Of a DNA stretch of 64,000 bases, positions 1 to 64,000 are shown in pieces (position 1 is the first letter of the stretch; every line of letters starts with the position of its first letter). The position numbers and the translations under genes were made by a program. A model generated the notes under the pieces. It did no database searches. It was not told the origin of the DNA and saw nothing but the letters and a program-made list of their open reading frames with translations. Source of the stretch: Propionibacteriaceae bacterium (GTDB lineage: Bacteria; Actinomycetota; Actinomycetes; Propionibacteriales; Propionibacteriaceae); NCBI GenBank assembly GCA_031271975.1, contig JAISUR010000037.1, forward strand, positions 434,001 through 498,000, given 5' to 3'.

Positions 1-3000
1 GTTGAGCGCGTAGCACATGTCTGCGGGGTCGTCCGGGTTGATCGTGTCCGGCGTCTCGCCCACCTGGTAGTACACCGACGTGGTCTGATCGCCCTGCGGA
101 TTAGCCAAGCCGTAGCCGCCGGAGCCGCCCCACGAGTCCACCGGGGCGTTGAACAGCGCGGCCTGGCATTCCTCGACGACGTACTTTCCCGCCGGGAGTT
201 CGGTGGAGCGCCCAGAATTCGACCCGTCCACGGACGACTTGCCGATGGTCATGGTCTCGATCAACTGGCCCTTCTTGTCTGTCGCCAGATCGTCGTAGGC
301 GTAGACGCAGAACTTCGCGTCGAGCACCTTGAAGTCGTCCCAAGCCCCGTCTGCCGCGAACCCGTTTTCGACGGTCTCACCGTCGGCCAGCTTGATCGGC
401 AGTTTGTAGACGTCGATGTGGTAGGCGTCGGTCTGGTTCAGCAACGCGTGCCGGCCGTCCGAGTCCGCGGCCCAGGCGTCAGTGTCGTCCGGGTCGTCAC
501 CGCGCACGGCCACCCACTTGTTCGAAACCCAGGCGAAGTGGAAGGTGACTTGCAGAGGTTCGTATTCCAGTCCGTCCACGGAATCCTGCGGGATTTCGGG
601 CACGAAGACTTCCGTCAACGTGTAGGTGCGGTACGGATCAAGCCCGCCGAAGTCGATGCGGCCGTTGCCGTCGCTGCACGTGACGGAATCCAGATCGGCG
701 CAATCACCGCCCGCTGACGCGTATGCGACCGTGCTGGGCACCGTTGCTGTTTCTACGATGTTGCCCTGGCCATCCAACTCGTAGTAGTTGCCCAAGTCGT
801 CCGAGAGGATGAAACCCGCGCCCAGCAACGGCTGGCGCTGCCGCTCGCCCGCGTTGTTCCACTCGTTGACCAACCCGTATTTCACGAAGCCGATCGACAC
901 CTTCTTGGTGTTCCCGACAGTGACCGCCGTGGTGACCTGGGTGGTGCCGTTGGAAGCCGTGGGCGCGAACGACACCGTGGAACTGGGTTGCGGTGTGGCC
1001 GGGGCGCCGTCGGCGTCGACCCAGGAGAAGGTGGGATAGCCGTCGGAATCGATCGAGACGCGCAGGCGCACCGCGTTGGGAACAAATGTGGCGCCGGCGT
1101 TGGATTCGCCCACATAGTAGGTGCCTGGGGCCAGTCCGGCGAAGTCCGCCCGGCCGTTGGAGTCGGTGGTCTGCGTGGCGCAGTCAGCGCTGAGCGCCAA
1201 GTCCGAGCACAGCGAGAAGCTGATGTTGCCGATCTTGGTCGTGGTGCCGGAGACCACCTTGGTCAGGTTGAGAGTGTTCTTGGGGACGTTGGTGAACTTG
1301 CCCAGGTCGATGGTTTGCACGGTGGTGTCGTGGTAGTCGGCCGTGGTCACCTGGAACTTCAGGTGAGCGGGGACATCGCCGGCGGGCACGCTCGTCGCCA
1401 CGGTCCCGCCCGGAACGAACACGTCGAAATAGTCTGGCGCGACGAAGTTGGCGCTGGGCAGCGCCGTTTCAGCCAGCGCGTAATCGCCCGCGGTCAAGTA
1501 GGTGGCCGCCGGCAACGTGATGTTGCCCGAGGCGTCCACAGCAGCCGTGGCGACCAGGGTGTAGTCGGCTCCGTCCAGTTTGTAAAGCGAGAACTTCGCC
1601 GCCGTCATCCCGGACGTCGAATCCGTCTTCGCGGCGTTGTCGTGGCGCACCTTCTTGGCTGCGGCCTTGGGCAGGAACTTCCACACGAACACACCCGTCT
1701 GCACGCTCGCGCCCGGAGTGATCACGCCAGAGACGACGCTGGCCGCGGCAACGGCGTTCACACCCGCGTCCACCGTCACCTGGACGGTGGCGCCTGGGCT
1801 GGCCGGCGCGTTGTCAGAACCCATCGTCGCCCACAGGTAGCCGCCAGTCGGGGCGGGTTTCGCGGTGATGGTGTACGTCCCGTCGGGCACGAATTCCGTG
1901 TACACACCGCCGACGCCCACCGTAACGTCCTTCTTGCAGTCGTTGTCCCAGGCCACGTCGTCGGCCGTGCAAGTGGTCTTCTCAATGGTGAAAGTGCCCG
2001 AGAGTACATTGCCCGCGGCGTTGAAGTTCTGGATCGCGAGCGCGCCGTAACTCGACTTGTTCACATGGCGCTCGATGCCGATGTTGTCCGAATCCACGCC
2101 AGTCGTCGCGGGCTGCGGGTTCACCAGCGAGGCGTCGGCGGAATAGAAGTGGCCGTCGAACTCCCCTTTGGTAATGGTCAGACGCAGGTCGTCGCCGCCG
2201 TATAGCTGGTAGCGGTCGGAAGCGTCGACGCCGTTAACCTCCAGCGCGTACTCCCGCACGCAGTAGGTGCCGCCCAGGACGGATTCGGCCACCCAATTCA
2301 CTTGGTTCGAGGTGAGCGTAAAGGTGAAGACCTGGCCGTTCATCTCCAGCGGGTCAGAAGCGCAAACCCCGTTCTCGAACGGGTACAGCTTGTAATGCGC
2401 CGCGAAGCTGCCGTTGCCGGCCGCCGATCCGTTCAGGTCTTTCGCGGAGCCGTCGGCGTTCTCGTTGACCAGCGTCCCGTCGGGCAGTTGCAGCAGCTTG
2501 CCGGCGCGGAACCCACCGTAGTTGGCTTTGAAGAACGCCGTGTACACGTTCAACTCGCTGCCGTCGCCGGTTTCCAGTTCGAAGACGTCCGTAAGCGCCG
2601 GAGTGGCGGTGGTGCCCGGCTCCACCGAATGCAGCTCCTGGGTGGCGTCCGAGGTCAAGTTGCCCACGTAATAGGTGGCATGGAGCGGGACGAGTTCGAA
2701 ATCTATGTACCAGCCGTTCGAATCCGAGTGGGCCGCCGAAGACGTGCCGGTGAACAGCGGCGCGGGATCCCCGATTTGCGCGTACAGGCCGAGCGTGGCC
2801 GCCCACGTTTCGAACTCGTCGGGATAAATGAATGCCTTTTGCTTCTTCGGATACACGCGCACAAACCCGTGGCTGGTCGCCTCGTTGGCCACCAAGAACC
2901 GCGCCGCGGACGGCGTGTAGTCCTGGCCGTTGACCGTGATCGTGGACATGCCCGTGCCCGGATCCGGTTCGCTCACCACCACGTCGGCGGCGTTGTCGAT

Positions 3001-4650
3001 GGAGTCGTAAGGAATCTGCCAGGTCACGTCCGTGTTGATCGAATGCGCGGCGTCGCCGAGTTCGTAAAGCTTGTAGCTGCCCGGTTCGACCGCCGTGAAC
3101 GTGGCCAGCGACTCGACTGCCCCCAGCGTGACATGCTGCTCGTAGCTGACTTCGGGGAAAACCGGCGTGGCGGTGCCCGGCTCGACCTGGACCAGCTTGA
3201 ATGTGACCTTGGACTGGCTGCCGTCGGCGTACGCGTTGTCCTCCCACGCGCGGGCCAGGCCGGTGGTGTAGTTGCGGGTCTCGCCGGAGGCGCTCAGTTG
3301 CTTGGACACCGCCAGGGAAGGCAAGGCGGGCGCGTCTTGATACCAGCCGAAAGCCACTTCGGCGGTATTGCCGCCGCCAGCCGTCTCGACATGCGTGGTC
3401 ACGGGGGTATAGGTGAGCTGGGCTTGGTTGAAGACCTGTTGCGGTCCCGCGAGGATCGGAGTCTGGTTGCGCAGGTTCGTGTAGTCGTCCTTGTCGAACG
3501 TGACATCGACGTAGACATCGCGGTTCGGGTAGTAATCGCCCGGGCTCGGTTCGGGCATGTCGAAGTCGAGTTGCGTGGAGGTGGGCGTCGGGTTGCTGAC
3601 GGTGGCCGGGATCACCCCGCCGCCAGCCAGGTAGACCCTGATCGCGGTGGGGGCGCCGTCCGCCGCGTAGCCGGAGATGGTGTCCGTGACGTGCAGCCCT
3701 TCCAGCTTGAGGCGTCCCAAGCCGGACGAGTTCTTGTTGGAGGCGACAGCCAGCTTGTAGGTGATCGTGTAGGAATCCTCCGCGTCGCCGTCAGTGGCCA
3801 CATCCGCGTACGCACGCGCTCGCAGACTGGAAAAGACTTGGTCCGCGGCCGATGTCGGGGTGTCCACCGTTTTCGACACCGACCACTGCTCGTCAGCCAC
3901 GGCCGTCAAAGTGACCGTGCCCGATTGGCCATGGCCGGAGGTTTCCACGATCCCGGTGCCGGGCTGCCCCGCCGACGGTATCCCCTCGGCTTCGAAGACC
4001 CAAGCCCGCAGTTCGATTTGGGTCCCGTCCGGGGTCGTCCCGTTGTCGAACAGGTATTCCACGCGCAGGTTGGGCATATACGTCGCGCCGTAGTCGGTCT
4101 TCTTCCAGATCAGGAAAGCCTTGGGCAGGGTCACGCTCGTCCCTGGCACCGTGTAATTGGAGACGACCTGGGTGTACGCATCGCCGGACAGGGGCGAGTC
4201 CGTGTGGTCGCCGTCCAGGTACGCGGGCAGCACGATCAAAATGCCGGCGTCGTCGTCCATCGAAACGCACGGGTCGTCCGTGCCGTTGGGGCACTTCGCC
4301 TGCACTTCCAGCTTCACCTGGCCGGCCGACCCCGTCAACACCTGATCACTGCCCACCACGGTGAGGTTGACCGTCAGGTTGGAGTTGATGTCGGACGGGT
4401 CGGAAGTCGCGCCCAGCATGGGAGCCGACTGTCTTTGGGAGGGCTGGGTGGCCGGCGCCGCTTCCATCTGCGGCTCCGGCTCCGGTCCCGGCTCCGCTTC
4501 GGCGGGCTCCTCGGCTGGATCCGGCTCAGCCGTGAGCGAAGGCTCAGGCGTTGTTGGCGGATCGTCACCATAGGCCGACGGCGTGAGATACCCCACACCA
4601 AGTGAAAGAGACAGCGCTGCAATGGCAGCGCGCACCAGTACGCGCTTCAT
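1..4650 (-). CDS. Large secreted Cna-B/SpaA-type surface protein (5' part, runs off the window)
   Basis: One frame stays open from the ATG at 4650 to the window edge, giving at least 1550 residues. The N-terminus is a Sec signal peptide: basic MKRVLVR, a hydrophobic stretch and a likely cleavage after AYG at about residue 28. A Pro/Glu-rich linker follows. The rest is beta-rich, and its distal third holds at least four tandem Cna-B/prealbumin-like modules of the form 'KFSLYK...YALAET' (others: ISFSLC...YYVGES, FILSDD...YTLTEV, KFCVYA...YVVEEC). Such modules build the stalks of Gram-positive adhesins and pilins and often carry isopeptide bonds. A GGGGAG Shine-Dalgarno sequence sits 9 bases before the ATG. 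The C-terminus, where an LPxTG sorting signal would be expected, lies outside the window, so cell-wall anchoring is inferred. Long open frames on the opposite strand are composition shadows. Confidence 0.9.
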   Translation of the reverse strand, partial: MKRVLVRAAIAALSLSLGVGYLTPSAYGDDPPTTPEPSLTAEPDPAEEPAEAEPGPEPEPQMEAAPATQPSQRQSAPMLGATSDPSDINSNLTVNLTVVGSDQVLTGSAGQVKLEVQAKCPNGTDDPCVSMDDDAGILIVLPAYLDGDHTDSPLSGDAYTQVVSNYTVPGTSVTLPKAFLIWKKTDYGATYMPNLRVEYLFDNGTTPDGTQIELRAWVFEAEGIPSAGQPGTGIVETSGHGQSGTVTLTAVADEQWSVSKTVDTPTSAADQVFSSLRARAYADVATDGDAEDSYTITYKLAVASNKNSSGLGRLKLEGLHVTDTISGYAADGAPTAIRVYLAGGGVIPATVSNPTPTSTQLDFDMPEPSPGDYYPNRDVYVDVTFDKDDYTNLRNQTPILAGPQQVFNQAQLTYTPVTTHVETAGGGNTAEVAFGWYQDAPALPSLAVSKQLSASGETRNYTTGLARAWEDNAYADGSQSKVTFKLVQVEPGTATPVFPEVSYEQHVTLGAVESLATFTAVEPGSYKLYELGDAAHSINTDVTWQIPYDSIDNAADVVVSEPDPGTGMSTITVNGQDYTPSAARFLVANEATSHGFVRVYPKKQKAFIYPDEFETWAATLGLYAQIGDPAPLFTGTSSAAHSDSNGWYIDFELVPLHATYYVGNLTSDATQELHSVEPGTTATPALTDVFELETGDGSELNVYTAFFKANYGGFRAGKLLQLPDGTLVNENADGSAKDLNGSAAGNGSFAAHYKLYPFENGVCASDPLEMNGQVFTFTLTSNQVNWVAESVLGGTYCVREYALEVNGVDASDRYQLYGGDDLRLTITKGEFDGHFYSADASLVNPQPATTGVDSDNIGIERHVNKSSYGALAIQNFNAAGNVLSGTFTIEKTTCTADDVAWDNDCKKDVTVGVGGVYTEFVPDGTYTITAKPAPTGGYLWATMGSDNAPASPGATVQVTVDAGVNAVAAASVVSGVITPGASVQTGVFVWKFLPKAAAKKVRHDNAAKTDSTSGMTAAKFSLYKLDGADYTLVATAAVDASGNITLPAATYLTAGDYALAETALPSANFVAPDYFDVFVPGGTVATSVPAGDVPAHLKFQVTTADYHDTTVQTIDLGKFTNVPKNTLNLTKVVSGTTTKIGNISFSLCSDLALSADCATQTTDSNGRADFAGLAPGTYYVGESNAGATFVPNAVRLRVSIDSDGYPTFSWVDADGAPATPQPSSTVSFAPTASNGTTQVTTAVTVGNTKKVSIGFVKYGLVNEWNNAGERQRQPLLGAGFILSDDLGNYYELDGQGNIVETATVPSTVAYASAGGDCADLDSVTCSDGNGRIDFGGLDPYRTYTLTEVFVPEIPQDSVDGLEYEPLQVTFHFAWVSNKWVAVRGDDPDDTDAWAADSDGRHALLNQTDAYHIDVYKLPIKLADGETVENGFAADGAWDDFKVLDAKFCVYAYDDLATDKKGQLIETMTIGKSSVDGSNSGRSTELPAGKYVVEECQAALFNAPVDSWGGSGGYGLANPQGDQTTSVYYQVGETPDTINPDDPADMCYALN

Positions 4651-4708
4651 AATACGACACTCCCCGTCAGTGTCTGCCAGGCTCCCGTTATGACCCGGAC
4701 TTGTTCCC

Positions 4709-4737
4709 ATCATAGGCCTAAATCGATCAAGTTCCAA
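4709..4737 (-). promoter_or_regulatory. Sigma-70-type promoter of the surface protein gene
   Basis: On the minus strand TTGGAA is followed after exactly 17 bases by TATGAT, a close match to housekeeping -35/-10 boxes. Transcription would start near 4702, leaving a leader of about 50 bases before the ATG at 4650 that includes the GGGGAG ribosome site. Confidence 0.55.
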
Positions 4738-4868
4738 CGTAATTCAGCTAGCAGCTTGAGAGTTTCGCTCTTGCACTCCCGCAGTTGAGTACGTACCCAC
4801 TTGAGACTTGGGCACCTACGGCTGGGGCCGAAGCGCAGTCTTCCGCGCGCAGACGGCCTTCTTTTCGC

Positions 4869-4874
4869 TAGCCT
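4869..4874 (+). promoter_or_regulatory. Candidate -10 box of corA (leaderless)
   Basis: TAGCCT ends 7 bases before the corA ATG at 4882, and no Shine-Dalgarno sequence is visible. This fits leaderless transcription, which is common in actinomycetes. Confidence 0.4.
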
Positions 4875-4881
4875 TTGCTAC

Positions 4882-5931
4882 ATGACCCAAACTCCCGCGG
4901 AACATGCTGAAGCAAAGATCTTCACCGCCGCGCTCTACGAGAACGGGCGGCGTGTCGCCACCACCGATTCCGTGGCCGAAACGCACGCCGAACTGGTCAA
5001 ACGTCCCAACGCGATGGCCTGGGTCGGCATGTACCGGCCCACCGTCGCCACGCTCAAACTCATCGGCGAGTTGTTCGATGTGCACCCCTTGGCGCTCGAA
5101 GACGCCATCAAGGGGCGACAACGCCCCAAGGTCGACCGCTACCCCGGCTCCATGTTGACCGTGGTCCACCCCGCCCGTTTCCGCGAGAAGCGCGACAAAG
5201 TGGACATCGGCGAAATCCACGTGCTGTCCGGCCCCAACTTCGCCTTCACCATCCGCCACTGCGACATCCCCGCGCTCGACGGCGTGCGCGAGCGGATGGA
5301 AGACGAGCCTGACCTGCTCAGCGCCGGGCCAATAGCGGTCGTCTACGGCGCACTCGACGCCGTCGTCGATTTGTATGTGCCCGTGGTAGAAGAGCTCCAG
5401 GACACCATCGACGACATGGAGACCGAGCTTTTCGGCGGCAACTTCGACCTTTCGCGGCGGATCTACGACCTGTCCCAGCAAGTCGCCGGTTTCGGGCGCG
5501 CCGTGCGTTCCACAGAGCGCATCGTCGACGACCTGACCACGGATTGGGCCAAAGACCACGTCCACCAAGACTTGCGCGCGTACCTGCACGACGTGGAAGA
5601 CCACCTCGCGCGGGCCCGCGAGCGAGCCGACGGAATGCACGAGTCGCTGCGCGGCATCTTGAGTGTGCAGGCCTCCCTGGTGGCGCAACAGCAAAGCGAA
5701 GAAATGCGGGCGCTCTCACTCAGCGAAGCAGCTGAGAACCGCCAAATGAAACGCATCTCGGCGGTCGCGGGAATCCTCTTCGCACCGACCATCATTACCG
5801 GCATCTATGGCATGAACTTCGCCAACATGCCCGAGCTTGAATGGCCCTTTGGCTACCTGTTCGCGCTCAGCCTGATGGCCGCCCTGGCGTTGCTTTTCTT
5901 CATCCTCTTCAAACGCAAGAATTGGCTTTGA
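4882..5931 (+). CDS. corA: CorA-family magnesium/cobalt channel
   Basis: A 349-residue protein with the CorA layout: soluble alpha/beta N-terminal domain, long helical stalk (about residues 190-285) and two C-terminal membrane helices. The signature GMN ends the first helix (GIYGMNFANMPELEWPFGY) and the short tail FKRKNWL faces the cytoplasm. The family forms pentameric channels that carry Mg2+, and often Co2+ or Ni2+, along the membrane potential. The frame is open upstream to a TTG at 4801, but MTQTPAEHAEAK at 4882 is preferred because TAGCCT lies 7 bases upstream and the extra 27 residues look random. The gene is monocistronic and divergent from the surface protein gene. Confidence 0.93.
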   Translation: MTQTPAEHAEAKIFTAALYENGRRVATTDSVAETHAELVKRPNAMAWVGMYRPTVATLKLIGELFDVHPLALEDAIKGRQRPKVDRYPGSMLTVVHPARFREKRDKVDIGEIHVLSGPNFAFTIRHCDIPALDGVRERMEDEPDLLSAGPIAVVYGALDAVVDLYVPVVEELQDTIDDMETELFGGNFDLSRRIYDLSQQVAGFGRAVRSTERIVDDLTTDWAKDHVHQDLRAYLHDVEDHLARARERADGMHESLRGILSVQASLVAQQQSEEMRALSLSEAAENRQMKRISAVAGILFAPTIITGIYGMNFANMPELEWPFGYLFALSLMAALALLFFILFKRKNWL

Positions 5932-6137
5932 ATTGGCTGTGAATCAAAGCTGGGCAGAGGCTACATGATTTACATGAAATGTATGATGCGTGAATGCCGA
6001 ACACCACTCACAGCGGCGATATGAGTGAACTCCCACTATGCTCGGCTCCGTCAATGCGGACCTGGCCAAGAATGCATCGCAACAACGACGTCAGCAATGC
6101 ATGGCCGCATTTGGCTCAATCGGCCATGAGTCCACCG

Positions 6138-6458
6138 CTATGAGGCATCGAGTTTGAGGTACTCCTGGCCCCACTCTTCCATTTGATCCATGACGGACTG
6201 CAGCGCCCTTCCGACCGGCGTGAGTTCGTACTCCACGCGCGGAGGTACTTCTGGGAAGACCGTGCGTGTCACCAAACCATCACGCTCCATCGCGCGCAAG
6301 TTGTCGGTCAGCACCTTTTGCGAGATGCCGGAGATCCCCCGACGCAACTCGCCGAAGCGGCGCTTGCCGCCCAGCAGTTCCCGCAAAATGAACAACTTCC
6401 ATTTGTTGCCGACCAGAGCAATCGTCAGCGCTATAGGGCAGCGCTTTTCCGTTGCCAT
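6138..6458 (-). CDS. HxlR-family winged-helix transcriptional regulator
   Basis: A 106-residue HxlR-type MarR-like regulator. It begins MATEKRCPIALT, with the family's conserved N-terminal cysteine (Cys7), which is redox-active in some relatives. The winged helix follows (KWKLFILREL...RFGELRRG...SQKVLTDNLRAMERDGLV), with wing PRVEYELTPVG and a dimerisation helix at the C-terminus. The frame is open further upstream, but the ATG at 6458 has a strong GAAGGGGG ribosome site and matches family starts. It is not obviously co-transcribed with the ABC genes upstream. Its own leader contains a dyad and repeated TATACT boxes, so autoregulation is plausible. The inducer is unknown. Confidence 0.88.
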   Translation of the reverse strand: MATEKRCPIALTIALVGNKWKLFILRELLGGKRRFGELRRGISGISQKVLTDNLRAMERDGLVTRTVFPEVPPRVEYELTPVGRALQSVMDQMEEWGQEYLKLDAS

Positions 6459-6503
6459 TGTTCCCCCTTCAATAGTCACCTGGACGTTCCTTACTGGTCC
6501 ACT

Positions 6504-6529
6504 TGAACTCACTCGGGCGAGCAAGTTCA
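6504..6529. promoter_or_regulatory. 26-bp dyad in the hxlR leader (candidate operator)
   Basis: TGAACT...AGTTCA outer arms and CTCG-GG-CGAG inner arms form a symmetric palindrome with only two mismatched positions per side. It lies between the candidate -10 boxes (6539-6565) and the hxlR start at 6458, a typical place for an autorepressor site. Confidence 0.45.
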
Positions 6530-6538
6530 CTAAAAAAC

Positions 6539-6565
6539 AGTATAACTCCAGAACAAAAAGTATAA
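6539..6565 (-). promoter_or_regulatory. Tandem TTATACT boxes upstream of hxlR
   Basis: Reading towards hxlR, TTATACT occurs twice (6565-6559 and 6545-6539), spaced 20 bp. Either TATACT can serve as a -10 element. The repeat spans two helical turns and could also be a direct-repeat binding site. The rest of the gene-free stretch 6459-6790 holds only the dyad at 6504 and a hairpin at 6735. Confidence 0.4.
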
Positions 6566-6734
6566 TCGCCCCTATTACGTTTGCGCTAGTGCGCACGCCG
6601 CCAAAGTTGGTGAATCCCATGAACGGCGTTCGTTGCCGTCATTCCTTGACAGAAGCTCCTTCTATCAATGCAAGTTACCTTACCTCCCCCCAAGTGCCAA
6701 AATCCGTCTCGAATGCTGGACGGGCTTCTTGAGT

Positions 6735-6753
6735 CCCGCTGGGCTTAAGCGGG
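6735..6753 (+). terminator. Small hairpin with T-run
   Basis: CCCGCT and AGCGGG flank a 7-base loop and are followed by TTTT on the plus strand. The ABC operon ends just beyond at 6791 on the minus strand, so the hairpin may end that transcript without a U-run, or stop antisense transcription. Confidence 0.3.
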
Positions 6754-6790
6754 TTTTGGGGAGACTTACTTACCTACGTAAAACCAATAC

Positions 6791-7579
6791 TCAATTCAAG
6801 AGACTGCGGTCAGACAAATGCACCTTGACAGCCGCAAATTGCTCCATCAAGTCACGCACTGTGGCCTTCTTCTTTTCCTGGGAATTCAATTCGAACACTA
6901 TCCGGCCTTCATGCATCATCAGCAGCCGGTTCCCCACTTTCAAGGCCTGGGACATGTTGTGCGTCACCATCAGAGCGGTCAGCCCGTTCTCCCCCACCAC
7001 GCGCTTGGTCAGCTCCGTGACCAGTTCCGCGCGTTCCGGGTCGAGAGCGGCCGTGTGCTCGTCGAGCAGCAGGATCTGCGGATGCGTGAAAGATGCCATG
7101 AGTAGGGACAACGCCTGGCGTTGGCCACCCGACAACATACCCACGCGGGTGCGCAGCCGGTCTTCCAAACCGAGGCCCAGCACCTGCAACTGTTCCCGGA
7201 AGTTCTTCCGGCGCGCGCTAGAAACTCCGCGACCCAAACCGCGCGACTTGCCGCGCGTGTAGGCGATCGCCAAGTTCTGCTCGATGGTCAGGTGCGGCGC
7301 GGTGCCCGCCTGCGGATCCTGGAAGACCCGGGCGATCATCGCCGCCCGCCGGTGCTCCTTGAGTTTCGTCACGTCGCGATCGTCGATGGTGATCGCGCCG
7401 CCGTCGCAGGACAACGTGCCGGCCACCACATTCAGCAGCGTCGACTTGCCCGCCCCGTTGGAGCCGATGACGGTGGCGAAATCGCCCTTGGCCAGATGCA
7501 GGTCCACGTCGCGCAGCGCCCGGCGTTCGTTCGTGGTGCCCGGGAAGAACGTCTTGCTCACTTGGTCCAACCGCAACAT
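6791..7579 (-). CDS. ABC transporter ATP-binding protein (TrpZ-like)
   Basis: A 262-residue ABC ATPase with Walker A GSNGAGKST (residues 39-47), Q-loop VFQDPQ, signature LSGGQRQ, Walker B LLLDEH and switch histidine VTHNMSQ. It energises the permease encoded just upstream. The start is the ATG at 7579, whose A is shared with the permease stop (TGATG), and GGAGG lies 7 bases upstream, so the two genes are translationally coupled. A GTG one codon earlier is possible but less well placed. With its permease and binding protein it matches the TrpXYZ-type importers with an ABC_sub_bind (PF04392) lipoprotein. Some members import tryptophan or related aromatic compounds, but the substrate here is not proven. 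Confidence 0.88.
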   Translation of the reverse strand: MLRLDQVSKTFFPGTTNERRALRDVDLHLAKGDFATVIGSNGAGKSTLLNVVAGTLSCDGGAITIDDRDVTKLKEHRRAAMIARVFQDPQAGTAPHLTIEQNLAIAYTRGKSRGLGRGVSSARRKNFREQLQVLGLGLEDRLRTRVGMLSGGQRQALSLLMASFTHPQILLLDEHTAALDPERAELVTELTKRVVGENGLTALMVTHNMSQALKVGNRLLMMHEGRIVFELNSQEKKKATVRDLMEQFAAVKVHLSDRSLLN

Positions 7580-8628
7580 CACAGTTCCTCCTCATCGGCC
7601 CAGGGCGCCCTGGCGTCCGAGTCCGGCGTGTCCGCGTCGGGGACGACCGCGGGCGGGACCGGGGCCAGCGCGCTGGAAGTCAGCGGCTCGGGGGCACCGG
7701 TCTTGCTCCACCAGCGCGACAGCGGATTGAACGTGATGCCGTGTTTCGACGCGAGGTGCGAGATCAGCAGGGCGATGATGACCAAGACGGCGGAGATGAG
7801 TTTCATATCGCCCGGATCGGTCGCGATATGCACGTCCCCGAAGTTGAACTCCCAACTCAGCGCCCACAAAATGATCAGGCGGTACAGAATCGACCCGACC
7901 ACCGCGCCCAGAGTGGCCAAGACCATGAACCGCGTGCCCAAGACGGCGTTGCCGATGATGACCGACGCCAGGCCGACCAGGATCAGGCCGACGCCCATGG
8001 TGGAATCCGCCGAGCCGTTGAACTGCACGTACAGGGCGCCGGACAACCCCACCAAACCGTTCGACAGCATCAAGGTCACGATCTTCGTGTAGTCGGTCGA
8101 AATACCGTCCGACATGGCCATGCCGGGGTTGTCGCCGGTGGCCTGCACGGCCAAGCCGAAGTCTGTGGACAAGAACCAGTTGATGCCCACCAGCGCCACC
8201 AGCACGACCGCCGCCAAGATGGCGACCATCTCGCCCGAGTAGAGCAGATTGGCGTCCTTCAAATCCGTGAACAGATGGTGCAGCTTCTGCCCTTCGCGCA
8301 GGTTCACCCCCACGCTGGGGCCTCCCATGATGCGCAGGTTCACCGAATACAAGGCGATCATCGTGAGAATCGACGCCAACAAGCCGTCAATTTTGAGCTT
8401 GGTGTGGAGCAACCCGGTGACCAGGCCCGCCAGCGAGCCGGTCACGAAGCCGCACGCCGTGGCCAGCAGCGGATCCCACCCGTTGTAGATCAAGATGGCA
8501 GCCGTGCCGCCACCGGTCGTGAAAGACCCGTCCACGGTCAAGTCGGGCAGATCCAAGATGCGATAGGTCAAAAAGACGCCCAACGCGAGCAGCGCGAAAA
8601 TCAATCCCTGTTCAATTGCGGTGATCAC
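7579..8628 (-). CDS. ABC transporter permease (TrpY-like, BPD_transp_2 type)
   Basis: A 349-residue polytopic permease starting MITAIEQGLIFALLALGVFLTY, with repeated hydrophobic helices and the family segment DLPDLTVDGSFTTGGG. The sequence LYSVNLRIMGGPSVG and the conserved gene order place it with permeases paired with PF04392 binding proteins. The start is GTG at 8628 with only a weak ribosome site. The last 40 residues are a Pro/Asp/Glu-rich cytoplasmic tail, longer than usual for the family. Its stop codon overlaps the ATPase start. A hairpin separates it from the binding-protein gene upstream, which would let the lipoprotein be made in excess. Confidence 0.85.
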   Translation of the reverse strand: MITAIEQGLIFALLALGVFLTYRILDLPDLTVDGSFTTGGGTAAILIYNGWDPLLATACGFVTGSLAGLVTGLLHTKLKIDGLLASILTMIALYSVNLRIMGGPSVGVNLREGQKLHHLFTDLKDANLLYSGEMVAILAAVVLVALVGINWFLSTDFGLAVQATGDNPGMAMSDGISTDYTKIVTLMLSNGLVGLSGALYVQFNGSADSTMGVGLILVGLASVIIGNAVLGTRFMVLATLGAVVGSILYRLIILWALSWEFNFGDVHIATDPGDMKLISAVLVIIALLISHLASKHGITFNPLSRWWSKTGAPEPLTSSALAPVPPAVVPDADTPDSDARAPWADEEEL

Positions 8629-8699
8629 TGATACCCACTATTCCTCTCACCAAGCGAAGAAAGCATACCGGGATGCCGCTGGGACCACCGAAAAACCGG

Positions 8700-8730
8700 T
8701 GCAGGCCGCCTAACCTGTCGGTGGCCTGCA
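8700..8730 (-). terminator. Hairpin between binding protein and permease (attenuator or mRNA stabiliser)
   Basis: TGCAGGCC and GGCCTGCA form a perfect 8-bp stem around a 15-base loop just after the lipoprotein stop. It is followed by ACCGGTTTTTCGGT. Such hairpins often give partial termination or protect the upstream message, raising binding protein over permease. Confidence 0.5.
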
Positions 8731-8739
8731 TCCGCAGCG

Positions 8740-9840
8740 CTAGCTTTCGACGAGCTGGGCGCCCTCGGTGAACGCCGCGGGCAACTCCACTCCGAAAGAC
8801 GCCGCGGCGGCCGGATTCGCGACGATTTGCGTGTCGAGTACCTGCAACTGCGCTATGGTGCCCACGTCCGTGCCGCCCAAGATCTGCAGGGCCATCTCGC
8901 CGGTCGCCCGGCCCAGTTTGTAATAGTCGATGCCGCGGGCCGCGATCGTGCCCTTCTCCACGGAGTCGGTGTCCAGGGAGAACAGCGGGATCTGGTTCTG
9001 CTGGCAGAAGGCGATGACTTGCTCCACCGAGTTCACGATGGTGTTGTCGGTGCCGATGTGGATGGCGCTGACGCCCTTGCTCTTCAACGTTTCCAAGGCC
9101 TGCGTCAGTTCGGCCGCGCTGGAGATGCCAGCCGGGACGATCTCCACCCCGGTGCCCTCGGCCTCATCCTGCAACTGCTGCAACTGGACGGCGGAGTTCT
9201 GTTCGGTCAGCGTGTAGGGGAATCCGACTTTGACGACCTTCTCCACACCCAGGGCTTCCTGCACCAACGCCAGCGGGCAGCCGTTTGGATTCAGATCCGA
9301 GGTGCCGGAGACGTTGGTGCCGGTCGCGCCCCACGCCGCGGTGATGCCCGCGGTGACGGGGTCGGTGACGCCGGCATACAAGATCGGCCGGTCCGAAACC
9401 GCGTTGACCATGGCTTGGGCGGACGGCGTCGCGATGGCCAGGATGACCTCGATGTCGGGGTCGCTCGCATACTTGCCGGCGATCGTCGTGGTGTTGGCGA
9501 CGTCGTTCTGCGCGCTGTCTTCGACATAGGACACCTTCACACCGGCGTCGCTGATCGCGTCCTTGAAGCCATCCGAGATTTTCACCAGCGAGGGATGCTC
9601 CACGATCATGGTGATGGCCATCTTGTGTTCGATGGACGTGTCGGGGGTGGCGATCGGGTTGGTAGCGATCTGGCCGGAGCCGACCGAGCCGCCGCAGGCG
9701 CTCAGCGACAGCGCCGGAGCCGCGGCCGTGGGTTCCGCCGACTCTCCCGTGGTTTGGCTGGTCGGCGCGGCGGTGCCGCACGCGCTCAAGGTCAGGGCCG
9801 CGAGCAGGCCGGCGGCCAGCGCGATTCTCGTCTTCTTCAC
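8740..9840 (-). CDS. ABC transporter substrate-binding lipoprotein (PF04392, TrpX-like)
   Basis: A 366-residue lipoprotein. MKKTRIALAAGLLAALTLSAC is a lipoprotein signal peptide with lipidated Cys21. The mature part has the two-lobed fold of PF04392 (AITMIVEHPSLVKISDGFKDA, IEVILAIATPSAQAMVNA, ILYAGVTDPVTAG, KVGFPYTLTEQNS, SAIHIGTDNTIVNS, RGIDYYKLGRATGEMALQIL). GTG at 9840 is chosen because GAAGG lies 8 bases upstream and it gives a clean signal peptide. An in-frame upstream start would add 11 residues. Oddly, a second lipobox-like LSLSAC ends at Cys49 after a Thr/Ala-rich linker. It is the first gene of the importer operon. Confidence 0.88.
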   Translation of the reverse strand: MKKTRIALAAGLLAALTLSACGTAAPTSQTTGESAEPTAAAPALSLSACGGSVGSGQIATNPIATPDTSIEHKMAITMIVEHPSLVKISDGFKDAISDAGVKVSYVEDSAQNDVANTTTIAGKYASDPDIEVILAIATPSAQAMVNAVSDRPILYAGVTDPVTAGITAAWGATGTNVSGTSDLNPNGCPLALVQEALGVEKVVKVGFPYTLTEQNSAVQLQQLQDEAEGTGVEIVPAGISSAAELTQALETLKSKGVSAIHIGTDNTIVNSVEQVIAFCQQNQIPLFSLDTDSVEKGTIAARGIDYYKLGRATGEMALQILGGTDVGTIAQLQVLDTQIVANPAAAASFGVELPAAFTEGAQLVES

Positions 9841-9888
9841 AAGTCTCACCTTCGTCTGAGTTGAATAGTCCAAAATGAGGTTAGCCCA

Positions 9889-9905
9889 GTCTCAGCGGCT
9901 GAGAC
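9889..9905. promoter_or_regulatory. 17-bp palindrome upstream of the importer operon
   Basis: GTCTCAGC-G-GCTGAGAC is a perfect 8-bp inverted repeat with a one-base centre, about 50 bp upstream of the lipoprotein start and within the 149-bp region shared with the divergent M16 gene. Its position and symmetry suggest a repressor operator. No known factor is recognised. Confidence 0.4.
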
Positions 9906-9959
9906 GAAGAAATGACCCCGCCGCGGCCGAATTGTTACGCCAGCGCAATAATTCCGGCC

Positions 9960-9973
9960 AGAATCGAGATTCT
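9960..9973. promoter_or_regulatory. 14-bp palindrome upstream of the M16 operon
   Basis: AGAATC-GA-GATTCT is a perfect inverted repeat ending 16 bases before the GTG start of the first M16 gene, where it would overlap the core promoter. An operator role is inferred from position only. Confidence 0.3.
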
Positions 9974-9989
9974 GTGGTGAGATTGGGAC

Positions 9990-11264
9990 GTGCTCGCTGA
10001 CGTCGAATTCCCCATCCACACCGCCACGTTGGACAACGGCCTGCGCGTCCACGTCTCCCCCGACCGCCAGGTGCCGATCACCGCGGTCAACCTTTGGTAC
10101 GACGTGGGCTCGCGCGACGAACTGCCCGGCCAGACGGGTTGGGCCCACCTGTTCGAACACTTGATGTTCCAAGGCTCTGCGAACGTCGCCTCTGGAGAGC
10201 ACCTGGAAGCGCTGCAGTCAGTGGGCGGCTCGGCCAACGCGACCACCTGGTTCGACCGCACCAACTACTTCGAAACCGTGCCCAAAGGCGCCCTCAACCT
10301 GGCTTTGTGGATGGAAGCCGACCGGCTCGCGTCGCTGGCCGACTGCCTCACCGAGACCAGCGTGGCCACCCAGCGCGACGTCGTCAAAGAGGAACGGCGG
10401 CAGCGCTATGACAACGTGCCCTATGGGGACGCGATCGAACACCTCATCAAGCTGACTTTTCCAGCCGACCACCCCTATGGGCACTCGACGATCGGCTCCA
10501 TGGCCGACCTCGATCTGGCCACCCGCGAAGGGGCTCAGGCCTTCTTCCGCGAACACTACACAACGTCCAACGCCGTGCTGACGATTTGCGGCGACATCAG
10601 CCCCGCAAAAGGATTCAAGAAGGCTCAGAAGTATTTCGGCGCGCTCCCCTCCACGCCGCCGCCCGCGCGCCGCGTACCCGAGCCGCTGCCGCCGCTGACC
10701 GGCGTTCCGCGCCTGGAGGTGGCGGCGCCGGTCCCCGCCGACGCCGTCTTCGTCTCTTGGCGGCTGCCGGCCATTGGCCATCCGGACTATGACGCCGCCG
10801 CCCTGGCGATGGCAATCCTCGGTTTCGGGATGGCCAGCCGTTTCTACCGCGGGCTCATCCTGGGCGGGTTGGCGCAGTCCGCGAGTTGCGCACCGCTGGG
10901 CCTTGTCGGAGGCAACTCATTCGGGTACGCCGTCGCGTACTGCCTACCCGGCACACCGGCGGAGGACTTGGAAGCCAAACTGCTCGAAGAAGTGGCGCTG
11001 CTGGCGGCAAACGGCCCTCAGCCGGCGGAAACGGCACGCGTGCGGACCCAGCACGCGCGCGACTGGCTCACGTCGTTGGCCGACATCGGCCGCCGCGCCG
11101 ACGCGATCTGCGAGGCCGCCACCCTGCTGCGCGACCCTGGCCGGGTCAACCGGCGGCTGGAAGAAGTGAACCGGGTCACCGACGAGCAGATTCAGCAAGC
11201 GGCCCAGACCTACCTCGCGCCCGAATCGCGATCAGTGGTCCACTACCTAGGAGGCCCGCGATGA
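9990..11264 (+). CDS. M16 zinc metallopeptidase, catalytic subunit
   Basis: A 424-residue M16B peptidase. The inverted zinc motif HLFEH is at residues 53-57 (His53, Glu56, His57), and the third ligand is expected in VVKEERRQRYDN (about Glu134), the usual 75-80 residues later. The C-terminal half is the second M16 domain. These enzymes form a clam-shell chamber and cut short peptides or presequence-like substrates. No signal peptide is present, so the enzyme is probably cytoplasmic. The start is GTG at 9990 (MLADVEFPIHTATLDNGLRV), which matches family N-termini. The next gene overlaps by 4 bases (ATGA) and encodes the partner subunit. Confidence 0.92.
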   Translation: MLADVEFPIHTATLDNGLRVHVSPDRQVPITAVNLWYDVGSRDELPGQTGWAHLFEHLMFQGSANVASGEHLEALQSVGGSANATTWFDRTNYFETVPKGALNLALWMEADRLASLADCLTETSVATQRDVVKEERRQRYDNVPYGDAIEHLIKLTFPADHPYGHSTIGSMADLDLATREGAQAFFREHYTTSNAVLTICGDISPAKGFKKAQKYFGALPSTPPPARRVPEPLPPLTGVPRLEVAAPVPADAVFVSWRLPAIGHPDYDAAALAMAILGFGMASRFYRGLILGGLAQSASCAPLGLVGGNSFGYAVAYCLPGTPAEDLEAKLLEEVALLAANGPQPAETARVRTQHARDWLTSLADIGRRADAICEAATLLRDPGRVNRRLEEVNRVTDEQIQQAAQTYLAPESRSVVHYLGGPR

Positions 11265-12589
11265 AGCGTCCCAAGGTCCGCTCGCCGAAGCGGTGGCGGT
11301 TGGAGAACCCCATCCAAACCCGCCTGGACAATGGCCTGAAAATCCTCGCATATCCGCGAGCCGGGCAGCACATCGTCTCCGCGGAGTTGGTCCTGGACAT
11401 CCCACTCAACGCCGAGACTCTCCAGTTGGAAGGCACCGCGGCCATCGTCGCGGCATGCCTGACGCAGGGCACGCACGGCCACCCAGGCGTCAAGTTCGCC
11501 GAAACCGTCGAAGGGCTCGGGGCCGTGCTGGACGCGAGCGCGGGCCACTCCGGAACACAGGCCAGCCTGGACGTCCCCGGCCCCAATCTGGCTCCCGCGC
11601 TCGCGCTGCTCGCCGAAGCGGTGCGGGAACCCGCGCTCGCGGAGCCGGACGTGTTGCGCGAGCGGGACCTGCGGCTCGCCGAACTCGACCAGCAACTGGC
11701 CAACCCGTCAGCACGGGCCGCATTGGAGTATCGGCGGGCGCTGATCCACCCGCGTTATCGCGCCGCGCGGCCCGTCGGCGGCCTGGCCGACTGCGTGCGG
11801 CAGATTACAGCTGACGATGCCCAGCGCTTCCATCGCGAGTTGTTCGCTCCCGCGCAGGCCACCTTGATCTTGGCCGGCGACTTTCCCGCCGACCCGGTGG
11901 CCCTGGCCGCGGATGCGTTCGGCTCCTGGACGGCCGAACCCGCTGTGACCGTGGCCCACCAGTCCCCCGAACCGGTCGACCCGGCGGCGTTGCTGATCGA
12001 CCGGCCGGACGCCGTGCAGGCCGAGATCAGGCTGGGCTCGTTCGGGTTGGACCGCGCGCATCCGGGCTACGTGGCCCTGCAACTGGCCTGCCGCGCCATG
12101 GGAGGTACCTTCCTGAGCCGGTTGAACAAAGTCCTGCGCGAAGAGCGCGGCTACACCTACGGAGTCCACCTCGTGAACCAGGCCATGCGGTCCGGCGGGC
12201 TGCTCGCCATGCAGGGGTCATTCCGCACCGATGTGGCGCCGCTGGCCCTCGCCGAAGCGATGGAAATCCTGGACGTCGCCAAGACACCGATCACCGCCGC
12301 CGAAATCGACGACGCGGTGGCGCATGCCTTGGGTAGCTTCCCGCTCGGGTTGGCCACCGCCGGCCAAGTGGCCGGATATGTGGCCAACCTCGTCTACTCG
12401 GGCTTGGACCTCGGCTACCCGGACAGGTTCCTGGATGCTCTGGGGAGCATAGAACCTGAAGACGCGACCAGTGTCCTGGCCGGCCTGCTGCCATTGGAAT
12501 CCCTGACGCTGGTGGTCGTCGGAAAGGCCGCCGAACTCGAAGCCCCGCTGCGGCGGGCGGGCTGGGAACCGCAGGTCGTGGCTACTTGA
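11261..12589 (+). CDS. M16-like protein without zinc motif (non-catalytic partner)
   Basis: A 442-residue M16-fold protein. The family pattern is clear: RLDNGLKILAYP at the N-terminus, the second domain around ITADDAQRFHRELFAPAQATLILAGD, and YTYGVHLVNQ near the end. HxxEH is absent; the equivalent helix reads AIVAACLTQGT (about residues 61-71). This is the typical inactive partner of an M16B heterodimer. The start is the ATG at 11261, with AGGAGG 6 bases upstream and overlapping the previous stop, so the subunits are translationally coupled. Its 3' end overlaps the convergent UPF0182 gene by 8 bases. Confidence 0.9.
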   Translation: MKRPKVRSPKRWRLENPIQTRLDNGLKILAYPRAGQHIVSAELVLDIPLNAETLQLEGTAAIVAACLTQGTHGHPGVKFAETVEGLGAVLDASAGHSGTQASLDVPGPNLAPALALLAEAVREPALAEPDVLRERDLRLAELDQQLANPSARAALEYRRALIHPRYRAARPVGGLADCVRQITADDAQRFHRELFAPAQATLILAGDFPADPVALAADAFGSWTAEPAVTVAHQSPEPVDPAALLIDRPDAVQAEIRLGSFGLDRAHPGYVALQLACRAMGGTFLSRLNKVLREERGYTYGVHLVNQAMRSGGLLAMQGSFRTDVAPLALAEAMEILDVAKTPITAAEIDDAVAHALGSFPLGLATAGQVAGYVANLVYSGLDLGYPDRFLDALGSIEPEDATSVLAGLLPLESLTLVVVGKAAELEAPLRRAGWEPQVVAT

Positions 12590-15473
12590 CGCCGAGCTTT
12601 TCCAAGGCCTGGGCCAGTTTCTCCTTGGCTTCGTTGACCTTCGCCTGGTACGCGGCCAAGTCGCCCTCGCGCAACGCGGCGTCCGCATCAGTGAAAGCCG
12701 TCTGGGCCTCCTTCATCAAAGCCGCAGCCTCGGCGGCGTCTCCAGTCGGCTGCGCCGGAGTGTCGGGATTGTCCGGATCGACCGGCTCGTCCGGCGTGGT
12801 GGGCTCATCGGTCGGCGTCTCTCCCGTATCCGCGCCGGCGTCACCCTGAAACACCTTGTCCAAAGCCTCCTGCAGCGTCAGCCCGTAGGCGACTTTGTCG
12901 CCGAAACGCACCATCACATAAGTCAGCGCCGGGTAAGAACCGGTGTTGTCCCGCTGCGCGTAGAAAGGCATCACGTACAGCAGGCCGCCACCTATTGGCA
13001 GTGTCAGCAGGTTGCCGTAAATCGGCTGCGCGGAGCCTTGCATCAGGTAGTTGCGCAGCGCGTCCGCGATCGCCGAGTCGGTCGTCATGGCGTTGAATGT
13101 CTGCCCCGGACCGTCGATCTGCTGCGTGTTGGACATCGTCAACACCCGGAGCTTCCCGTAGTCCTGACTGGAAGCCTCGGCGACCACGGACAGATATGCG
13201 GCGAGGTTCTGCCGGTTCTTCGGCACGTAGACCGCAGTGTTGGAAAACACCGCCGCATCCGTCCCGGGCCACTTGATGGACAGGTAGTACGCGGGCTCGC
13301 TCACCTTGGAGGTTTCGCCACCACGCGGATCGACCGGAATCTGCCACAGGTCGGACTGCTGATACCACTGGCCGGGATCGGTCATGTGATAGCGGCTGAG
13401 CACTTCGCGCTGCACGCCGAATAGATCCGCCGGGTAGCGCAGGTGCGCCAGCAGGGCGCTGGAAATCTCGGAACGCGGCTTGACCGTGCCAGGGAAAGCC
13501 GCCATGTAGGTGCGCAGCATCGGCTCCGACTCGTCCCAGGCATACAGCGTCACCGAGCCGTCTGCGGCGTCGACTATGGCTTTGACGGAGTTCCGCAGGT
13601 AGTTGACCGTCGGCTGCTTCAGCAACGTGCTCTCCTGCTCGCCGAAGGCGAATTGCTGCGAATTGGGATACAAATCCGACTTCGTGTAGCCGTCGACGAT
13701 CCACACCAAGCGCTTGTCGACGACCGCCGGGTAGATGTTGGAGTCCAGGGTCAGCCAGGGCGCCACCTGCTGCACGCGCTGCTGCGGCGTGCGGTCGTAC
13801 AACAGCTTCGACTGGGAGTTGACGCGGTCGGACAGCAGCAGGTTGATGTCGGTGAAATACGCGGCGTAGATCACACGCGTGATGAAATCACCGATCGGGA
13901 CGCCGCCGCTGCCCGCGTAGACGTTGTACGTTTCAGAACCGGACTCGGAACCACCCGGGGTGTCCAACTCGATGGGCTCCTGACCCTCCTCGCGTCCGAC
14001 CACGACATACTGCGTGGAGAACTCGCCGAAGTAGATGCGCCCCTCATACTCGCCCAACTCGCCTTTGGAAGGCAGATCCTTCTCGATCCAATCCGGCGAC
14101 CCGCCGGACAGCTTGCGGTTGCCGTAGGCCGCGATGAGGCCGTTGCCGTGCGTGTAGACGGTGTGGATGTTGTTCCACTGCTGGTCGGGCAGGCCGCCCA
14201 GGTTGATTTCGCGCGCGGCCACGACGGCGTCCGTTTCCTTGCCGTCGATGACGTAGCGGTCGACATCCAACTCCGTTTGCACGCCGTAGTAGCCGCGGAC
14301 CTGCTGCAACTGCGTGAATGTGGGGCTGACGACGGCCGGGTCGATGAGGCGGACACCCGGGAGCGCTTCGGCGTCATTCTTGAGTTGGCCGGAACTTGTC
14401 GTCGTGACCGCCGAATACGGCTGTATCTCGACGGTGTCGATGCCGAAGGCGCCGCGCGTCGCCTGGATGTGCTCCTGGATGAACGGGCGCTCCTTGTCGG
14501 GCTCATTCGGCTTGACCTCGAAATTCTGGATGACCGCCGGGTAGATCATCTGCAAAATGAGCCCGGAGACGACCATCAACACCACGGAGGCGACGGGGAC
14601 GACGATGCGCTTGATGAAGCAGTTGGCGAAGAAGAGCAGCGCGCAGATGAACGCGATGACGGCCATGACGAGCAGCGCCACCGAGCGCGAATGCCAATCG
14701 GTGAAGTGCATGCCGGTGAACAACGTTCCTTCTTGCGTCAGCAGCGAATAGCGGTCCAGCAGCAGGTGCCCGCCCATGGCCACCAGCCACAGCCCGCCCA
14801 AGATGGAAAGCTGCGTACGGACGGCCGGCGTGCGCACCCCGCGGGGCCCCGCGGACTTGCCCCAGGACACTCCCAGGCCGGCCTCGGTGCGCACGACCTG
14901 CGGCGAGCCGATTTGGAAGTTGCCCACCACGAAGTGGACCACGGCCGCCGCCAGCCCGCTCAGCAGCACTACCGACTGGCCGAAGGACAGCAGGTCGCGC
15001 CACACCGGCAACTCGAAAACGTAGAAGCTGGCATCCATGCCGAAGTAGGAGTCGCTTTGGCCGAACGGGACCCGGTTCAGCCACGACAAATAGGTCATCG
15101 TCTGCGCGGACGCGTTCATGCCCGAAATGACCCCGAACACCGCCGACGGCGCCAAGATCAGCCAGGGAGCGTAGCGCTCCAACGCCTCGCGATACCGCTC
15201 CACCGCCGGATTGTTCTGCGGATCAGCGGGGCGGGCCCGGTAAGCCAGCCACATGTTCGCCCCCACGATCAGCGTCATGACGGCGAAGAACGAGGCGAAC
15301 AGCACGCATTGGGCGACCAGCATGGTCGTGAAGACACTGGTGAAATCAACCGAGTCGAACCACAGTTTCGACGTCCACAACTGGGTGAACACGAAGAACG
15401 CGCCGCCGAGGACCGCCACGACGATGAGGAAGGGTATGAGTGGATGCCGCCTGGTCGCGGTGGGTGTGGGCAC
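12582..15473 (-). CDS. UPF0182 family large membrane protein
   Basis: A 963-residue member of UPF0182, a family of unknown function nearly universal in actinomycetes. The first third has about seven membrane helices, starting PLIPFLIVVAVLGGAFFVF. A large extracytoplasmic domain follows with family landmarks such as NFEVKPNEPDKERPFIQEHI, NIHTVYTHGNG, FGEFSTQYVV and YPAVVDKRLVWIVDGYT. The tail is a Thr/Pro/Asp-rich linker (after about residue 870) and a charged helical segment. The start is GTG at 15473 with AAAGGAG 6 bases upstream. The neighbouring PDZ-Lon protease has the same order and orientation as in mycobacteria (Rv3193c, Rv3194c), suggesting a shared envelope role. Function is unknown. 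Confidence 0.92.
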   Translation of the reverse strand: MPTPTATRRHPLIPFLIVVAVLGGAFFVFTQLWTSKLWFDSVDFTSVFTTMLVAQCVLFASFFAVMTLIVGANMWLAYRARPADPQNNPAVERYREALERYAPWLILAPSAVFGVISGMNASAQTMTYLSWLNRVPFGQSDSYFGMDASFYVFELPVWRDLLSFGQSVVLLSGLAAAVVHFVVGNFQIGSPQVVRTEAGLGVSWGKSAGPRGVRTPAVRTQLSILGGLWLVAMGGHLLLDRYSLLTQEGTLFTGMHFTDWHSRSVALLVMAVIAFICALLFFANCFIKRIVVPVASVVLMVVSGLILQMIYPAVIQNFEVKPNEPDKERPFIQEHIQATRGAFGIDTVEIQPYSAVTTTSSGQLKNDAEALPGVRLIDPAVVSPTFTQLQQVRGYYGVQTELDVDRYVIDGKETDAVVAAREINLGGLPDQQWNNIHTVYTHGNGLIAAYGNRKLSGGSPDWIEKDLPSKGELGEYEGRIYFGEFSTQYVVVGREEGQEPIELDTPGGSESGSETYNVYAGSGGVPIGDFITRVIYAAYFTDINLLLSDRVNSQSKLLYDRTPQQRVQQVAPWLTLDSNIYPAVVDKRLVWIVDGYTKSDLYPNSQQFAFGEQESTLLKQPTVNYLRNSVKAIVDAADGSVTLYAWDESEPMLRTYMAAFPGTVKPRSEISSALLAHLRYPADLFGVQREVLSRYHMTDPGQWYQQSDLWQIPVDPRGGETSKVSEPAYYLSIKWPGTDAAVFSNTAVYVPKNRQNLAAYLSVVAEASSQDYGKLRVLTMSNTQQIDGPGQTFNAMTTDSAIADALRNYLMQGSAQPIYGNLLTLPIGGGLLYVMPFYAQRDNTGSYPALTYVMVRFGDKVAYGLTLQEALDKVFQGDAGADTGETPTDEPTTPDEPVDPDNPDTPAQPTGDAAEAAALMKEAQTAFTDADAALREGDLAAYQAKVNEAKEKLAQALEKLGVK

Positions 15474-15511
15474 TTGGACTCCTTTTGCTTGTCAGTGGCT
15501 GACTCTACCGG

Positions 15512-16564
15512 TCATTGGCAACCCGGCGCTCCCGAGCCGGCGGCGAGGGCGTTCAGCGCGGATATCGCCTCGCTGAGGCTCTCCACCGCGACCAGCGTGA
15601 TCCCCGCCGTATCTTGGGCGTCGACGCAGTTGCCTTTCGGAATCAAGAACACCGAAGCGCCATCCGCGGCGGCCCCGGCTATTTTCTCCCGCACGGCCGA
15701 CACTGTGCCGACCGCGCCGTTCGCGTCAATGGTGCCAGAACCCGCGATGACCCGCCCGGCGACCAAGTCGTTCTCGGTGAGCAGGTCGTAGATCGCCAGC
15801 GCGTAGACCAATCCCGCCGACGAACCGCCGGCGACCTGTTCCGGCTCGGCGAAAGTCACCTGGGGGGTATAGCTGTACCCCAGATCGAGGGTCACGCCGA
15901 GCACCGGGGTGTTGGGTTTGGCGGTCGTGGCACGCGTGGTGATGACTTCGGCGGTCTCCTCGCCGTCACGCAGGATCGACACCATGACCGTGTCGCCCAC
16001 ATTGTGTTTCTCCAGTTCCGCGGCTATGGCCGCGGCGTCGGCCACCGGCGTGGTGTTGACGCGCAGGATGAGATCGCCCGGCTTGAGTTTGTCGACGGCC
16101 GCTCCCGACGCCGCCACCGCGGTAACCATGGGGTACTGCTGCACCGGGATTCCAGCGGCGCGCAACCCGGCGACGACGGCATCCGACTGGGCGGCAGCCA
16201 TGCCGCGGGTGTCCCGCTCCTCCACTTCAAGGGCGTTCGTGCCGGCGGCGTACACGCCCTCTCGCGGCAACGCCTCGCGATCCGGCAGCCAATAGGCGGC
16301 CAACACCTCGGGCAGGCTCAACTGCGCGTCGAACGGCGTGCGGCTGACCAGCGTCATCCGCAGTTCGCCGGTGGCGTCGTAGACTTGCGCGCCCGCGATG
16401 GAAATGGGGCTGTCCGCCGCCAGCAAATCGACGCTCGGGCGTGGTGAATACGTCACGTACGGCACTGGGAGCATGGCCACCAGCGCGGCCGAAGTCACGA
16501 ACAGCGCGGCGGAGACCCCGGCCGTCCACCTTCTGCTCTGGCGCATTCTGCTCCGTTCATTCAC
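15512..16564 (-). CDS. Membrane-anchored PDZ/Lon-type serine protease (YlbL family)
   Basis: A 350-residue YlbL-type protease. An N-terminal anchor (WTAGVSAALFVTSAALVAMLPV) is followed by an extracytoplasmic region, a PDZ domain (SGAAVDKLKPGDLILRVNTT...GDTVMVSILRDGEE) and a C-terminal Lon (S16) domain. The Ser-Lys dyad is visible as Ser249 in GGSSAG and Lys294 in VREK, the spacing expected for Lon. The start is GTG at 16564, though the internal ATG six codons later has a GGAG close upstream and could be used. It is probably co-transcribed with the UPF0182 gene 38 bases downstream. The family acts in envelope protein quality control, but substrates are unknown here. Confidence 0.9.
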   Translation of the reverse strand: MNERSRMRQSRRWTAGVSAALFVTSAALVAMLPVPYVTYSPRPSVDLLAADSPISIAGAQVYDATGELRMTLVSRTPFDAQLSLPEVLAAYWLPDREALPREGVYAAGTNALEVEERDTRGMAAAQSDAVVAGLRAAGIPVQQYPMVTAVAASGAAVDKLKPGDLILRVNTTPVADAAAIAAELEKHNVGDTVMVSILRDGEETAEVITTRATTAKPNTPVLGVTLDLGYSYTPQVTFAEPEQVAGGSSAGLVYALAIYDLLTENDLVAGRVIAGSGTIDANGAVGTVSAVREKIAGAAADGASVFLIPKGNCVDAQDTAGITLVAVESLSEAISALNALAAGSGAPGCQ

Positions 16565-16643
16565 CTGACACTGCCCTCAAGGCTACCGCCTGTGGCGCGG
16601 CGCCGCGCGTGGCGCGCTAGGCTCTGATCAGGCAAGGAGCAAC

Positions 16644-17990
16644 ATGGACATACCCGGATTCGACGCGGACGACCCGCGCATGGAGCAATTGCGGGAAATG
16701 CTCAGCAAGATGGGCATCACCATCGGCCCCGACGGCACGCCCGACATGAACTCGATGTCGCGGGTGGTTGAAGCGATGATGCGCCAGCACCAGACGCAAA
16801 TGGCCGGATTCGGCGCAACTGACCCGTCGGGTGTCAATTGGGGTTTCGTATCCAGCATCGCCCGGCGGGCCTTGAAACCCGGCCCGGAGACCGGCTGGCC
16901 GACCTCCGGCGAACTCAACGACGCTGTGGGCCTGGCCGACCTGTGGCTCGACGACGAGATCTCTTTTGGGCGAATCTCCTCAAACTGGGTGGGATGGAAC
17001 CGCCAGGACTGGGTGGGCCACACTTTGGCGGCGTGGAAAGAACTCGTCCAGCCGCTGATGACGAGCCTCGGCAACGAATGGCAGTCGCTGACAGCAAACA
17101 CGGCCGACACCACGCTCACCATTTGGCGTCCCATGCTGCGGGCGGCGTCTGGAGCGCTGCTGGGCGGCGCGCTCGGCCAAGCCCTCGGGCAACTGGCCAG
17201 CGGCGCCCTCAGTGCGGGCGACATCGGGCTTCCGCTCACATCCCAGCCGCTGGTCGCCTTGGTGCTGCCCAACATCGCCGAATTCGCCGCGGGCCTGGAA
17301 CAGCCCAAGTCCGACGTGTATCTCTTCCTCGCCATCCGCGAATCGGCCCGCCAGCGGCTCTTCGGGGCCACACCCTGGCTCGGCCCGCAGCTGCTGGCGA
17401 TGGTCAACCACTACGCGTCGGAGATCCGCATCGACGCGGAATCCCTCCGGGACGCGGTTTCGGGCCAACTGGACGGCCTGCGCGCCGAAGATGCCTCCGA
17501 CCAAGAGCGAATGGAGGCTTTCCGAACGGTGTTCGTACCTACGCGCACACCCACCCAGAACGAAGTCCTGGAACGCCTGGAAACCCTGCTCGCGCTCATC
17601 GAAGGCTGGGTGGACGAGGTCACGTCGCGGGTGACCACCTCCCGAATGCCCGCCGCCGAAGCGCTCACCGAAGTGCTCCGCCGCCGCCGCGCGGCGGGAG
17701 GGCCGGCCGAATCAGCCATGAAGACCCTGTTCGGGGCCGAATTGAGCCCCCGCCGCACCCGCGACGCCGCCAACCTGTGGGCCGCCACCCGCGCCAAACG
17801 CGGCCACGCCGAACGCGACGCGGCTTGGCTGCACCCCGACATGCTGCCCACTGCCACCGACTTGGACGACCCGTTGGACTATGCCGCCCAGGGCAGCGTG
17901 ATCTCCGGAGATTCCTTCGACAAAGAACTCGCGGATTTCCTCGATTCCGCAGGCCCGGACGGCTTGACCGGGCCCGACGCGCAAGGGTAG
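16644..17990 (+). CDS. DUF2342 (zincin-2) family protein
   Basis: A 448-residue DUF2342/TIGR03624-type protein, annotated elsewhere as zinc-dependent metalloprotease or putative hydrolase. Landmarks are GWPTSGELNDAVGLADLWLD, ATPWLGPQLLAMVNHYASEI, LALIEGWVDEVT and LFGAELSPRRTRDAANLW. In the metallopeptidase relatives the central motif is usually given as EGHADHV. Here it reads EGWVDEV, so zinc binding and catalysis are doubtful. The ATG at 16644 has AAGGAG 4 bases upstream, with TAGGCT as a plausible -10. The gene is divergent from the PDZ protease across 79 bp that contain a perfect GCGCGGC-GCCGCGC palindrome (16595-16608). The position matches Rv3195 in mycobacteria. Confidence 0.85.
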   Translation: MDIPGFDADDPRMEQLREMLSKMGITIGPDGTPDMNSMSRVVEAMMRQHQTQMAGFGATDPSGVNWGFVSSIARRALKPGPETGWPTSGELNDAVGLADLWLDDEISFGRISSNWVGWNRQDWVGHTLAAWKELVQPLMTSLGNEWQSLTANTADTTLTIWRPMLRAASGALLGGALGQALGQLASGALSAGDIGLPLTSQPLVALVLPNIAEFAAGLEQPKSDVYLFLAIRESARQRLFGATPWLGPQLLAMVNHYASEIRIDAESLRDAVSGQLDGLRAEDASDQERMEAFRTVFVPTRTPTQNEVLERLETLLALIEGWVDEVTSRVTTSRMPAAEALTEVLRRRRAAGGPAESAMKTLFGAELSPRRTRDAANLWAATRAKRGHAERDAAWLHPDMLPTATDLDDPLDYAAQGSVISGDSFDKELADFLDSAGPDGLTGPDAQG

Positions 17991-18001
17991 CTTCTAGACC
18001 A

Positions 18002-18059
18002 CCAGGCCCTCGTATGGAGCGCTCGCAGGGGAAGGCGGGCGAGTACATCGGGGGCCTGG
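18002..18059 (+). terminator. Inverted repeat downstream of the DUF2342 gene
   Basis: CCAGGCCC and GGGCCTGG are separated by 42 bases that contain the smaller palindrome GAGCGCTC. There is no T-run. It may fold into a stem that ends or protects the upstream message. Confidence 0.3.
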
Positions 18060-18170
18060 CCTCGTCCGGGATGCCCAAGTCAGCGCGCTCAAATCGACGA
18101 ATCCTGAGAGAATTTCAATAGATTCTCACAAACCGCCCGTTTTCTAGTGCCGGAACCGGCCCCGGTGGCA

Positions 18171-18210
18171 TACACTGGGCAAGCCAAGACACGCGGTTAA
18201 CTGCTAACCG
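18171..18210 (+). promoter_or_regulatory. Candidate -10 and leader hairpin of the zinc-ribbon gene
   Basis: TACACT (18171-18176) is a plausible -10 box without a clear -35. The leader then contains CGGTTA-ACTGC-TAACCG (18194-18210), a perfect 6-bp hairpin 28 bases before the GTG start. Confidence 0.3.
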
Positions 18211-18238
18211 TGACAGCTCAACTACATGAGGAGACAAC

Positions 18239-18400
18239 GTGGCCGACGAGACATACACTGGTTCGTTCTACTGTGTGAAGTGCAAGGAACACCGCGACGC
18301 CACTGGCAAGGTGACGGTCAACGCGAAAGGCACGCGCATGGCCAAGTCAAAGTGCTCGGTGTGCGGTACCAACCTGACCAAGTTCTTACCCCGCTCGTAA
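18239..18400 (+). CDS. Small zinc-ribbon protein (DUF5679)
   Basis: A 53-residue protein, MADETYTGSFYCVKCKEHRD at its start, with two CxxC knuckles: YCVKCKE and SKCSVCGTN. The middle KGTRMAKSKC and the C-terminal FLPRS match DUF5679, a small family conserved in actinomycetes with no known function. The basic residues between the knuckles suggest nucleic-acid or ribosome binding, but that is inference. GTG at 18239 is preceded by AGGAG at 5 bases. The gene is monocistronic, with its own leader hairpin and a strong terminator right after the stop. Its small size makes it easy to miss. Confidence 0.85.
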   Translation: MADETYTGSFYCVKCKEHRDATGKVTVNAKGTRMAKSKCSVCGTNLTKFLPRS

Positions 18401-18410
18401 TCGTGATTGA

Positions 18411-18440
18411 GGGCGTCGGCTGCGGCCGGCGCCCTTTCTC
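18411..18440 (+). terminator. Rho-independent terminator of the zinc-ribbon gene
   Basis: GGGCG-TC-GGC and GCC-GG-CGCCC form a GC-rich stem around TGCG, followed by TTTCT, starting 10 bases after the stop codon. Confidence 0.75.
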
Positions 18441-18519
18441 ATGCCCGGACAACAGGCGAATGTTGCCCAAATGACCCGGTTTCTTGGCCCGAACTGGCCC
18501 GCGTAGCACTCTGGGTGGC

Positions 18520-19338
18520 GTGCAGAAGGCAGAAATCTGGCAGCTCAAGCGGCCGCTGATCCCCTTGTGGCTCGGCAATGACTACATCCGGCTCGGCGTC
18601 GAAGCCGACGCTGTCTTCGAACAAGTCCCGGAAGCCCTCAAGGGCCCGCTCCTGCTCCTCAACAGACCCCAGACGGAGAACTCGCTGGTTCGGCTGACTC
18701 CAGAACTGGACCGAAAGTGGATCCGCTGGCTGCTGGGACAACTGGACGCTGGTGGATTGTTGTGCCATGGCCGGCCGACCGCGACCACCGCGGTCCGGGT
18801 CATCGGACGCGGCAGGCTGGCTGAGGACATCATGTCGGGGCTTTCACAGGCAGGGGTGCCATGCCTGCCGCGAAGCGCCCGCTTGCCGGACGTGGGCTTT
18901 GCGGTGTTGGCCACGGGGACGATGGAACCGGACCGGCTGCTGGTGCGAGACCTGCGCATGGCCGGGATCCCCCACATGCCGGTGCGCATCTGGCCGGGAC
19001 GTGCCCGGGTGGGCCCGCTCGTCAATCCAGGGCGGACAGCTTGTTTGCGATGTTTGGACATGGCCCGGTCGGCCACTGACCGGGAGTGGGCGCACGTGCT
19101 CCCACAACTGTGCAGCTTGAGCCAGCGGGCCACTCCCCCGCTGCTGGCCTGGGCGGTGGCCACCGCCGTGCTGCAGGTGCAGGCCTATTGCCGCGGCACC
19201 ACCGCCGACGCGGTCAGCCGAGTGCTGGAATTGGACGGCGCGGAGAACAGGTTCTCCGTGGAAGAGATCCGCCCCCACCCGTACTGCAACTGCGTCGAGA
19301 ACGGCGACGAATACGCCGCTACCTGGATCCCGTGGTGA
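18520..19338 (+). CDS. Cyclodehydratase/ThiF-like protein without RiPP context
   Basis: A 272-residue protein resembling the N-terminal docking/E1-like part of TOMM (azole peptide) cyclodehydratases. It starts KAEIWQLKRPLIPLWLGNDYIRLG, has a Rossmann-like AVRVIGRGRLAEDIMSGL, and carries zinc-type cysteines in TACLRCLDM and HPYCNC near the C-terminus. No YcaO enzyme, dehydrogenase or precursor peptide is nearby, so a RiPP role is unsupported. A similar lone gene occurs in many actinomycetes next to uvrD2 and DUF2342, suggesting a housekeeping role. GTG at 18520 is preferred because TAGCACT lies just upstream. An in-frame TTG 12 codons earlier is possible. Its end overlaps the convergent uvrD2 by 20 bases. 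Confidence 0.7.
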   Translation: MQKAEIWQLKRPLIPLWLGNDYIRLGVEADAVFEQVPEALKGPLLLLNRPQTENSLVRLTPELDRKWIRWLLGQLDAGGLLCHGRPTATTAVRVIGRGRLAEDIMSGLSQAGVPCLPRSARLPDVGFAVLATGTMEPDRLLVRDLRMAGIPHMPVRIWPGRARVGPLVNPGRTACLRCLDMARSATDREWAHVLPQLCSLSQRATPPLLAWAVATAVLQVQAYCRGTTADAVSRVLELDGAENRFSVEEIRPHPYCNCVENGDEYAATWIPW

Positions 19339-21094
19339 TTCGCAGGATCTCCGCCCCATAGGCGGCGCATTTTGCGGGAATGACACCCGCGGCCGCCAAC
19401 CCGGCGGCGTCCGCGGGCACGGCCTCGGCGATGGCCATGAGCATCGCGTCGGTGAATATGGCAAACTCGGCCAGTCCTTCCGCCTCGGCCTGGCGCCTGC
19501 GCCACACCAGGAGCCGGGCGTAGATTTCGGGGTCGTAGCTCGCCGGGCAATCCTTGTGGCGGCCCAACACAAGTTCGGCGGCGCTCGAAAGGCGCCGGCC
19601 GCAAACCCGGCACGGCTGGTTGAGGGCCGTGGCCGGACGGTATGGGCGGCGCCGCGGGCGGGCCGGAGCGGCGCCAAGGGACTGCTGTGGTGCGGGAAGG
19701 AACGGCGAGACGGCCCCCGTCCAACTTATGCGCAGCCAAGTGCGCGCCCGGGTGACTCCCACATAACACAGCCGGGCCTCCTCGGCGAGCTGCGCGGGGG
19801 TGTTGGCCCGGGAGAAGGGCAGCAGGCCATCCTGGGCGCCGACGATAGCCACGGCGTCCCACTCCAGACCCTTGGCGGAGTGCAGCGTGGCCAGCGTCAC
19901 GGCGTCCGGCTCCGAGTGCCAGGCTTGCTCCTCGTCAGGCGAATCCGGCTCCACCGCCCGCAACACGTACGGGATGCCCGCGGCTTTGAGCGCGCGGGCC
20001 ACGGTATCGGATTGCGCGTGGATGCGATACAACACCGCCTGCTCGCGCCACGGGACGCCTTCGGAATGCAGCAGTGCCAGCCATTGCGCCACGCCCGCTG
20101 CCTCCGTGTCTTCGGAGGCCGCGGGCACCAGCTCGCAACCGGGACCGGAGTCACGCGCGGGACGCAGCTTCACGCCTTCCAGCCGCGCCGTAGCGAACAC
20201 GCAGTTCGCCAAGCCGACGATCTCCGGCGTGGAGCGATAGTCAGTCTCCAGGCGGATGACACGGGCATTGTGATGCGCCCCCTGGAATCCGGTGAGGTAA
20301 ACCGGGTCGGCGCCGGCGAAAGTGTGGATTGTCTGAGCTGGATCTCCGACCACGCACAGATCTTGACTGCCACCCAGCAGCAGGCCCAACAGCGTGTGCT
20401 GCACGCCGGACACATCTTGATACTCGTCAACGAGGAAGTGCCGGTATTGCGCGCGGACCTGTTCGGCGACGCCTGGCGAATCCTGCAACAGGGCGCAACA
20501 ACACAGCAGGATGTCGTCGAAATCTATGAGCCCGCGGTCGTTTTTCAGATACTCGTAGCGGCCCAGGACCTTGCCGACCAGGGCGACGTCCAATCCACCC
20601 GGCTGGCGGCGATACTTGTCGGCCAGTTCGGCATACCTGCCCAGCGTCACATTGCTCGCCTTCGTCCATGACACCTCCGTATCCAGGGCGCGCAGCAACC
20701 CCTGATCAGTGTCCAGCCCGCAGTCGGCGGCCGCCTGGGCCAGGAGCCCACGCCGGTCACCGGCCACCGCGGGCAACTCGGCACCGTAGGCTTTCGGCCA
20801 GAAGTACCTGCACAGCCTCAGCGCCGTGGAGTGGAAAGTGCGAGCGGCCACCCGGAACATGCCCAACGCCGCCAAACGCTCGCGCAACTCCGCCGCCGCC
20901 CGCGTGGTGAAAGTCACCGACAAAACCGCTGACGGTTGGTACGCACCGGTGGCGACGCCGTAGGCGATGCGGTGGGTGAGCGCGCGTGTTTTCCCCGTCC
21001 CGGCGCCTGCGATCACAGCGACCGGACGGCCAAACGATGTCGCGACCAAGCGCTGCGCGTCGTCCAACCCCTCCAATAGCGATTCTGGCTCCAC
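19319..21094 (-). CDS. uvrD2: ATP-dependent DNA helicase UvrD2 (SF1A, HRDC)
   Basis: A 591-residue SF1A helicase. Motifs in order: Walker A AGAGTGKT (29-36), motif II FLVDEYQDVS, motif III GDPAQTIHTFAG, motif IV RLETDYRSTPEI, motif VI LCYVGVTRARTWL. The C-terminus has a zinc-knuckle-like segment (CRVCGRR...GRHKDCP) and an HRDC-like domain, the architecture of mycobacterial UvrD2, a 3'-5' helicase. The third knuckle position, usually Cys, is His here (CxxC...HxxxC). GTG at 21094 gives MEPESLLEGLDDAQ, a normal family start. No ribosome site is visible, and a TAGAGT -10 box lies 7 bases upstream, so translation is probably leaderless. Divergent from recC. Confidence 0.92.
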   Translation of the reverse strand: MEPESLLEGLDDAQRLVATSFGRPVAVIAGAGTGKTRALTHRIAYGVATGAYQPSAVLSVTFTTRAAAELRERLAALGMFRVAARTFHSTALRLCRYFWPKAYGAELPAVAGDRRGLLAQAAADCGLDTDQGLLRALDTEVSWTKASNVTLGRYAELADKYRRQPGGLDVALVGKVLGRYEYLKNDRGLIDFDDILLCCCALLQDSPGVAEQVRAQYRHFLVDEYQDVSGVQHTLLGLLLGGSQDLCVVGDPAQTIHTFAGADPVYLTGFQGAHHNARVIRLETDYRSTPEIVGLANCVFATARLEGVKLRPARDSGPGCELVPAASEDTEAAGVAQWLALLHSEGVPWREQAVLYRIHAQSDTVARALKAAGIPYVLRAVEPDSPDEEQAWHSEPDAVTLATLHSAKGLEWDAVAIVGAQDGLLPFSRANTPAQLAEEARLCYVGVTRARTWLRISWTGAVSPFLPAPQQSLGAAPARPRRRPYRPATALNQPCRVCGRRLSSAAELVLGRHKDCPASYDPEIYARLLVWRRRQAEAEGLAEFAIFTDAMLMAIAEAVPADAAGLAAAGVIPAKCAAYGAEILRITTGSR

Positions 21095-21101
21095 GCGGAC
21101 A

Positions 21102-21124
21102 ACTCTACGGCTGACCCCGGACAG
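21102..21124 (-). promoter_or_regulatory. Leaderless, PafBC/RecA-NDp-like promoter of uvrD2
   Basis: On the minus strand CTGTCCGGG, 8 bases, then TAGAGT, ending 7 bases before the GTG start. This resembles the recalled LexA-independent damage-promoter consensus TTGTCRGTG-N8-TAnnnT. It stands back to back with a similar element facing recC. Confidence 0.5.
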
Positions 21125-21137
21125 ATCCTCGCGAAAA

Positions 21138-21160
21138 CTGTCCTGGGGGATGGCTAGTCT
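21138..21160 (+). promoter_or_regulatory. Leaderless, PafBC/RecA-NDp-like promoter of recC
   Basis: CTGTCCTGG, 8 bases, then TAGTCT, ending 9 bases before the recC ATG at 21170. The spacing and the TGTC and TAnnnT cores match the recalled PafBC-dependent consensus. The CTGTCC of this element and of the uvrD2 element form an inverted repeat (21119-21143). Confidence 0.5.
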
Positions 21161-21169
21161 TATCCCATC

Positions 21170-24142
21170 ATGGGTGACAGCGGTATCGGGGTGTTCCAGG
21201 CGAGGCACGCGGAAGTGTTGGCGGATCGCCTCATCAGCACGCTCACGGGGCCAGCCGCAGATGCCTTCGAGACGCAACTGGTCATCGTGCCCAGCGCCGC
21301 GATGCAGCGGTGGCTGAGCCAGCGGATGGCGCGGTCGGCCGGGATCTGCGCGGGCGTGGAGTTCCGGTCTGCAGCGTGGTTGGCGGCGCAAGTTTCTCCG
21401 CTGCCCAGCGAACAGGAATTGACGTTGCTGCTGCACCCGCTGCTGGGGTTGCCCGGGCTGGAGCGCTTGCGCGAACACGCGGCGGCGTCACGGGAGGCCG
21501 ATTCGCCCCTACGACGGGTCGCCCGCCGGTATCTGTCTTACCTCGAACACCGCCCGCAAATGCTCGAAGAATGGGCCGCGGGGCGCCATAGGTTGCCGCG
21601 AGATCAAGCCTGGCAGGCCACCTTGTGGCGCGCGATCGGCCTGAAACCTGACTGGCACACGCCCGACCTGCCGAGTCTGGTCAACGTGTTCTGCCCTGGG
21701 ACTTTGTCGCAGCGGCTGCGCGGGATCTTGGCCCGGCTCGCCCAGTCGCGCCGCGTGGACGTCTACCAGGTTTCGGGCTCGGCCGAGCAGACCCACATAC
21801 TCGCGGCTCTCGGCCCGGTGACCGACCTACCGGATCAGCCGCGGCCACAGACGCTGTTGGGACACCTGCAGGACGCCTTCGCAGCTGAGGGCGAGATCCC
21901 GGCTGCCGGTGGCCAACCCAAGGTGCCGGCCGACCAATCCGTCACCGTGCACTTGTCCCATGGCTTGGACCGGCAGGTGGAGGTATTGCGCGACACCTTG
22001 GCGGCGGCCTTCGACTCCGATCCGACGCTGGAGCCACGCCACGTCGCGATACTGACGCCTGACGTCGCCGCTGTCGCACCGCTCGTCACGGCCGCCTTCC
22101 AGGATTCGGCGCATCCCGCCACCGGATTCCGCCTGCGGGTGGCCGACCAAACGCTTGCGGAGAATCCCGCCGCCGCGCTGTTGCTACGCCTGTTGCGCCT
22201 GCCCGACAGCCGCATGGAAGCTGGTGAAGTCCTCGAATTGCTCGCCGAGCCGCCCATCGCGCGACGCTTCAGATTCGGCCCCGACCAACTGCAACGGCTC
22301 GGCGAGTTGGTTGCCCGGGCGTCGATCCGCTGGGGTCTGGACCGCAGGCACCGCGCGTCTTTCGGCCTGGACGCCGTGGTGCAGAACACCTGGATAGCCG
22401 GGGTGCAACGGCTGCTGCTGGGCATCGCGATGGACGGCAACACGCTTGCCTATGCCAAGACAGTCTCGCCCGCGGACGACGTGGATTCCTCGGACGCAGC
22501 CTTGATCGGATCGCTCGCCGAACTGGTCGCCCGTTTGTCGCGGCTCTTCGCCGTGCTCGAGGCTGACGCCACCTTGCCGCAGTGGATCGCTACTTGCCAA
22601 CACATCTTGGCGGCTCTTACGAGTTTCGAGCCTGGCCAAGAGCAGGCCCTGCACGCGGCCCTCGGACGCATCTGCGAGGACGCCGGGGAAGCCTCTGGCC
22701 ACCAAATGTCCCGCTGGGCATTCACACGGCTGCTGCAGCGCGAATTCGAGGGGCGCCCGGCCCGGCCGGGCTTCGGCGACGGCTCCGCCGTGGTGGCCGG
22801 CCTGCATTCCCTGCGTTGGATTCCGCACCGCGTGGTGGTGCTGCTCGGATGGGATGCCGAACGTTATCCGCGGTCCGCCCCGCATGACGGTGACGACCTG
22901 CTGGCCACCGATCCGCAGCCCGGAGATCCGGATCCGCCACGCCAGGACCGCCAGATCCTCCGCGACGCGGTGAACGCCGCGTCGCAACGCCTCATCGTGA
23001 TCGCGGCTGGGCGGGACGAATCCACCAACCGCGAGGTCGCTCCCGCTGCGCCGATCGCCGAATTGATGGACACGCTGGACACGCTGGCGCCCATCGCGGA
23101 ACTGGTCTTCCACCACCCGTTGCAACCGTTCAGCCCCGCCTGTTTTGACGGCTCCGCGCCGCGCGGCTACGACCCGGTCAGCTTTCGCGGCGCGCAGGCC
23201 GCCATTGGCCCGCGCGCGGCACGCCCGCGGCGTTTCGCGGGCCCGTTGCCGGCGCTGCCGCAAGATGCCCCCGTCGCGCTGTCCGACCTGGTGGCCTTCT
23301 TCAGCCACCCAGCCCGTTTCCTGCTCCGCGCCCGCGCCGGATTCACCCTCTCCGACCCGGTCACAGTTGCCGAGGAAATCCCGATCGACCCCGACCCGCT
23401 GGCCAGGTGGTCGATCGGGCGCCGGTATCTCGACCTGCGGCTGGCCGGCAATGAGCCCGCCAACATCACCCAAGCGCTGTGGTTGAGTGGCGATGTTCCC
23501 CCGGCGGGCCTCGGTTCCCGGCTTCTCGAAGTCGCCGGTGGCGACGTGCAACTCATAACCCGCCGTTTGCCGGCGGCCGCGGCGGCCCCACCGCAGGTGC
23601 ACGACATGGTGTTGGAGCGCCCTGATTTCACCTTGTCGGGCCGCGTCACCACGCACGGCGACGTGCTCTTGAACACCGAGTTTTCGCGGCTGCAGCCGCG
23701 GCATCAACTGGTCGCCTGGGTGCAGTTGCTCACCCTCAGCGCGTCCGAACCCGGGCCCTGGCAGGCCGTCACCGTGACCAAGTCGCGTGTGCATGCCCTG
23801 ACCGGACCGGATCCGCTGTGGGCCGGCCAGCTTCTGGATTCGCTGGTGGCCGTGTACCGCTACGGAATGCAGACCCCCATTCCCGCCTTGCCGCGCCTGT
23901 GCGAGCTTTTCGCGCGCCACCGCCGCACCGGGCAGGACCCTGCCGATCCTGCGCACCGCAACGACTATGGCCGCTGCTGGGAGTACGACGGCGACGAGAA
24001 TTGGCGGGCTTTCTTTTCCTATCCCGAGGTTCTCACACTGCCCGTGGGCGATTTCCAAGCAGGCGATCCCAGCGAAGCGACACTGCTCGGCAGGCTCGCC
24101 CGGCTCATTTGGGATCCGCTAGTCGAATGCGAACGGCCATGA
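21170..24142 (+). CDS. recC: Exodeoxyribonuclease V subunit gamma (RecC)
   Basis: A 990-residue RecC. The N-terminus VFQARHAEVLADRLISTL...QLVIVPSAAMQRWLSQRMA matches the family, as do RQVEVLRDTLAAAFD, EPRHVAILTPDV, GLHSLRWIPHRVVVLLGWD and ALSDLVAFFSHPARFLLRARA. RecC is a catalytically dead helicase-like subunit that splits the duplex and scans for Chi in RecBCD. The expected inactivation is visible: no Walker A motif. The start is the ATG at 21170, probably leaderless. The following recB start overlaps the recC stop as ATGA. The protein is shorter than the E. coli one, as usual in actinomycetes. Confidence 0.93.
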   Translation: MGDSGIGVFQARHAEVLADRLISTLTGPAADAFETQLVIVPSAAMQRWLSQRMARSAGICAGVEFRSAAWLAAQVSPLPSEQELTLLLHPLLGLPGLERLREHAAASREADSPLRRVARRYLSYLEHRPQMLEEWAAGRHRLPRDQAWQATLWRAIGLKPDWHTPDLPSLVNVFCPGTLSQRLRGILARLAQSRRVDVYQVSGSAEQTHILAALGPVTDLPDQPRPQTLLGHLQDAFAAEGEIPAAGGQPKVPADQSVTVHLSHGLDRQVEVLRDTLAAAFDSDPTLEPRHVAILTPDVAAVAPLVTAAFQDSAHPATGFRLRVADQTLAENPAAALLLRLLRLPDSRMEAGEVLELLAEPPIARRFRFGPDQLQRLGELVARASIRWGLDRRHRASFGLDAVVQNTWIAGVQRLLLGIAMDGNTLAYAKTVSPADDVDSSDAALIGSLAELVARLSRLFAVLEADATLPQWIATCQHILAALTSFEPGQEQALHAALGRICEDAGEASGHQMSRWAFTRLLQREFEGRPARPGFGDGSAVVAGLHSLRWIPHRVVVLLGWDAERYPRSAPHDGDDLLATDPQPGDPDPPRQDRQILRDAVNAASQRLIVIAAGRDESTNREVAPAAPIAELMDTLDTLAPIAELVFHHPLQPFSPACFDGSAPRGYDPVSFRGAQAAIGPRAARPRRFAGPLPALPQDAPVALSDLVAFFSHPARFLLRARAGFTLSDPVTVAEEIPIDPDPLARWSIGRRYLDLRLAGNEPANITQALWLSGDVPPAGLGSRLLEVAGGDVQLITRRLPAAAAAPPQVHDMVLERPDFTLSGRVTTHGDVLLNTEFSRLQPRHQLVAWVQLLTLSASEPGPWQAVTVTKSRVHALTGPDPLWAGQLLDSLVAVYRYGMQTPIPALPRLCELFARHRRTGQDPADPAHRNDYGRCWEYDGDENWRAFFSYPEVLTLPVGDFQAGDPSEATLLGRLARLIWDPLVECERP

Positions 24143-27100
24143 TGGTGCCATTCGATCCCGCCGGCCCGCTGCCCACTGGCACCTGGGCGCTCGAAGCCTC
24201 CGCGGGCACCGGCAAGACTCACGCCATCGCCGCGTTGGCAACCAGGTACCTCGCCGAAGGTGTGGCCACGTCACGGGATCTGGCGGTGATCACGTTCAGC
24301 CGCAGCGCCGCCGGAGAATTGTCCGACAGACTGCGCCAGCGCCTGCGCCACGCGCTGGACTTGTTGCGAACCGCGGCGGCGGGCAAATCTCCGCCCACTT
24401 GGGATGCCGCAGACGTTGCGCTGTTGGACGCCGACCCGGCGACGCTGGCAGCACGCGCTCAGCGGTTGGCCGACGCTGCGCGCGAACTGGACGCCGCCGC
24501 GGTGATGACGATCCACGGCTTCTGCGAGGCGATGCTGACCGAGTTGGGCATCTGGGCGCTGTCCGATCCCCAAGGCGATCTGGTGGAAGACTTGCGCGCC
24601 GAACGCCGCGAAGTGGTGCGGGACCTCTACCTCAACAGGTTTGCCAATGCCGCGCCGGCGCCGTTCAGTTTGGCCGACGCCGACGAGATCGCCGACGCCG
24701 CCATGCGCACGCCTGACGCGCGGATCGAACCATTGGGAGCCCCCGGGCCGGCCGGGGCCCGCGCCGAATTCGCCGCCGCTGCGCGAACGGCGATGGCCGC
24801 CCGCAAACGCGCCCTCGGGGTCTATGACTACAACGACCAGCTCTTGCGGCTGCGCGATTCCGTGATCTGCTCTGAAACCGCCCGCGACCGGCTGCGCCAA
24901 CGTGCGAGTGTGGTGATAGTGGACGAATTCCAGGACACCGATCCCATCCAGTGGGAGATCCTGCAAACCTGCTTCCACCGCCACTCGACGTTGATCCTCA
25001 TCGGAGACCCCAAACAGGCCGTGTATTCCTTCCGGGGAGCGGACGTGCAAACCTACCTGCGCGCCAGGGATGTCGCCGACGTGAAGGTGAGCCTGGCGAC
25101 GAACTACCGCTCGGACCCGCCTGTCGTGTCCGCCCTGAACGACTTCTACCGCAATGTGTCGTTGAGCGCGGGCATCGATGTCACCAAAGTGGCGGCACAC
25201 CACCAGCACGCCCGGCTCTTGATAGCCGGGGCTCCGGCGCCGGGGATGCGGTTGCGCTGCCTGCCAAACGCCGATCCGCTCAGAGCCGAACCGGCCCGGC
25301 GCGCGATCTCCGCCGATCTGGCCTGCCAAGTGGCGGCCCTGTTGGACGGCGAGGCCACGTTGTGCGGTGAAACTGGTGAACGCCCCTTGCGCGCAGACGA
25401 CATCGCCGTGCTGGTGCGCAGCAACTCACGCGGCCGCGCCATCGCGGACGCCCTGGCCGCTGCCGGGATTCCAGTCGCCTTCGCCGGCGCCGACTCGGTG
25501 TTCGCGACTGACGCCGCCCGAGATTGGCAGACGCTGCTGGCCGCGCTGCTGCAGCCAGGTCGCGCCGCGCGCCGCCGGGCGATGTTCACCTCGTTCATTG
25601 ACGCGGACCTGCGTGCTGTGGCGAGCGCGTCACAGCGGCAGCTTTCCGATTGGTCCGCCACTTTGGCCTCTTGGTCTGAAACGCTCGCGGCCCAGGGCAT
25701 CGCAGCTCTATTTGCCCGCATCTGCGGCGAGGGTGATTTCACCGAACGGGTGTTGTCGGCGCCGCTCGGGGAACGGGAGCTCACCGACCACCGGCACTTG
25801 GCAGAGTTGTTGCACGCGCGGGAGGTCAAGGGGCTCAGCGGCGGAGCATTGCTGAACTGGCTCTCGGAGGCGATCTCGAACACCTTCGCAGGCGAATCCA
25901 CGCGCCGTCTGGAAACTGACGCCGACGCCGTGCAAGTGATGACAGTCCACCGTGCCAAAGGGCAGCAATTCCCTGTGGTGATGCTGCCACAGGTAGGCGA
26001 CCTGTATGCCGGCGATCCCCGTAAGGCAGGGTGTTTCACCAGCCACGATCCGGACGGGCAGCGCGTCTTGGACGTGGGCGGCCTCGGCGGCCCGGGACGG
26101 CAAGCCCGGCTGGCCCGGTATTTCGCCGAGCAATCCGAGGATGAGCTGCGGCTGCTGTATGTGGCGACGACCCGGGCCCAGTCGCACTTGGTCGTGTGGT
26201 GGGGACGCACGCTCCAGAACACGCATGCCTCTCCCCTGCACCGCGTGCTGTGTCTGCCGCGCTTCCAGCAGGGAATCCCAGCCGCCGAGTACCCGGACAT
26301 GGATATCGCCAGCATCGATTGGCTGCGCTCCGCCGCCGACATCCGGTTGGAGACCGCCGATCCACAGGCCGTCGTCACATCCAGACCCACCCTGGAAGCA
26401 ACGCCTGACTTGCGCTTGGCGAAGCTGGGCCGGACGGTGGACCAACTGTGGCGCCGCACGTCGTATTCCGGTCTGACCTATGGAGCCCATGGAGAATACG
26501 AGCCGCCCGATGAACCCGAGCCGGATGCCGACGAACCAGCCGAGTCCGGACTGAAATCCGGCACCCGTTCGCCGATGGCTGACTTGCCCGGCGGGACTTC
26601 TTTCGGCACGGTGGTACACGAGACGCTGGAGGCGCTCGATTGGCACACGGATGACGACGCCGAACTGCTCGACCGCCTGGCGGCGGAAGGAGCCGCCGCA
26701 CTGGCGCGCTCCGCACTGCGGGACGTGTCGGCGACGGACCTCGCCCGGGCGTTGCTCCCCACCGTCCGGACTCCATTGCTCCCCCTGACCGATCAACCGC
26801 TGGCCGGCTTCCCCGCCAAGGACAGGCTCAACGAACTCGATTTCGAGTTCAGCCTCGGCGACGCATCCGACACCACGTTGGGAGACCTCGCCGACATGCT
26901 GGAGCGCTGGCTTCCGCCCGGGGATCCGCTCGCCGGATATCCGCAGGCGCTCCGCGGCGGGGAACTGCGCGACGCCGTGCTCCGCGGATTCTTGACCGGC
27001 TCAATCGACTGTGTGCTGCGCACCCGGGAGGACCGCTTCATCATCGTCGATTACAAGACGAACCGCCTGCCCGTCGCCGGCGAACTCTTCGTGGAGCACT

Positions 27101-27375
27101 ACACGCCGCGCGCCATGGCGGCCGAGATGATCCGATCCCATTATCCGCTGCAAGCCATCCTCTATTGTGTGGCGCTGCACCGCTTCTTGCAGGCCCGGTT
27201 GCGTGGATACTCGCCCGCCAAGCACTTCGGCGGCGTCGGATACCTGTTCGTGCGCGGCATGGCGGGTTCGCCTCCCGTGCTGGCCGACGGCCAACCAACA
27301 GGGGTGTTCGCTTGGCACCCGCCAGCGGGCCTGGTCGCCGAGTTGTCGGAAAAGCTGCGCGGAGGTGGGTTGTGA
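24139..27375 (+). CDS. recB: Exodeoxyribonuclease V subunit beta (RecB)
   Basis: A 1078-residue RecB: SF1A 3'-5' helicase plus nuclease. Walker A is in LEASAGTGKTHAIAAL and motif II is VVIVDEFQDTDPIQWE. Also visible are LIGDPKQAVYSFRGAD, TNYRSDPP and MTVHRAKGQQFPVVMLP. The C-terminal RecB-family nuclease shows GTVVHETLEA, GSIDCVLR and IVDYKTN with Asp971 and Lys973, so it should be active. The start is taken as the ATG at 24139, which overlaps the recC stop. An in-frame ATG at 24127 would add four residues. GTGA couples it to recD. It would unwind and degrade double-strand ends with RecC and RecD. Confidence 0.93.
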   Translation: MMVPFDPAGPLPTGTWALEASAGTGKTHAIAALATRYLAEGVATSRDLAVITFSRSAAGELSDRLRQRLRHALDLLRTAAAGKSPPTWDAADVALLDADPATLAARAQRLADAARELDAAAVMTIHGFCEAMLTELGIWALSDPQGDLVEDLRAERREVVRDLYLNRFANAAPAPFSLADADEIADAAMRTPDARIEPLGAPGPAGARAEFAAAARTAMAARKRALGVYDYNDQLLRLRDSVICSETARDRLRQRASVVIVDEFQDTDPIQWEILQTCFHRHSTLILIGDPKQAVYSFRGADVQTYLRARDVADVKVSLATNYRSDPPVVSALNDFYRNVSLSAGIDVTKVAAHHQHARLLIAGAPAPGMRLRCLPNADPLRAEPARRAISADLACQVAALLDGEATLCGETGERPLRADDIAVLVRSNSRGRAIADALAAAGIPVAFAGADSVFATDAARDWQTLLAALLQPGRAARRRAMFTSFIDADLRAVASASQRQLSDWSATLASWSETLAAQGIAALFARICGEGDFTERVLSAPLGERELTDHRHLAELLHAREVKGLSGGALLNWLSEAISNTFAGESTRRLETDADAVQVMTVHRAKGQQFPVVMLPQVGDLYAGDPRKAGCFTSHDPDGQRVLDVGGLGGPGRQARLARYFAEQSEDELRLLYVATTRAQSHLVVWWGRTLQNTHASPLHRVLCLPRFQQGIPAAEYPDMDIASIDWLRSAADIRLETADPQAVVTSRPTLEATPDLRLAKLGRTVDQLWRRTSYSGLTYGAHGEYEPPDEPEPDADEPAESGLKSGTRSPMADLPGGTSFGTVVHETLEALDWHTDDDAELLDRLAAEGAAALARSALRDVSATDLARALLPTVRTPLLPLTDQPLAGFPAKDRLNELDFEFSLGDASDTTLGDLADMLERWLPPGDPLAGYPQALRGGELRDAVLRGFLTGSIDCVLRTREDRFIIVDYKTNRLPVAGELFVEHYTPRAMAAEMIRSHYPLQAILYCVALHRFLQARLRGYSPAKHFGGVGYLFVRGMAGSPPVLADGQPTGVFAWHPPAGLVAELSEKLRGGGL

Positions 27376-29171
27376 ACGCAGATCTAGCTGTCGGAGCCAC
27401 CGGCCTGCTCGCGGAGTTCAACGCCCGGGGCGTCATTTCGTGGGCGGACTACCACGTAGCCACGAAAGTGTCCTATCTCTACGGCGAGTCCGATGAGCGT
27501 GTGCAGCTCGCACTTGCCCTCACCGTGCGGGCCCTGCGGGCGGGGTCGGCCTGCCTTGACCTGGCTGTGGCAGCGGACAATGTGCTCGCTGGAGACGACG
27601 ATTCGGCGGCCGACGACTGGCCGCCGGCGCAACTGTGGCCCCCGGCGGACGAGTGGCTCGCAGCCGTGGCGGCGAGCCCTTTGACGGCTTCCGGGCCCGA
27701 CGCGCCATCCAGCACGCCGCTGCGCCTCGTCGACGGCCTGCTTTACCTGGAGAAATACTGGACAGAAGAATCAAACGTCGGCGCCGAATTGGCCTTGCGG
27801 CGTGCGCGCGAGCCCATACACACCCCACCGACGGCCGCACAACTGGACGAACTGTTCGCCGGCATCGATCCCGACGTGGCGCAGCGGCAGGCCATCGCCG
27901 TCGCGGCCAGCTGCGGGGTGTCGGTCATCGCGGGCGGCCCGGGCACCGGGAAGACGGCCACCATCGCCCGCCTGTTGGCGGCAATGCTCGCCGAACGCGC
28001 GGACCTGCGCATTGGGTTGGCGGCGCCCACTGGCAAAGCGGCGGCGCGCATGGAAGAGGCGGTGCGGCAGGCCACCGCGATGATGCCGGCGTCTTTCAGC
28101 GCGCAGTCGGCGGCCCTCGCGAAACTGACCGCCACCACGTTGCACAGGCTGTTGGGATGGAGTCCGGAGGGACGCACCCGCTTTGAGCACCACGCGTCCA
28201 ACCCGCTGCCGCATGACGTAGTCGTGGTCGACGAGGCGTCGATGGTGAACGTCGTGTTGATGTCGCGGCTGCTGTCGGCGCTGCGGCCCGACGCGCGGCT
28301 GGTGTTGGTCGGCGACCCGGATCAGCTCGCCCCGGTCGAAGCCGGAGCGGTGCTTGCCGACATCGTTGAAAACCCGGGCAGCCCGCCCGCGGGCCTGTCC
28401 GGAATACTGGCCGGCTTGGGCCTCCCGGATTCGGGAGCGGTAGTGCGGCTGGGCACAAATCACCGTTCTTCTCCGGAATTGGCGCGCCTCGCCGCGGCCG
28501 TCTTGGCCGGTGACGCCGACCACGCCGTCGAATTGGCGTGGGCCGGAGGGATGCTCTTTGCGGATGCCGAGTCGGCGCAACTGGCACAAACCATCACCCG
28601 CTCCGGCGCCGCGATCGTGGCCGCGGCCCGGGCGGGCGATCCGGCCCGTGCTCTGGCCGCGCTGGAATCACACCGGCTACTTTGCGCCAGGCGCCATGGC
28701 CCCTACGGAGTGTCGTGGTGGGGCCGCCAAGTCCAGACTTGGCTCAGTGAAGCGATACCCGGCCTCAACACCCGCCAAAGCTGGTATCCGGGCCTGCCGT
28801 TGCTGATCACCAAGAACAGCCCGGACACGGACCTGTCCAACGGCGACACCGGCGTGGTTATGGACGGTCCGGACGGCATCCGGCGCGCCTACTTCGCCCG
28901 CGCCGCGGAGCCCCATTCCGTCCCCGTCTCCCTGCTGGACGAGGCCGAACCCGCCTACGCCATGACGGTGCACAAGGCCCAGGGCAGCCAGTTCGACGCT
29001 GTCAGCCTGATCCTGCCCGAGGCCGACTCTCCCCTGCTCACCCGGGAGTTGGTCTACACGGCGATCACGCGCGCCAAGTCGAAGCTCCGCATCATTGGGA
29101 CCCAAGAATCGCTGCGCCACGGCGTCTTGCACCGGGCCCAGCGCGCGTCAGGCCTGGGACGCCGGCTGTGA
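27372..29171 (+). CDS. recD: Exodeoxyribonuclease V subunit alpha (RecD)
   Basis: A 599-residue SF1B 5'-3' helicase. Walker A GGPGTGKT (188-195), LAAPTGKAAARMEEA, VVVDEASMVNVVLMSRLL, LVGDPDQLAPVEAGAVL and the C-terminal AMTVHKAQGSQFDAV with LVYTAITRAKSKL are canonical RecD motifs. GTG at 27372 overlaps the recB stop (GTGA) and has GGAGG 6 bases upstream. The three genes are contiguous in the order C-B-D, so a complete RecBCD complex is expected. The gene ends 9 bases before the convergent nudC end, with no visible terminator. Confidence 0.93.
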   Translation: MNADLAVGATGLLAEFNARGVISWADYHVATKVSYLYGESDERVQLALALTVRALRAGSACLDLAVAADNVLAGDDDSAADDWPPAQLWPPADEWLAAVAASPLTASGPDAPSSTPLRLVDGLLYLEKYWTEESNVGAELALRRAREPIHTPPTAAQLDELFAGIDPDVAQRQAIAVAASCGVSVIAGGPGTGKTATIARLLAAMLAERADLRIGLAAPTGKAAARMEEAVRQATAMMPASFSAQSAALAKLTATTLHRLLGWSPEGRTRFEHHASNPLPHDVVVVDEASMVNVVLMSRLLSALRPDARLVLVGDPDQLAPVEAGAVLADIVENPGSPPAGLSGILAGLGLPDSGAVVRLGTNHRSSPELARLAAAVLAGDADHAVELAWAGGMLFADAESAQLAQTITRSGAAIVAAARAGDPARALAALESHRLLCARRHGPYGVSWWGRQVQTWLSEAIPGLNTRQSWYPGLPLLITKNSPDTDLSNGDTGVVMDGPDGIRRAYFARAAEPHSVPVSLLDEAEPAYAMTVHKAQGSQFDAVSLILPEADSPLLTRELVYTAITRAKSKLRIIGTQESLRHGVLHRAQRASGLGRRL

Positions 29172-29180
29172 ATCAGGCGC

Positions 29181-29975
29181 CTACATCCAGGCGTCGATCA
29201 TGCGGCGGGCTATCGAATGGACGCTGGGCAGATGGACTTCGCCAGCGGCTAACGCGGCGGCCAACTCCTCCCGAGTGAACCAACGGGCCGCCTCAATCTC
29301 GTCGTCGGTGCTGACATCAGTTGTCTCGGCACGGGTGGTAAAAGCCAGCATTATCGAGCGCGGGAACGGCCACGGCTGGGAGCCGAAGTAGCTGACCTGG
29401 CCCACACTCAGGCCGACCTCTTCCAACAATTCCCGGTGCACGGCTTGCTCCAAAGACTCCCCCGCTTCGACAAACCCCGCGAACACCGACATCCGGCCCG
29501 GCTCCCAGGATGGCTGGCGGCCCAACAGGATGCGATCCGCGCCGTCGGTGACACGCACGATGACGGCCGGGTCGGTGCGCGGGAAGAGCTCTCGTTCGCA
29601 CTGCAGGCACTCCCGGGACGCGCCCAGGTGGGCCGCTGCCGTCAAGCCCCCGCACGCCGGGCAAAACCCGGCCGCCGCATGCCAGTTGACGAGGGCCGCC
29701 GCCGCAAAAACCACGCCCACTTCCGCTGGCGGGATCTCTCCCACACGCAGCCGCAGCTCGCGTCCGCCTGAGACCATGCGCGCGAAATACGACGTTCCGC
29801 CGCGATCGCCCACATAGAAGCAAGTCTCCGGGTCGAACTCTCCGGGCTCGGCATATCTCGGGGCGTCCCACTCGGCGAGCGGCCCCGGCGCCAACTCGAT
29901 CACCCGCGCGTTCGCCCAATCTGGATCGGGCTGCCTGGTGTGGGTGCTGGGAAGCGCCCAGTCGTGTCTATCCAT
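29181..29975 (-). CDS. nudC: NAD(+)/NADH diphosphatase NudC
   Basis: A 264-residue Nudix hydrolase. A zinc ribbon (CPACGG and CLQCER, Cys105/108/123/126) precedes the Nudix box GFVEAGESLEQAVHRELLEE (from 167). The NADH pyrophosphatase signature SQPWPFP (199-205) follows the box. The enzyme splits NAD(H) to NMN(H) and AMP, and homologues remove 5' NAD caps from RNA. The ATG at 29975 overlaps the end of adnB by 8 bases and lacks a clear ribosome site, so it is probably coupled to adnB. In mycobacteria nudC likewise lies between uvrD2 and adnB. A Kch-like channel gene found there is absent here. Confidence 0.94.
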   Translation of the reverse strand: MDRHDWALPSTHTRQPDPDWANARVIELAPGPLAEWDAPRYAEPGEFDPETCFYVGDRGGTSYFARMVSGGRELRLRVGEIPPAEVGVVFAAAALVNWHAAAGFCPACGGLTAAAHLGASRECLQCERELFPRTDPAVIVRVTDGADRILLGRQPSWEPGRMSVFAGFVEAGESLEQAVHRELLEEVGLSVGQVSYFGSQPWPFPRSIMLAFTTRAETTDVSTDDEIEAARWFTREELAAALAAGEVHLPSVHSIARRMIDAWM

Positions 29976-32871
29976 CGCGTGTCACACTAGCCACGAAGCG
30001 CTCCAATTCTGCGGCTGTCCACGATTTCGGACGTATCACCCGGCCGCCCGGCAGGTCGTAGAACACGGCATCCACATGTTCCAACCCAACTCCACGCAAT
30101 TGCGCCCAGGCCAGGCGGTAGCAGGCCAACTGCAGCGGATCAGCCCGAGCCGCGTCGCCAGTCTTCCAATCCACCACCTGGAAGCCGCAGTCTGTCGCGA
30201 ACACGGCGTCAATCCGACCCCGGATAACCCGGCCGGCAAGCGTCAACGTGAATGGCGCCTCCACCGCCACCGGCACCTGATTTGCGTACTCGCTGGCCAG
30301 ATAAGCCTTGATCAAGTCCTCGTCGGCGCCTTCTGCGGCGTCGAAGACCTCTTCGTCCAGCGTCAGCGGGCCCTGCATCCGCTGCTCCAGCCAACGGTGG
30401 AAGCGAATCCCAGCCCGCTGCGACCGGCTCACCAGTTTCGGCACTGGGAGCGCCAACTCCGCCGAGAATTGCTCCCGGTCCCGGGCAAGCAACCCCAAGG
30501 CGGACACCGAAAGATACTCCGGGGCTACGACGACCCGCCCCGCCGGAGCGAGCAACGCCGACGCGCGGGCCCGCCACCGGGATATGTCAGCTTCCTCGTC
30601 CAACGTCAACTCCGGGTCGGCGCCGTCCAACACCCAGCCGGCCGCTTCCTGTCTGCGCCGGCGCACCGCCGTATCGTCCAACCGCGGCCATGCCAACGCC
30701 ATCGCGTGCGACGTCAGCGGATTGGTTGTGCCCGCTTCCACGTCCGCAAGCTGCTGCCCAGCGACGTCGGCGATCTGCGACAGATAGACGGACGGCTCTT
30801 TGGGTTTGGCCACGCCCGGCGCCCAAATGTGCGAAGTCGCGCAGAGCAGCCTCTTGGCCCTGGTCACAGCCACATACGCCAGCCGGTCCTCACTCATCCG
30901 ATGCAGCTGCCCCAACGCCGCGCGGTACTCCCGGATGCCTGGGTGGTCGGCGGTCCGCAGTTGCGGGACGCTCGCCGCATCGCCGCGCAGCGGCGCCGGC
31001 AGCGCAACCGGATTGGAAGTGAAAGCCGACTCGCCGCGCCGCTGCGGGAAGGACGCCGCTGTCAGTCCGGCGAGGAAGACCACGGGCCACTCCAGCCCTT
31101 TGGCCTTGTGCACAGTCAACAGCTTCACGGAATCGTGGGTGGAGACCAGCGGCTGTTCGAGGCCGACGCCCTCCGCCTGCTCCGCTTCGAGGTAGGCGAG
31201 CAGCGCCCCCAAGGACGCGTCCGTGTCGAAATCCACAAAGTCTGCGACGGCCTGCTGGAACGCTTCCAGCACTTGCACGCCGCCTTGCACGCGAAGCTCC
31301 ACATCCAACCCGAGCCGATCGATCACTTGTGCGACCAGTTCCGACAGCGAATCCGTCGGGCGCAGGCTGGCCATTTCACGGCGGAAAGCCGCAAACCGCT
31401 CCCGGGCCTCGGCGCTCACCGGCCCAGGGTCGGCGAGCGCGGCCAAAAGGCTGCCTCGCGATTGGCGGCCCAGGACGGCCAAGTCCGGCAGTCCGATCGC
31501 CCACCGGGGCGAGGTGAGCAGCCGGATCAAGGCCGGGTTGTCGAGGGGATCGTGCAGCAGGCGCAACGTCGCGGTGATTTCCGCCACAGCCGGCACGTCG
31601 AGCAGCCCGCCGAGGCCTACGATCTCCGCCGGAATGTCGCGGGCCGCCAGCTCGGCGTACACCTCGGACAACTTGCGATTGCCACGCGCCAGCACCGCGA
31701 TATCCGACCAGGGCGTCCCCGCTTCGCCCAACGCGGCGACGCGGTCCGCGATCCAGGCCAGCTCGTCCGCGGCGGTCTCCAGCAACGCGGTCTGAATCCT
31801 GGCCTGACCAGCTTGTGGGGCAGGCGCCAACTCCAGCCCGGCCCGCTCCGGCAGCCCGGCCGCCAATTGGTTTGCCGCGTCCAAGATCAACGGGCCAGAA
31901 CGCCGGTTGATCGTGAGCGGATACCTGCCCACCTGCTGCCCGCTAGCGGCAAACCGGGCCGGAAATTCCGCCAGGTTGCTCGCCGCGGCCCCGCGCCAAC
32001 CGTAAATCGCTTGCGAGGGATCTCCGACGGCCGTGACCGCATGGCCCGCGAAGAGCCGCTGCAACAGCTCGGCTTGCGCGGCCGAAGTGTCTTGATACTC
32101 GTCCAGCAGCACGACATGGAATTGCTCGCGCAGCGCTTCGCCCACTTGTGGCAACTCGGCCAGCCGCGCCGCCGCGGCCAACTGGTCGCCGAACTCCATG
32201 AACCCGCCTTCTCGTTTCGCAGCCTGGTAGGCCGCCACGAGGCCGAGCAATTCGGCTCTTTCAGCCACGGCTTGCCGGGCGTCTCGAATGCCCGCGTAGA
32301 CGCTGCCGCGGTTTGTGGGCGCGCCCGCCAAGTCAGCGTCGAACCGGGCGTCCCAAGCGGCCACATCCTCCGGGGCGACCAAATGCGCCTGCAACTGGGC
32401 GGACAGGGCCAACACCTGCCGCGTTATCGCCCCCGGACTTCGTTTGCCCAACTCGGGGAGCCCGTCCGCCGCCGCCACTACGGAATACGCCAGCCGATAA
32501 CGGGCCGCGTCGTTCAGCATCCGCCCGGGCTCCACACCGACGAGCACGCCGTACTCGCTGACGAGCCGGGCTGCGAAAGCGTCGTAGGTCAACACCAACG
32601 CCGGCTCGGCCTCAGCCACTTGGGCCTTGGCCAACGCCTCACGCACCCGGCTGGACAACTGAGCCGTGGCTTTGCGCGTGAAGGTGAGCCCCAACACCTG
32701 GTCGGGCCGCACCTGCCCCGAGCACACCAGCCATACGACGCGTGCCGCCATCACGGTGGTCTTTCCGGTCCCCGCTCCAGCGACGATGACCGCGGGCTCC
32801 AATTCGGCGGTGATGGCGGCCAACTGTTCCGCCGAGAAGGGCACCTGTAGCAATTCCCGCAGGTCAATCAT
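29968..32871 (-). CDS. adnB: AdnB helicase-nuclease subunit
   Basis: A 967-residue UvrD-like helicase fused to a RecB-family nuclease. Walker A AGAGTGKT (31-38), motif II LLDEYQDTSAAQ, GDPSQAIYGWRG, LTVHKAKGLEWPVVFLAG and VAVTRAKRLLC are intact. The nuclease shows RGRIDAVF and VVDWKTGD. The N-terminus SAEQLAAITAELEPAVIVAG is typical of AdnB, in mycobacteria the leading motor of the AdnAB end-resection machine. The start is the ATG at 32871, with GGGAGGTG upstream and an 8-base overlap with adnA. Further upstream in-frame codons lie inside adnA and are not needed. Confidence 0.93.
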   Translation of the reverse strand: MIDLRELLQVPFSAEQLAAITAELEPAVIVAGAGTGKTTVMAARVVWLVCSGQVRPDQVLGLTFTRKATAQLSSRVREALAKAQVAEAEPALVLTYDAFAARLVSEYGVLVGVEPGRMLNDAARYRLAYSVVAAADGLPELGKRSPGAITRQVLALSAQLQAHLVAPEDVAAWDARFDADLAGAPTNRGSVYAGIRDARQAVAERAELLGLVAAYQAAKREGGFMEFGDQLAAAARLAELPQVGEALREQFHVVLLDEYQDTSAAQAELLQRLFAGHAVTAVGDPSQAIYGWRGAAASNLAEFPARFAASGQQVGRYPLTINRRSGPLILDAANQLAAGLPERAGLELAPAPQAGQARIQTALLETAADELAWIADRVAALGEAGTPWSDIAVLARGNRKLSEVYAELAARDIPAEIVGLGGLLDVPAVAEITATLRLLHDPLDNPALIRLLTSPRWAIGLPDLAVLGRQSRGSLLAALADPGPVSAEARERFAAFRREMASLRPTDSLSELVAQVIDRLGLDVELRVQGGVQVLEAFQQAVADFVDFDTDASLGALLAYLEAEQAEGVGLEQPLVSTHDSVKLLTVHKAKGLEWPVVFLAGLTAASFPQRRGESAFTSNPVALPAPLRGDAASVPQLRTADHPGIREYRAALGQLHRMSEDRLAYVAVTRAKRLLCATSHIWAPGVAKPKEPSVYLSQIADVAGQQLADVEAGTTNPLTSHAMALAWPRLDDTAVRRRRQEAAGWVLDGADPELTLDEEADISRWRARASALLAPAGRVVVAPEYLSVSALGLLARDREQFSAELALPVPKLVSRSQRAGIRFHRWLEQRMQGPLTLDEEVFDAAEGADEDLIKAYLASEYANQVPVAVEAPFTLTLAGRVIRGRIDAVFATDCGFQVVDWKTGDAARADPLQLACYRLAWAQLRGVGLEHVDAVFYDLPGGRVIRPKSWTAAELERFVASVTRDG

Positions 32872-35812
32872 CGCCGCCACCTCCCGGGCAACCCGCCGCA
32901 AAGGCGCACGAGCGGCAGTTGGGGCATGGCGTCGCGGGGAATTCTCCGGCGCGCAGAATGTCCGCGGCCCGAGCGAGACGGTGCTCCACCCAAGTCGGCT
33001 TCGTCTCGCCCGGTTCCAGGTGCGGGCGGGACCGCAGGGATTCCTGCCGCAGTTGTTTGGGCAGCACGTCTCCGGCGCGCAGGAATACCAACTCCGCCCC
33101 GGCCGAAGCCTCGCCCGCCCCCAAGGCGCCCGCTTCGACGGCCAACTGGTACACACCCAGTTGCTCCAACCCGGCCACGCTCGCCTGGCTCGGCAAACGG
33201 GTGGCCGACTTGAAATCCACTATCCGCAGGCCTTGCGACGTGCGTTCCAACCGGTCCACCGTGCCGTGGATGGCAAGCTCGATTCCATCCGCCCGATAGC
33301 CGAACTCGAATGTCTGCTCCACTCCCACCGCCTCTGGCCGCGCGGCCTCCCAGTTGCGGAACCGCTCCAACGCGGCGACTGCTTCATCGCGATGGGCAGC
33401 GGCTTGCCAGGCAATTTCGTAGGGCAACTGGGCGATCGCCTCCGTCACCGCTTGCGGGGCGTCGGCGGCGGCCAACTCGCCGCGCTCCAGGTCCGCGACC
33501 AGCCGGTGGATCATGGACCCGAGCTCCGTCAGCTCGCCGGAAGGCGGATCGGCCCTCGCCTCGCGCGACAGAAAGAAGCGGCGCGGGCACTCCAGCAGCA
33601 TGCCGAGCTGGCTGGGGCTCAGCCGGGCATGCGAGCGCGGATAGCCCGCCCCGGAAAGCTCGCGCACCCCCCACCAGTTCGCCGGATCAGCTGATCGCAC
33701 GCCCAACTCCCCGAGCAACCGGGCCGACGCCTGCCGGGCTCCCAGGCTCAGCTCGGGCGACTCGGCGCGCGCGCGCAGCCCCGCGACCAGCCCGGCCACG
33801 TCCACTGGAAGCTTGGGCTGCGGAGGATGGACGGCTTCCAAGCCCAGTTCCGCGATGAAGCGCGACGGTTCGCAGCTCTCGCCTGACGCCCCGGCCACGG
33901 AAAGCAGCACCAACCTGCGCGCCGCCGTAGCGCAGGCCGTGTAGAACAGGCGGCGCTCCGCGGCCAGCCCCTCTCGGGCATCAAGCTTCGGCACTACCTC
34001 GTCGCTGCGCAGTTGCGCGGGGTCGATCAGCGCGGCGGCGGGCGCCACCGCCGGCCAAGCACCCTCCTGGACGCCGGCGATGATCACGAAGGGCCACTGC
34101 CTGCCCTTGGCCTGATGCACTGACAGCACTTCCACACCCGGCTGCCCGGGGCGCGCCTCGCGCTCGGTGTCGGCGGCGATCGATTGGGCCGCGATTTCAG
34201 CCAGCAGCATGTGCACCCCGGCCGCTCCCGGACGCCGCTCGCCCGCTCCGGCGAAAGTGAAGAACACCCGCAGGATTTCCAGTTCGCGGCGCGCCTGGCT
34301 CGCAGTGAGTTCGGCCGCCCAGCCGCTGTCTTCATACAACGCCCAGGCCACCTCGTCTGCCGCCTTGCCGTCAGCGAGCGCCGCCCGGGCCGCGGCGATC
34401 AGCTCCAAGAACTCCTGGAGCTTTCCGACATCGCCGGCTTGCCCCAGCCACGCCGTGTCACTCAGGGCCAGCACCAGGCGCTGCCCAGGCCGCAAAGCGG
34501 GCTGCCCCACCACAGCCTGATGGGCGGTCAGCAGCTCATGCAAGCCCAAGGCATCAAGACCGGCCAAGGGGGAACGCAGCAGCAACTCCGCCTGTTCGGC
34601 GTCGACTTCGCCATCGGCCGCCAGCAGCAGCGCGGCCAGCAACACCCGCACCGGCCAAGCCTCTGCCAACGGCACGCTCGCGGCCATCGCGCCGACCGGG
34701 ATGCCCGCCCTGGCCAACGCCCGCAGGATCGGCCCAACCGCGCGCTTGGCCGAGCGGACCAGGACGGCCATATCCGCAAACCCGAGCCCTTCCAACTCGG
34801 CTTGGCGCAGCAGCTCGGCGATGACCTTGGCCTGCTGGGCCTCCGACCCCACCAGGTAGGCCGCGGCGCTGCCCCCGGCGGCCGCGCGCACCGCGCAACC
34901 GCGCCCGGCACCGGCCACGACTGGCACGGGCAGCCGGGACCGCACTCCGGACAGATCCACCGACCGATAACTCTGCCGCAACTCGAACACGGTGCCGCCA
35001 AACAGCCCGGGGAACACTTGGACGGCATGCGGGTGCGCGCCGCGGAACGCGGTGATCACGGTGTTCGGATCGCCCACCGCCAAAGTTTTCGCCCCCAGGG
35101 CCGCTATCAACCCCAGGCCGGAAGGGTCCAACTCCGGATAGTCGTCCACCACGACGGCGCTGACTTCTCCGAACCTCTCCGGCAAGAGGATGCGGGCCCG
35201 ATGCACGAGCTCCGCGTAGTCGATGACCTCCTCGGCGTCCAGCACGTCCAGATACTCCGCGAAGAACCCGCCGATCGCCTCCCACGCCGGCCCGGCGCCT
35301 TTGCCCAGGCGCGTCAGATCCTCCGGATCGAGGCCCAGCTGCCGGGCCCGGGCCAACACTCCGCGCACCTGCCGCGCAAAGCCGCCGGTCGTGATGGCCG
35401 CCTCCAGACCCCGCCAGCGGCCGGGATTTCCGGCCAACAGCTCCCGCACCCGGAATTCCTGTTCCGGAGCTGTCAGCAGCCGCGGATACGAATCCCCGAA
35501 CCGCTCCAGGATGAGCCGCGCGAACGCGTGCACAGTCGTCACCGCGGGCTGCCACGCCCGCCCGGCCATGCCAGCGGTTATCAGATTCCGCAAATGGGAG
35601 GCCGCCTGCCGGGTGCGCGCGAAAACCAACGGCCGCCCCCCGGCCAACACTTCGGCCCGGGCGGCGTGCACGGCCAGCACCGTCTTGCCCGTCCCCGGCC
35701 CGCCCAAGGCCAGCACCGGACCGCGCCAGGCGGCCAACACCGCCGCCTGCTCCGCGTTCAACTCCGGCAACGCGGGCAGCGCGGCGGGCCAAACCAACCG
35801 GCGCGTCATCAT
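32864..35812 (-). CDS. adnA: AdnA helicase-nuclease subunit
   Basis: A 982-residue UvrD-like protein with a C-terminal nuclease. Walker A GGPGTGKT is at 37-44. Motif II reads VVVDDYPELD, with Asp in place of the catalytic Glu. GDPNTVITAFRGAH, ELRQSYRS and VLSVHQAKGRQWPFVI follow. The nuclease has GTVDRLE and IVDFKSA. LLECPRRFF and the C-terminal CPNCRSCAFAAGC are placed like the four-cysteine Fe-S cluster of AddB-type nucleases. The start is taken as the ATG at 35812 (MMTRRLVWPA); a TTG at 35893 is possible. A TTGTCC...TTGGAT element ends 6 bases upstream, favouring a leaderless start at 35812. It heads the adnA-adnB-nudC unit. Confidence 0.9.
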   Translation of the reverse strand: MMTRRLVWPAALPALPELNAEQAAVLAAWRGPVLALGGPGTGKTVLAVHAARAEVLAGGRPLVFARTRQAASHLRNLITAGMAGRAWQPAVTTVHAFARLILERFGDSYPRLLTAPEQEFRVRELLAGNPGRWRGLEAAITTGGFARQVRGVLARARQLGLDPEDLTRLGKGAGPAWEAIGGFFAEYLDVLDAEEVIDYAELVHRARILLPERFGEVSAVVVDDYPELDPSGLGLIAALGAKTLAVGDPNTVITAFRGAHPHAVQVFPGLFGGTVFELRQSYRSVDLSGVRSRLPVPVVAGAGRGCAVRAAAGGSAAAYLVGSEAQQAKVIAELLRQAELEGLGFADMAVLVRSAKRAVGPILRALARAGIPVGAMAASVPLAEAWPVRVLLAALLLAADGEVDAEQAELLLRSPLAGLDALGLHELLTAHQAVVGQPALRPGQRLVLALSDTAWLGQAGDVGKLQEFLELIAAARAALADGKAADEVAWALYEDSGWAAELTASQARRELEILRVFFTFAGAGERRPGAAGVHMLLAEIAAQSIAADTEREARPGQPGVEVLSVHQAKGRQWPFVIIAGVQEGAWPAVAPAAALIDPAQLRSDEVVPKLDAREGLAAERRLFYTACATAARRLVLLSVAGASGESCEPSRFIAELGLEAVHPPQPKLPVDVAGLVAGLRARAESPELSLGARQASARLLGELGVRSADPANWWGVRELSGAGYPRSHARLSPSQLGMLLECPRRFFLSREARADPPSGELTELGSMIHRLVADLERGELAAADAPQAVTEAIAQLPYEIAWQAAAHRDEAVAALERFRNWEAARPEAVGVEQTFEFGYRADGIELAIHGTVDRLERTSQGLRIVDFKSATRLPSQASVAGLEQLGVYQLAVEAGALGAGEASAGAELVFLRAGDVLPKQLRQESLRSRPHLEPGETKPTWVEHRLARAADILRAGEFPATPCPNCRSCAFAAGCPGGGGDD

Positions 35813-35818
35813 GCGACC

Positions 35819-35841
35819 ATCCAACCACCCGGGTAGGACAA
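35819..35841 (-). promoter_or_regulatory. Leaderless, PafBC/RecA-NDp-like promoter of adnA
   Basis: On the minus strand TTGTCCTAC, 8 bases, then TTGGAT, ending 6 bases before the ATG at 35812. The TTGTC half is perfect against the recalled consensus, while the -10 box is weaker (TTGGAT for TAnnnT). Confidence 0.42.
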
Positions 35842-35911
35842 AACGCGGCGGCGAACCGGACGCGCCGCCCTCGGGCACCGTGCCAGGCAGCAAGCACAGG
35901 CGTGAAATTAG

Positions 35912-35940
35912 TTGGATGCTGGCTCACAGCCCGATAATCT
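35912..35940 (+). promoter_or_regulatory. Sigma-70-type promoter of the TelA-FHA operon
   Basis: TTGGAT, 17 bases, then TAATCT. The start would be near 35947, leaving a 28-base leader that includes GAGAGGA before the ATG at 35975. No further clear promoter is seen until the end of the operon. Confidence 0.55.
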
Positions 35941-35974
35941 GTGTCCAGCGCATTTCCGTCTCCGAGAGGACATC

Positions 35975-37234
35975 ATGACAACGCCTGAACCAACGGCTGA
36001 ACCAACGGCTGCACCGGCGGCTGAACCAACGGCGGCACCGGCGGCTGCCGCCACCGCCCCCCTGCTCACCTTGACCGCTCCTGAGCCGCCGCAAGTCGTC
36101 GTCGAGACGCAGGCTCCGGCGATGGCTCCCCAAGTGGAGCCGGAGAAGGTCCCCGTGTTGGACGCGAAGGTGGACGAATTCCTCACCGCGCTGAACGCCG
36201 CCGAGGCCAACTCGCCGCAGTTTTCCGCGCAAGCGGACGCCGTCCGCTCCATGGGCGATGTGGACATCCGCAAGGCCGCGGAGACGTCGAACCGCCTGCT
36301 GCAGACGCCCGTGCGGGCAGTCCAGACCGGCGGCTTGTCCGAAGGTTCCAAAGTCGGCAAGACGCTCATCGAGTTGCGCCGCACGGTCGAGGATCTTGAT
36401 CCGGCCGGCGCCCGCGGGGTAAAGAAGTTCTTGGGCATCTTCCCCAAAGGCAACCAGATCACCGACTACTTCCGCCGCTACCAAAGCTCGCAGGACCAGT
36501 TGAACGCGATCCTGCACTCGCTGCGTTCCGGCCAGGACGAGCTGGCAAAGGACAACGCCTCGCTGACCATGGAGAAGCAAAACCTGTGGGACGTCATGGG
36601 CCGCCTCAACCAGTACGTGTACATCGCCGAGAAGTTGGACGAAAAACTGGCGGCGCAAATCGCCGAAATCCAGTTGAGCGATCCGGAGAAAGCCAAGACG
36701 CTCAACCAGGATGTCCTCTTCTATGTGCGCCAGAAGCACCAGGACTTGCTCACCCAATTGGCCGTTTCCATCCAGTCGTATCTGGCCATCGACATCATCA
36801 TCAAGAACAACGTCGAGTTGATGAAGGGCGTCGACCGTGCCTCCACGACGACAGTCTCCGCCCTGCGTACGGCCGTCATCGTCGCCCAGGCCCTCGGCAA
36901 CCAGAAACTGGTGCTGGATCAGATCACGGCGCTGAACACGACGACCTCGTCCATGATCCAGCGCACCTCGGAAATGCTGAAAGAGAACTCGGCGTCAATC
37001 CAAGAGCAGGCGGCCTCCTCGACAATCGGCTTGGAGCAGTTGCAGCGGGCGTTCGCGAACATCTACGAGACCATGGACACCATCGACACGTTCAAGCTGC
37101 AGGCGCTGGATTCCATGAGCGCCACCATCGGCACCCTGGAGGTCGAAGTAGCCAAGTCCCGCGCCTACCTGGATCGCGTGGCCAAGGCCGATCAGGCCGG
37201 CTCGGGCCAGCCGCAGATCAGCATCGACCAGTAG
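35975..37234 (+). CDS. TelA-family (toxic anion resistance) protein
   Basis: A 419-residue TelA/PF05816 protein. The first 45 residues are a low-complexity EPTA/APA repeat. The helical TelA core follows: GKTLIELRRTVEDLDPAGA, FLGIFPKGNQITDYFRRYQS, ILHSLRSGQDELAKDNASL, VFYVRQ-like segments and SIQSYLAIDIIIKNNVELMKGVDRAS. TelA proteins were named for tellurite resistance in plasmids but are widespread in stress operons with VWA and TerD proteins; the mechanism is unknown. GAGAGGA lies 4 bases before the ATG. First gene of the nine-gene operon, and only 2 bases from the next start. Here it is more likely a structural or scaffold component than a metal-resistance gene. Confidence 0.85.
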   Translation: MTTPEPTAEPTAAPAAEPTAAPAAAATAPLLTLTAPEPPQVVVETQAPAMAPQVEPEKVPVLDAKVDEFLTALNAAEANSPQFSAQADAVRSMGDVDIRKAAETSNRLLQTPVRAVQTGGLSEGSKVGKTLIELRRTVEDLDPAGARGVKKFLGIFPKGNQITDYFRRYQSSQDQLNAILHSLRSGQDELAKDNASLTMEKQNLWDVMGRLNQYVYIAEKLDEKLAAQIAEIQLSDPEKAKTLNQDVLFYVRQKHQDLLTQLAVSIQSYLAIDIIIKNNVELMKGVDRASTTTVSALRTAVIVAQALGNQKLVLDQITALNTTTSSMIQRTSEMLKENSASIQEQAASSTIGLEQLQRAFANIYETMDTIDTFKLQALDSMSATIGTLEVEVAKSRAYLDRVAKADQAGSGQPQISIDQ

Positions 37235-37236
37235 CG

Positions 37237-37743
37237 ATGGGGTTCTTCGACTGGTTGCGCGGCGGTTCAAAGCCGGAACCGGAGCCGGAACCGCTCCCCG
37301 CCGCGCCGACCGCCAAGGACATCTCCGCGTCGCTCGTGGAGGTGGAGGAATTGGTGGCCAACCCGGACGTTCCCGGCGTGGTCCGGGCCCGCACTTTGCG
37401 GGTCACCGACTTGGTGCGCAAAGCGTTGCCGCGCTTGGAGAACCTTGGATTGGGCTCTTACGACGCCTACTCGGTGATAGCGACCGCCACGGACTATCTG
37501 CCGGAAGCTGTCGGCGCCTATCTGCGCCTGCCGCGCGACTGGGCTGACACGAGGCCGGTGCAAGGCGGTAAGACGTCCCTGCTGCTGCTGATCGACCAGT
37601 TGGATCTGCTGGGCACGACGATGGACAAAATCTACGACGCCGCCAACCGGACGGACGCGCAGGCCTTGATCGCCCATGGACAATTCCTGCAAGAGAAGTT
37701 CGGGCATGCCCCGGCGGTGACAGATATGACGGTGACGCAATGA
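37237..37743 (+). CDS. Uncharacterised 168-residue protein of the TelA-FHA operon
   Basis: Not recognised as a named family. The N-terminus MGFFDWLRGG is a short amphipathic, Trp/Phe-containing segment like those that bind membranes peripherally. A Pro/Glu repeat (PEPEPEPLP) follows. The rest is predicted helical (ISASLVEVEELVANPDVPGV, YSVIATATDYLPEAVGAYL, LLLLIDQLDLLGTTMDKIY). It starts 2 bases after telA and overlaps the AAA gene by 4 bases (ATGA), so it is translated with them and is probably a partner of TelA or of the ATPase. Confidence 0.8.
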   Translation: MGFFDWLRGGSKPEPEPEPLPAAPTAKDISASLVEVEELVANPDVPGVVRARTLRVTDLVRKALPRLENLGLGSYDAYSVIATATDYLPEAVGAYLRLPRDWADTRPVQGGKTSLLLLIDQLDLLGTTMDKIYDAANRTDAQALIAHGQFLQEKFGHAPAVTDMTVTQ

Positions 37744-39317
37744 ACGCGCTGGCGCAGGCCCTGGACGCGTTGGAAGCCGCCGCGCGCGACTTGGGAGTCG
37801 ACGCGGCGGAGTCACGGCTGGAAGCGGAGGCGCTCTCAGCGGCCGTCGCCGAGTCGAATCCGGGCGCCTACATCGATTGGTGCGCCGCATTCGGCAAAGA
37901 ACCCAGCGCCGCCGAGTTCACCGCCGCCGCCTCCCGCGGCCGCAAATACCGCGCCGCGCCGACCCCTCTGGCCGGTTTCGCCGCGCTGCGCGGCTCGGAG
38001 CAGGGCAAGACGTTTGTGCAGGCCCTCGTCGACGTGGCCACCTCGGCTGCGATCCTGGGGCAACCCGGTCCGATCAGCCTGGGAGCGGCCCAAGCGGCGG
38101 CTTCCGCCCAGTTGCAGGTCCCAGCCGCGCCGCTGAGCCGCAACACGCCGCCGGCCGATTTCGCGCAGCAGGCTCCGGCGATCATGGCCGACGTGCTGGC
38201 CCGCTTGACGGCTTCGCAGCAATCGCTGCTGGATTTGCAGGCCAGCCCGTTCACGCCCGGGGCCATCCCCGGGCTGGGAGTCCCGGTGGTTCCACAAGCA
38301 ACCAGTCCGGCGCCACCTGGCGAGCCCGCAGCCGCGCCGCAAGGCCAAGCCGAGGCCAAAGCCGAAGCCGCCGCCGCGGCCGAGGCCAAAGAGCCGGAAA
38401 AGACCGTTGACGAATGGCTTGCCGAGTTGGACGCGCTGGTGGGCCTGCAGAAGGTGAAGGCGGAGATCCGCCGGCAGACGGCAATCTTGCGCGTGGACGC
38501 GTTGCGCACCGAGGCCGGGCTGAAGAGTCCCACGATCACGCGGCACCTCATCTTCACCGGCAATCCGGGCACCGGCAAGACGACGGTGGCCCGCATGGTC
38601 GCCGGCATCTACAAGGCGATCGGCCTGCTGTCCAAGGGGCAGCTCGTGGAAGTGGACCGCTCCGAACTCGTCGCCGGATATCTGGGCCAAACGGCGATGA
38701 AGACCGCCGAAGTTGTCGAAAAGGCGCTGGGCGGCGTGCTCTTCATAGACGAGGCCTATTCGCTCGCCGGCGACCAGTACGGCGAAGAGTCCATCACCAC
38801 GTTGGTCAAGGAGATGGAAGACCACCGCGACGACCTCGTCATCATCGTGGCCGGGTATCCCGCGCCGATGGCGGTGTTCATCGGCGAGAATCCCGGTCTG
38901 GCAAGCCGTTTCCGCACCGAGATTTGGTTCCCGGATTACACCGACCAAGAGCTGGAGGCCATGCTCAAGTCGATGGTGGCCGCCGGCGACTATGACTTGG
39001 GAGAAGGCGTCCTGGAGGAGTTCCACCGGCAGTTGGGGCAACAGATGCGCGACGAGACGTTCGGCAACGGCCGCTATGTCCGCAACCTGTTCGAAGCCGC
39101 CATTGGCAAGCACGCCTGGCGGTTGCGCGATGTGGCTGAGCCGACTCTGGAAGAGTTGCGCACGCTGCGCGGCGAGGACTTCGCCCCGGATCCGGAACCA
39201 GCGGTCGATTGGCCGCCCGCGGCCGCCCTCACACCTGACTCGGACACTCCGGACGATGCTGCAGAGCCCACGCCAGACGATGCGCCTGACGGCGCAGACG
39301 ACGGGGCCGCCCAGTGA
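37740..39317 (+). CDS. AAA+ ATPase of the CbxX/CfqX (CbbX) type
   Basis: A 525-residue protein with an N-terminal helical region (about 1-130), an Ala/Pro/Gln-rich linker and a CbbX-type AAA+ module: LDALVGLQKVKAEIRR, Walker A GNPGTGKT (274-281), VEVDRSELVAGYLGQTA, Walker B VLFIDEAYSL (from 333), sensor-1 VIIVAGY, LASRFRTEIWFPDYT and sensor-2 GNGRYVRNLFEAA. The same fold occurs in Rubisco activase CbbX and in EccA of type VII secretion, which remodel partner proteins. The C-terminal 50 residues are acidic. No ESX genes are nearby. It overlaps both neighbours by 4 bases. Confidence 0.9.
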   Translation: MNALAQALDALEAAARDLGVDAAESRLEAEALSAAVAESNPGAYIDWCAAFGKEPSAAEFTAAASRGRKYRAAPTPLAGFAALRGSEQGKTFVQALVDVATSAAILGQPGPISLGAAQAAASAQLQVPAAPLSRNTPPADFAQQAPAIMADVLARLTASQQSLLDLQASPFTPGAIPGLGVPVVPQATSPAPPGEPAAAPQGQAEAKAEAAAAAEAKEPEKTVDEWLAELDALVGLQKVKAEIRRQTAILRVDALRTEAGLKSPTITRHLIFTGNPGTGKTTVARMVAGIYKAIGLLSKGQLVEVDRSELVAGYLGQTAMKTAEVVEKALGGVLFIDEAYSLAGDQYGEESITTLVKEMEDHRDDLVIIVAGYPAPMAVFIGENPGLASRFRTEIWFPDYTDQELEAMLKSMVAAGDYDLGEGVLEEFHRQLGQQMRDETFGNGRYVRNLFEAAIGKHAWRLRDVAEPTLEELRTLRGEDFAPDPEPAVDWPPAAALTPDSDTPDDAAEPTPDDAPDGADDGAAQ

Positions 39318-40543
39318 CAACCGCGTCCCCCACCAAGTCCAAACCGGCTGCCGCGAACACCGGCCAGGCGATCCGCGCCCTGGCGACTACCACTTCAAAA
39401 GCCGCCTCCCGCGCCGCCAAGAAGAACCCGAAGCGGACCTATCGCCGCTGGCAGGTCCTGGTGGCGGGCGCTCTGGTCGCGATGGGCATCTCCATCTGGG
39501 GCTTCGCCGGACGTGCCGCGTCGCTGGCGTCCGAAACCGTCGCTGACTATGCCGCCGCCACTCGGGTGGAGACCATCGGCGGAGATCTGGTGCAGGCGCA
39601 GATCAAGGCCACGCGGGGGGCCCCGGACCAGTCGGCCAACAGCGGTTACGGCGACAGCCTGACGCGAGCGGACGAAGCCGTCACAAAGCTGACCGCGGCG
39701 GCCACTGACGGCGACACCTGGCCGACGGAGTTGAACTCGACGCTGTCCGTCTACGAGCGCACCTTGGCCATCGCCGCCAACAAGCAAAGCGACGAGGTCG
39801 TGCCGGCGCTGGAAACGGCCAGCTACCACCTCGACTCGGTGGTGCGCATGACGTCCGAACGCTCCGAGTCACTGCAATACACCGCCGGGCGATACTCTTC
39901 CCTCATCAACGGCCTGCTGGTCGCGGCGGGCGTGATCGGCTGGCTGGTCGTGGGGGCGTTGGTCGGGGCATCGATTTGGGCGGCCATCGCCTCGCACCGC
40001 GTCATCAACCCCGGACTGGCGGTATCCCTGATCGCCGCCATCACGCTGGCTTCCTGGGCCAGCGCCGGGGCAGCGACTTGGGCGTCGGCCGAGGCCAGCC
40101 GGAGCACGGGCCATGTCGTGGCGCAGGCGCGAACCAATTTGTCCCGTGGCTTGCTGACCGACTACCAAGTGCTGCGCAGCACGCCGCTGTATCCGGACGA
40201 GACTCTGCTGCAGGCGGACAACTATTTCGACCAATCGATCTGGGTCGCTCCCCGCGAGTCCCAGGCAACCGACTTGATGGACAGCCACCAGGCGACGGCG
40301 GACGCCCTCACATCGGGCAACTGGGACGCCGCCGCTGCCGAGTTGAGTGTGCTCGACGAGTATGTTGACGTACTTGTCAAAGAGCTGGACGCCGACATCG
40401 AGGCCTCGCTGGCGCCCAACTCCTACGCGGCCGCATTCGTGAGTTCTATGAACTCGCTGGCGGCGGTGGCTGTCCTGGTCGCCATCGCCGGAGCGGCAGC
40501 GGGCGCCTACGGCCTGCAACGGCGGCTGAGGGATTTCCTATGA
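39314..40543 (+). CDS. Four-TM membrane protein of the TelA-FHA operon
   Basis: A 409-residue protein not matched to a named family. A basic cytoplasmic N-terminus (AAKKNPKRTYRRW) precedes TM1 (about 47-67). An extracytoplasmic helical region follows (about 70-190), then TM2 and TM3 (GLLVAAGVIGWLVVGALVGA and GLAVSLIAAITLASWASAGA), a second extracytoplasmic region (about 255-370) and TM4 near the C-terminus (AAVAVLVAIAGAAAGAYGL). The two outside loops flanked by helices resemble sensory modules of receptors, but no output domain is fused. It is probably the membrane anchor or sensor of the operon. Start is GTG at 39314, overlapping the AAA stop (GTGA). Confidence 0.82.
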   Translation: MTTASPTKSKPAAANTGQAIRALATTTSKAASRAAKKNPKRTYRRWQVLVAGALVAMGISIWGFAGRAASLASETVADYAAATRVETIGGDLVQAQIKATRGAPDQSANSGYGDSLTRADEAVTKLTAAATDGDTWPTELNSTLSVYERTLAIAANKQSDEVVPALETASYHLDSVVRMTSERSESLQYTAGRYSSLINGLLVAAGVIGWLVVGALVGASIWAAIASHRVINPGLAVSLIAAITLASWASAGAATWASAEASRSTGHVVAQARTNLSRGLLTDYQVLRSTPLYPDETLLQADNYFDQSIWVAPRESQATDLMDSHQATADALTSGNWDAAAAELSVLDEYVDVLVKELDADIEASLAPNSYAAAFVSSMNSLAAVAVLVAIAGAAAGAYGLQRRLRDFL

Positions 40544-41634
40544 GCCGCGCGATGCCCACCCCGCCGGGAGCCCTCGGCCAGGCAGCCCAAGCCAGCCAGA
40601 TGCTGGCTTACCTCGGCGAACTCGACGCTTGGGTCAACGAGCGCCGCAGCGAGTTGGATTCGCTCGACCAAGAGATCATCGCCACAAAGCGCCAGGAGTT
40701 GACCGGCGACATCACGCTCGCCATGACGGTCTGGCAGTCGATCAAGTCCAAGCACAACGAAATCCTCCAGGTGTGGGATTCCGGGCGCGTGGGGAAGGTC
40801 GAGTTGGAGAAGCTGAGTTCGCTGATCTTTGGCCGGTTGGACAACGTGCAGCAAGCCATGGCCGTGTCGCTGCCCGAGGCCGGCCGCCTCAACGACGCGC
40901 TGGTCGCCTCGCTGCGCGCGAAACTGAACACCGATCCGGGCGTGGAAAACCAATTGGCCCGCCTGCGTTCCCTGCGCGCGAGCCTGGAGCGCATCCGCGA
41001 CCAGTTGGCCTTGGAGCCGCAGGCGCTGCAGCCCGCGGGCCAGGCGAAACTCAGCCAGCTGGGAGCCCGCATCGACGAGGCGGAAGCCAAACGCGGCCGG
41101 GGCGGCGATATCGGCGGCCTGCTCGGCCCGTTGGAGAATGACGCCGCCCGTTTCGAGCGCGACCTGATCGTGGGAGCGGCGCAGCGCCGCGACGCCGTCA
41201 GCCTGCTGGATTCCACGCGGACGCTGCGTGACGAAGTCGAAGCCATGCAGGTCACGTTGCGCGAGCTGCGGGAACACGCCATGGCGGAAATCTCACCGGT
41301 CCCGGACGCCCCCGCCGGTGCCCTGGACGATCTGCCAAAGCTCCCCAACACCGCCGACCAGCTGCGCCAATACGCCGCCGAGCTGGGCAAGCTGCGGCCG
41401 GCCTTGGAGTCCTACCAAACCACGCTCACGCAATCGCTCAGCCAGCCGGAACAGGCTCGCAAATTGCTCGACGGCCTGGTCGGTAAGGCCAAGGCCTTGG
41501 GTGCCGACACCCAACTGCAGCCGGTGGCCCAGGCCGCGGTAGCGCTGATAGACCGCAAGCCGACGCTGATCGCGGCGCTGCGCCACGCCGTGGCCGCGTA
41601 TGCCAGCGCGGTGGACGCCTTGGAGAAGAAATGA
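40540..41634 (+). CDS. Coiled-coil protein of the TelA-FHA operon
   Basis: A 364-residue soluble, almost wholly helical protein with heptad-like stretches: LDAWVNERRSELDSLDQEII, LARLRSLRASLERIRDQLAL, DSTRTLRDEVEAMQVTLREL, then SYQTTLTQSLSQPEQARKLL. No enzyme motif or membrane segment is visible. It is linked by ATGA overlaps to the membrane protein upstream and the kinase downstream, so a scaffold or adaptor role is likely. Family not recognised. Confidence 0.8.
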   Translation: MSRAMPTPPGALGQAAQASQMLAYLGELDAWVNERRSELDSLDQEIIATKRQELTGDITLAMTVWQSIKSKHNEILQVWDSGRVGKVELEKLSSLIFGRLDNVQQAMAVSLPEAGRLNDALVASLRAKLNTDPGVENQLARLRSLRASLERIRDQLALEPQALQPAGQAKLSQLGARIDEAEAKRGRGGDIGGLLGPLENDAARFERDLIVGAAQRRDAVSLLDSTRTLRDEVEAMQVTLRELREHAMAEISPVPDAPAGALDDLPKLPNTADQLRQYAAELGKLRPALESYQTTLTQSLSQPEQARKLLDGLVGKAKALGADTQLQPVAQAAVALIDRKPTLIAALRHAVAAYASAVDALEKK

Positions 41635-43943
41635 AGTGTCTGCAACCGGGCTGCAAGGGCCGCATAGTCGACGGCTATTGCGACATCTGCGGCATGCCGC
41701 CGGCCGCGGGCGCTGCCTTGGCGCCATCCAAGCCGGCCGCCCAGCCGGCCCCCTCCGGCAAGGCTTCCGGACGCTGCCCGATGCCAGGATGTAACGGCCG
41801 CATCATCGACGGGTACTGCGATGTGTGCGGGTCTCCACCCGCCACCGCCCGTCCTGCGGCGGCCTCCGCCCCGGACGCCGCCCCGACGAAGGCTTCCGCG
41901 GCGTTGGGTTCGATCGCGCTGGGTTCGACGCTGGCGACCAGCTTCGGCGGGCGCGTCGAACGCCGCCGCCGCCGGGCCAAGCAGGCCAGCCGCATGGGGA
42001 TTGGGTTGACGACCGTGCCGTCAGCGCCCGCTATCGATCCCGCGAAGGCCGTGATGGCCGATCCGCAGGTCCCCGAAGACAAGCGCGTGTGCCCCAAGTG
42101 CGGCAGCAAGGTGGGCCAGTCGTCCGAGGCGGATGCGGGCCGTTCGGACGGGTTCTGCCCGAAGTGCGGCGCCGAGTACTCCTTCTCGGTGAAGCTGAAG
42201 CCGGGCCTGGTCATCAACCGCCAATACAAGGTGGAGGGCGTGTTGGCCCACGGCGGGCAGGGCTGGATCTATCTGGCCCGGGACATGCAGGTGTCCGGCC
42301 GCTGGGTGGTGCTGAAGGGGCTGCTGAACGCCGGGGACGAGGACGCGCTGGCCGCCGCGATCAACGAACGGCAGTACTTGGCCCGCGTCGGCATCCACTC
42401 CCAGATTGTCGAGATCTACAATTTCATCGAGAACTTCCGCGGCGCCGACTACATAGTCATGGAATACGTCGGCGGCCGGTCGCTGAAGCAACTGCTGAAA
42501 CAGCGCATGGAGTCCAATGGCGGAGTCTACGACCCGCTCCCGCCGGATCAGGCCTTGGCGTTTCTCATCGAGATCCTGCCCGCGTTGAGCTACTTGCACG
42601 ACACCGGCCTGCTCTATTGCGATTTCAAGCCGGACAACGTGATCCAAGTGGGCGACACGCTGCGGCTGATCGACTTGGGCGGCGTGCGGCCCATCGACGA
42701 CGATGAGTCGCCGATTTTCGGAACTCGTGGGTACCAGGCGCCGGAAGTGGCCACCGACGGCGCGTCGATAGCGTCCGACATCTTCACCGTGGGCCGCACC
42801 TTGATGGTGCTTTGCGCGAACGTGCCGGGCTACCAATCCGGGTACGAATTCAGCATTCCGCCCGCATCCGACATGCCCGCCTTCGCCGCCAACGATTCCT
42901 TGTACCGGCTGTTGGAACGCTGCTGCGCCATAGACCCGAACGACCGCTTCACCTCGATTGAAGAAGTGCGCCGCCAGATGATGGGCGTGCTGCGGGAAGT
43001 GGTCAGCGCGACCCGCCCGCAATCCAGCACATCGCAGGCCTCCCCCAACTTCTTGCCGCCCACGGGTTTGGGCGAATCCCCGGTGTGGGAACTGCTGCCG
43101 GAGTTGCGCGTGGACGAAGACGATCCGGCGGCGGGCTGGCTGGCCCAGATCTCCACCACCGATCCGAAGGCCCAGTTGCGGGCCCTCAGCAAGCCGCCGC
43201 AGGAGACCACGCAAGTGTTGTTGGCCAGGGCGCGGGCCGCCATCAGCGCGGACATCCCCAAGACGGTGGCGGATTGCGTGCAAAAGTTGCAGGCGGCCGA
43301 CCCATGGGAGTGGCGGGCCGCCTGGTTGACCGGGTTGAGCGCCCTGAAGGCGGGAAATGCCAAGGCCTTCAAGGACGCCCAGGCCGCGTTCAACACCGTG
43401 TACGGATACTTGCCCGGCGAACTGGCCCCCAAGCTCGCGCTCGGCCTGGCATGCGAGTTGGGTGGCGAACTCGACATCGCCGAGCGGATGTACCGCATTT
43501 GCGTGCTGAGCGACGCGGCGTATGTCACGCCGGCGGCTTTCGGCCTGGCGCGGGTCTGCGCCGCCCGGAAGGACGTGGCGGGGATGTCGAAGGCGCTGTC
43601 GCTGGTGCCGGCCACTTCCCGCGCTTATCCCGAAGCCATCCGCACCCGTGTCCACTACCTCGTCGCCCTGAACCAAGACCCGGCCCGGCTGGAAGATGTC
43701 TTCAATGCCGTCGAAGTGGCTCCGCTGGACGCCTACGAGAAGGCCACCTACCAGGAACGGCTGCTGCAATCGGCGCTGAATCAGCCCAATGCGTCGCTGG
43801 GGAAGATCGCGCCAACGAAGACCGCCGTGCGGACCCGCCTGGAACAGGTGTTGCGGGCCCGCGCCGCCGCCACCAACGACCCCGCCGAACGCGCCCAGTG
43901 CATCGAGCGAGCCAACAAGCTACGTCCTTGGAGCGTGATATGA
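41631..43943 (+). CDS. PknG-like serine/threonine protein kinase with zinc ribbons and TPR
   Basis: A 770-residue kinase built like PknG. Two near-identical ribbons, CxxxxC..IVDGYCDICG and CxxxxC..IIDGYCDVCG (Cys3/8/17/20 and 49/54/63/66), are followed by a rubredoxin-like CPKCG...CPKCG pair (Cys154/157/176/179). The kinase domain has HGGQG, Lys229, LLYCDFKPDNV (Asp331, Asn336) and IDLGG (Asp348). HRD is thus YCD and DFG is DLG, as in the PknG lineage. The C-terminal part (from about 500) is TPR-like. PknG regulates central metabolism through FHA proteins; this version sits with a phosphatase and an FHA reader instead. Overlaps on both sides are 4 bases. Confidence 0.92.
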   Translation: MKCLQPGCKGRIVDGYCDICGMPPAAGAALAPSKPAAQPAPSGKASGRCPMPGCNGRIIDGYCDVCGSPPATARPAAASAPDAAPTKASAALGSIALGSTLATSFGGRVERRRRRAKQASRMGIGLTTVPSAPAIDPAKAVMADPQVPEDKRVCPKCGSKVGQSSEADAGRSDGFCPKCGAEYSFSVKLKPGLVINRQYKVEGVLAHGGQGWIYLARDMQVSGRWVVLKGLLNAGDEDALAAAINERQYLARVGIHSQIVEIYNFIENFRGADYIVMEYVGGRSLKQLLKQRMESNGGVYDPLPPDQALAFLIEILPALSYLHDTGLLYCDFKPDNVIQVGDTLRLIDLGGVRPIDDDESPIFGTRGYQAPEVATDGASIASDIFTVGRTLMVLCANVPGYQSGYEFSIPPASDMPAFAANDSLYRLLERCCAIDPNDRFTSIEEVRRQMMGVLREVVSATRPQSSTSQASPNFLPPTGLGESPVWELLPELRVDEDDPAAGWLAQISTTDPKAQLRALSKPPQETTQVLLARARAAISADIPKTVADCVQKLQAADPWEWRAAWLTGLSALKAGNAKAFKDAQAAFNTVYGYLPGELAPKLALGLACELGGELDIAERMYRICVLSDAAYVTPAAFGLARVCAARKDVAGMSKALSLVPATSRAYPEAIRTRVHYLVALNQDPARLEDVFNAVEVAPLDAYEKATYQERLLQSALNQPNASLGKIAPTKTAVRTRLEQVLRARAAATNDPAERAQCIERANKLRPWSVI

Positions 43944-45046
43944 GCTCAGAATTTCCACAGCAGTTGCCCACGCCCCTGCAGCCGTCTGAAACGCCGCAGC
44001 CGCCCGAGCCCCTGCAACCGCCGGAACTGCCGCAGCCGGCGGCGTTGCCCGACGATGTGACCACGGTGCTGCGGCCCACCCGCGACGACGCCACGACCGT
44101 GCTGCGCAAGGCCCGCGTGGACGCGCCTGTCCCCCATGCCGCGCCAGCGGCCGAATTGCCCGCCGCCGCGGAACTTGACACCGAAACGGTTGTCATCCGC
44201 GGCGCCTCCCCCACCCTGGCGCCGCTGTGCCCGGCGTGTGGTGGGCGCATCGACGCCGACGGCTATTGCCAGGTGTGCGGCCAGAAGGCGCCGAGCCGCC
44301 GCGACCATCTCGAAGGCGCGCCGTCGCCCCAGGTGGCGTTCGTGTCCGACCGCGGCAAGGTGCATTACCGCAACGAAGACGCCGCGTCGGTCTACCAGGA
44401 CGACACACGAACCGTCCTCGTGGTCTGCGACGGCGTTTCGACCAGCACCGATTCCGATGTGGCCGCGATCGCCGGCGCGGACCGCGCCTGCCAGTATCTG
44501 GCCACGGCACCGGCCAACACCGAATCCCTTTCCCGCGCGGTGTACGAGGCCAACCGGGCAGTGATCGCCAACGCCGACCTGAACGCCTCCGCGGCCGCCG
44601 CGGCGACGATCTCCGCCGCCCTGATCGTGGGCCGCAAGCTGTGGTTCGCCCACCTGGGCGACTCCCGTATTTACTGGGTGTCCGACTCCGGCTCCCAGAT
44701 GCTCACCACCGACGACTCGCTCGCGCAAGAACTCATCGCGCAAGGGCTGAGCCGCGAGGAGGCAGAAGCATCCCAGGGCGCCCACGCGATAACGGCGTGG
44801 CTGGGCCCAGACTCCGAAGATACCGATCCGGAAACCGGCGAGTTCGACCTGGGCGACGGCTGGGTCGTGGTCTGCTCGGACGGCCTGTGGAACTACGCGT
44901 CTTCGGCGACGCAGTTGTCCCAGGTACTGCGCGAGTCGGAGCGGGAGACCGCTCTGGAGACGGCCCGCGCCATGGTGGTTTGGGCCAGTGAACAAGGCGG
45001 CGTGGACAACATCTCAGTCGCCCTGGCGAGAGTGACGGTAGGCTAG
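43940..45046 (+). CDS. PP2C-type protein phosphatase with TTVLR motifs and zinc ribbon
   Basis: A 368-residue protein. A Pro/Gln-rich start leads to two copies of D-D-(V/A)-T-T-V-L-R (38-45 and 49-56) and a related TETVVIR (81-87). A zinc ribbon CPACGGRIDADGYCQVCG spans 97-114. The PPM phosphatase domain has the metal-site motifs RNEDAASV, VVCDGVSTST, GDSRIYWV, VVCSDGLWNY and GVDNISVAL, so it should be active. It would oppose the kinase encoded immediately upstream. The Thr motifs look like phospho-acceptor or FHA-docking sites, by analogy with FHA-binding pThr peptides. Start is the ATG at 43940, overlapping the kinase stop. Confidence 0.9.
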   Translation: MSSEFPQQLPTPLQPSETPQPPEPLQPPELPQPAALPDDVTTVLRPTRDDATTVLRKARVDAPVPHAAPAAELPAAAELDTETVVIRGASPTLAPLCPACGGRIDADGYCQVCGQKAPSRRDHLEGAPSPQVAFVSDRGKVHYRNEDAASVYQDDTRTVLVVCDGVSTSTDSDVAAIAGADRACQYLATAPANTESLSRAVYEANRAVIANADLNASAAAAATISAALIVGRKLWFAHLGDSRIYWVSDSGSQMLTTDDSLAQELIAQGLSREEAEASQGAHAITAWLGPDSEDTDPETGEFDLGDGWVVVCSDGLWNYASSATQLSQVLRESERETALETARAMVVWASEQGGVDNISVALARVTVG

Positions 45047-45053
45047 AACTGAA

Positions 45054-46334
45054 ATGGCTCAATTCACAGCAACTGTTTACCAGAACGAGTACCTGCCCGA
45101 CGGCGGCACTGACGTCAACGCGATCGTGACGATCAGTTGCGCCGGAGCCGGTGTTGCCGGGCGCACCGGAGTGGGGGACGCCGGCGAGATCGTCATCGTG
45201 GACACCTCCGGGTCCATGGGCATGGTCAATATGGAGGCCGCCAAGCAGGCCGCCAAGGTCGCGCTCGACAACATCGTCGACGGCACCTACTTCGCCGTCA
45301 TCGCGGGCAACCACAAGGCCTATCTGGCGTATCCGATGGTCCAAACCGGCGCGGGCATGGTGCGGATGGACGCCCGGACGCGCACGGCGGCCAAGCAGTC
45401 CATCTCGATGTTCCGCGCGGACGGCGGCACGGCCATGGGCACTTGGCTGAACCTGGCCAAGTCGCTGTTCGACTCGGTCGGCATCCTGGCCAACAAACAC
45501 GTCATTCTGCTCACCGACGGCGAGAACCACAACGAGACCAACGAGCAGTTGCAGGCCGCGATCCGCAACTGCCAGGGCGCGTTCCAAGCCGACTGCCGCG
45601 GCGTCGGCGTCGACTGGAAGGTGCCCGAGATCCGCACGATCGCCCAAGCCTTGCTCGGCACGGTGGACCTGATCCCGAACACGGCGGCGATGAGCGACGT
45701 ATTCGCGCAGTTGATGAGCCAGTCGATGGGGCGCGGCGTGGCGAACGCCGACTTGCGAGTGTGGATACCGCAGGGTGCGCAGGTATTGTTCATCCGCCAG
45801 GTCTCCCCCACGGTCGAAGAGCTGACCAACCGCGGGGCTCCTTTGAACGCGTTGACCATGAGTTATCCGACCGGAGCCTGGGGTGACGAGGAGCGCGACT
45901 ACCACGTCGCGATCCGGCTGCCGGCAAAGTCGGTCGGCCAGGAGCAGTTGGCCGCGCGGGTGCAGCTCGGCGTCGGCTCCGACATCCTCACCCAGGGCCT
46001 CGTCAAGGCGAAATGGTCCTCGGACACGAATCTCACCGCCCAGATCAACCCGGAGGTCGCCCACTACACCGGGCAGGCAGAACTTGCCGTCGCCATCCAG
46101 GAAGGCCTGCTGGCCAAGTCCGCGGGAGACGATCGCACAGCGACCACGAAGCTCGGCCGCGCCGTGCAACTCGCCGCCGAAACTGGCAACGCCGAAGCGA
46201 CGTCGCGGCTGCGCAAGGTCGTCGACATCACCGACGCCGCCACCGGCACGGTGCGGCTGAAGAAGAGCGTGGCCAAGGCCGACGAGATGGCCCTGGACAC
46301 AGCATCCACCAAGACCACCCGGATTCGAGGTTGA
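45054..46334 (+). CDS. VWA-domain protein with phospho-acceptor-like tail
   Basis: A 426-residue cytoplasmic VWA protein. The MIDAS begins IVIVDTSGSMG (Asp50, Ser52, Ser54), with GGTAMG and LLTDGENH completing the metal site. A beta-rich middle (about 225-330) and helical C-terminus follow. The protein ends in STKTTRIRG, a conserved-looking Thr/Arg tail similar to the TTVLR motifs of the phosphatase. VWA domains of this kind bind partners through a metal-bridged contact and often accompany AAA+ ATPases and TelA. It starts 7 bases after the phosphatase and ends 1 base before the FHA gene. Confidence 0.88.
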   Translation: MAQFTATVYQNEYLPDGGTDVNAIVTISCAGAGVAGRTGVGDAGEIVIVDTSGSMGMVNMEAAKQAAKVALDNIVDGTYFAVIAGNHKAYLAYPMVQTGAGMVRMDARTRTAAKQSISMFRADGGTAMGTWLNLAKSLFDSVGILANKHVILLTDGENHNETNEQLQAAIRNCQGAFQADCRGVGVDWKVPEIRTIAQALLGTVDLIPNTAAMSDVFAQLMSQSMGRGVANADLRVWIPQGAQVLFIRQVSPTVEELTNRGAPLNALTMSYPTGAWGDEERDYHVAIRLPAKSVGQEQLAARVQLGVGSDILTQGLVKAKWSSDTNLTAQINPEVAHYTGQAELAVAIQEGLLAKSAGDDRTATTKLGRAVQLAAETGNAEATSRLRKVVDITDAATGTVRLKKSVAKADEMALDTASTKTTRIRG

Positions 46335-46335
46335 A

Positions 46336-47349
46336 ATGGCTGACTGCCCGAACGGACACCAAACCCTGGCGAGCGATTTCTGCGATATCTGCGGAGCGCC
46401 GGTGACCGCCGGTATCCCCGCCCAAGAAGCGCCCAGCCGTGTCGCCTGTCCCAACTGCGGCCACTCCAATGTGGCCCTCGCGCTGTTCTGCGAGGCTTGC
46501 GGCTACAGCTTCGTCCAGGGCGCGGCGCCAGCGGCCGCACCCGCGTGGGAAACCGACCGGCCAAAGACCGCCGCCGAGGAAGCCGCCGAGTTGGCTCAGA
46601 CCATCAAGGAGTTCCAAGCCCAGGCGGCGACTCCAGTGCCAAGCCCGGCGCCAATTGCGTCGCCGGGTCCAGCGTCGGCCGTGCCCCAACCCATAGCGAC
46701 CGACGTCATCCCCAACGTGGAGCCGCTGCCGACCCCGGACGGGATTCCGGCGCCCGCGCCCGTGTCGTGGCAGCCCGTAAGCACGCCGGTGCCGCCGCCG
46801 CAAGCCCCTGAAGCTCCAGTCGAGGTTCAGGTCGCTCCAGAACAGTCCCAGCCAGCCGCCGCCCCCGCCGAAGCGCCGCAACCGGCGGCCTTCAGTTGGG
46901 AACAGCCCGAGCAGCAAGCTCCGCCCCCGGTCCGCGTGGAATGGGTGGCCGAACTGTGGATCGATCCGGACTGGTACGCGCTACAGGGATCGCCGGATCC
47001 GCTGCCCTCGGCGGGCCTGCCTGATATCGTTCCCTTGGTCAAAGAGGTCAACCTCATTGGGCGGGTGTCGCTTTCCAAGGCGACGTTCCCCGAGGTTGAC
47101 TGCGATTTGGACACCGGCTGCAGCCGCCGTCACGCTCAGTTGACGACCGACTGGACACGCTGGTGGATTGAAGACTTGGGCTCGGCCAACGGCACGTTCG
47201 TGGGCCCAGCCAACGGCCCGTTGCCTTCGATGCCGATCCCCCGCGGAAAGGTGGAGTTGCTGCCCGACCAGCGCGTCTACCTGGGCGCGTGGACACGCAT
47301 CGTGGTGCGCCGGGCCACGGATGATGAAATCGCTGCCTATGCCGGGTGA
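46336..47349 (+). CDS. Double zinc-ribbon/FHA-domain protein
   Basis: A 337-residue protein. Two N-terminal ribbon halves (CPNG...DFCDICG and CPNCG...LFCEACG) are followed by a long Pro/Ala-rich linker (about 85-210) and a C-terminal FHA domain: LIGRVS (Arg243), SRRH (Ser263, His266) and GSANGT (Asn285). These are the phosphothreonine-contacting residues, so it should read pThr marks, probably those placed by the kinase of the same operon. Last gene of the operon; 28 bases separate it from DUF3107, so some read-through is possible. Confidence 0.9.
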   Translation: MADCPNGHQTLASDFCDICGAPVTAGIPAQEAPSRVACPNCGHSNVALALFCEACGYSFVQGAAPAAAPAWETDRPKTAAEEAAELAQTIKEFQAQAATPVPSPAPIASPGPASAVPQPIATDVIPNVEPLPTPDGIPAPAPVSWQPVSTPVPPPQAPEAPVEVQVAPEQSQPAAAPAEAPQPAAFSWEQPEQQAPPPVRVEWVAELWIDPDWYALQGSPDPLPSAGLPDIVPLVKEVNLIGRVSLSKATFPEVDCDLDTGCSRRHAQLTTDWTRWWIEDLGSANGTFVGPANGPLPSMPIPRGKVELLPDQRVYLGAWTRIVVRRATDDEIAAYAG

Positions 47350-47377
47350 CCGGCGACAGGCGGAAAAGGAAGAATAA

Positions 47378-47602
47378 GTGGAAATCAAAGTTGGCGTCCA
47401 GCACGTTGGACGCGAGTTGACGCTGGAAACAAACGAAACGGCTGACGATTTGGAGAAGCGCTTCGCGCAGGCGCTTGCCTCAGACGCCGTGCTCACCCTC
47501 ACAGATGAGAACGGCCGCAAAGTCATGCTGCCGGCGGCCAAGGTCGCCTACATCGACCTCGGCCAGGAACACGCCCGCCGCGTAGGGTTTGGTGCGGTGT
47601 GA
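47378..47602 (+). CDS. DUF3107 small protein (TB9.4-like)
   Basis: A 74-residue protein of DUF3107, a family of unknown function conserved in actinomycetes (TB9.4/Rv3208A in M. tuberculosis). Landmarks are MEIKVGVQHVGRELTLET, LTLTDENGRKVMLPAAKVAY and the tail RRVGFGAV. GTG at 47378 has AAAGGA 7 bases upstream. It overlaps the DEAD-box helicase by 4 bases; in mycobacteria the same family also lies close to rhlE. This suggests a link to RNA metabolism, but no function is proven. Confidence 0.88.
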   Translation: MEIKVGVQHVGRELTLETNETADDLEKRFAQALASDAVLTLTDENGRKVMLPAAKVAYIDLGQEHARRVGFGAV

Positions 47603-48993
47603 GCAAACCGAAGACTTTTGCCGAGTTGGGCGTAATCGAGCCCATCATCGAAGCCCTTGAAAAGGTGGGCATCACCGAACCGTTCCCGATCCAGGCGCTG
47701 GCGATCCCGATCGCCATTTCCGGCACGGATCTGATCGGCCAGGCCCGCACCGGCACCGGAAAGACGCTGGCCTTCGGAATCTCGTTGTTGCAGCGCATCA
47801 CGGTCCCCGGCGAGGAAGGGCACGCCGACGGGCCGCCGCAGGCTCTGGTCATGTGCCCGACCCGCGAGCTGGCGCTGCAGGTGACCCGGGACATAAATGA
47901 CGCTTCCACCGTGCGCCAAGCCCGCGTGCTGACGGTGTACGGCGGGGTGGGCTACGAGCCCCAATTGGACATGCTCAAAGACGGCGTGGATGTCGTCGTG
48001 GGCACGCCGGGCAGGCTGCTCGACCTGGTGCACCGCCGCTCTTTGGACCTGTCCAAGATCAAGGTGTTGGTGCTGGACGAGGCCGATGAGATGCTCGATC
48101 TGGGCTTCTTGCCCGATGTGGAGGCGCTGGTCGCCAAGACCCCCAAGTCGCGGCAGACGCTGCTCTTTTCGGCGACCATGCCCGCGCCCATCGTGGCGCT
48201 GGCCCGCAGCCAGTTGAACCAGCCCGTCAATGTGCGCGCCGAGACGCGTGACTCGCAGCTCACCGTCCCGGAAACCGACCAGTACGTCTACCAGGCGCAC
48301 GACCTGGACAAGCCGGAGATGCTGGGAAAGATCCTGCAGGCTGACGGCCGCGGCCGCACCATGATCTTCACCCGGACGAAGCGCTCCGCGCAGCGAATCT
48401 CGGACGAACTGCGCGACCGCGGATTCAAGGCGACGGCCATTCACGGCGACCTGAGTCAGGCCGTCCGCGAAAAGGCGCTGAAGCGGTTCCGCGAAGGCCG
48501 CGCAGACGTCTTGGTGGCCACGGACGTAGCGGCGCGCGGCATCGACATCGACGACGTGACGCATGTGATCAACTACGAATGCCCGGACAACGAACTCACC
48601 TATGTGCACCGCATCGGGCGCACTGGCCGGGCCGGCGCCAAGGGCGTCGCGGTCACATTCGTGGACTGGGCCGACGTGACCCGCTGGCACCTCATCAACA
48701 AGGCGCTGGACCTGGGCATCCCAGAGCCCCCGGAGACCTACTCCACCTCACCGCACCTCTACACGGACCTGGGCATCCCGGAGGGCGTGAAGGGCTGGCT
48801 GAAGGAGCCGCCGCCGCGCGAGCCTAAGCCGAAGGACGACCGCGGCGGCCGTGACCGGGGCCGCGACCGGCGGGGCAAGGACCACGGCAAGGACGAGCCC
48901 GCCGAACCGCGCAAGCCGCGCGAGCGCAAGAAGCGCGAGCGGAAACGGACGCGGAACGGCGAGCCAGTCGTCAGGAACGACCTGCAGGACTAA
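47599..48993 (+). CDS. DEAD-box RNA helicase (RhlE type)
   Basis: A 464-residue DEAD-box helicase. Q-motif TFAELGV...PFPIQ, motif I ARTGTGKT (49-56), Ia PTRELALQV, II VLDEADEMLDLGF, III SATM, IV MIFTRTKRSA, V VATDVAARGIDID and VI YVHRIGRTGRAG are all intact. The C-terminal 70 residues are a basic, Lys/Arg/Asp-rich tail typical of ribosome- or degradosome-associated RhlE/CshA proteins. GTG at 47599 overlaps DUF3107 (GTGA). It ends 21 bases before the convergent hydrolase gene. Confidence 0.93.
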   Translation: MSKPKTFAELGVIEPIIEALEKVGITEPFPIQALAIPIAISGTDLIGQARTGTGKTLAFGISLLQRITVPGEEGHADGPPQALVMCPTRELALQVTRDINDASTVRQARVLTVYGGVGYEPQLDMLKDGVDVVVGTPGRLLDLVHRRSLDLSKIKVLVLDEADEMLDLGFLPDVEALVAKTPKSRQTLLFSATMPAPIVALARSQLNQPVNVRAETRDSQLTVPETDQYVYQAHDLDKPEMLGKILQADGRGRTMIFTRTKRSAQRISDELRDRGFKATAIHGDLSQAVREKALKRFREGRADVLVATDVAARGIDIDDVTHVINYECPDNELTYVHRIGRTGRAGAKGVAVTFVDWADVTRWHLINKALDLGIPEPPETYSTSPHLYTDLGIPEGVKGWLKEPPPREPKPKDDRGGRDRGRDRRGKDHGKDEPAEPRKPRERKKRERKRTRNGEPVVRNDLQD

Positions 48994-49014
48994 ACCGCGC
49001 GCCGCCCTTGATCG

Positions 49015-49647
49015 TCAGTAGCCCCGGCTGGTGTCAGCCACGGCCGCGCCGGCGAGCGCTTCGGTGAACTCGGCCGTCGTCATCGGCTTGGAGAACATCG
49101 GGTAGTCATACTTGATGGCGTTGTCGTGCTCTTCCTGGGAGGTGGCGGCGACCGCGTCCGTCAAGGTGATGACCTCAAAGCCCTTCTCGTAGGCAGTGCG
49201 CATCGTGGACTCTACGCAGCAGTTGGTCAGGAAGCCGGCCAGCACGACCGTCTCGATGCCCTTGGAGCGCAGCACGAAGTCGATGTTCGCGGAAGCGAAC
49301 GAGTCCAAGCCGCGTTTGCCTTCGAGGACGATGTCGCCTTCTTTGGGCGCGATCGGGGCCGCGATCTCGGCGCCCCAGCCGCCCTTGACGAAGGAACTGG
49401 AAGCCACCACGCCGGCCAGGATGCCGTATGGGTGGGCCGTGATCTCGTTATATCCCGGCGCGAACGCAATCGGCTGGTACAGCACCGTGCCACCAGCCGC
49501 GCGGACGGCTTCGGCCGCTGCGACAGCGTGGTTCAGCATGTCCGTGGACGCCATGACGTCAGCGACGGCGTCGTGCAGCGTGCCTCCCTCGGTGACGAAG
49601 TCGTTTTGGAACTCGATCAGGACAAGCCCAGTGGTCTTGGGATTCAT
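49015..49647 (-). CDS. Isochorismatase-family cysteine hydrolase
   Basis: A 210-residue isochorismatase-like hydrolase with the triad Asp16 (LIEFQNDF), Lys111 (LEGKRGLDSF) and Cys144 (FLTNCCVESTMRTAYEKGF). Relatives hydrolyse nicotinamide, isochorismate, N-carbamoyl compounds or other amides; the substrate cannot be told from sequence. The ATG at 49647 has AAAGG 6 bases upstream. Monocistronic and divergent from the HisN-like gene. Confidence 0.9.
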   Translation of the reverse strand: MNPKTTGLVLIEFQNDFVTEGGTLHDAVADVMASTDMLNHAVAAAEAVRAAGGTVLYQPIAFAPGYNEITAHPYGILAGVVASSSFVKGGWGAEIAAPIAPKEGDIVLEGKRGLDSFASANIDFVLRSKGIETVVLAGFLTNCCVESTMRTAYEKGFEVITLTDAVAATSQEEHDNAIKYDYPMFSKPMTTAEFTEALAGAAVADTSRGY

Positions 49648-49680
49648 TTGAAGCCTTTCGGTTGGGTGAATAACTCAGAG

Positions 49681-49686
49681 TATAGG
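49681..49686 (+). promoter_or_regulatory. Candidate -10 box of the HisN-like gene (leaderless)
   Basis: TATAGG ends 8 bases before the ATG at 49695 and no ribosome site is visible. No TGTC element precedes it, unlike uvrD2, recC and adnA. Confidence 0.4.
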
Positions 49687-49694
49687 GTTAGGGC

Positions 49695-50474
49695 ATGCCC
49701 GATTACATCGACGATCTGCGTTTGGCCCACGTATTGGCCGACCAAGCCGACGACATCACCATGGGGCGTTTCAAGGCCCTCGACCTGGCGGTGGAATCCA
49801 AGCCGGACCGCACCCCGGTCACCGACGCCGACACGGCCGTCGAAGACGCCATCCGCGTCAGCTTGGGCCGCTCCCGCCCCCGCGACTCGGTCCACGGCGA
49901 AGAGCGCGCCGACACCGGCCTGGGGCCGCGGCGCTGGATCATCGATCCCATCGATGGCACGGCCAATTTCCTGCGCGGCGTCCCGGTCTGGGCGACGCTG
50001 ATCGCCCTGGAGGACGACGGTGAAATCGTGGCCGGCGTAGTCTCCGCCCCGGCGTTGAATCGCCGCTGGTGGGCCACCAAAGGCGGCGGGGCCTACACCG
50101 GGCGCACGCTGATCACGGGCTCCAAGATCCACGTCTCCAAGGTCGCCCGGATATCGGACGCCTTCTTCGCCTACGCGTCGCTGAACGGCTGGGTGTCCAT
50201 CGGCAAGGGCCAACAGATCGTGGACCTGCTACGCGGCGTTTGGCGCACCCGCGCCTTCGGCGACTTCTGGAGCTACATGCTCCTGGCCGAGGGCGCTGTG
50301 GACATAGCTGCCGAGCCGGATCTTGCCCTGCACGACATGGCCGCCGTCTCCATCGTCGTCCAAGAAGCCGGCGGCCAGTTCACCAACCTGGCGGGAGTGC
50401 CCGGCCCGGCAGGGCCCGGAGCGTACGCCTCCAACGGCCTGCTGCACGCCGATCTACTCGCCCAGTTGGGCTGA
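49695..50474 (+). CDS. hisN: Inositol monophosphatase-family phosphatase, HisN-like
   Basis: A 259-residue Mg2+-dependent phosphatase. Metal-site motifs GEERADTG (Glu69), WIIDPIDGTANFLRG (Asp84, Asp87) and EPDLALHDMAA are complete. RAFGDFWSYMLLAEGAVDIA and VTDADTAVEDAIR are the pattern of actinobacterial histidinol-phosphate phosphatase HisN, which carries out the penultimate step group of histidine synthesis. No other his genes are nearby, which is common for hisN. Other IMPase activities (inositol-P, fructose-1,6-bisphosphate) remain possible. Confidence 0.82.
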   Translation: MPDYIDDLRLAHVLADQADDITMGRFKALDLAVESKPDRTPVTDADTAVEDAIRVSLGRSRPRDSVHGEERADTGLGPRRWIIDPIDGTANFLRGVPVWATLIALEDDGEIVAGVVSAPALNRRWWATKGGGAYTGRTLITGSKIHVSKVARISDAFFAYASLNGWVSIGKGQQIVDLLRGVWRTRAFGDFWSYMLLAEGAVDIAAEPDLALHDMAAVSIVVQEAGGQFTNLAGVPGPAGPGAYASNGLLHADLLAQLG

Positions 50475-50502
50475 GGCTTGCGTCTTTTCATACCCTGGTG
50501 GG

Positions 50503-50517
50503 GCACGATCCTCGTGC
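50503..50517 (+). terminator. Short hairpin after the HisN-like gene
   Basis: GCACGA-TCC-TCGTGC forms a 6-bp stem 29 bases after the stop, without a T-run. A weak terminator or a leader hairpin of the next small gene. Confidence 0.3.
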
Positions 50518-50559
50518 ATCAACACACAGTTGTGCTGCCTAGTCAAGGAGAGAGCCCCC

Positions 50560-50805
50560 ATGAGATCCGCGAAACTCGCCATCTTGCCAATCATCGCCCT
50601 TGTCGGCTGTACGTCCGCGGTGACTGGCACCGACACACCTTCCGCGGAAGCGCCCGCCGCGGCCGCCACGAAGAACATCGTGCTCGCCGACCTGGATTCG
50701 TTCCTGGACTTCGACGATTCGCCGCTGATCGCCAGCGCGTTCGGCTTTGAAGCGCCCTGGATACACCTGACCGAAGCTCCCGGGCTGGGCGTGGAACTGG
50801 TCTGA
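50560..50805 (+). CDS. Small lipoprotein (81 residues)
   Basis: The signal peptide MRSAKLAILPIIALVGC has a lipobox LVGC with Cys17. The mature part is about 65 residues: a Thr/Ala-rich spacer, then an acidic, hydrophobic segment (NIVLADLDSFLDFDDSPLIA) and a C-terminus WIHLTEAPGLGVELV. AAGGAG lies 9 bases before the ATG. No family is recognised. It lies alone between the hisN-like gene and the DUF2500-like gene. Codon use and the ribosome site support a real gene. Confidence 0.7.
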   Translation: MRSAKLAILPIIALVGCTSAVTGTDTPSAEAPAAAATKNIVLADLDSFLDFDDSPLIASAFGFEAPWIHLTEAPGLGVELV

Positions 50806-50857
50806 GCGGCCGTCCAGCGTTCACCGCAAGACCCGGCCGCCCCACTATCATGGGGCC

Positions 50858-51196
50858 ATGGGCATTGAGACGTTGGACGCCGTGTTCTCGGTGTTCCTGG
50901 TGTTCGGCGGCATTGTGTGGCTCATCGTTGTCGGATCCTTCCTGTGGCCGTTGTTGAAGAACGCCGGCCAGCCCGTCCTGACATCCCACGCCAGGGTGGT
51001 CGACGAGCGCACCGAGATCAGCGGCAGTCCCTCCACGCACACGACCTATTTCGCCACTTTCGAGTTGCCGTCGGGCGAACGCGTGGAGTTGGAAGTCTCC
51101 GGATCCACGTCCGGCCAGATCGTCACCGGCGACGCGGGCATGCTCACCTGGCAAGGCACAGCGTTCAAGGGCTTCCAGCGCGAGATCCTGCGCTGA
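50858..51196 (+). CDS. DUF2500-like membrane-anchored protein
   Basis: A 112-residue protein: one N-terminal membrane helix (VFSVFLVFGGIVWLIVVGSF), then a small beta-rich domain with HARVVDERTEIS, TTYFATFELPSGERVELEVS and GDAGMLTWQGTAFKGFQRE. This matches the DUF2500 pattern (YATFE...GDxGxLxxQGTxFxGF). Function unknown. The stop codon lies inside the first palindrome of the downstream repeat cluster. Confidence 0.72.
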   Translation: MGIETLDAVFSVFLVFGGIVWLIVVGSFLWPLLKNAGQPVLTSHARVVDERTEISGSPSTHTTYFATFELPSGERVELEVSGSTSGQIVTGDAGMLTWQGTAFKGFQREILR

Positions 51197-51314
51197 GCAC
51201 GAACCCACTTCGTGCTCAGATGCCGGAACAAGCCCGGCATGACGGACTCGGTGCGATCTGGCTCACCCACTTGGTCATCCCGGACTTGTTCCGGGATCTC
51301 CGGACGAAGTCCGG
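51194..51314. repeat. Cluster of four palindromes between convergent genes
   Basis: Four stem-loops in tandem: TGAGCACGAA-CCCAC-TTCGTGCTCA (51194-51218, perfect 10-bp stem); ATGCCGG...CCGGCAT (51220-51240); ATCCCGG-ACTTGTT-CCGGGAT (51277-51297); CCGGAC-GAA-GTCCGG (51300-51314). Short CCGGA-rich palindromes recur, as in REP-like elements. They lie between convergent genes and could end transcription in both directions. Confidence 0.7.
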
Positions 51315-51335
51315 TCATGCGCGCCACTGACCAAA

Positions 51336-53210
51336 TCAGCTGGTAGGCACCAACTGGTCATGGGTGCCGTCGGTGTGCACCATACGCAGTTCGCCCATGG
51401 AGTTGACGTCGGTGTAATAGACGACCCAGTTGCCAGCGACGTTGAAGAAGCCGGTGCGGCCCTGGACGACCAGGTAGGACGTGCCCCCATCGAAGGGCAA
51501 ATATTGCAGCGACTCGTCAGCGCTGGAGACGGCGAAGATCCCGCGTTCGGTGGCCACGGTGAAGTCGAAGCTCTTGGCGTGGAGCAGCGTCTTTTCAGTG
51601 CCGTCCGACAGCACCTTGTAGAAGGCGTTGCCCTCGCTGAAGTAGATCCAGCCGTCCCAAAAGGCCGGCCAATGTGTGGCACCCTCGGTGATCTGCCGCG
51701 TAGTTTGAGCGGCCAGGTCGGAAGCGTATAGCTCATAGTCCGTGCTGTCGTAGATCTCGAACCCGCCCGAGACACCCTGATAGAAGACGTCTTCGCCGTG
51801 CTCGGCCTTGATGTCGGAGCCGTCCATCGCCGCGCTGTACAGGTGCAGCGAATCGTAGCCGTTCTGGAACCACAGCCGGCCGCCGCTGATCCACAGCATC
51901 TCGGAGGGCAATATGGCTGGGAGCCCGCCGGACGAGACCATCTCGGGCACCAGGGTCACCAAGTCACTTCCGTCCGGGTTCACACGTTTCACACCGCGAT
52001 CCAGGTAGTAGAGACGGCCCTCGTAGAAGTTGAGCCCCTGCGCGCCGGTGTCCGGCGACACCACCCGCAAGAATCTCCCGCCCGTGTCCAACGCGACGAT
52101 GCCCGCGGCGTTGGCGACGTAGATCTCCGAGTCCGTGGCCACGGCCATCCCGCTGTTCGAGATGTTTCCCGGATAGTTGCCCTCGCCCAGATAGCCGACA
52201 GTTGCCACCGCTGGGGAATAGCCGCCCGTGGAAGTTGGTGCCGTGCCGCCCGTGCTTGCGGCTCCACCTGGCGGATCGCCGGGCAAACCTTGGTTGAGGA
52301 AGAGATATCCGCCGGCGCCGAGGCCGCCCAGCGCGACTACCGCCGCGGCAGCGACGGCGGCGATTCTGAATGTGCGCCCCTTCACCTGGCTCAAACGCTT
52401 GCCCACCTGCGCCGCGGACTGGAAGCGGGACGCGGGGTCGAAGGCGATGCATTTGGCGACCACCTGGCGCAATCCGGCGTCGGAAATCCGCGTTTCCAGG
52501 TTCCGCCGGTCGGGACTCCCGGTAAGCAGGTAGATGAGCACGATGCCGAGCGCGTAGATGTCGGTTTGGGCTGTCGATTGGGCGTAGCCGTACTGCTCCG
52601 GCGGAGCGTAGGGCAGCGTTCCGGCGTAGTGCGTGTCGGAATCCACACCCGGCTTGTAGACACGGGCGATGCCGAAGTCGGTCAGGCCGATGGTGCCGTC
52701 GGGACGCCAGATGATGTTCTGCGGTTTGATGTCGCGGTGGATCACCGGCGGATCTTGGCCGTGCAAGTACTCCAGCAGGCCGCACAGTTGCCGTCCGACC
52801 GCGATGGCCTGCGCGGGAGTCAGCACCCGCCGCGCGACCACCTGGTCCAGCGCCTCGCCGGGGAAGAATTCCCGGGCGATGAACGAACGCCCGCGGTAGA
52901 CGCATGAGCCGTAGCCGACCGGCACGCCGGGATGGTTGAGCCTGCTGAGGATCGCCCACTCGGCGTCCGCGCTTTCAGCGGATCCAGCCTGGGTCACCCG
53001 CAGGACGACGCGCTCCCGGTTGCGCCGGTCGCGGGCCAGATACACCTCTTTGCCCTCGCCGGCGCGCAGGCAGCTTTCCAATTCGTAGGTCGCAACCCAT
53101 TCGGGCGGCCAAGTCGCGGCCACCTCGCCGTCCAGTGACTGCTGGTACGCCTGCTGGAACTGCGCCAGGTCATCCACCGCCGGCTCCCACGGGTTGGTCC
53201 ATGGTGCCAT
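51336..53210 (-). CDS. Receptor-like serine/threonine kinase with extracellular DUF5050-type sensor
   Basis: A 624-residue protein: kinase domain (about 42-280), one TM (283-305), Gly/Thr-rich linker and an extracytoplasmic beta-propeller-like sensor with repeated NGYDSLHLYSAAMDGSD / LRMVHTDGT units. The catalytic loop HRDIKPQN (158-165) and DFG (178-180) are intact and Glu84 is the helix-C glutamate. The usual beta-3 lysine is Arg71 (VVLRV), so ATP binding may be weakened or re-wired. The start at 53210 overlaps the upstream paralogue by 41 bases. Downstream the palindrome cluster probably ends the transcript. Confidence 0.88.
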   Translation of the reverse strand: MAPWTNPWEPAVDDLAQFQQAYQQSLDGEVAATWPPEWVATYELESCLRAGEGKEVYLARDRRNRERVVLRVTQAGSAESADAEWAILSRLNHPGVPVGYGSCVYRGRSFIAREFFPGEALDQVVARRVLTPAQAIAVGRQLCGLLEYLHGQDPPVIHRDIKPQNIIWRPDGTIGLTDFGIARVYKPGVDSDTHYAGTLPYAPPEQYGYAQSTAQTDIYALGIVLIYLLTGSPDRRNLETRISDAGLRQVVAKCIAFDPASRFQSAAQVGKRLSQVKGRTFRIAAVAAAAVVALGGLGAGGYLFLNQGLPGDPPGGAASTGGTAPTSTGGYSPAVATVGYLGEGNYPGNISNSGMAVATDSEIYVANAAGIVALDTGGRFLRVVSPDTGAQGLNFYEGRLYYLDRGVKRVNPDGSDLVTLVPEMVSSGGLPAILPSEMLWISGGRLWFQNGYDSLHLYSAAMDGSDIKAEHGEDVFYQGVSGGFEIYDSTDYELYASDLAAQTTRQITEGATHWPAFWDGWIYFSEGNAFYKVLSDGTEKTLLHAKSFDFTVATERGIFAVSSADESLQYLPFDGGTSYLVVQGRTGFFNVAGNWVVYYTDVNSMGELRMVHTDGTHDQLVPTS

Positions 53211-54366
53211 CCGCCTTCACCATGCGCATGTTCTCGTTGCCGTTCAACTCGGCGCTGTAGACGATCCAATCCCCCGCGACCCACAGCACCAGGGCATCGG
53301 GAAGGTCCGCGATCGACGTGAAGGCTCCGGAGCCGTCCAACGCAATCACGCCGATGGCGTCGGAGTCCTTGGAAAACACCCCGCGCTCGGTGGGCACGAA
53401 GAAGTCGTATCCGGTTTCCGACACCCTCTGGTCGCCTGTCCCGTCCGGCCGGACCCGGCGCAGGTCGAAGGCTTCGGAGTGCGTGCGGTAATACACCCAG
53501 CCGTCCCAGCAGGCGATCCACTTGGCGTCCGGGATACCGGTGTCCGTCGTGGCGCCGGTGGCGAAATCAACCGACACCAGTCCCCCGTTCTCACCGCTGC
53601 AGAACAAGCGCCCGTCCGCGAAGGCGCTGTAGTCGCACGGATCCGGGATCGTCACCGCCCGGCCCGTGAGCGTGCCGTCGAGAGCGGCCTCGCGTAGCGC
53701 CCCGGCGTCCGGCTCGAAATACAGCAGCCCGCCATCCAGGAAAAGGCGGAACCCGTAGCTCTGCGCAATGTCGTCGTCAACGCCCGTGCTCACGTCAACG
53801 CGGTGGATGCGTTGGCCGTAGCGGAAGTACAAATGGCCGTCGTGGTAGTTGAGGTAGCTGGCGTCAGTGGCGTCGCTGAGGGTGCGCACCTGCTGGCCGT
53901 CCCAGGAATACGCCATGACGCCCGCGCTGGTGGAGATGTAGAACTCGTCGCCTCCGGGCGCCACGAGGCCATCGTGTGTCAGGTTTCCCGAGTAATTCCC
54001 AAAGCTGTCCACTGACACGTCGGAGTCCGCTCCCACCGTGGGCTGGGCGGTAGTCGGATCAGACCCTGGCGTCGCAGTAGCCGGGGCCGGAACGGACCGC
54101 AAAGCCGGAGGGTTCAGCACTCCGGAAGCGAACAACCCCACGCCTGCGACAATCAGCAACCCCGCCGCGACGGCTACCGCCAAGATCTTGCGCCCGCGTC
54201 CAGGTCGGACCGGTTCGGCCACCAACTCGGCGGGCATGTACTGCCGCGGCGTCGGAGGCGGCGGCACACGCACCCCCGCTGGCAGAGGCCCACCGGCAGG
54301 GGGCGGTGGTGGCGGCGTGGGAGCCGCTCCCCCAGCCTGGTATGGCTCATACCCGGTCACAATCAA
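53170..54366 (-). CDS. Sensor-only membrane protein, paralogue of the adjacent kinase's outer domain
   Basis: A 398-residue protein: Pro-rich cytoplasmic start (TPPPPPPAGG), one TM (about 61-82, ILAVAVAAGLLIVAGVGLFA), then a DUF5050/beta-propeller-like outer domain. Its ends match the kinase next door: GDWIVYSAELNGNENMRMVK versus GNWVVYYTDVNSMGELRMVH, and YLNYHDGHLYFRYGQRIHRV versus GLNFYEGRLYYLDRGVKRV. It has no catalytic domain. TTG at 54366 is taken as start because GGAGG lies 7 bases upstream; the GTG two codons later is an alternative. It precedes and overlaps the kinase gene, so the two are made together and may act as co-receptors. Confidence 0.83.
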   Translation of the reverse strand: MIVTGYEPYQAGGAAPTPPPPPPAGGPLPAGVRVPPPPTPRQYMPAELVAEPVRPGRGRKILAVAVAAGLLIVAGVGLFASGVLNPPALRSVPAPATATPGSDPTTAQPTVGADSDVSVDSFGNYSGNLTHDGLVAPGGDEFYISTSAGVMAYSWDGQQVRTLSDATDASYLNYHDGHLYFRYGQRIHRVDVSTGVDDDIAQSYGFRLFLDGGLLYFEPDAGALREAALDGTLTGRAVTIPDPCDYSAFADGRLFCSGENGGLVSVDFATGATTDTGIPDAKWIACWDGWVYYRTHSEAFDLRRVRPDGTGDQRVSETGYDFFVPTERGVFSKDSDAIGVIALDGSGAFTSIADLPDALVLWVAGDWIVYSAELNGNENMRMVKADGTMDQPVGAGGG

Positions 54367-54429
54367 AGAGTAGCCTCCGGGCGGGCGTCGGCGGGCAACA
54401 CGCCCGTGAGACCAGGCCTAGCCAAGAAG

Positions 54430-54469
54430 GTAACGTTTTCGTAACATCAGTGCATCATTCTTACACTGA
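54430..54469 (+). promoter_or_regulatory. Operator/promoter region of the small-ORF-amidohydrolase operon
   Basis: A GTAAC direct repeat spaced 11 bp (54430 and 54441) is followed by the dyad TCAGTG...CACTGA (54447-54469), whose right arm contains the -10-like TTACACT. A regulator bound to the dyad would block this promoter. It serves the plus-strand genes 54500-57561. Confidence 0.4.
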
Positions 54470-54499
54470 CAAGGTGCCCTCGACGGGTTGGAGGCACAC

Positions 54500-54646
54500 A
54501 TGACCATCCGCGCCGAGAGACTGTTTGACGGCCTCACGCCGGAACTGCCCACAGGCTTGGACATCGAGGTCACCGCTGACCTCAGCGAATGCGCGTTCGC
54601 AATGAAGGCCGACCCGATTCATCGAGCGAACAAACCCAACTATTAA
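54500..54646 (+). CDS. Small ORF of 48 residues ahead of the ABM gene
   Basis: MTIRAERLFDGLTPELPTGL begins a 48-residue frame ending HRANKPNY. GGAGG lies 6 bases before the ATG, and the gene ends 10 bases before the next start, whose AAGGAG overlaps its stop region. No family is recognised. The MTIRAERLFDG start resembles amidohydrolase N-termini, so it may be a relic of one, or a coupled small peptide. Confidence 0.5.
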   Translation: MTIRAERLFDGLTPELPTGLDIEVTADLSECAFAMKADPIHRANKPNY

Positions 54647-54656
54647 GGAGAAACAA

Positions 54657-54980
54657 ATGTTCCGTTCACTGCTGTACTTGGACATCAAGCCCGGCACCGG
54701 CCCAGCGCTGGTGGAGTGGTACAAGGAGGCCCGCGTGCTGGAGAAGGCCGTGGAGGCCGTCGGCTGCATCAGCACCGAGATGTATCCGCTGCCCGACAAC
54801 CCCAACCGGTACTTCGTGACCGCGCTGTGGCGCAACCACGACGACTACCAGAAGTGGCTCGACCACCCGCTGCGCAAGGAGTTTGCCCCGGGCATCAGCC
54901 AGTTCCTCACCGAGACAGAGGAGGACTTGCATTCCGGAGCGCTACTGGAATCCGTCCACGCCTGCCCGACTAGCTGGTGA
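54657..54980 (+). CDS. ABM-domain (dimeric alpha/beta barrel) protein
   Basis: A 107-residue protein of the antibiotic biosynthesis monooxygenase-like superfamily: FRSLLYLDIKPGTGPALVEW, CISTEMYPLPDNPNRYFVTA, then LWRNHDDYQKWLDHPLR and a C-terminal helix. Members are small dimers acting as cofactor-free oxygenases, haem-degrading enzymes or isomerases. Activity cannot be assigned. AAGGAG is 6 bases upstream of the ATG. GTGA couples it to the amidohydrolase, so both probably act on the same compound. Confidence 0.82.
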   Translation: MFRSLLYLDIKPGTGPALVEWYKEARVLEKAVEAVGCISTEMYPLPDNPNRYFVTALWRNHDDYQKWLDHPLRKEFAPGISQFLTETEEDLHSGALLESVHACPTSW

Positions 54981-56224
54981 GCGCCGTGGCCCCACTAGCG
55001 GTAACGAACGCCCGCATCGTGAACGCGGGCCAGCCGGCCACCGAGCCGACCACGATCCTGATCGGCGACGACGGCATCATCTCCGACGTCGCCGCTGTGG
55101 ATATTCCCCTGGGCGCCAAAGTGGTGGACGCGAACGGGAAGACAGTGCTGCCCGGCCTGATCGACGCCCATATCCACGTCTACGCAACGTCGATGATTAT
55201 GAACGAGATCAATCTGGCGCCGCTCAGCTACGTGGCGTTGAAGTCCACTCAGCGCCTCGGCGGGGCGCTGCGGCGCGGCTTCACCACGCTGCGCGACGTG
55301 GCCGGCGGCGACATCGGCTTGGCCCGGGCGATTAAAGAAGGCATCTTCGTGTCCCCCCGGCTGCTCTACACCGGACCGGCGATCTCCCAGACTGGCGGCC
55401 ACGGCGACGGACGCAACCCGAACTACACCCAGGACCCCGACTGCGGGTGCCTGGCGATGACCGTCATCGTCGACGGGGCGGACGCGGTGCGCGCGAAAGT
55501 GCGCGATCTGTTCCGCACCGGCGCTTCGTGTATCAAGCTGATGGTCTCCGGCGGCGTGGCCTCCCCCACCGACCCGATCATGGTGCCGCAGTTCACCCCC
55601 GAGGAGATTCGGGCCGCCACCTATGAAGCGAACCGGCGCGGCAGCCATGTCGCGGCCCACGCCTATCCGCCGGAAGCGATCAAGCTGGCCGTCGAGAACG
55701 GCGTGCGCACAGTCGAGCACGGCAACCTGATCGACGCCGACGCCTGCAAAGCCATCGTCGCCAACGGCGCGTACCTCGTGCCGACGTTGGTGACGTACGA
55801 CGCCATGGACCGCCGCGGCGACGAGATCCGGCTGCCACCGGAGAGCGCCGTCAAGAACAAGCAGGTGCTGGCGGCCGGCAAGGAAGCCGTCGCCTTGGCG
55901 CGCGCAAACGGCGTGAAGATCGGCTGGGGCTCCGACCTGATGGGCGACATCGAAGAGGAGCAGCTGGCCGGTCTGCGGTTGCAGTGCGAGATAGAGGGCA
56001 TCGAGCGGGTGATCGAATCGGCGACGGTTGTCAACGCCGAGTTGATCCAGCGCCCCGACCGCGGCGTGGTCGCGCCGGGCAAGCTGGGCGACCTGCTCAT
56101 CCTGGAAGGCGACGTGCTCGCCGAACCGTCCCTGCTTTGGGACGAAACCAAGCCACGGACCGTCATACTCGGCGGCCGGGTCGTTTCGGACGCCCCCGCG
56201 CGCCCGGCGGCCACAGTGGAATAA
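54977..56224 (+). CDS. Metal-dependent amidohydrolase (imidazolonepropionase/prolidase-like)
   Basis: A 415-residue amidohydrolase with the full binuclear metal set: His65 and His67 (LIDAHIHVY), Lys187 (CIKLMVSGG, carbamylated lysine), His228 (HVAAHAYPPEA), His248 (VEHGN) and Asp320 (GWGSD). GFTTLRDVAGGDIGLARAI and PGKLGDLLILEGD are typical of the Xaa-Pro dipeptidase/enamidase branch. It would hydrolyse a C-N bond of a cyclic amide or N-acyl compound. Start is GTG at 54977, overlapping the ABM gene. The MHS transporter 17 bases downstream suggests an imported substrate. Confidence 0.9.
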   Translation: MSAVAPLAVTNARIVNAGQPATEPTTILIGDDGIISDVAAVDIPLGAKVVDANGKTVLPGLIDAHIHVYATSMIMNEINLAPLSYVALKSTQRLGGALRRGFTTLRDVAGGDIGLARAIKEGIFVSPRLLYTGPAISQTGGHGDGRNPNYTQDPDCGCLAMTVIVDGADAVRAKVRDLFRTGASCIKLMVSGGVASPTDPIMVPQFTPEEIRAATYEANRRGSHVAAHAYPPEAIKLAVENGVRTVEHGNLIDADACKAIVANGAYLVPTLVTYDAMDRRGDEIRLPPESAVKNKQVLAAGKEAVALARANGVKIGWGSDLMGDIEEEQLAGLRLQCEIEGIERVIESATVVNAELIQRPDRGVVAPGKLGDLLILEGDVLAEPSLLWDETKPRTVILGGRVVSDAPARPAATVE

Positions 56225-56241
56225 CCCCCATAAGGAGAAAA

Positions 56242-57561
56242 ATGAGTGAAACACCGTCTGATTTTGACGAAGTGGCTGCCCCTGCGAAGAAGCAGTCCAC
56301 GCTCTACGTCGTAGCCGGCATTTCAGGCAACATCCTGGAATGGTTCGACTTCGGCATCTATTCGTATTTCGCCCTGGCGATCTCCGCGAACTTCTTCTCG
56401 GCCACCGACGATCCGATCGTCGGCCTGATGCAGACGTTCCTGGTGTTCGGCCTGGGCTTCCTGGCCCGCCCCATCGGCGGCTTCATCTTCGGCCACTTCG
56501 GCGACCGGATCGGCCGCAAGAACACACTGTCCATCACAGTATTGCTGATGGGCGGCGCGACGTTCCTGATCGGCTGTCTGCCCAACTACGCTTCCATCGG
56601 AGCCCTTTCCACGGTCGCCTTGGTGATCCTGCGGGTCTGCCAAGGCATCTCGGCCGGCGGTGAATGGGGCAATGTGATCTCGTTCCTCGGCGAATACGCC
56701 AAGCCGAACAACCGCGCGTTCATCGTCTCCTGGTCGCAGTTCGGCTCGGCCATCGGCCTGCTCATCGGCTCGCTGCTCGGCCTGCTGCTGACCAGCATCC
56801 TGCCGCAGGAAGACCTGTACGGCTGGGCGTGGCGCATCCCGTTCCTGATCGGCATCCTGATCGCGGCCTTCGGCTGGATCATGCGCCGTTCCGTGGATGA
56901 GACGCCGGTGTTCAAGGAGAAGCAGGAGCACCACGAACTGGCGCAGGCACCGCTGGCGGTGGCCTTCAAGGATCACTGGAAGACCATGCTGGCCGTGTTC
57001 CTGTGCACGGCGGGCGGCTTCACCGCGTACTGGCTGATCCTCAGCTACATGCCGACGTACTTCCAGCAATTCCTGGAGACGTCGCCTTCGGACGCTTATC
57101 TGCTTTCGTCGCTGACGTTGGTGGGCTACATGATCGTGTTGCCGTTCGCGGGCATCCTGGGTGACAAGTTCGGCCGCAAGCCGCTGATGATCTCGGGCGC
57201 CGTAGGCATCATCGTGCTCAGCTACCCGATCGTGATGGCGCTGGCCGGCGTAGACAGCCTGGCCGTGCGGATCCTGATGGTGGTCTGCTGGGCCGGCATC
57301 TTCGCGCTGTTCAACGCCAACTTCACCTCGGCGATGCCGGAATCCTTCCCGGCCAAGGTGCGCGTCTCCGGCGTGTCGATTCCCTACAACCTGGGTTCGG
57401 CGGCCTTCGGCGGCACCTGCTCCATGGTGGCCACGGCCCTCATCGGCGCCACCGGCAATGTGATGATGCTGCCCATCTACATCATCGTGATGATGATCAT
57501 CGCCTTCCTCTCGATCACCTTGCTGATCAAGGAGACCAAGGACATCGACTACAACGCGTAA
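56242..57561 (+). CDS. MHS-family MFS transporter (metabolite:H+ symporter)
   Basis: A 439-residue 12-TM MFS protein of the MHS group (ProP, ShiA, KgtP relatives): SGNILEWFDFGIYSYFALAI, GFLARPIGGFIFGHFGDRIG, RKNTL, VCQGISAGGEWGNVISFLGE and RRSVDETPVFKE. These transporters take up carboxylates, betaines or aromatic acids with protons. AAGGAG lies 6 bases before the ATG. It is the last gene of the operon; a perfect 11-bp hairpin follows the stop. Confidence 0.9.
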   Translation: MSETPSDFDEVAAPAKKQSTLYVVAGISGNILEWFDFGIYSYFALAISANFFSATDDPIVGLMQTFLVFGLGFLARPIGGFIFGHFGDRIGRKNTLSITVLLMGGATFLIGCLPNYASIGALSTVALVILRVCQGISAGGEWGNVISFLGEYAKPNNRAFIVSWSQFGSAIGLLIGSLLGLLLTSILPQEDLYGWAWRIPFLIGILIAAFGWIMRRSVDETPVFKEKQEHHELAQAPLAVAFKDHWKTMLAVFLCTAGGFTAYWLILSYMPTYFQQFLETSPSDAYLLSSLTLVGYMIVLPFAGILGDKFGRKPLMISGAVGIIVLSYPIVMALAGVDSLAVRILMVVCWAGIFALFNANFTSAMPESFPAKVRVSGVSIPYNLGSAAFGGTCSMVATALIGATGNVMMLPIYIIVMMIIAFLSITLLIKETKDIDYNA

Positions 57562-57571
57562 ACCCACAACC

Positions 57572-57604
57572 GTTGCGCGGCGAGGACAAGCTTCGCCGCG
57601 CAAC
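57572..57604 (+). terminator. Hairpin terminator of the amidohydrolase-MHS operon
   Basis: GTTGCGCGGCG and CGCCGCGCAAC form a perfect 11-bp stem around an 11-base loop, 10 bases after the MHS stop. There is no strong T-run after it. Confidence 0.6.
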
Positions 57605-57638
57605 GCTGTTCTCAGGCCAAGTCGACTGCAGCCCGCAG

Positions 57639-57941
57639 ATGACATGCCTGCATTGCAGCTATGAGGTGGCCAACGTCGTCAGGCGCAGATGGGCGGCACA
57701 GTTGCTCACCCAGGGCCAAGCAGAGTTGGCTCTGGACTCCTTCGCCCAACTGGAGATTGACCTTTGGCCGCAATCACTGCTGGCTGAGCAGGTGTGGGCG
57801 TTGCGAGGCCAGTTGGGCGCCTACGACGCCGCCTACGTAGCCCTCGCCGGGCTGCTTGACGCACCGCTCCTGACGGCTGACGCAAAGCTCTTCCAAGCCT
57901 GCCAGCAGGCGAGCCCCCAGTCAGTCGTAGAACTAGTCTAG
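57639..57941 (+). pseudogene. N-terminally truncated PIN-domain (VapC-like) toxin remnant
   Basis: The frame from MTCLHCSYEVANVVRRR to VVELV matches the middle and end of VapC toxins: YEVANVVRR (conserved Glu), then ALDSFAQLEIDLWP, AEQVWALRGQLGAYDAAYVALA (conserved Asp-Ala) and PLLTADAKLFQACQQ (conserved TxDxxL). The first beta strand with the catalytic Asp, normally within the first eight residues, is missing: upstream sequence runs into the MHS terminator. No antitoxin is adjacent. The remaining part is undamaged, so truncation was probably a single event such as a deletion. Confidence 0.7.
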
Positions 57942-57948
57942 ACACGCC

Positions 57949-57988
57949 CGCAGGCCGGTAGCGGAACGATCCCCGCGACCGGCCTGCG
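57949..57988. terminator. Bidirectional hairpin between convergent operons
   Basis: CGCAGGCCGGT and ACCGGCCTGCG form a perfect 11-bp stem around an 18-base loop between the PIN remnant and the end of the MFS gene. GTTTGTT follows on the plus side. Confidence 0.7.
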
Positions 57989-58007
57989 GCGTTTGTTCAG
58001 GTCAGCG

Positions 58008-59252
58008 TCAGGTGAACTGCAGCTTCTTTGCCGAACGCATCCCCCCAACCAGCATGATGAATGCCAGGGCGAGCAACGCGATGCAGCCGAAGAACGCCAT
58101 CACGTAGGAGCCGGTGACGTCGTACACCACGCCGATGATCGGCGTTCCAATGGCCAAGCCCAGCGAGGCGACGGCGCCGATGATGGAGTAGATCTTCGCG
58201 TAGTCTTTGCGTCCGAACATCTGGCCGGTCAGCAGCGGCGGGATGACCGTCACCACGCCGACGCCCAGGCCAAAGACCACGGCGCCGATGACGGCGAACA
58301 TGTAGTTGGTCGTGAACGCGAAAACGACGAAGCTTGCCGCCAAGAGCACGAACGACGCCCCGATGGCGATTGTCGAGCCGAACTTGTCGTTGATCCAGCC
58401 CAACGCGATCTTTGCCGCGATGGCCACCAACGCATAGATCGAGATCGCGCTCGCAGCCATCGTCGCGTCGATTCCGACGGCGACCAGGTGGGCTGGAATG
58501 TGCTGGATGAGGCTCACGAGGATGTTCATGAGCACGACGCCGCCCAGCAGCAGGAAGAAGGCCGCCGACTTCATGGCGATCTTCGACTCCACGCCGGTGA
58601 GTTCCTGCGGCGCGGCGGGCCCGTCGCTGTCGCTGACGACTTCAGCGGCCCCGTAGGGACGCAGGCCGACGTCGGAAGGCTTGGCGGTGATCAGCAGCAA
58701 GGCGACCGGGACGGTCAGCACGAACAACGCGGCGGCGTTGACCATGTACCCGGTCTGCCACCCGGACGAGGCGATCACCCCGGCCAGGATCGGGCTCATC
58801 ACCGCTCCGCCGACACCCGAGCAGGCGAACACGATGCCCATGGCCAGGCCGCGCTTGGCCTCGAACCAGGTGCTGATCAGGATCGACGCGGGCAGGGTCG
58901 TCACTCCGGCCACCATGATTCCCATGAAAATGCCGCAGATGTAGAACGAGATGAGCGAGTTGCAGAAGCTGAACAGGAACATCGCCACGGCGCCGCCGGC
59001 ACCCGCGATGGCCGTGGACAGTTTGATGCCGATCTTGGGGATGATGCGGCCCCAGATCGGCATCGCGACCACGCCGACGAGCGCGGCGAGGCTGTAGTAA
59101 ACGGTGAACGGGCCCCGGTCGAAGCCGAGGGCGTCACAGACCGGTTGCACGAAGAACGACATGCAGGTGGTGATCAGCGCCAGTGCCATGAGCAAGCAGC
59201 AGCAGGCGATCATCACGATCCACGCGCGGTGCAACCCTTGTTTGGTTTCCAT
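58008..59252 (-). CDS. MFS transporter of the oxalate/formate antiporter (OFA) type
   Basis: A 414-residue 12-TM MFS protein: HRAWIVMIACCCLLMALAL, the loop WGRIIPKIGIK, STWFEAKRGLAMGIVFACSG and GWINDKFG are OFA/monocarboxylate-transporter-like. Such carriers move small carboxylates or larger organic acids. The ATG at 59252 has GGAG 5 bases upstream. It is the last gene of the minus-strand acyl-CoA operon, separated from etfA by a small hairpin, so it probably imports the acid that the operon oxidises or exports its product. Confidence 0.86.
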   Translation of the reverse strand: METKQGLHRAWIVMIACCCLLMALALITTCMSFFVQPVCDALGFDRGPFTVYYSLAALVGVVAMPIWGRIIPKIGIKLSTAIAGAGGAVAMFLFSFCNSLISFYICGIFMGIMVAGVTTLPASILISTWFEAKRGLAMGIVFACSGVGGAVMSPILAGVIASSGWQTGYMVNAAALFVLTVPVALLLITAKPSDVGLRPYGAAEVVSDSDGPAAPQELTGVESKIAMKSAAFFLLLGGVVLMNILVSLIQHIPAHLVAVGIDATMAASAISIYALVAIAAKIALGWINDKFGSTIAIGASFVLLAASFVVFAFTTNYMFAVIGAVVFGLGVGVVTVIPPLLTGQMFGRKDYAKIYSIIGAVASLGLAIGTPIIGVVYDVTGSYVMAFFGCIALLALAFIMLVGGMRSAKKLQFT

Positions 59253-59286
59253 GGATTCTCCATTTCGATTGTTGTTTGCGACCGCG

Positions 59287-59306
59287 GGCGGGCGTCGCTG
59301 CCCGCC
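59287..59306 (-). terminator. Hairpin between etfA and the MFS gene
   Basis: GGCGGGC-AGCGAC-GCCCGCC on the minus strand, a 7-bp stem without T-run, 12 bases after the etfA stop. It may lower transporter expression relative to the upstream enzymes. Confidence 0.4.
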
Positions 59307-59317
59307 GGAGCGGCCCT

Positions 59318-60223
59318 CTAGTTGAATGCTTGGGTCAACTGCGGCAGCACGGTGTACAGGTCACCGACGATGCCGTAGTCGCACACCTTGAAAATGGGGG
59401 CCTTCTCGTCTTTGTTGACGGCCACCACGACCTTCGTTTCGCGAATACCGACGACGTGCTGCACCTGCCCGGACAGCCCGACGGCCAGATAGAGTTGCGG
59501 CTTGACGGACAGGCCTGAGATACCGATGTAGCGGTCGGCCGGCAGCCACTCCCGCTCCTCAGCGACACCTCTGGAACAGCCCACCTCCGCGCCGAGTGCG
59601 GCGGCGAGGTCTTCGGCCAGCGACAAGTCTTCGCGCTGGTTGAATCCCATGCCCACGGACACAATGCGCTCAGCCTCGGCCAAACTGGTCCCTTGCCGGA
59701 CGATCGGCTCAGTGCCGACTACTTGGACACGCGAATCCGGCACAACGTCGGCGATTTCGACTGTGGCGCTGCCGTTCGCCGGTTCGCACAGCCCCGCCGG
59801 AACAGTCGCTACGGCCGGCGCCGGCAGCGTCTCCCGCTGCACTACAGCGCCCCCGTAGACCAGCCGTTCGATGGCGAGGGTCCCGCCGGAATACGACAGC
59901 CCGGAGACGTCGGAAGCCATACCCCAATCAAGCAAACCGGCGACGCTGGCCGCCAGCTCCCTTCCCCGGACAGTCGCGCCCACCAAGAAGAGTTCGGCTG
60001 CGGCTCCCTTCAGCAGCTCCGCGATTGCCCCGGCAAAAGCCTCCGGCGGCGGGTTGTCTCCGCCGCGCAACACATGCACGACATCCGCCCCGCAGGACTT
60101 CAGTTCGGTGGCGGCTGCCTCGTCGGTCGTAACCACGTGAGTCTCCGCGCCGGCGGACTTCCCGAAGCCAGCAAGTTCGCAGGCCAGCGACACCTGGTCG
60201 GAGTAAACGAAAATGCCCGTCAT
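59318..60223 (-). CDS. etfA: Electron transfer flavoprotein alpha subunit (EtfA/FixB)
   Basis: A 301-residue EtfA. The N-terminal domain (TGIFVYSDQ...ELFLVGATVRGRELAASVAG) precedes the C-terminal FAD domain with VGMGFNQRED, YIGISGLSVKPQLYLAVGLS, GQVQHVVGIRETKVVVAVNK and APIFKVCDYGIVGDLYTVLP. With EtfB it accepts electrons from the acyl-CoA dehydrogenase of the same operon. Its ATG shares a base with the etfB stop (TGATG), so subunits are made in balance. Confidence 0.93.
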   Translation of the reverse strand: MTGIFVYSDQVSLACELAGFGKSAGAETHVVTTDEAAATELKSCGADVVHVLRGGDNPPPEAFAGAIAELLKGAAAELFLVGATVRGRELAASVAGLLDWGMASDVSGLSYSGGTLAIERLVYGGAVVQRETLPAPAVATVPAGLCEPANGSATVEIADVVPDSRVQVVGTEPIVRQGTSLAEAERIVSVGMGFNQREDLSLAEDLAAALGAEVGCSRGVAEEREWLPADRYIGISGLSVKPQLYLAVGLSGQVQHVVGIRETKVVVAVNKDEKAPIFKVCDYGIVGDLYTVLPQLTQAFN

Positions 60224-60972
60224 CAGACGATCCCTTCCTTCTTGAGCGCGGCGACGAGGTCCGCGACGGACTCGACAAGCACGTTTTTCCGGGCCTGGGC
60301 GAATCCCTTCATCGAGGTGATTTCGCTCTTCGGAGCCAAGTCAACGCCCAGCTCTTCCGCAGTCTTCTCGGTCACCGGCTTCCGTCCAGCCGCCATCACG
60401 GCCTTCAGACCTGGGATTGCCGGCCGGTTGATTTGCGGAAGCACGGCCACGACAACCGGAAGCGCCACCGCGACAGTTTCGAGGCTGTCTTCCAGCCGCC
60501 GCGTCGCCCGCAGCACGCCGTCCACAAAGGTCGCTTCGCACACGGACGTGACTACCGGTAGCCCCAGCAGCGCCGCCAGCCGTGGGGCAGTTTGCCTGGC
60601 GTAGCTGTCGCCGGATCCTTCCGCGCAGACGATCACGCCAACGCCGTCGAGAGACTTGACCCCTGCGGCGAGTGCCCGCGCCGTCACGACGGCATCCACA
60701 GTGGCCTGCTCGGGAGCTTTGATCCAGAGTGCTTCATCCAACCCCCGGGAGAGGGCGTCTTTCAGCGATTTCCGGACCGGCTCAGCGCCGAAGGTCAATC
60801 CGACCGCCTGCCCACCGGAGTTACCCGCCAACTGCACGGCGAGTTCGATCGCGTGCTTGTCGTACTCGCTGATCCTGCCGGCTGCGCGGCTCAGATCCAC
60901 CGAAAGGTCAGGATGGACACGGATATCGGCCTCGTCTGCCACCCATTTGTAGCAGGCCACTGTGTTCTGCAC
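60223..60972 (-). CDS. etfB: Electron transfer flavoprotein beta subunit (EtfB/FixA)
   Basis: A 249-residue EtfB with ACYKWVADEADIRV, GRISEYDKHAIELAVQLA, VGLTFGAEPVRKSLKDALSR, GVGVIVCAEGSGDSYARQTA and the C-terminal INRPAIPGLKAVMAAGRKPV. GTG at 60972 has GGAGGG about 7 bases upstream. It follows the SDR gene by 14 bases. The divergence from housekeeping Etf and the operon context suggest a dedicated FixAB-type pair. Confidence 0.93.
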   Translation of the reverse strand: MQNTVACYKWVADEADIRVHPDLSVDLSRAAGRISEYDKHAIELAVQLAGNSGGQAVGLTFGAEPVRKSLKDALSRGLDEALWIKAPEQATVDAVVTARALAAGVKSLDGVGVIVCAEGSGDSYARQTAPRLAALLGLPVVTSVCEATFVDGVLRATRRLEDSLETVAVALPVVVAVLPQINRPAIPGLKAVMAAGRKPVTEKTAEELGVDLAPKSEITSMKGFAQARKNVLVESVADLVAALKKEGIV

Positions 60973-60986
60973 TTCGCTTCCCTCCG

Positions 60987-61844
60987 TCAGCCCTTGTAAA
61001 CCGGCCGGACGCCGGTCATCAGGTTGTGATAGCGAGCCTCGATGATGGGCCCGTACTGTGGGTGGGTCATGATGATGAAGTGGTCCTCGTCGAGTCCCTT
61101 CAAGATGGCCTGGACGGCGTCTTGTGTCGGTATCCCCACACCGCCGTCGGCAGACGTTGACTTCACGGAACGGCCGAACGCGGCGTTGAAGTCGTCGTCC
61201 TCATAGGCCGGATCCTTCGAATCCCATTCCGCCTCCGGCCGGTAGTCGAACGAGTTGTGCAGGTTGGACTGCACGTAGGCCGGCGTGATGACATAGGACT
61301 TCACTTTCGCTCCGGCCTTCTGCAGATCGCCTTCCAACGCCTCTGCCAGCCCGATGACGGCGTGCTTGCTGGCCGAGTAGCCCGCGCCGCCCCATGCGGT
61401 CACAAAGCCCGCAGCGGATGCCGTGATGATGAAGCAGCATTCTGAATCCTGCTCGATCATTCGCGGGATGAACGCCCGGATGGCGTGTGCTGGGCCCATG
61501 ACATTGACGTCGAGCAGCCAGTGCCAATCGCTCAACGGCATCTTCCAGGCGTTGCCCACCGCGGAGATCCCGGCGTTGGAGAAGCAGTAGTCGACCCGGC
61601 CGAACTTGTCGTAGGTCCGCGCCGCGAACGCCTCCATCTGCTCTGGGTCGCGCACGTCGACGTGGGTGGCGATGGCCTCCACGCCCTGGGCTTCCAACTC
61701 TTGCTGGAAAGCGGCCAGCCGGTCGTCGCCGATATCGGCCAGCGAGAACTTGGCGCCCTTCGCAGCCAACTGCCGCACCAGTTCCATTCCGATGCCGCTG
61801 GCGCACCCGGTGATCGCAACCACCTTGTCGCGATATTCCTTCAT
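60987..61844 (-). CDS. Short-chain dehydrogenase/reductase (SDR) 1
   Basis: A 285-residue classical SDR: TGCASGIG nucleotide-binding motif (12-19), acidic LADIGDDRL after beta-2 (NAD preference), NAG in FSNAGISAVG, ITASAAG serine and YSASK catalytic Tyr/Lys. The C-terminal 60 residues extend beyond the core. AAGGAGG lies 5 bases before the ATG. It probably oxidises a hydroxyacyl-CoA or other alcohol intermediate of the operon's pathway. Confidence 0.9.
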   Translation of the reverse strand: MKEYRDKVVAITGCASGIGMELVRQLAAKGAKFSLADIGDDRLAAFQQELEAQGVEAIATHVDVRDPEQMEAFAARTYDKFGRVDYCFSNAGISAVGNAWKMPLSDWHWLLDVNVMGPAHAIRAFIPRMIEQDSECCFIITASAAGFVTAWGGAGYSASKHAVIGLAEALEGDLQKAGAKVKSYVITPAYVQSNLHNSFDYRPEAEWDSKDPAYEDDDFNAAFGRSVKSTSADGGVGIPTQDAVQAILKGLDEDHFIIMTHPQYGPIIEARYHNLMTGVRPVYKG

Positions 61845-61854
61845 GATGGCCTCC

Positions 61855-63018
61855 TTAAGCCGACTTGTAATAGTTGCCGCGGATGTAATTCGCGAGGGCG
61901 TCCTGGCAAGCCTCCAGGGAGGCGCCCGCGATGAAATTGATCTTGGCGTCGCGCCAGAAGCGCTCCACGCCGGTGCCGAACACCACTCCAGGAGCCCCGA
62001 AGATCTGGATGGCTTCGGCGGCGACGTATTCCGCCACCCGTGGGCCCTTGATCTTCAGCATGCGGCCGTACTCGGGCGGCATGACGCCCTTGTCGCGCAA
62101 GTCAAAGGCCATGTAGACCAACCCGCGCAAGGCTTCAATCTCCAACTTCATGTTGGCCAGCTTGAAACGGGTCACCTGGAAGTTGTCGAACAGCGACTTG
62201 CCGTTTTGCATCCGCTCCATCGAGTACTTCAGCGCCATCTCGTACGCGCCTTCGGCCATGCCCAGCGTGAGCGCGCCCACGGCCATGAACTCATCGGGCG
62301 AGTTGACCACCAAGTACTTCAGACCATCTCCGGCTTTCCCAAGCACGTTCTCCTTCGGCACCCGCACGTCCTTGAACGTGAGCGTGGCCGAGTAGTTCCC
62401 GTTGAAGCCCATCTTGACTTCGGGCGGCGAAACCGTGAAACCCGGGGTGTCCTTCTCAACGAAGAAGAACGTGAAGCCGTTAGCCGTGCCGGGCTGCAGC
62501 TCGCCGGTGCGGACGAGCACCAGGTAGACGTCGGCGATGCCAGCGTTCGTGATGAACAGTTTGGTGGCGTTGATGATCCAGTCGTCGCCGTCGGGATCAG
62601 CGTGGCCCTGCATTTCGAAGAAGTTGGCCCCGCCGGTCGCCTCGGTGAACGCCCCGGCGAAAATGAGTTCGCCCTTGTTCGCGGGCACCATGTACTTCTC
62701 GATCTGCTCCGGGCTGCCGGCCGTCGAGACCAAGCCACCAGCCAAGATCGAACTGGAACCCAGCGCGATGCCCAGAATCGGCATCACCTTGCCGACTTCC
62801 TCATAGACGAGCGCGAACGTCGTCCAGTCCGCGCCCAGGCCGCCCTGCTCGGTTGGGAACGGGATGCCCAGCAGGCCCAGTTCACCGGCGCGGCGGAACA
62901 GCTCCAGCGGCCACTTGCCCTCCCGGTCGTGCTCCAACGCGACAGGGGCGGCCTCCTTCTCCATGAACTCTCTGGTGATGTTCACGATGAGTTGGCGCTC
63001 TTCGGTCATGTAGAACAT
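61855..63018 (-). CDS. Acyl-CoA dehydrogenase with IVD-type catalytic-base position
   Basis: A 387-residue acyl-CoA dehydrogenase: GELGLLGIPFPTEQGGLGAD, FAGAFTEATGGANF, KLFITNAGIADVYLVLVRTG, MERMQNGKSLFDNFQVTRFK, IQIFGAPGVVFGTGVERFWR. The usual catalytic Glu of the C-terminal YEGT loop is absent (IAGAS, Ala364). Glu243 in SPDEFMAVGAL aligns with the helix-G glutamate used by isovaleryl-CoA and long-chain dehydrogenases, so activity is likely, on a branched, long or bulky acyl-CoA. Electrons would pass to the EtfAB pair downstream. Confidence 0.92.
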   Translation of the reverse strand: MFYMTEERQLIVNITREFMEKEAAPVALEHDREGKWPLELFRRAGELGLLGIPFPTEQGGLGADWTTFALVYEEVGKVMPILGIALGSSSILAGGLVSTAGSPEQIEKYMVPANKGELIFAGAFTEATGGANFFEMQGHADPDGDDWIINATKLFITNAGIADVYLVLVRTGELQPGTANGFTFFFVEKDTPGFTVSPPEVKMGFNGNYSATLTFKDVRVPKENVLGKAGDGLKYLVVNSPDEFMAVGALTLGMAEGAYEMALKYSMERMQNGKSLFDNFQVTRFKLANMKLEIEALRGLVYMAFDLRDKGVMPPEYGRMLKIKGPRVAEYVAAEAIQIFGAPGVVFGTGVERFWRDAKINFIAGASLEACQDALANYIRGNYYKSA

Positions 63019-63045
63019 GCGTCCTTCTTTCTCTCGTGGCCGCGA

Positions 63046-63888
63046 TTACTTCGCGCGCATCGGGATCGGGAGCGGGCGGGTGCGGTTGAGCACCATCTCG
63101 GTGCGGTAGCGCACCTGCTCCTCTTCGTTGTCGTGAGTGCGGATGTAGAAGTTGTCCGCCTCCAGGCCCTGGAAGAAGCGATCCATGGCCTCATCCATCG
63201 TCATGCCGTTGGCCAGGGCGTTCTTACCCAGTTGCGTCAGCTTCTGATACTCGTCGGAGGTGTAGTACGGGTCTTCGACGCGCATCTCCGCGGAGTTGTA
63301 GCTCAGCGGCGTCTGCACCAGGCCCGGGCAGAACACGTACGCCTTCACCTTCGAGCCAATCGCCTGCAACTCGATGGTCAGCGATTCTGACAGCGACACC
63401 GCCGCGTGCTTGCTCATGAAATAGGCCGGCAGGTAGGCGTTCGTCTCCAAGCCCGCGTTGGACGCGGTGTTGATGACGTAGCACTCCCGGTTCTGCTCGA
63501 TCATGCGCGGGATGAACGCTCGGATGCCGTGGACTTGGCCCATGACGTTCATCTCGAACAGCATCCGCCACTCCGACAGCGGCAGCCGGAAGATGCTGCC
63601 CATCGAGGACATGCCCGCGGTGTAGATGTAGTAGTCGACGCCGCCATACTTGGCGAAGGTCGCGTCGGCGAACTCCATGACGTCGCCATCGTTCCGGGCG
63701 TCCAGGCATTTCGTGAACACCTCAGCGCCATCGGCCCGGAGTTGGTCGGCGAATTGGGCCAGGTTGGAGCCGTGCCGGTCCGCGATCGCGAACTTGGCCC
63801 CGCCCTTGGCCATGCGGAGAATCATTCCTTTGCCGAGGCCGCTTGCGCCCCCGATAACAGCGACAACTTTGTCTTTGAAATCCAACAC
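63046..63888 (-). CDS. Short-chain dehydrogenase/reductase (SDR) 2
   Basis: A 280-residue SDR, paralogous to SDR 1: GGASGLG motif, IADRHGSN after beta-2, YTAGMSSMG in place of NAG, NTASNAG serine and YFMSK Tyr/Lys. Shared features with SDR 1, such as GIRAFIPRMIEQ, suggest duplication within the operon. The start is GTG at 63888 with AAGGAA 4 bases upstream. It is the first complete gene of the operon here. Confidence 0.89.
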   Translation of the reverse strand: MLDFKDKVVAVIGGASGLGKGMILRMAKGGAKFAIADRHGSNLAQFADQLRADGAEVFTKCLDARNDGDVMEFADATFAKYGGVDYYIYTAGMSSMGSIFRLPLSEWRMLFEMNVMGQVHGIRAFIPRMIEQNRECYVINTASNAGLETNAYLPAYFMSKHAAVSLSESLTIELQAIGSKVKAYVFCPGLVQTPLSYNSAEMRVEDPYYTSDEYQKLTQLGKNALANGMTMDEAMDRFFQGLEADNFYIRTHDNEEEQVRYRTEMVLNRTRPLPIPMRAK

Positions 63889-63912
63889 TGTGTTCCTTCT
63901 TTCGGTATTCGC

Positions 63913-63930
63913 CGGGGCGTCCTTGCCCCG
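63913..63930 (-). terminator. Hairpin upstream of SDR 2
   Basis: CGGGGC and GCCCCG form a 6-bp stem around 6 bases between the end of the preceding gene and SDR 2. No T-run; more likely a processing or partial-termination hairpin. Confidence 0.3.
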
Positions 63931-63954
63931 TTGGTGTGGCAGCGGGCTGTCGCC

Positions 63955-64000
63955 TCAGGCCTGCCCGTGTTTCCATCCGGCCGAGATGCCGTATGTCTCG
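63955..64000 (-). CDS. C-terminal end of an unidentified upstream gene
   Basis: The last 14 codons of a minus-strand frame, ending ETYGISAGWKHGQA and TGA at 63955. Same orientation and 66 bases before SDR 2, so it probably belongs to the same operon. Too short to identify. Confidence 0.45.
   Translation of the reverse strand, partial: ETYGISAGWKHGQA

Follow-up and report, generated by a model that had tools for sequence, protein, structure and literature searches.

A nine-gene operon of a Propionibacteriaceae bacterium as a probable expanded pknG–glnX operon with a proposed second VWA–FHA arm

Nine open reading frames lie on the plus strand between positions 35975 and 47349 of the window, the 64-kb stretch of Propionibacteriaceae DNA analyzed here. 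Each of them is open, with a GC3 of 0.78 to 0.88, and the spacings between them are, in order, +2, −4, −4, −4, −4, −4, +7, and +1 bases. Pfam matches assigned TelA, AAA+ with AAA_lid_6, PknG, PP2C, VWA with VWA_3_C, and FHA families, while g2, the four-TM protein, and the coiled-coil protein had no match at E = 0.01. These results bear out the tightly packed nine-gene operon described in an earlier note on this DNA (4-base overlaps, gaps of at most 7). The PP2C and g2 frames used in the Pfam scan were longer and opened upstream of the true starts; the corrected coordinates are 43940 for the PP2C start and 37237 to 37743 for g2. Catalytic or binding motifs are intact in the kinase, PP2C, the VWA MIDAS, FHA, and the AAA+ protein. 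The “one clear promoter” of the same note did not hold up: a scan for the sigma-70 consensus, from which actinobacterial promoters often depart, gave 0 sites in 35600 to 47900, against an average of 1.0 in shuffles. No Rfam family was detected in the window at gathering thresholds.

The operon begins with a TelA family protein of 419 aa (35975..37234; PF05816, E = 1.2 × 10−92), the sole TelA match in the genome. It is followed by g2 (37237..37743), a small conserved protein of 168 aa without a named family, which shares 50 to 72% identity with 44 relatives; it had no NCBIfam match, and the longer frame that contains it (36586 to 37743) had no Pfam match. The third gene (37740..39317; PF00004, AAA_lid_6) encodes a CbbX/SpoVK/EccA-like AAA+ ATPase that is extended at its N terminus by about 220 residues. 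The protein matched CbbX (3syk) at E = 1.4 × 10−53 and fell under the cut-offs of TIGR02881, TIGR03922, and TIGR02880. Our guess is that TelA, g2, and the AAA+ protein form a remodeling or membrane-linked add-on. A GlnX-like four-TM sensor (39314..40543) comes next, and directly 5′ of the kinase gene lies a coiled-coil (spectrin-like), all-helical protein of 364 aa (40540..41634), which we guess is likely to be a scaffold.

The kinase is PknG (41631..43943; PF16919, PF00069, PF16918), in which a pair of N-terminal zinc ribbons recognized in the sequence (41637..41831; ribbons at 41637 to 41693 and 41775 to 41831) precedes the rubredoxin, kinase, and TPR domains. The PP2C phosphatase (43940..45046; PF13672, matched in the longer frame) has an N-terminal low-complexity linker and a zinc ribbon at 44228 to 44281, and it matched the Stp1-type model NF033484 at E = 1.1 × 10−37, under cut-off. 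Its linker contains two TTVLR repeats (44060..44107), which are candidate pThr sites by their sequence. In PP2C linkers, threonine with I, L, or V at +3 was enriched at z = 3.7 to 3.9, falling to 2.1 under stricter redundancy removal, and control patterns were equally strong (Ser +5, z = 4.0; FHA linker +4, z = 3.8); the same pThr-motif test on the PknG linker found no enrichment. The VWA protein with its VWA_3_C domain (45054..46334; PF18571, PF13768, and a 4FX5 match) ends in a tail whose Thr421 codon (46314..46316) stands out by conservation. The last gene (46336..47349; PF00498 and zinc-ribbon Pfams) encodes an FHA reader with two zinc ribbons (46345 to 46395 and 46447 to 46503), a Pro/Ala linker, and a C-terminal FHA domain.

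The nine genes are conserved together beyond chance. The earlier note had set beforehand, as a possible refutation, the finding that they are rarely together; among the relatives with sufficient flanking DNA, 49 of 51 have all nine on a single strand, so its proposal of a co-conserved phosphothreonine signaling unit with writer, eraser, reader, and membrane link stands. In 54 of the order's 56 genomes with PknG, TelA lies 6.8 to 9.3 kb away from it, and a strong TelA match is present in all 56, as against 1 of the 61 genomes lacking PknG. Of 394 actinomycete genomes, 97 encode VWA_3_C proteins, and PknG is found in 95 of these 97. The domain is absent from 46 of 141 PknG genomes, and the second arm is thus dispensable for PknG. 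One family member (locus L083) runs from TelA to PP2C, and VWA and FHA were not found in the 7.9 kb downstream. The smallest form, GlnX–GlnH–PknG, is that of mycobacterial and corynebacterial operons; PP2C, VWA, and FHA are added in most other actinobacterial families sampled, and TelA, g2, and the CbbX-like AAA+ protein are further added in Propionibacteriales and some others.

Based on sequence comparisons, we assign the operon to an enlarged PknG–GlnX–GarA amino-acid signaling pathway, rather than a Ter-type stress system, because the four-TM protein and the kinase are GlnX and a true PknG, respectively, and GarA/OdhI and a hybrid OdhA are present in the genome. A GlnX profile built from GlnX–GlnH–PknG operons matched the four-TM protein at E = 1.1 × 10−21 (reversed control, 0.086), and the NCBIfam GlnX model NF058618 matched it at E = 4.7 × 10−9, under its curated cut-off. 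Predicted transmembrane segments start near residues 48, 201, 235, and 373 and would leave two extracytoplasmic domains. The kinase has the features of PknG membership, namely the kinase and TPR domains and the rubredoxin. Elsewhere in the genome, a GarA ortholog with the ETT motif adjoins FtsR (the OdhI model scored GarA at 130 bits, under its cut-off of 200, and FtsR over its own), and the hybrid 2-oxoglutarate dehydrogenase OdhA has E2 and E1 domains. As described in the available parts of PMC6069109, PMC8546545, and PMC9769921, an extracytoplasmic amino-acid signal passes from GlnX to the TPR domain of PknG, which phosphorylates GarA at its ETT motif and thereby releases OdhA. The suggestion that the output is unknown and the system undescribed therefore gives way to a place in this published PknG–GlnX–GlnH–GarA pathway. 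A GlnH lipoprotein gene was not found in the window, and other binding proteins of the genome reached at best 118 bits, compared with 245 to 479 in GlnH-containing loci; GlnH is present in 38 of the 49 relatives with the full nine-gene set.

We consider it probable that the nine genes make up an expanded pknG–glnX operon in which the GarA pathway is joined by a second, ArnB–ArnA-like VWA–FHA arm. Because there is no linked GlnH, GlnX presumably acts as a sensor either unaided or together with a different binding protein. PknG would then phosphorylate T421 of the VWA tail, and perhaps its neighbors; the FHA protein, already tethered by a zinc ribbon, would bind the phosphorylated VWA protein tightly through its FHA domain, by analogy with the Arn proteins, and PP2C would reverse the modification. 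PknG and PP2C may use their own ribbons to attach to the same VWA platform. The VWA–FHA arm would thus be a second output alongside GarA. Text searches of non-subscription papers gave no description of the expanded operon with this arm; in the one paper that mentions all of PknG, VWA, and FHA, 12 of the 17 matching passages were covered, and these do not describe this operon.

The most probable of the alternatives is that the classical PknG–GlnX–GarA metabolic switch works by itself, with PP2C, VWA, and FHA as accessory regulators of PknG (a local phosphatase, a scaffold) and no separate output. Its appeal is that GarA and OdhA are both encoded in the genome and that the mycobacterial-type operons, made up of GlnX, GlnH, and PknG, lack PP2C, VWA, and FHA (loci L115 to L117). 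However, there are stretches with a PP2C–VWA–FHA triad and without a PknG profile match (loci L158 to L160), and so the triad may function independently of PknG; the VWA tail threonine is also invariant. We regard this alternative as unlikely. The earlier note had instead inferred, against the background of Ter-type stress operons with TelA, a membrane-linked machine whose assembly threonine phosphorylation switches and whose output is unknown; as a TelA/Ter-type stress machine, we find this quite improbable. TelA and g2 are indeed well conserved, with a strong TelA match in all 56 of the order's PknG genomes. Ter-type stress operons hold TerB/C/D-type proteins together with TelA and VWA, but none of the nine proteins matched a TerB/C/D-type family in Pfam, the membrane protein is GlnX, and in 13 of 35 broad loci, TelA, g2, and the AAA+ gene are missing and the kinase–PP2C–VWA–FHA set is present. 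Less probable again is a system for secretion or for the assembly of a membrane complex, with an EccA/CbbX-like motor switched by PknG: the AAA+ protein resembles ESX EccA (TIGR03922, E = 7 × 10−67; 9lur, E = 9.5 × 10−52), but its score is higher for SpoVK and comparable for CbbX, and it stays under every equivalog cut-off, and is accompanied by no Pfam secretion component over curated cut-off among the nine proteins. Finally, an anti-phage defense island is hardly credible. The kinase domain is matched by PADLOC models, chiefly those of PD-T4-6 and MADS kinases, but such matches among the nine proteins are confined to kinase, AAA, and PP2C domains (model matches, not system rules), and the operon holds together across an order and is accompanied by central-metabolism partners.

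The proposed second arm draws on two sets of observations, the first concerning the VWA and FHA proteins. VWA is a near full-length homolog of 4FX5, a VWA protein of Catenulispora acidiphila (caci_2163), with the STKT tail included (E = 1.1 × 10−109), and the available part of PMC6509490 equates the 4FX5 fold with vWA2/ArnE, an ArnB paralog. Judged by this match, the VWA protein is a tripartite VWA/beta-sandwich/helix-bundle protein with an ArnB-like architecture. Thr421 is present in 26 of 26 non-redundant sequences and in 93 of 94 aligned ones, the remaining one having a gap. The FHA protein has the zinc-ribbon plus FHA layout of ArnA, which is the best PDB match of the whole protein. Two other lines of evidence were rejected: ArnB homology by sequence alone is non-specific, as the VWA profile matched ArnB at E = 4.5 × 10−11, under two unrelated VWA proteins, and for the isolated FHA domain the plant-type FHA chains 1mzk and 1uht outscore ArnA. 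The second set concerns the zinc ribbons, which are carried by the kinase, phosphatase, and FHA families and by none of the other six. The ribbon pattern was found in 98 of 98 PP2C and 83 of 87 FHA sequences, and in 0 of the VWA, TelA, coiled-coil, AAA+, GlnX, and g2 (0/66) sequences. In the broad set, the kinase ribbon tracks the presence of VWA (Fisher P = 1.5 × 10−4), an association that a post hoc check by hand strengthened; four loci have a kinase ribbon without VWA at the locus.

By analogy, these features might form an actinobacterial counterpart of ArnA–ArnB, a possibility we put forward tentatively and rate a little below an even chance. A VWA platform would dock kinase, phosphatase, and FHA reader by zinc ribbons, the invariant C-terminal threonine would act as the switch, GlnX would gain a second output, and mycobacteria and corynebacteria would have lost both the arm and the kinase ribbons. 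The available parts of PMC7472852 and PMC12852372 describe ArnA and ArnB as controlled by kinase and phosphatase; those of PMC12852372 add that ArnB-like architectures lie mostly outside multi-phosphorylation processes and that no individual ArnB site is essential.

Nearly all the PknG literature we found concerns mycobacteria and corynebacteria, which have the operon in a reduced, three-gene form. A circuit known from that form becomes open to testing in a fuller version. Should the larger operon be usual elsewhere, PknG has an overlooked dedicated phosphatase, reader, and second substrate, and the bacterial PknG and archaeal Arn nutrient switches, which have been studied separately, have a common layout. 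The idea lends itself to direct tests in harmless actinomycetes, as it involves a single invariant threonine, a single FHA domain, and a single phosphatase, and lineages without GlnH offer a natural test of the signal that GlnX senses.

Three known systems can be set beside this operon. With TelA/Ter-type stress clusters it has a TelA family protein in common, but here TelA accompanies PknG and not TerB/C/D-type proteins. With the PknG–GlnX–GlnH–GarA/OdhI pathway known from Corynebacterium and Mycobacterium it has in common the PknG domain order (in the mycobacterial form), the GlnX topology, GarA with its ETT motif, and the hybrid OdhA. It differs in lacking GlnH, in the zinc ribbons before the rubredoxin domain (a domain which corynebacterial PknG lacks), and in gaining PP2C, VWA, FHA, the coiled-coil protein, TelA, g2, and the AAA+ protein. 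With Sulfolobus ArnA–ArnB, as described in the available parts of PMC6509490, PMC7472852, and PMC12852372, it has in common a VWA/beta-sandwich/helix-bundle protein with C-terminal threonines, an adjacent zinc-ribbon–FHA protein, a Hanks kinase, a phosphatase, and, presumably, a nutrient input. According to the same parts, the archaeal phosphatase is PP2A, whereas this operon has PP2C, and ArnC has OB and TPR-like parts preceding its kinase domain, whereas PknG has a C-terminal TPR. The Arn output in Sulfolobus is the archaellum; here, all components lie within one bacterial operon, and the conserved threonine follows the VWA_3_C domain.

The operon comprises nine tightly packed ORFs on the plus strand (35975–47349), as the earlier note had described: five neighbouring pairs overlap by 4 bases, and the other three are separated by 2, 7 and 1 bases. 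Their GC3 is 0.78–0.88, and the catalytic motifs of the kinase, PP2C, VWA, FHA and AAA+ proteins are intact. Pfam assigned the first product to TelA (PF05816, E = 1.2e-92), the AAA+ gene to AAA+ plus AAA_lid_6, the kinase to PknG rubredoxin, kinase and TPR regions, and the last three genes to PP2C, VWA_3 with VWA_3_C, and FHA with zinc ribbons. Pfam returned no family for g2 (a small conserved 168-aa protein, gene 2), the membrane protein or the all-helical coiled-coil protein upstream of PknG (CC). The clear promoter claimed earlier was not recovered, as a sigma-70 consensus scan found none. Divergent from TelA lie two overlapping UvrD-helicase/PD-(D/E)XK nuclease genes (29968–35893, minus strand), which we take to be AdnAB-like; an AdnA-like match was present in 14 of 62 loci with more than 2 kb upstream of TelA. 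Some 4 kb downstream of the operon, on the minus strand, is a further Ser/Thr kinase gene (51336–53210) that includes a DUF5050 region.

Based on profile comparison, the membrane protein of the operon is GlnX. Four TM segments are predicted, beginning at residues 48, 201, 235 and 373, which is the topology given for GlnX in the available parts of PMC6069109 and PMC9769921. A profile of the window protein and 17 relatives from operons without GlnH aligned with a profile of three proteins from GlnX–GlnH–PknG operons at an hhalign E of 1.1e-21 over 333 columns, spanning most of the window protein's length, with the circular element that the relatives' proteins were first gathered by their four-TM pattern. 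Profiles of four other groups matched GlnX at E 1.3e-13 to 4.9e-47, and controls gave E 0.3 (TelA), 0.021 (CC) and 0.017 to 0.11 (three reversed profiles). NCBIfam independently gave the protein the GlnX name, at E 4.7e-9 and under the model cut-off. GlnX (39314–40543) is by far the fastest-changing operon member. Among 80 relatives, tblastn detected it in just three (L003, L013, L016); the VWA matches in the same relatives had 59–83% identity, and most TelA matches 66–82%.

GlnX, PknG, GarA and OdhA, members of the known pathway, can all be identified in this genome by sequence comparison. A 160-aa FHA protein carrying the ETT motif had OdhI as its best match (E 4.2e-38; its 130 bits fall short of the curated cut-off, 200), and its gene sits between FtsR and a frame that we ourselves read as gcvH-like. 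A 1442-aa protein combines acyltransferase and E1 parts in the way that actinobacterial OdhA does. No PknG-type GlnH sensor was linked to the window operon, and binding proteins elsewhere in the genome scored at most 118 bits with the GlnH profile, which gives 245–479 bits in loci possessing GlnH. GlnH was also absent from 11 of 49 complete nine-gene relatives in a first set of loci, from one of seven in a second, and from a stretch of the window's own genus (L082).

The nine genes are co-conserved among close relatives. From the best 80 of at least 570 confirmed kinase relatives, 51 had enough flank (upstream ≥7 kb, downstream ≥5.5 kb), and all but two of these (L059, L060) hold the nine genes on one strand. 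Since this first set represents the closest kin, we drew a second, broad set of 40 stretches, hand-picked from genomes of many families, 35 with enough flank; the sets overlap slightly (L022 and L084 seem to be one stretch, as do L049 and L090). Seven of the 35 had all nine genes. Counted by eye, a further 13 (L088, L093, L094, L096, L098, L100, L103, L107, L108, L110, L112, L119, L120) had the kinase, PP2C, VWA and FHA genes on one strand without TelA–g2–AAA+, five had GlnX, GlnH and PknG alone (L101, L102, L115, L116, L117), and the remaining ten held other subsets. One of these ten, L083, carries TelA through PP2C, with VWA and FHA absent from the stretch. In L011, L015 and L067, ~3.5–4 kb of additional DNA separates PP2C from VWA.

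Across 117 genomes of the order Propionibacteriales, PknG was found in 56 and TelA in 61. A strong TelA (at least 292 bits) accompanies PknG in all 56 genomes and lies on the PknG contig, 6.8–9.3 kb away, in 54 (exceptions G765, G700); a single PknG-free genome (G762) also has a strong TelA, and in four others without PknG the TelA is weak. The association, with weak TelA scored as absent, gave a Fisher p of 5e-33, which is overstated given the non-independence of genomes. Because both PknG and TelA vary in presence within one genus (g240), the pattern argues for their joint gain or loss. Among 394 genomes of the class, VWA_3_C occurs in 97, 95 of which have PknG, and at least 82 of 111 VWA_3_C places have a listed PknG no more than 8 kb away, with some contigs ending nearby. 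TelA occurs in 74 of the 394. Seventeen chosen TelA places away from PknG had a g2 homolog in ten cases, AAA+ in two and neither in five; therefore, TelA–g2–AAA+ appears to be a module of its own that has become attached to the operon in certain lineages. In L148 and L154, whose genomes are not among the PknG matches listed, TelA is directly followed by an AAA+ gene of the same family. In L143, L145 and L151, a TelA not next to PknG adjoins a predicted lipoprotein frame that, in our reading, resembles a binding protein.

T421, in the VWA C-terminal tail, is invariant in 26 non-redundant VWA sequences, drawn from 94 with any that have X near the C-terminus left out; all 94 have T there except for one gap. 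The only other invariant threonines, T126 and T154, are in or beside what we read as the MIDAS motif. T421 follows the VWA_3_C match, which covers residues 372–418, and stands five residues before the C-terminus; 19 of the 26 sequences have V, I or L at +3. PP2C–VWA–FHA sets also occur away from listed PknG kinases (L158–L164), and six of these seven VWA copies keep T421; the seventh (L164), from a genome without a PknG_TPR match, is a short fragment with Ser. A weak PknG-like kinase adjoins L161, and the kinase may have been cut off at L162 and L163 because both are at or near contig ends.

We compared the VWA–FHA pair with the Sulfolobus nutrient switch ArnA/ArnB. The VWA protein matched PDB 4FX5 over residues 4–424 of 426 (E 1.1e-109), and the accessible text of PMC6509490 describes a tripartite VWA, beta-sandwich and helix-bundle structure common to 4FX5 and the ArnB paralog vWA2 (rmsd 3.75 Å over 264 atoms). 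Against ArnB, the VWA family profile gave E 4.5e-11 over the VWA domain part, ranked under two unrelated VWA proteins. The top PDB matches of the whole FHA protein were ArnA chains, covering the zinc-finger and FHA regions in a match that takes in the proline-rich linker; for the FHA domain alone, ArnA came third after two plant-type FHA chains, and GarA ranked lower. According to the available portions of PMC7472852 and PMC12852372, the ArnB C-terminal bundle is phosphorylated by ArnC and then bound by the ArnA FHA domain, PP2A reverses this phosphorylation in a nutrient-dependent system, and the unphosphorylated pair is held through the ArnA zinc finger. In the accessible text, the Arn authors mention the Catenulispora protein (4FX5) and name neither PknG nor its operon, and "PknG" has 0 occurrences in that of PMC6509490.

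A loose zinc-ribbon pattern was found in 98/98 PP2C and 83/87 FHA proteins, and in none of 93 VWA, 64 TelA, 98 CC, 74 AAA+, 100 GlnX and 66 g2 proteins. In the 38 broad-set loci with 5.5 kb downstream, VWA was present for 21 of 22 kinases with an N-terminal ribbon versus 6 of 16 without (p = 1.5e-4); by eye and post hoc, five of those six (L109, L110, L111, L112, L120) have an N-terminal CxxC ribbon-like motif missed by the pattern. Six of the ten loci with neither have the rubredoxin pair only, and the other four no CxxC in the part examined, with possible truncation or a missed kinase start. In the close set, 59 of 63 loci have both features, leaving the test powerless. The pattern, a correlation only, fits docking of zinc ribbons on VWA, as of ArnA on ArnB.

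In published work on relatives (PMC6069109, PMC8546545, PMC9769921), the signal runs from GlnX through PknG and GarA to OdhA, and the same order would apply here. In a second arm that we propose, PknG would phosphorylate the VWA tail, the FHA protein would read this mark and PP2C would erase it, with the enzymes docked through their zinc ribbons and CC possibly acting as a scaffold. The roles of TelA, g2 and AAA+ are the weakest part of this mechanism; our guess is that a CbbX-like remodeller may act on the VWA–FHA assembly or GlnX. As far as the open-access literature searched shows, this proposed second arm is undescribed. The operon singled out in the earlier note is real, but rather than an undescribed system, it is better explained as a variant of the known GlnX–PknG–GarA–OdhA pathway.
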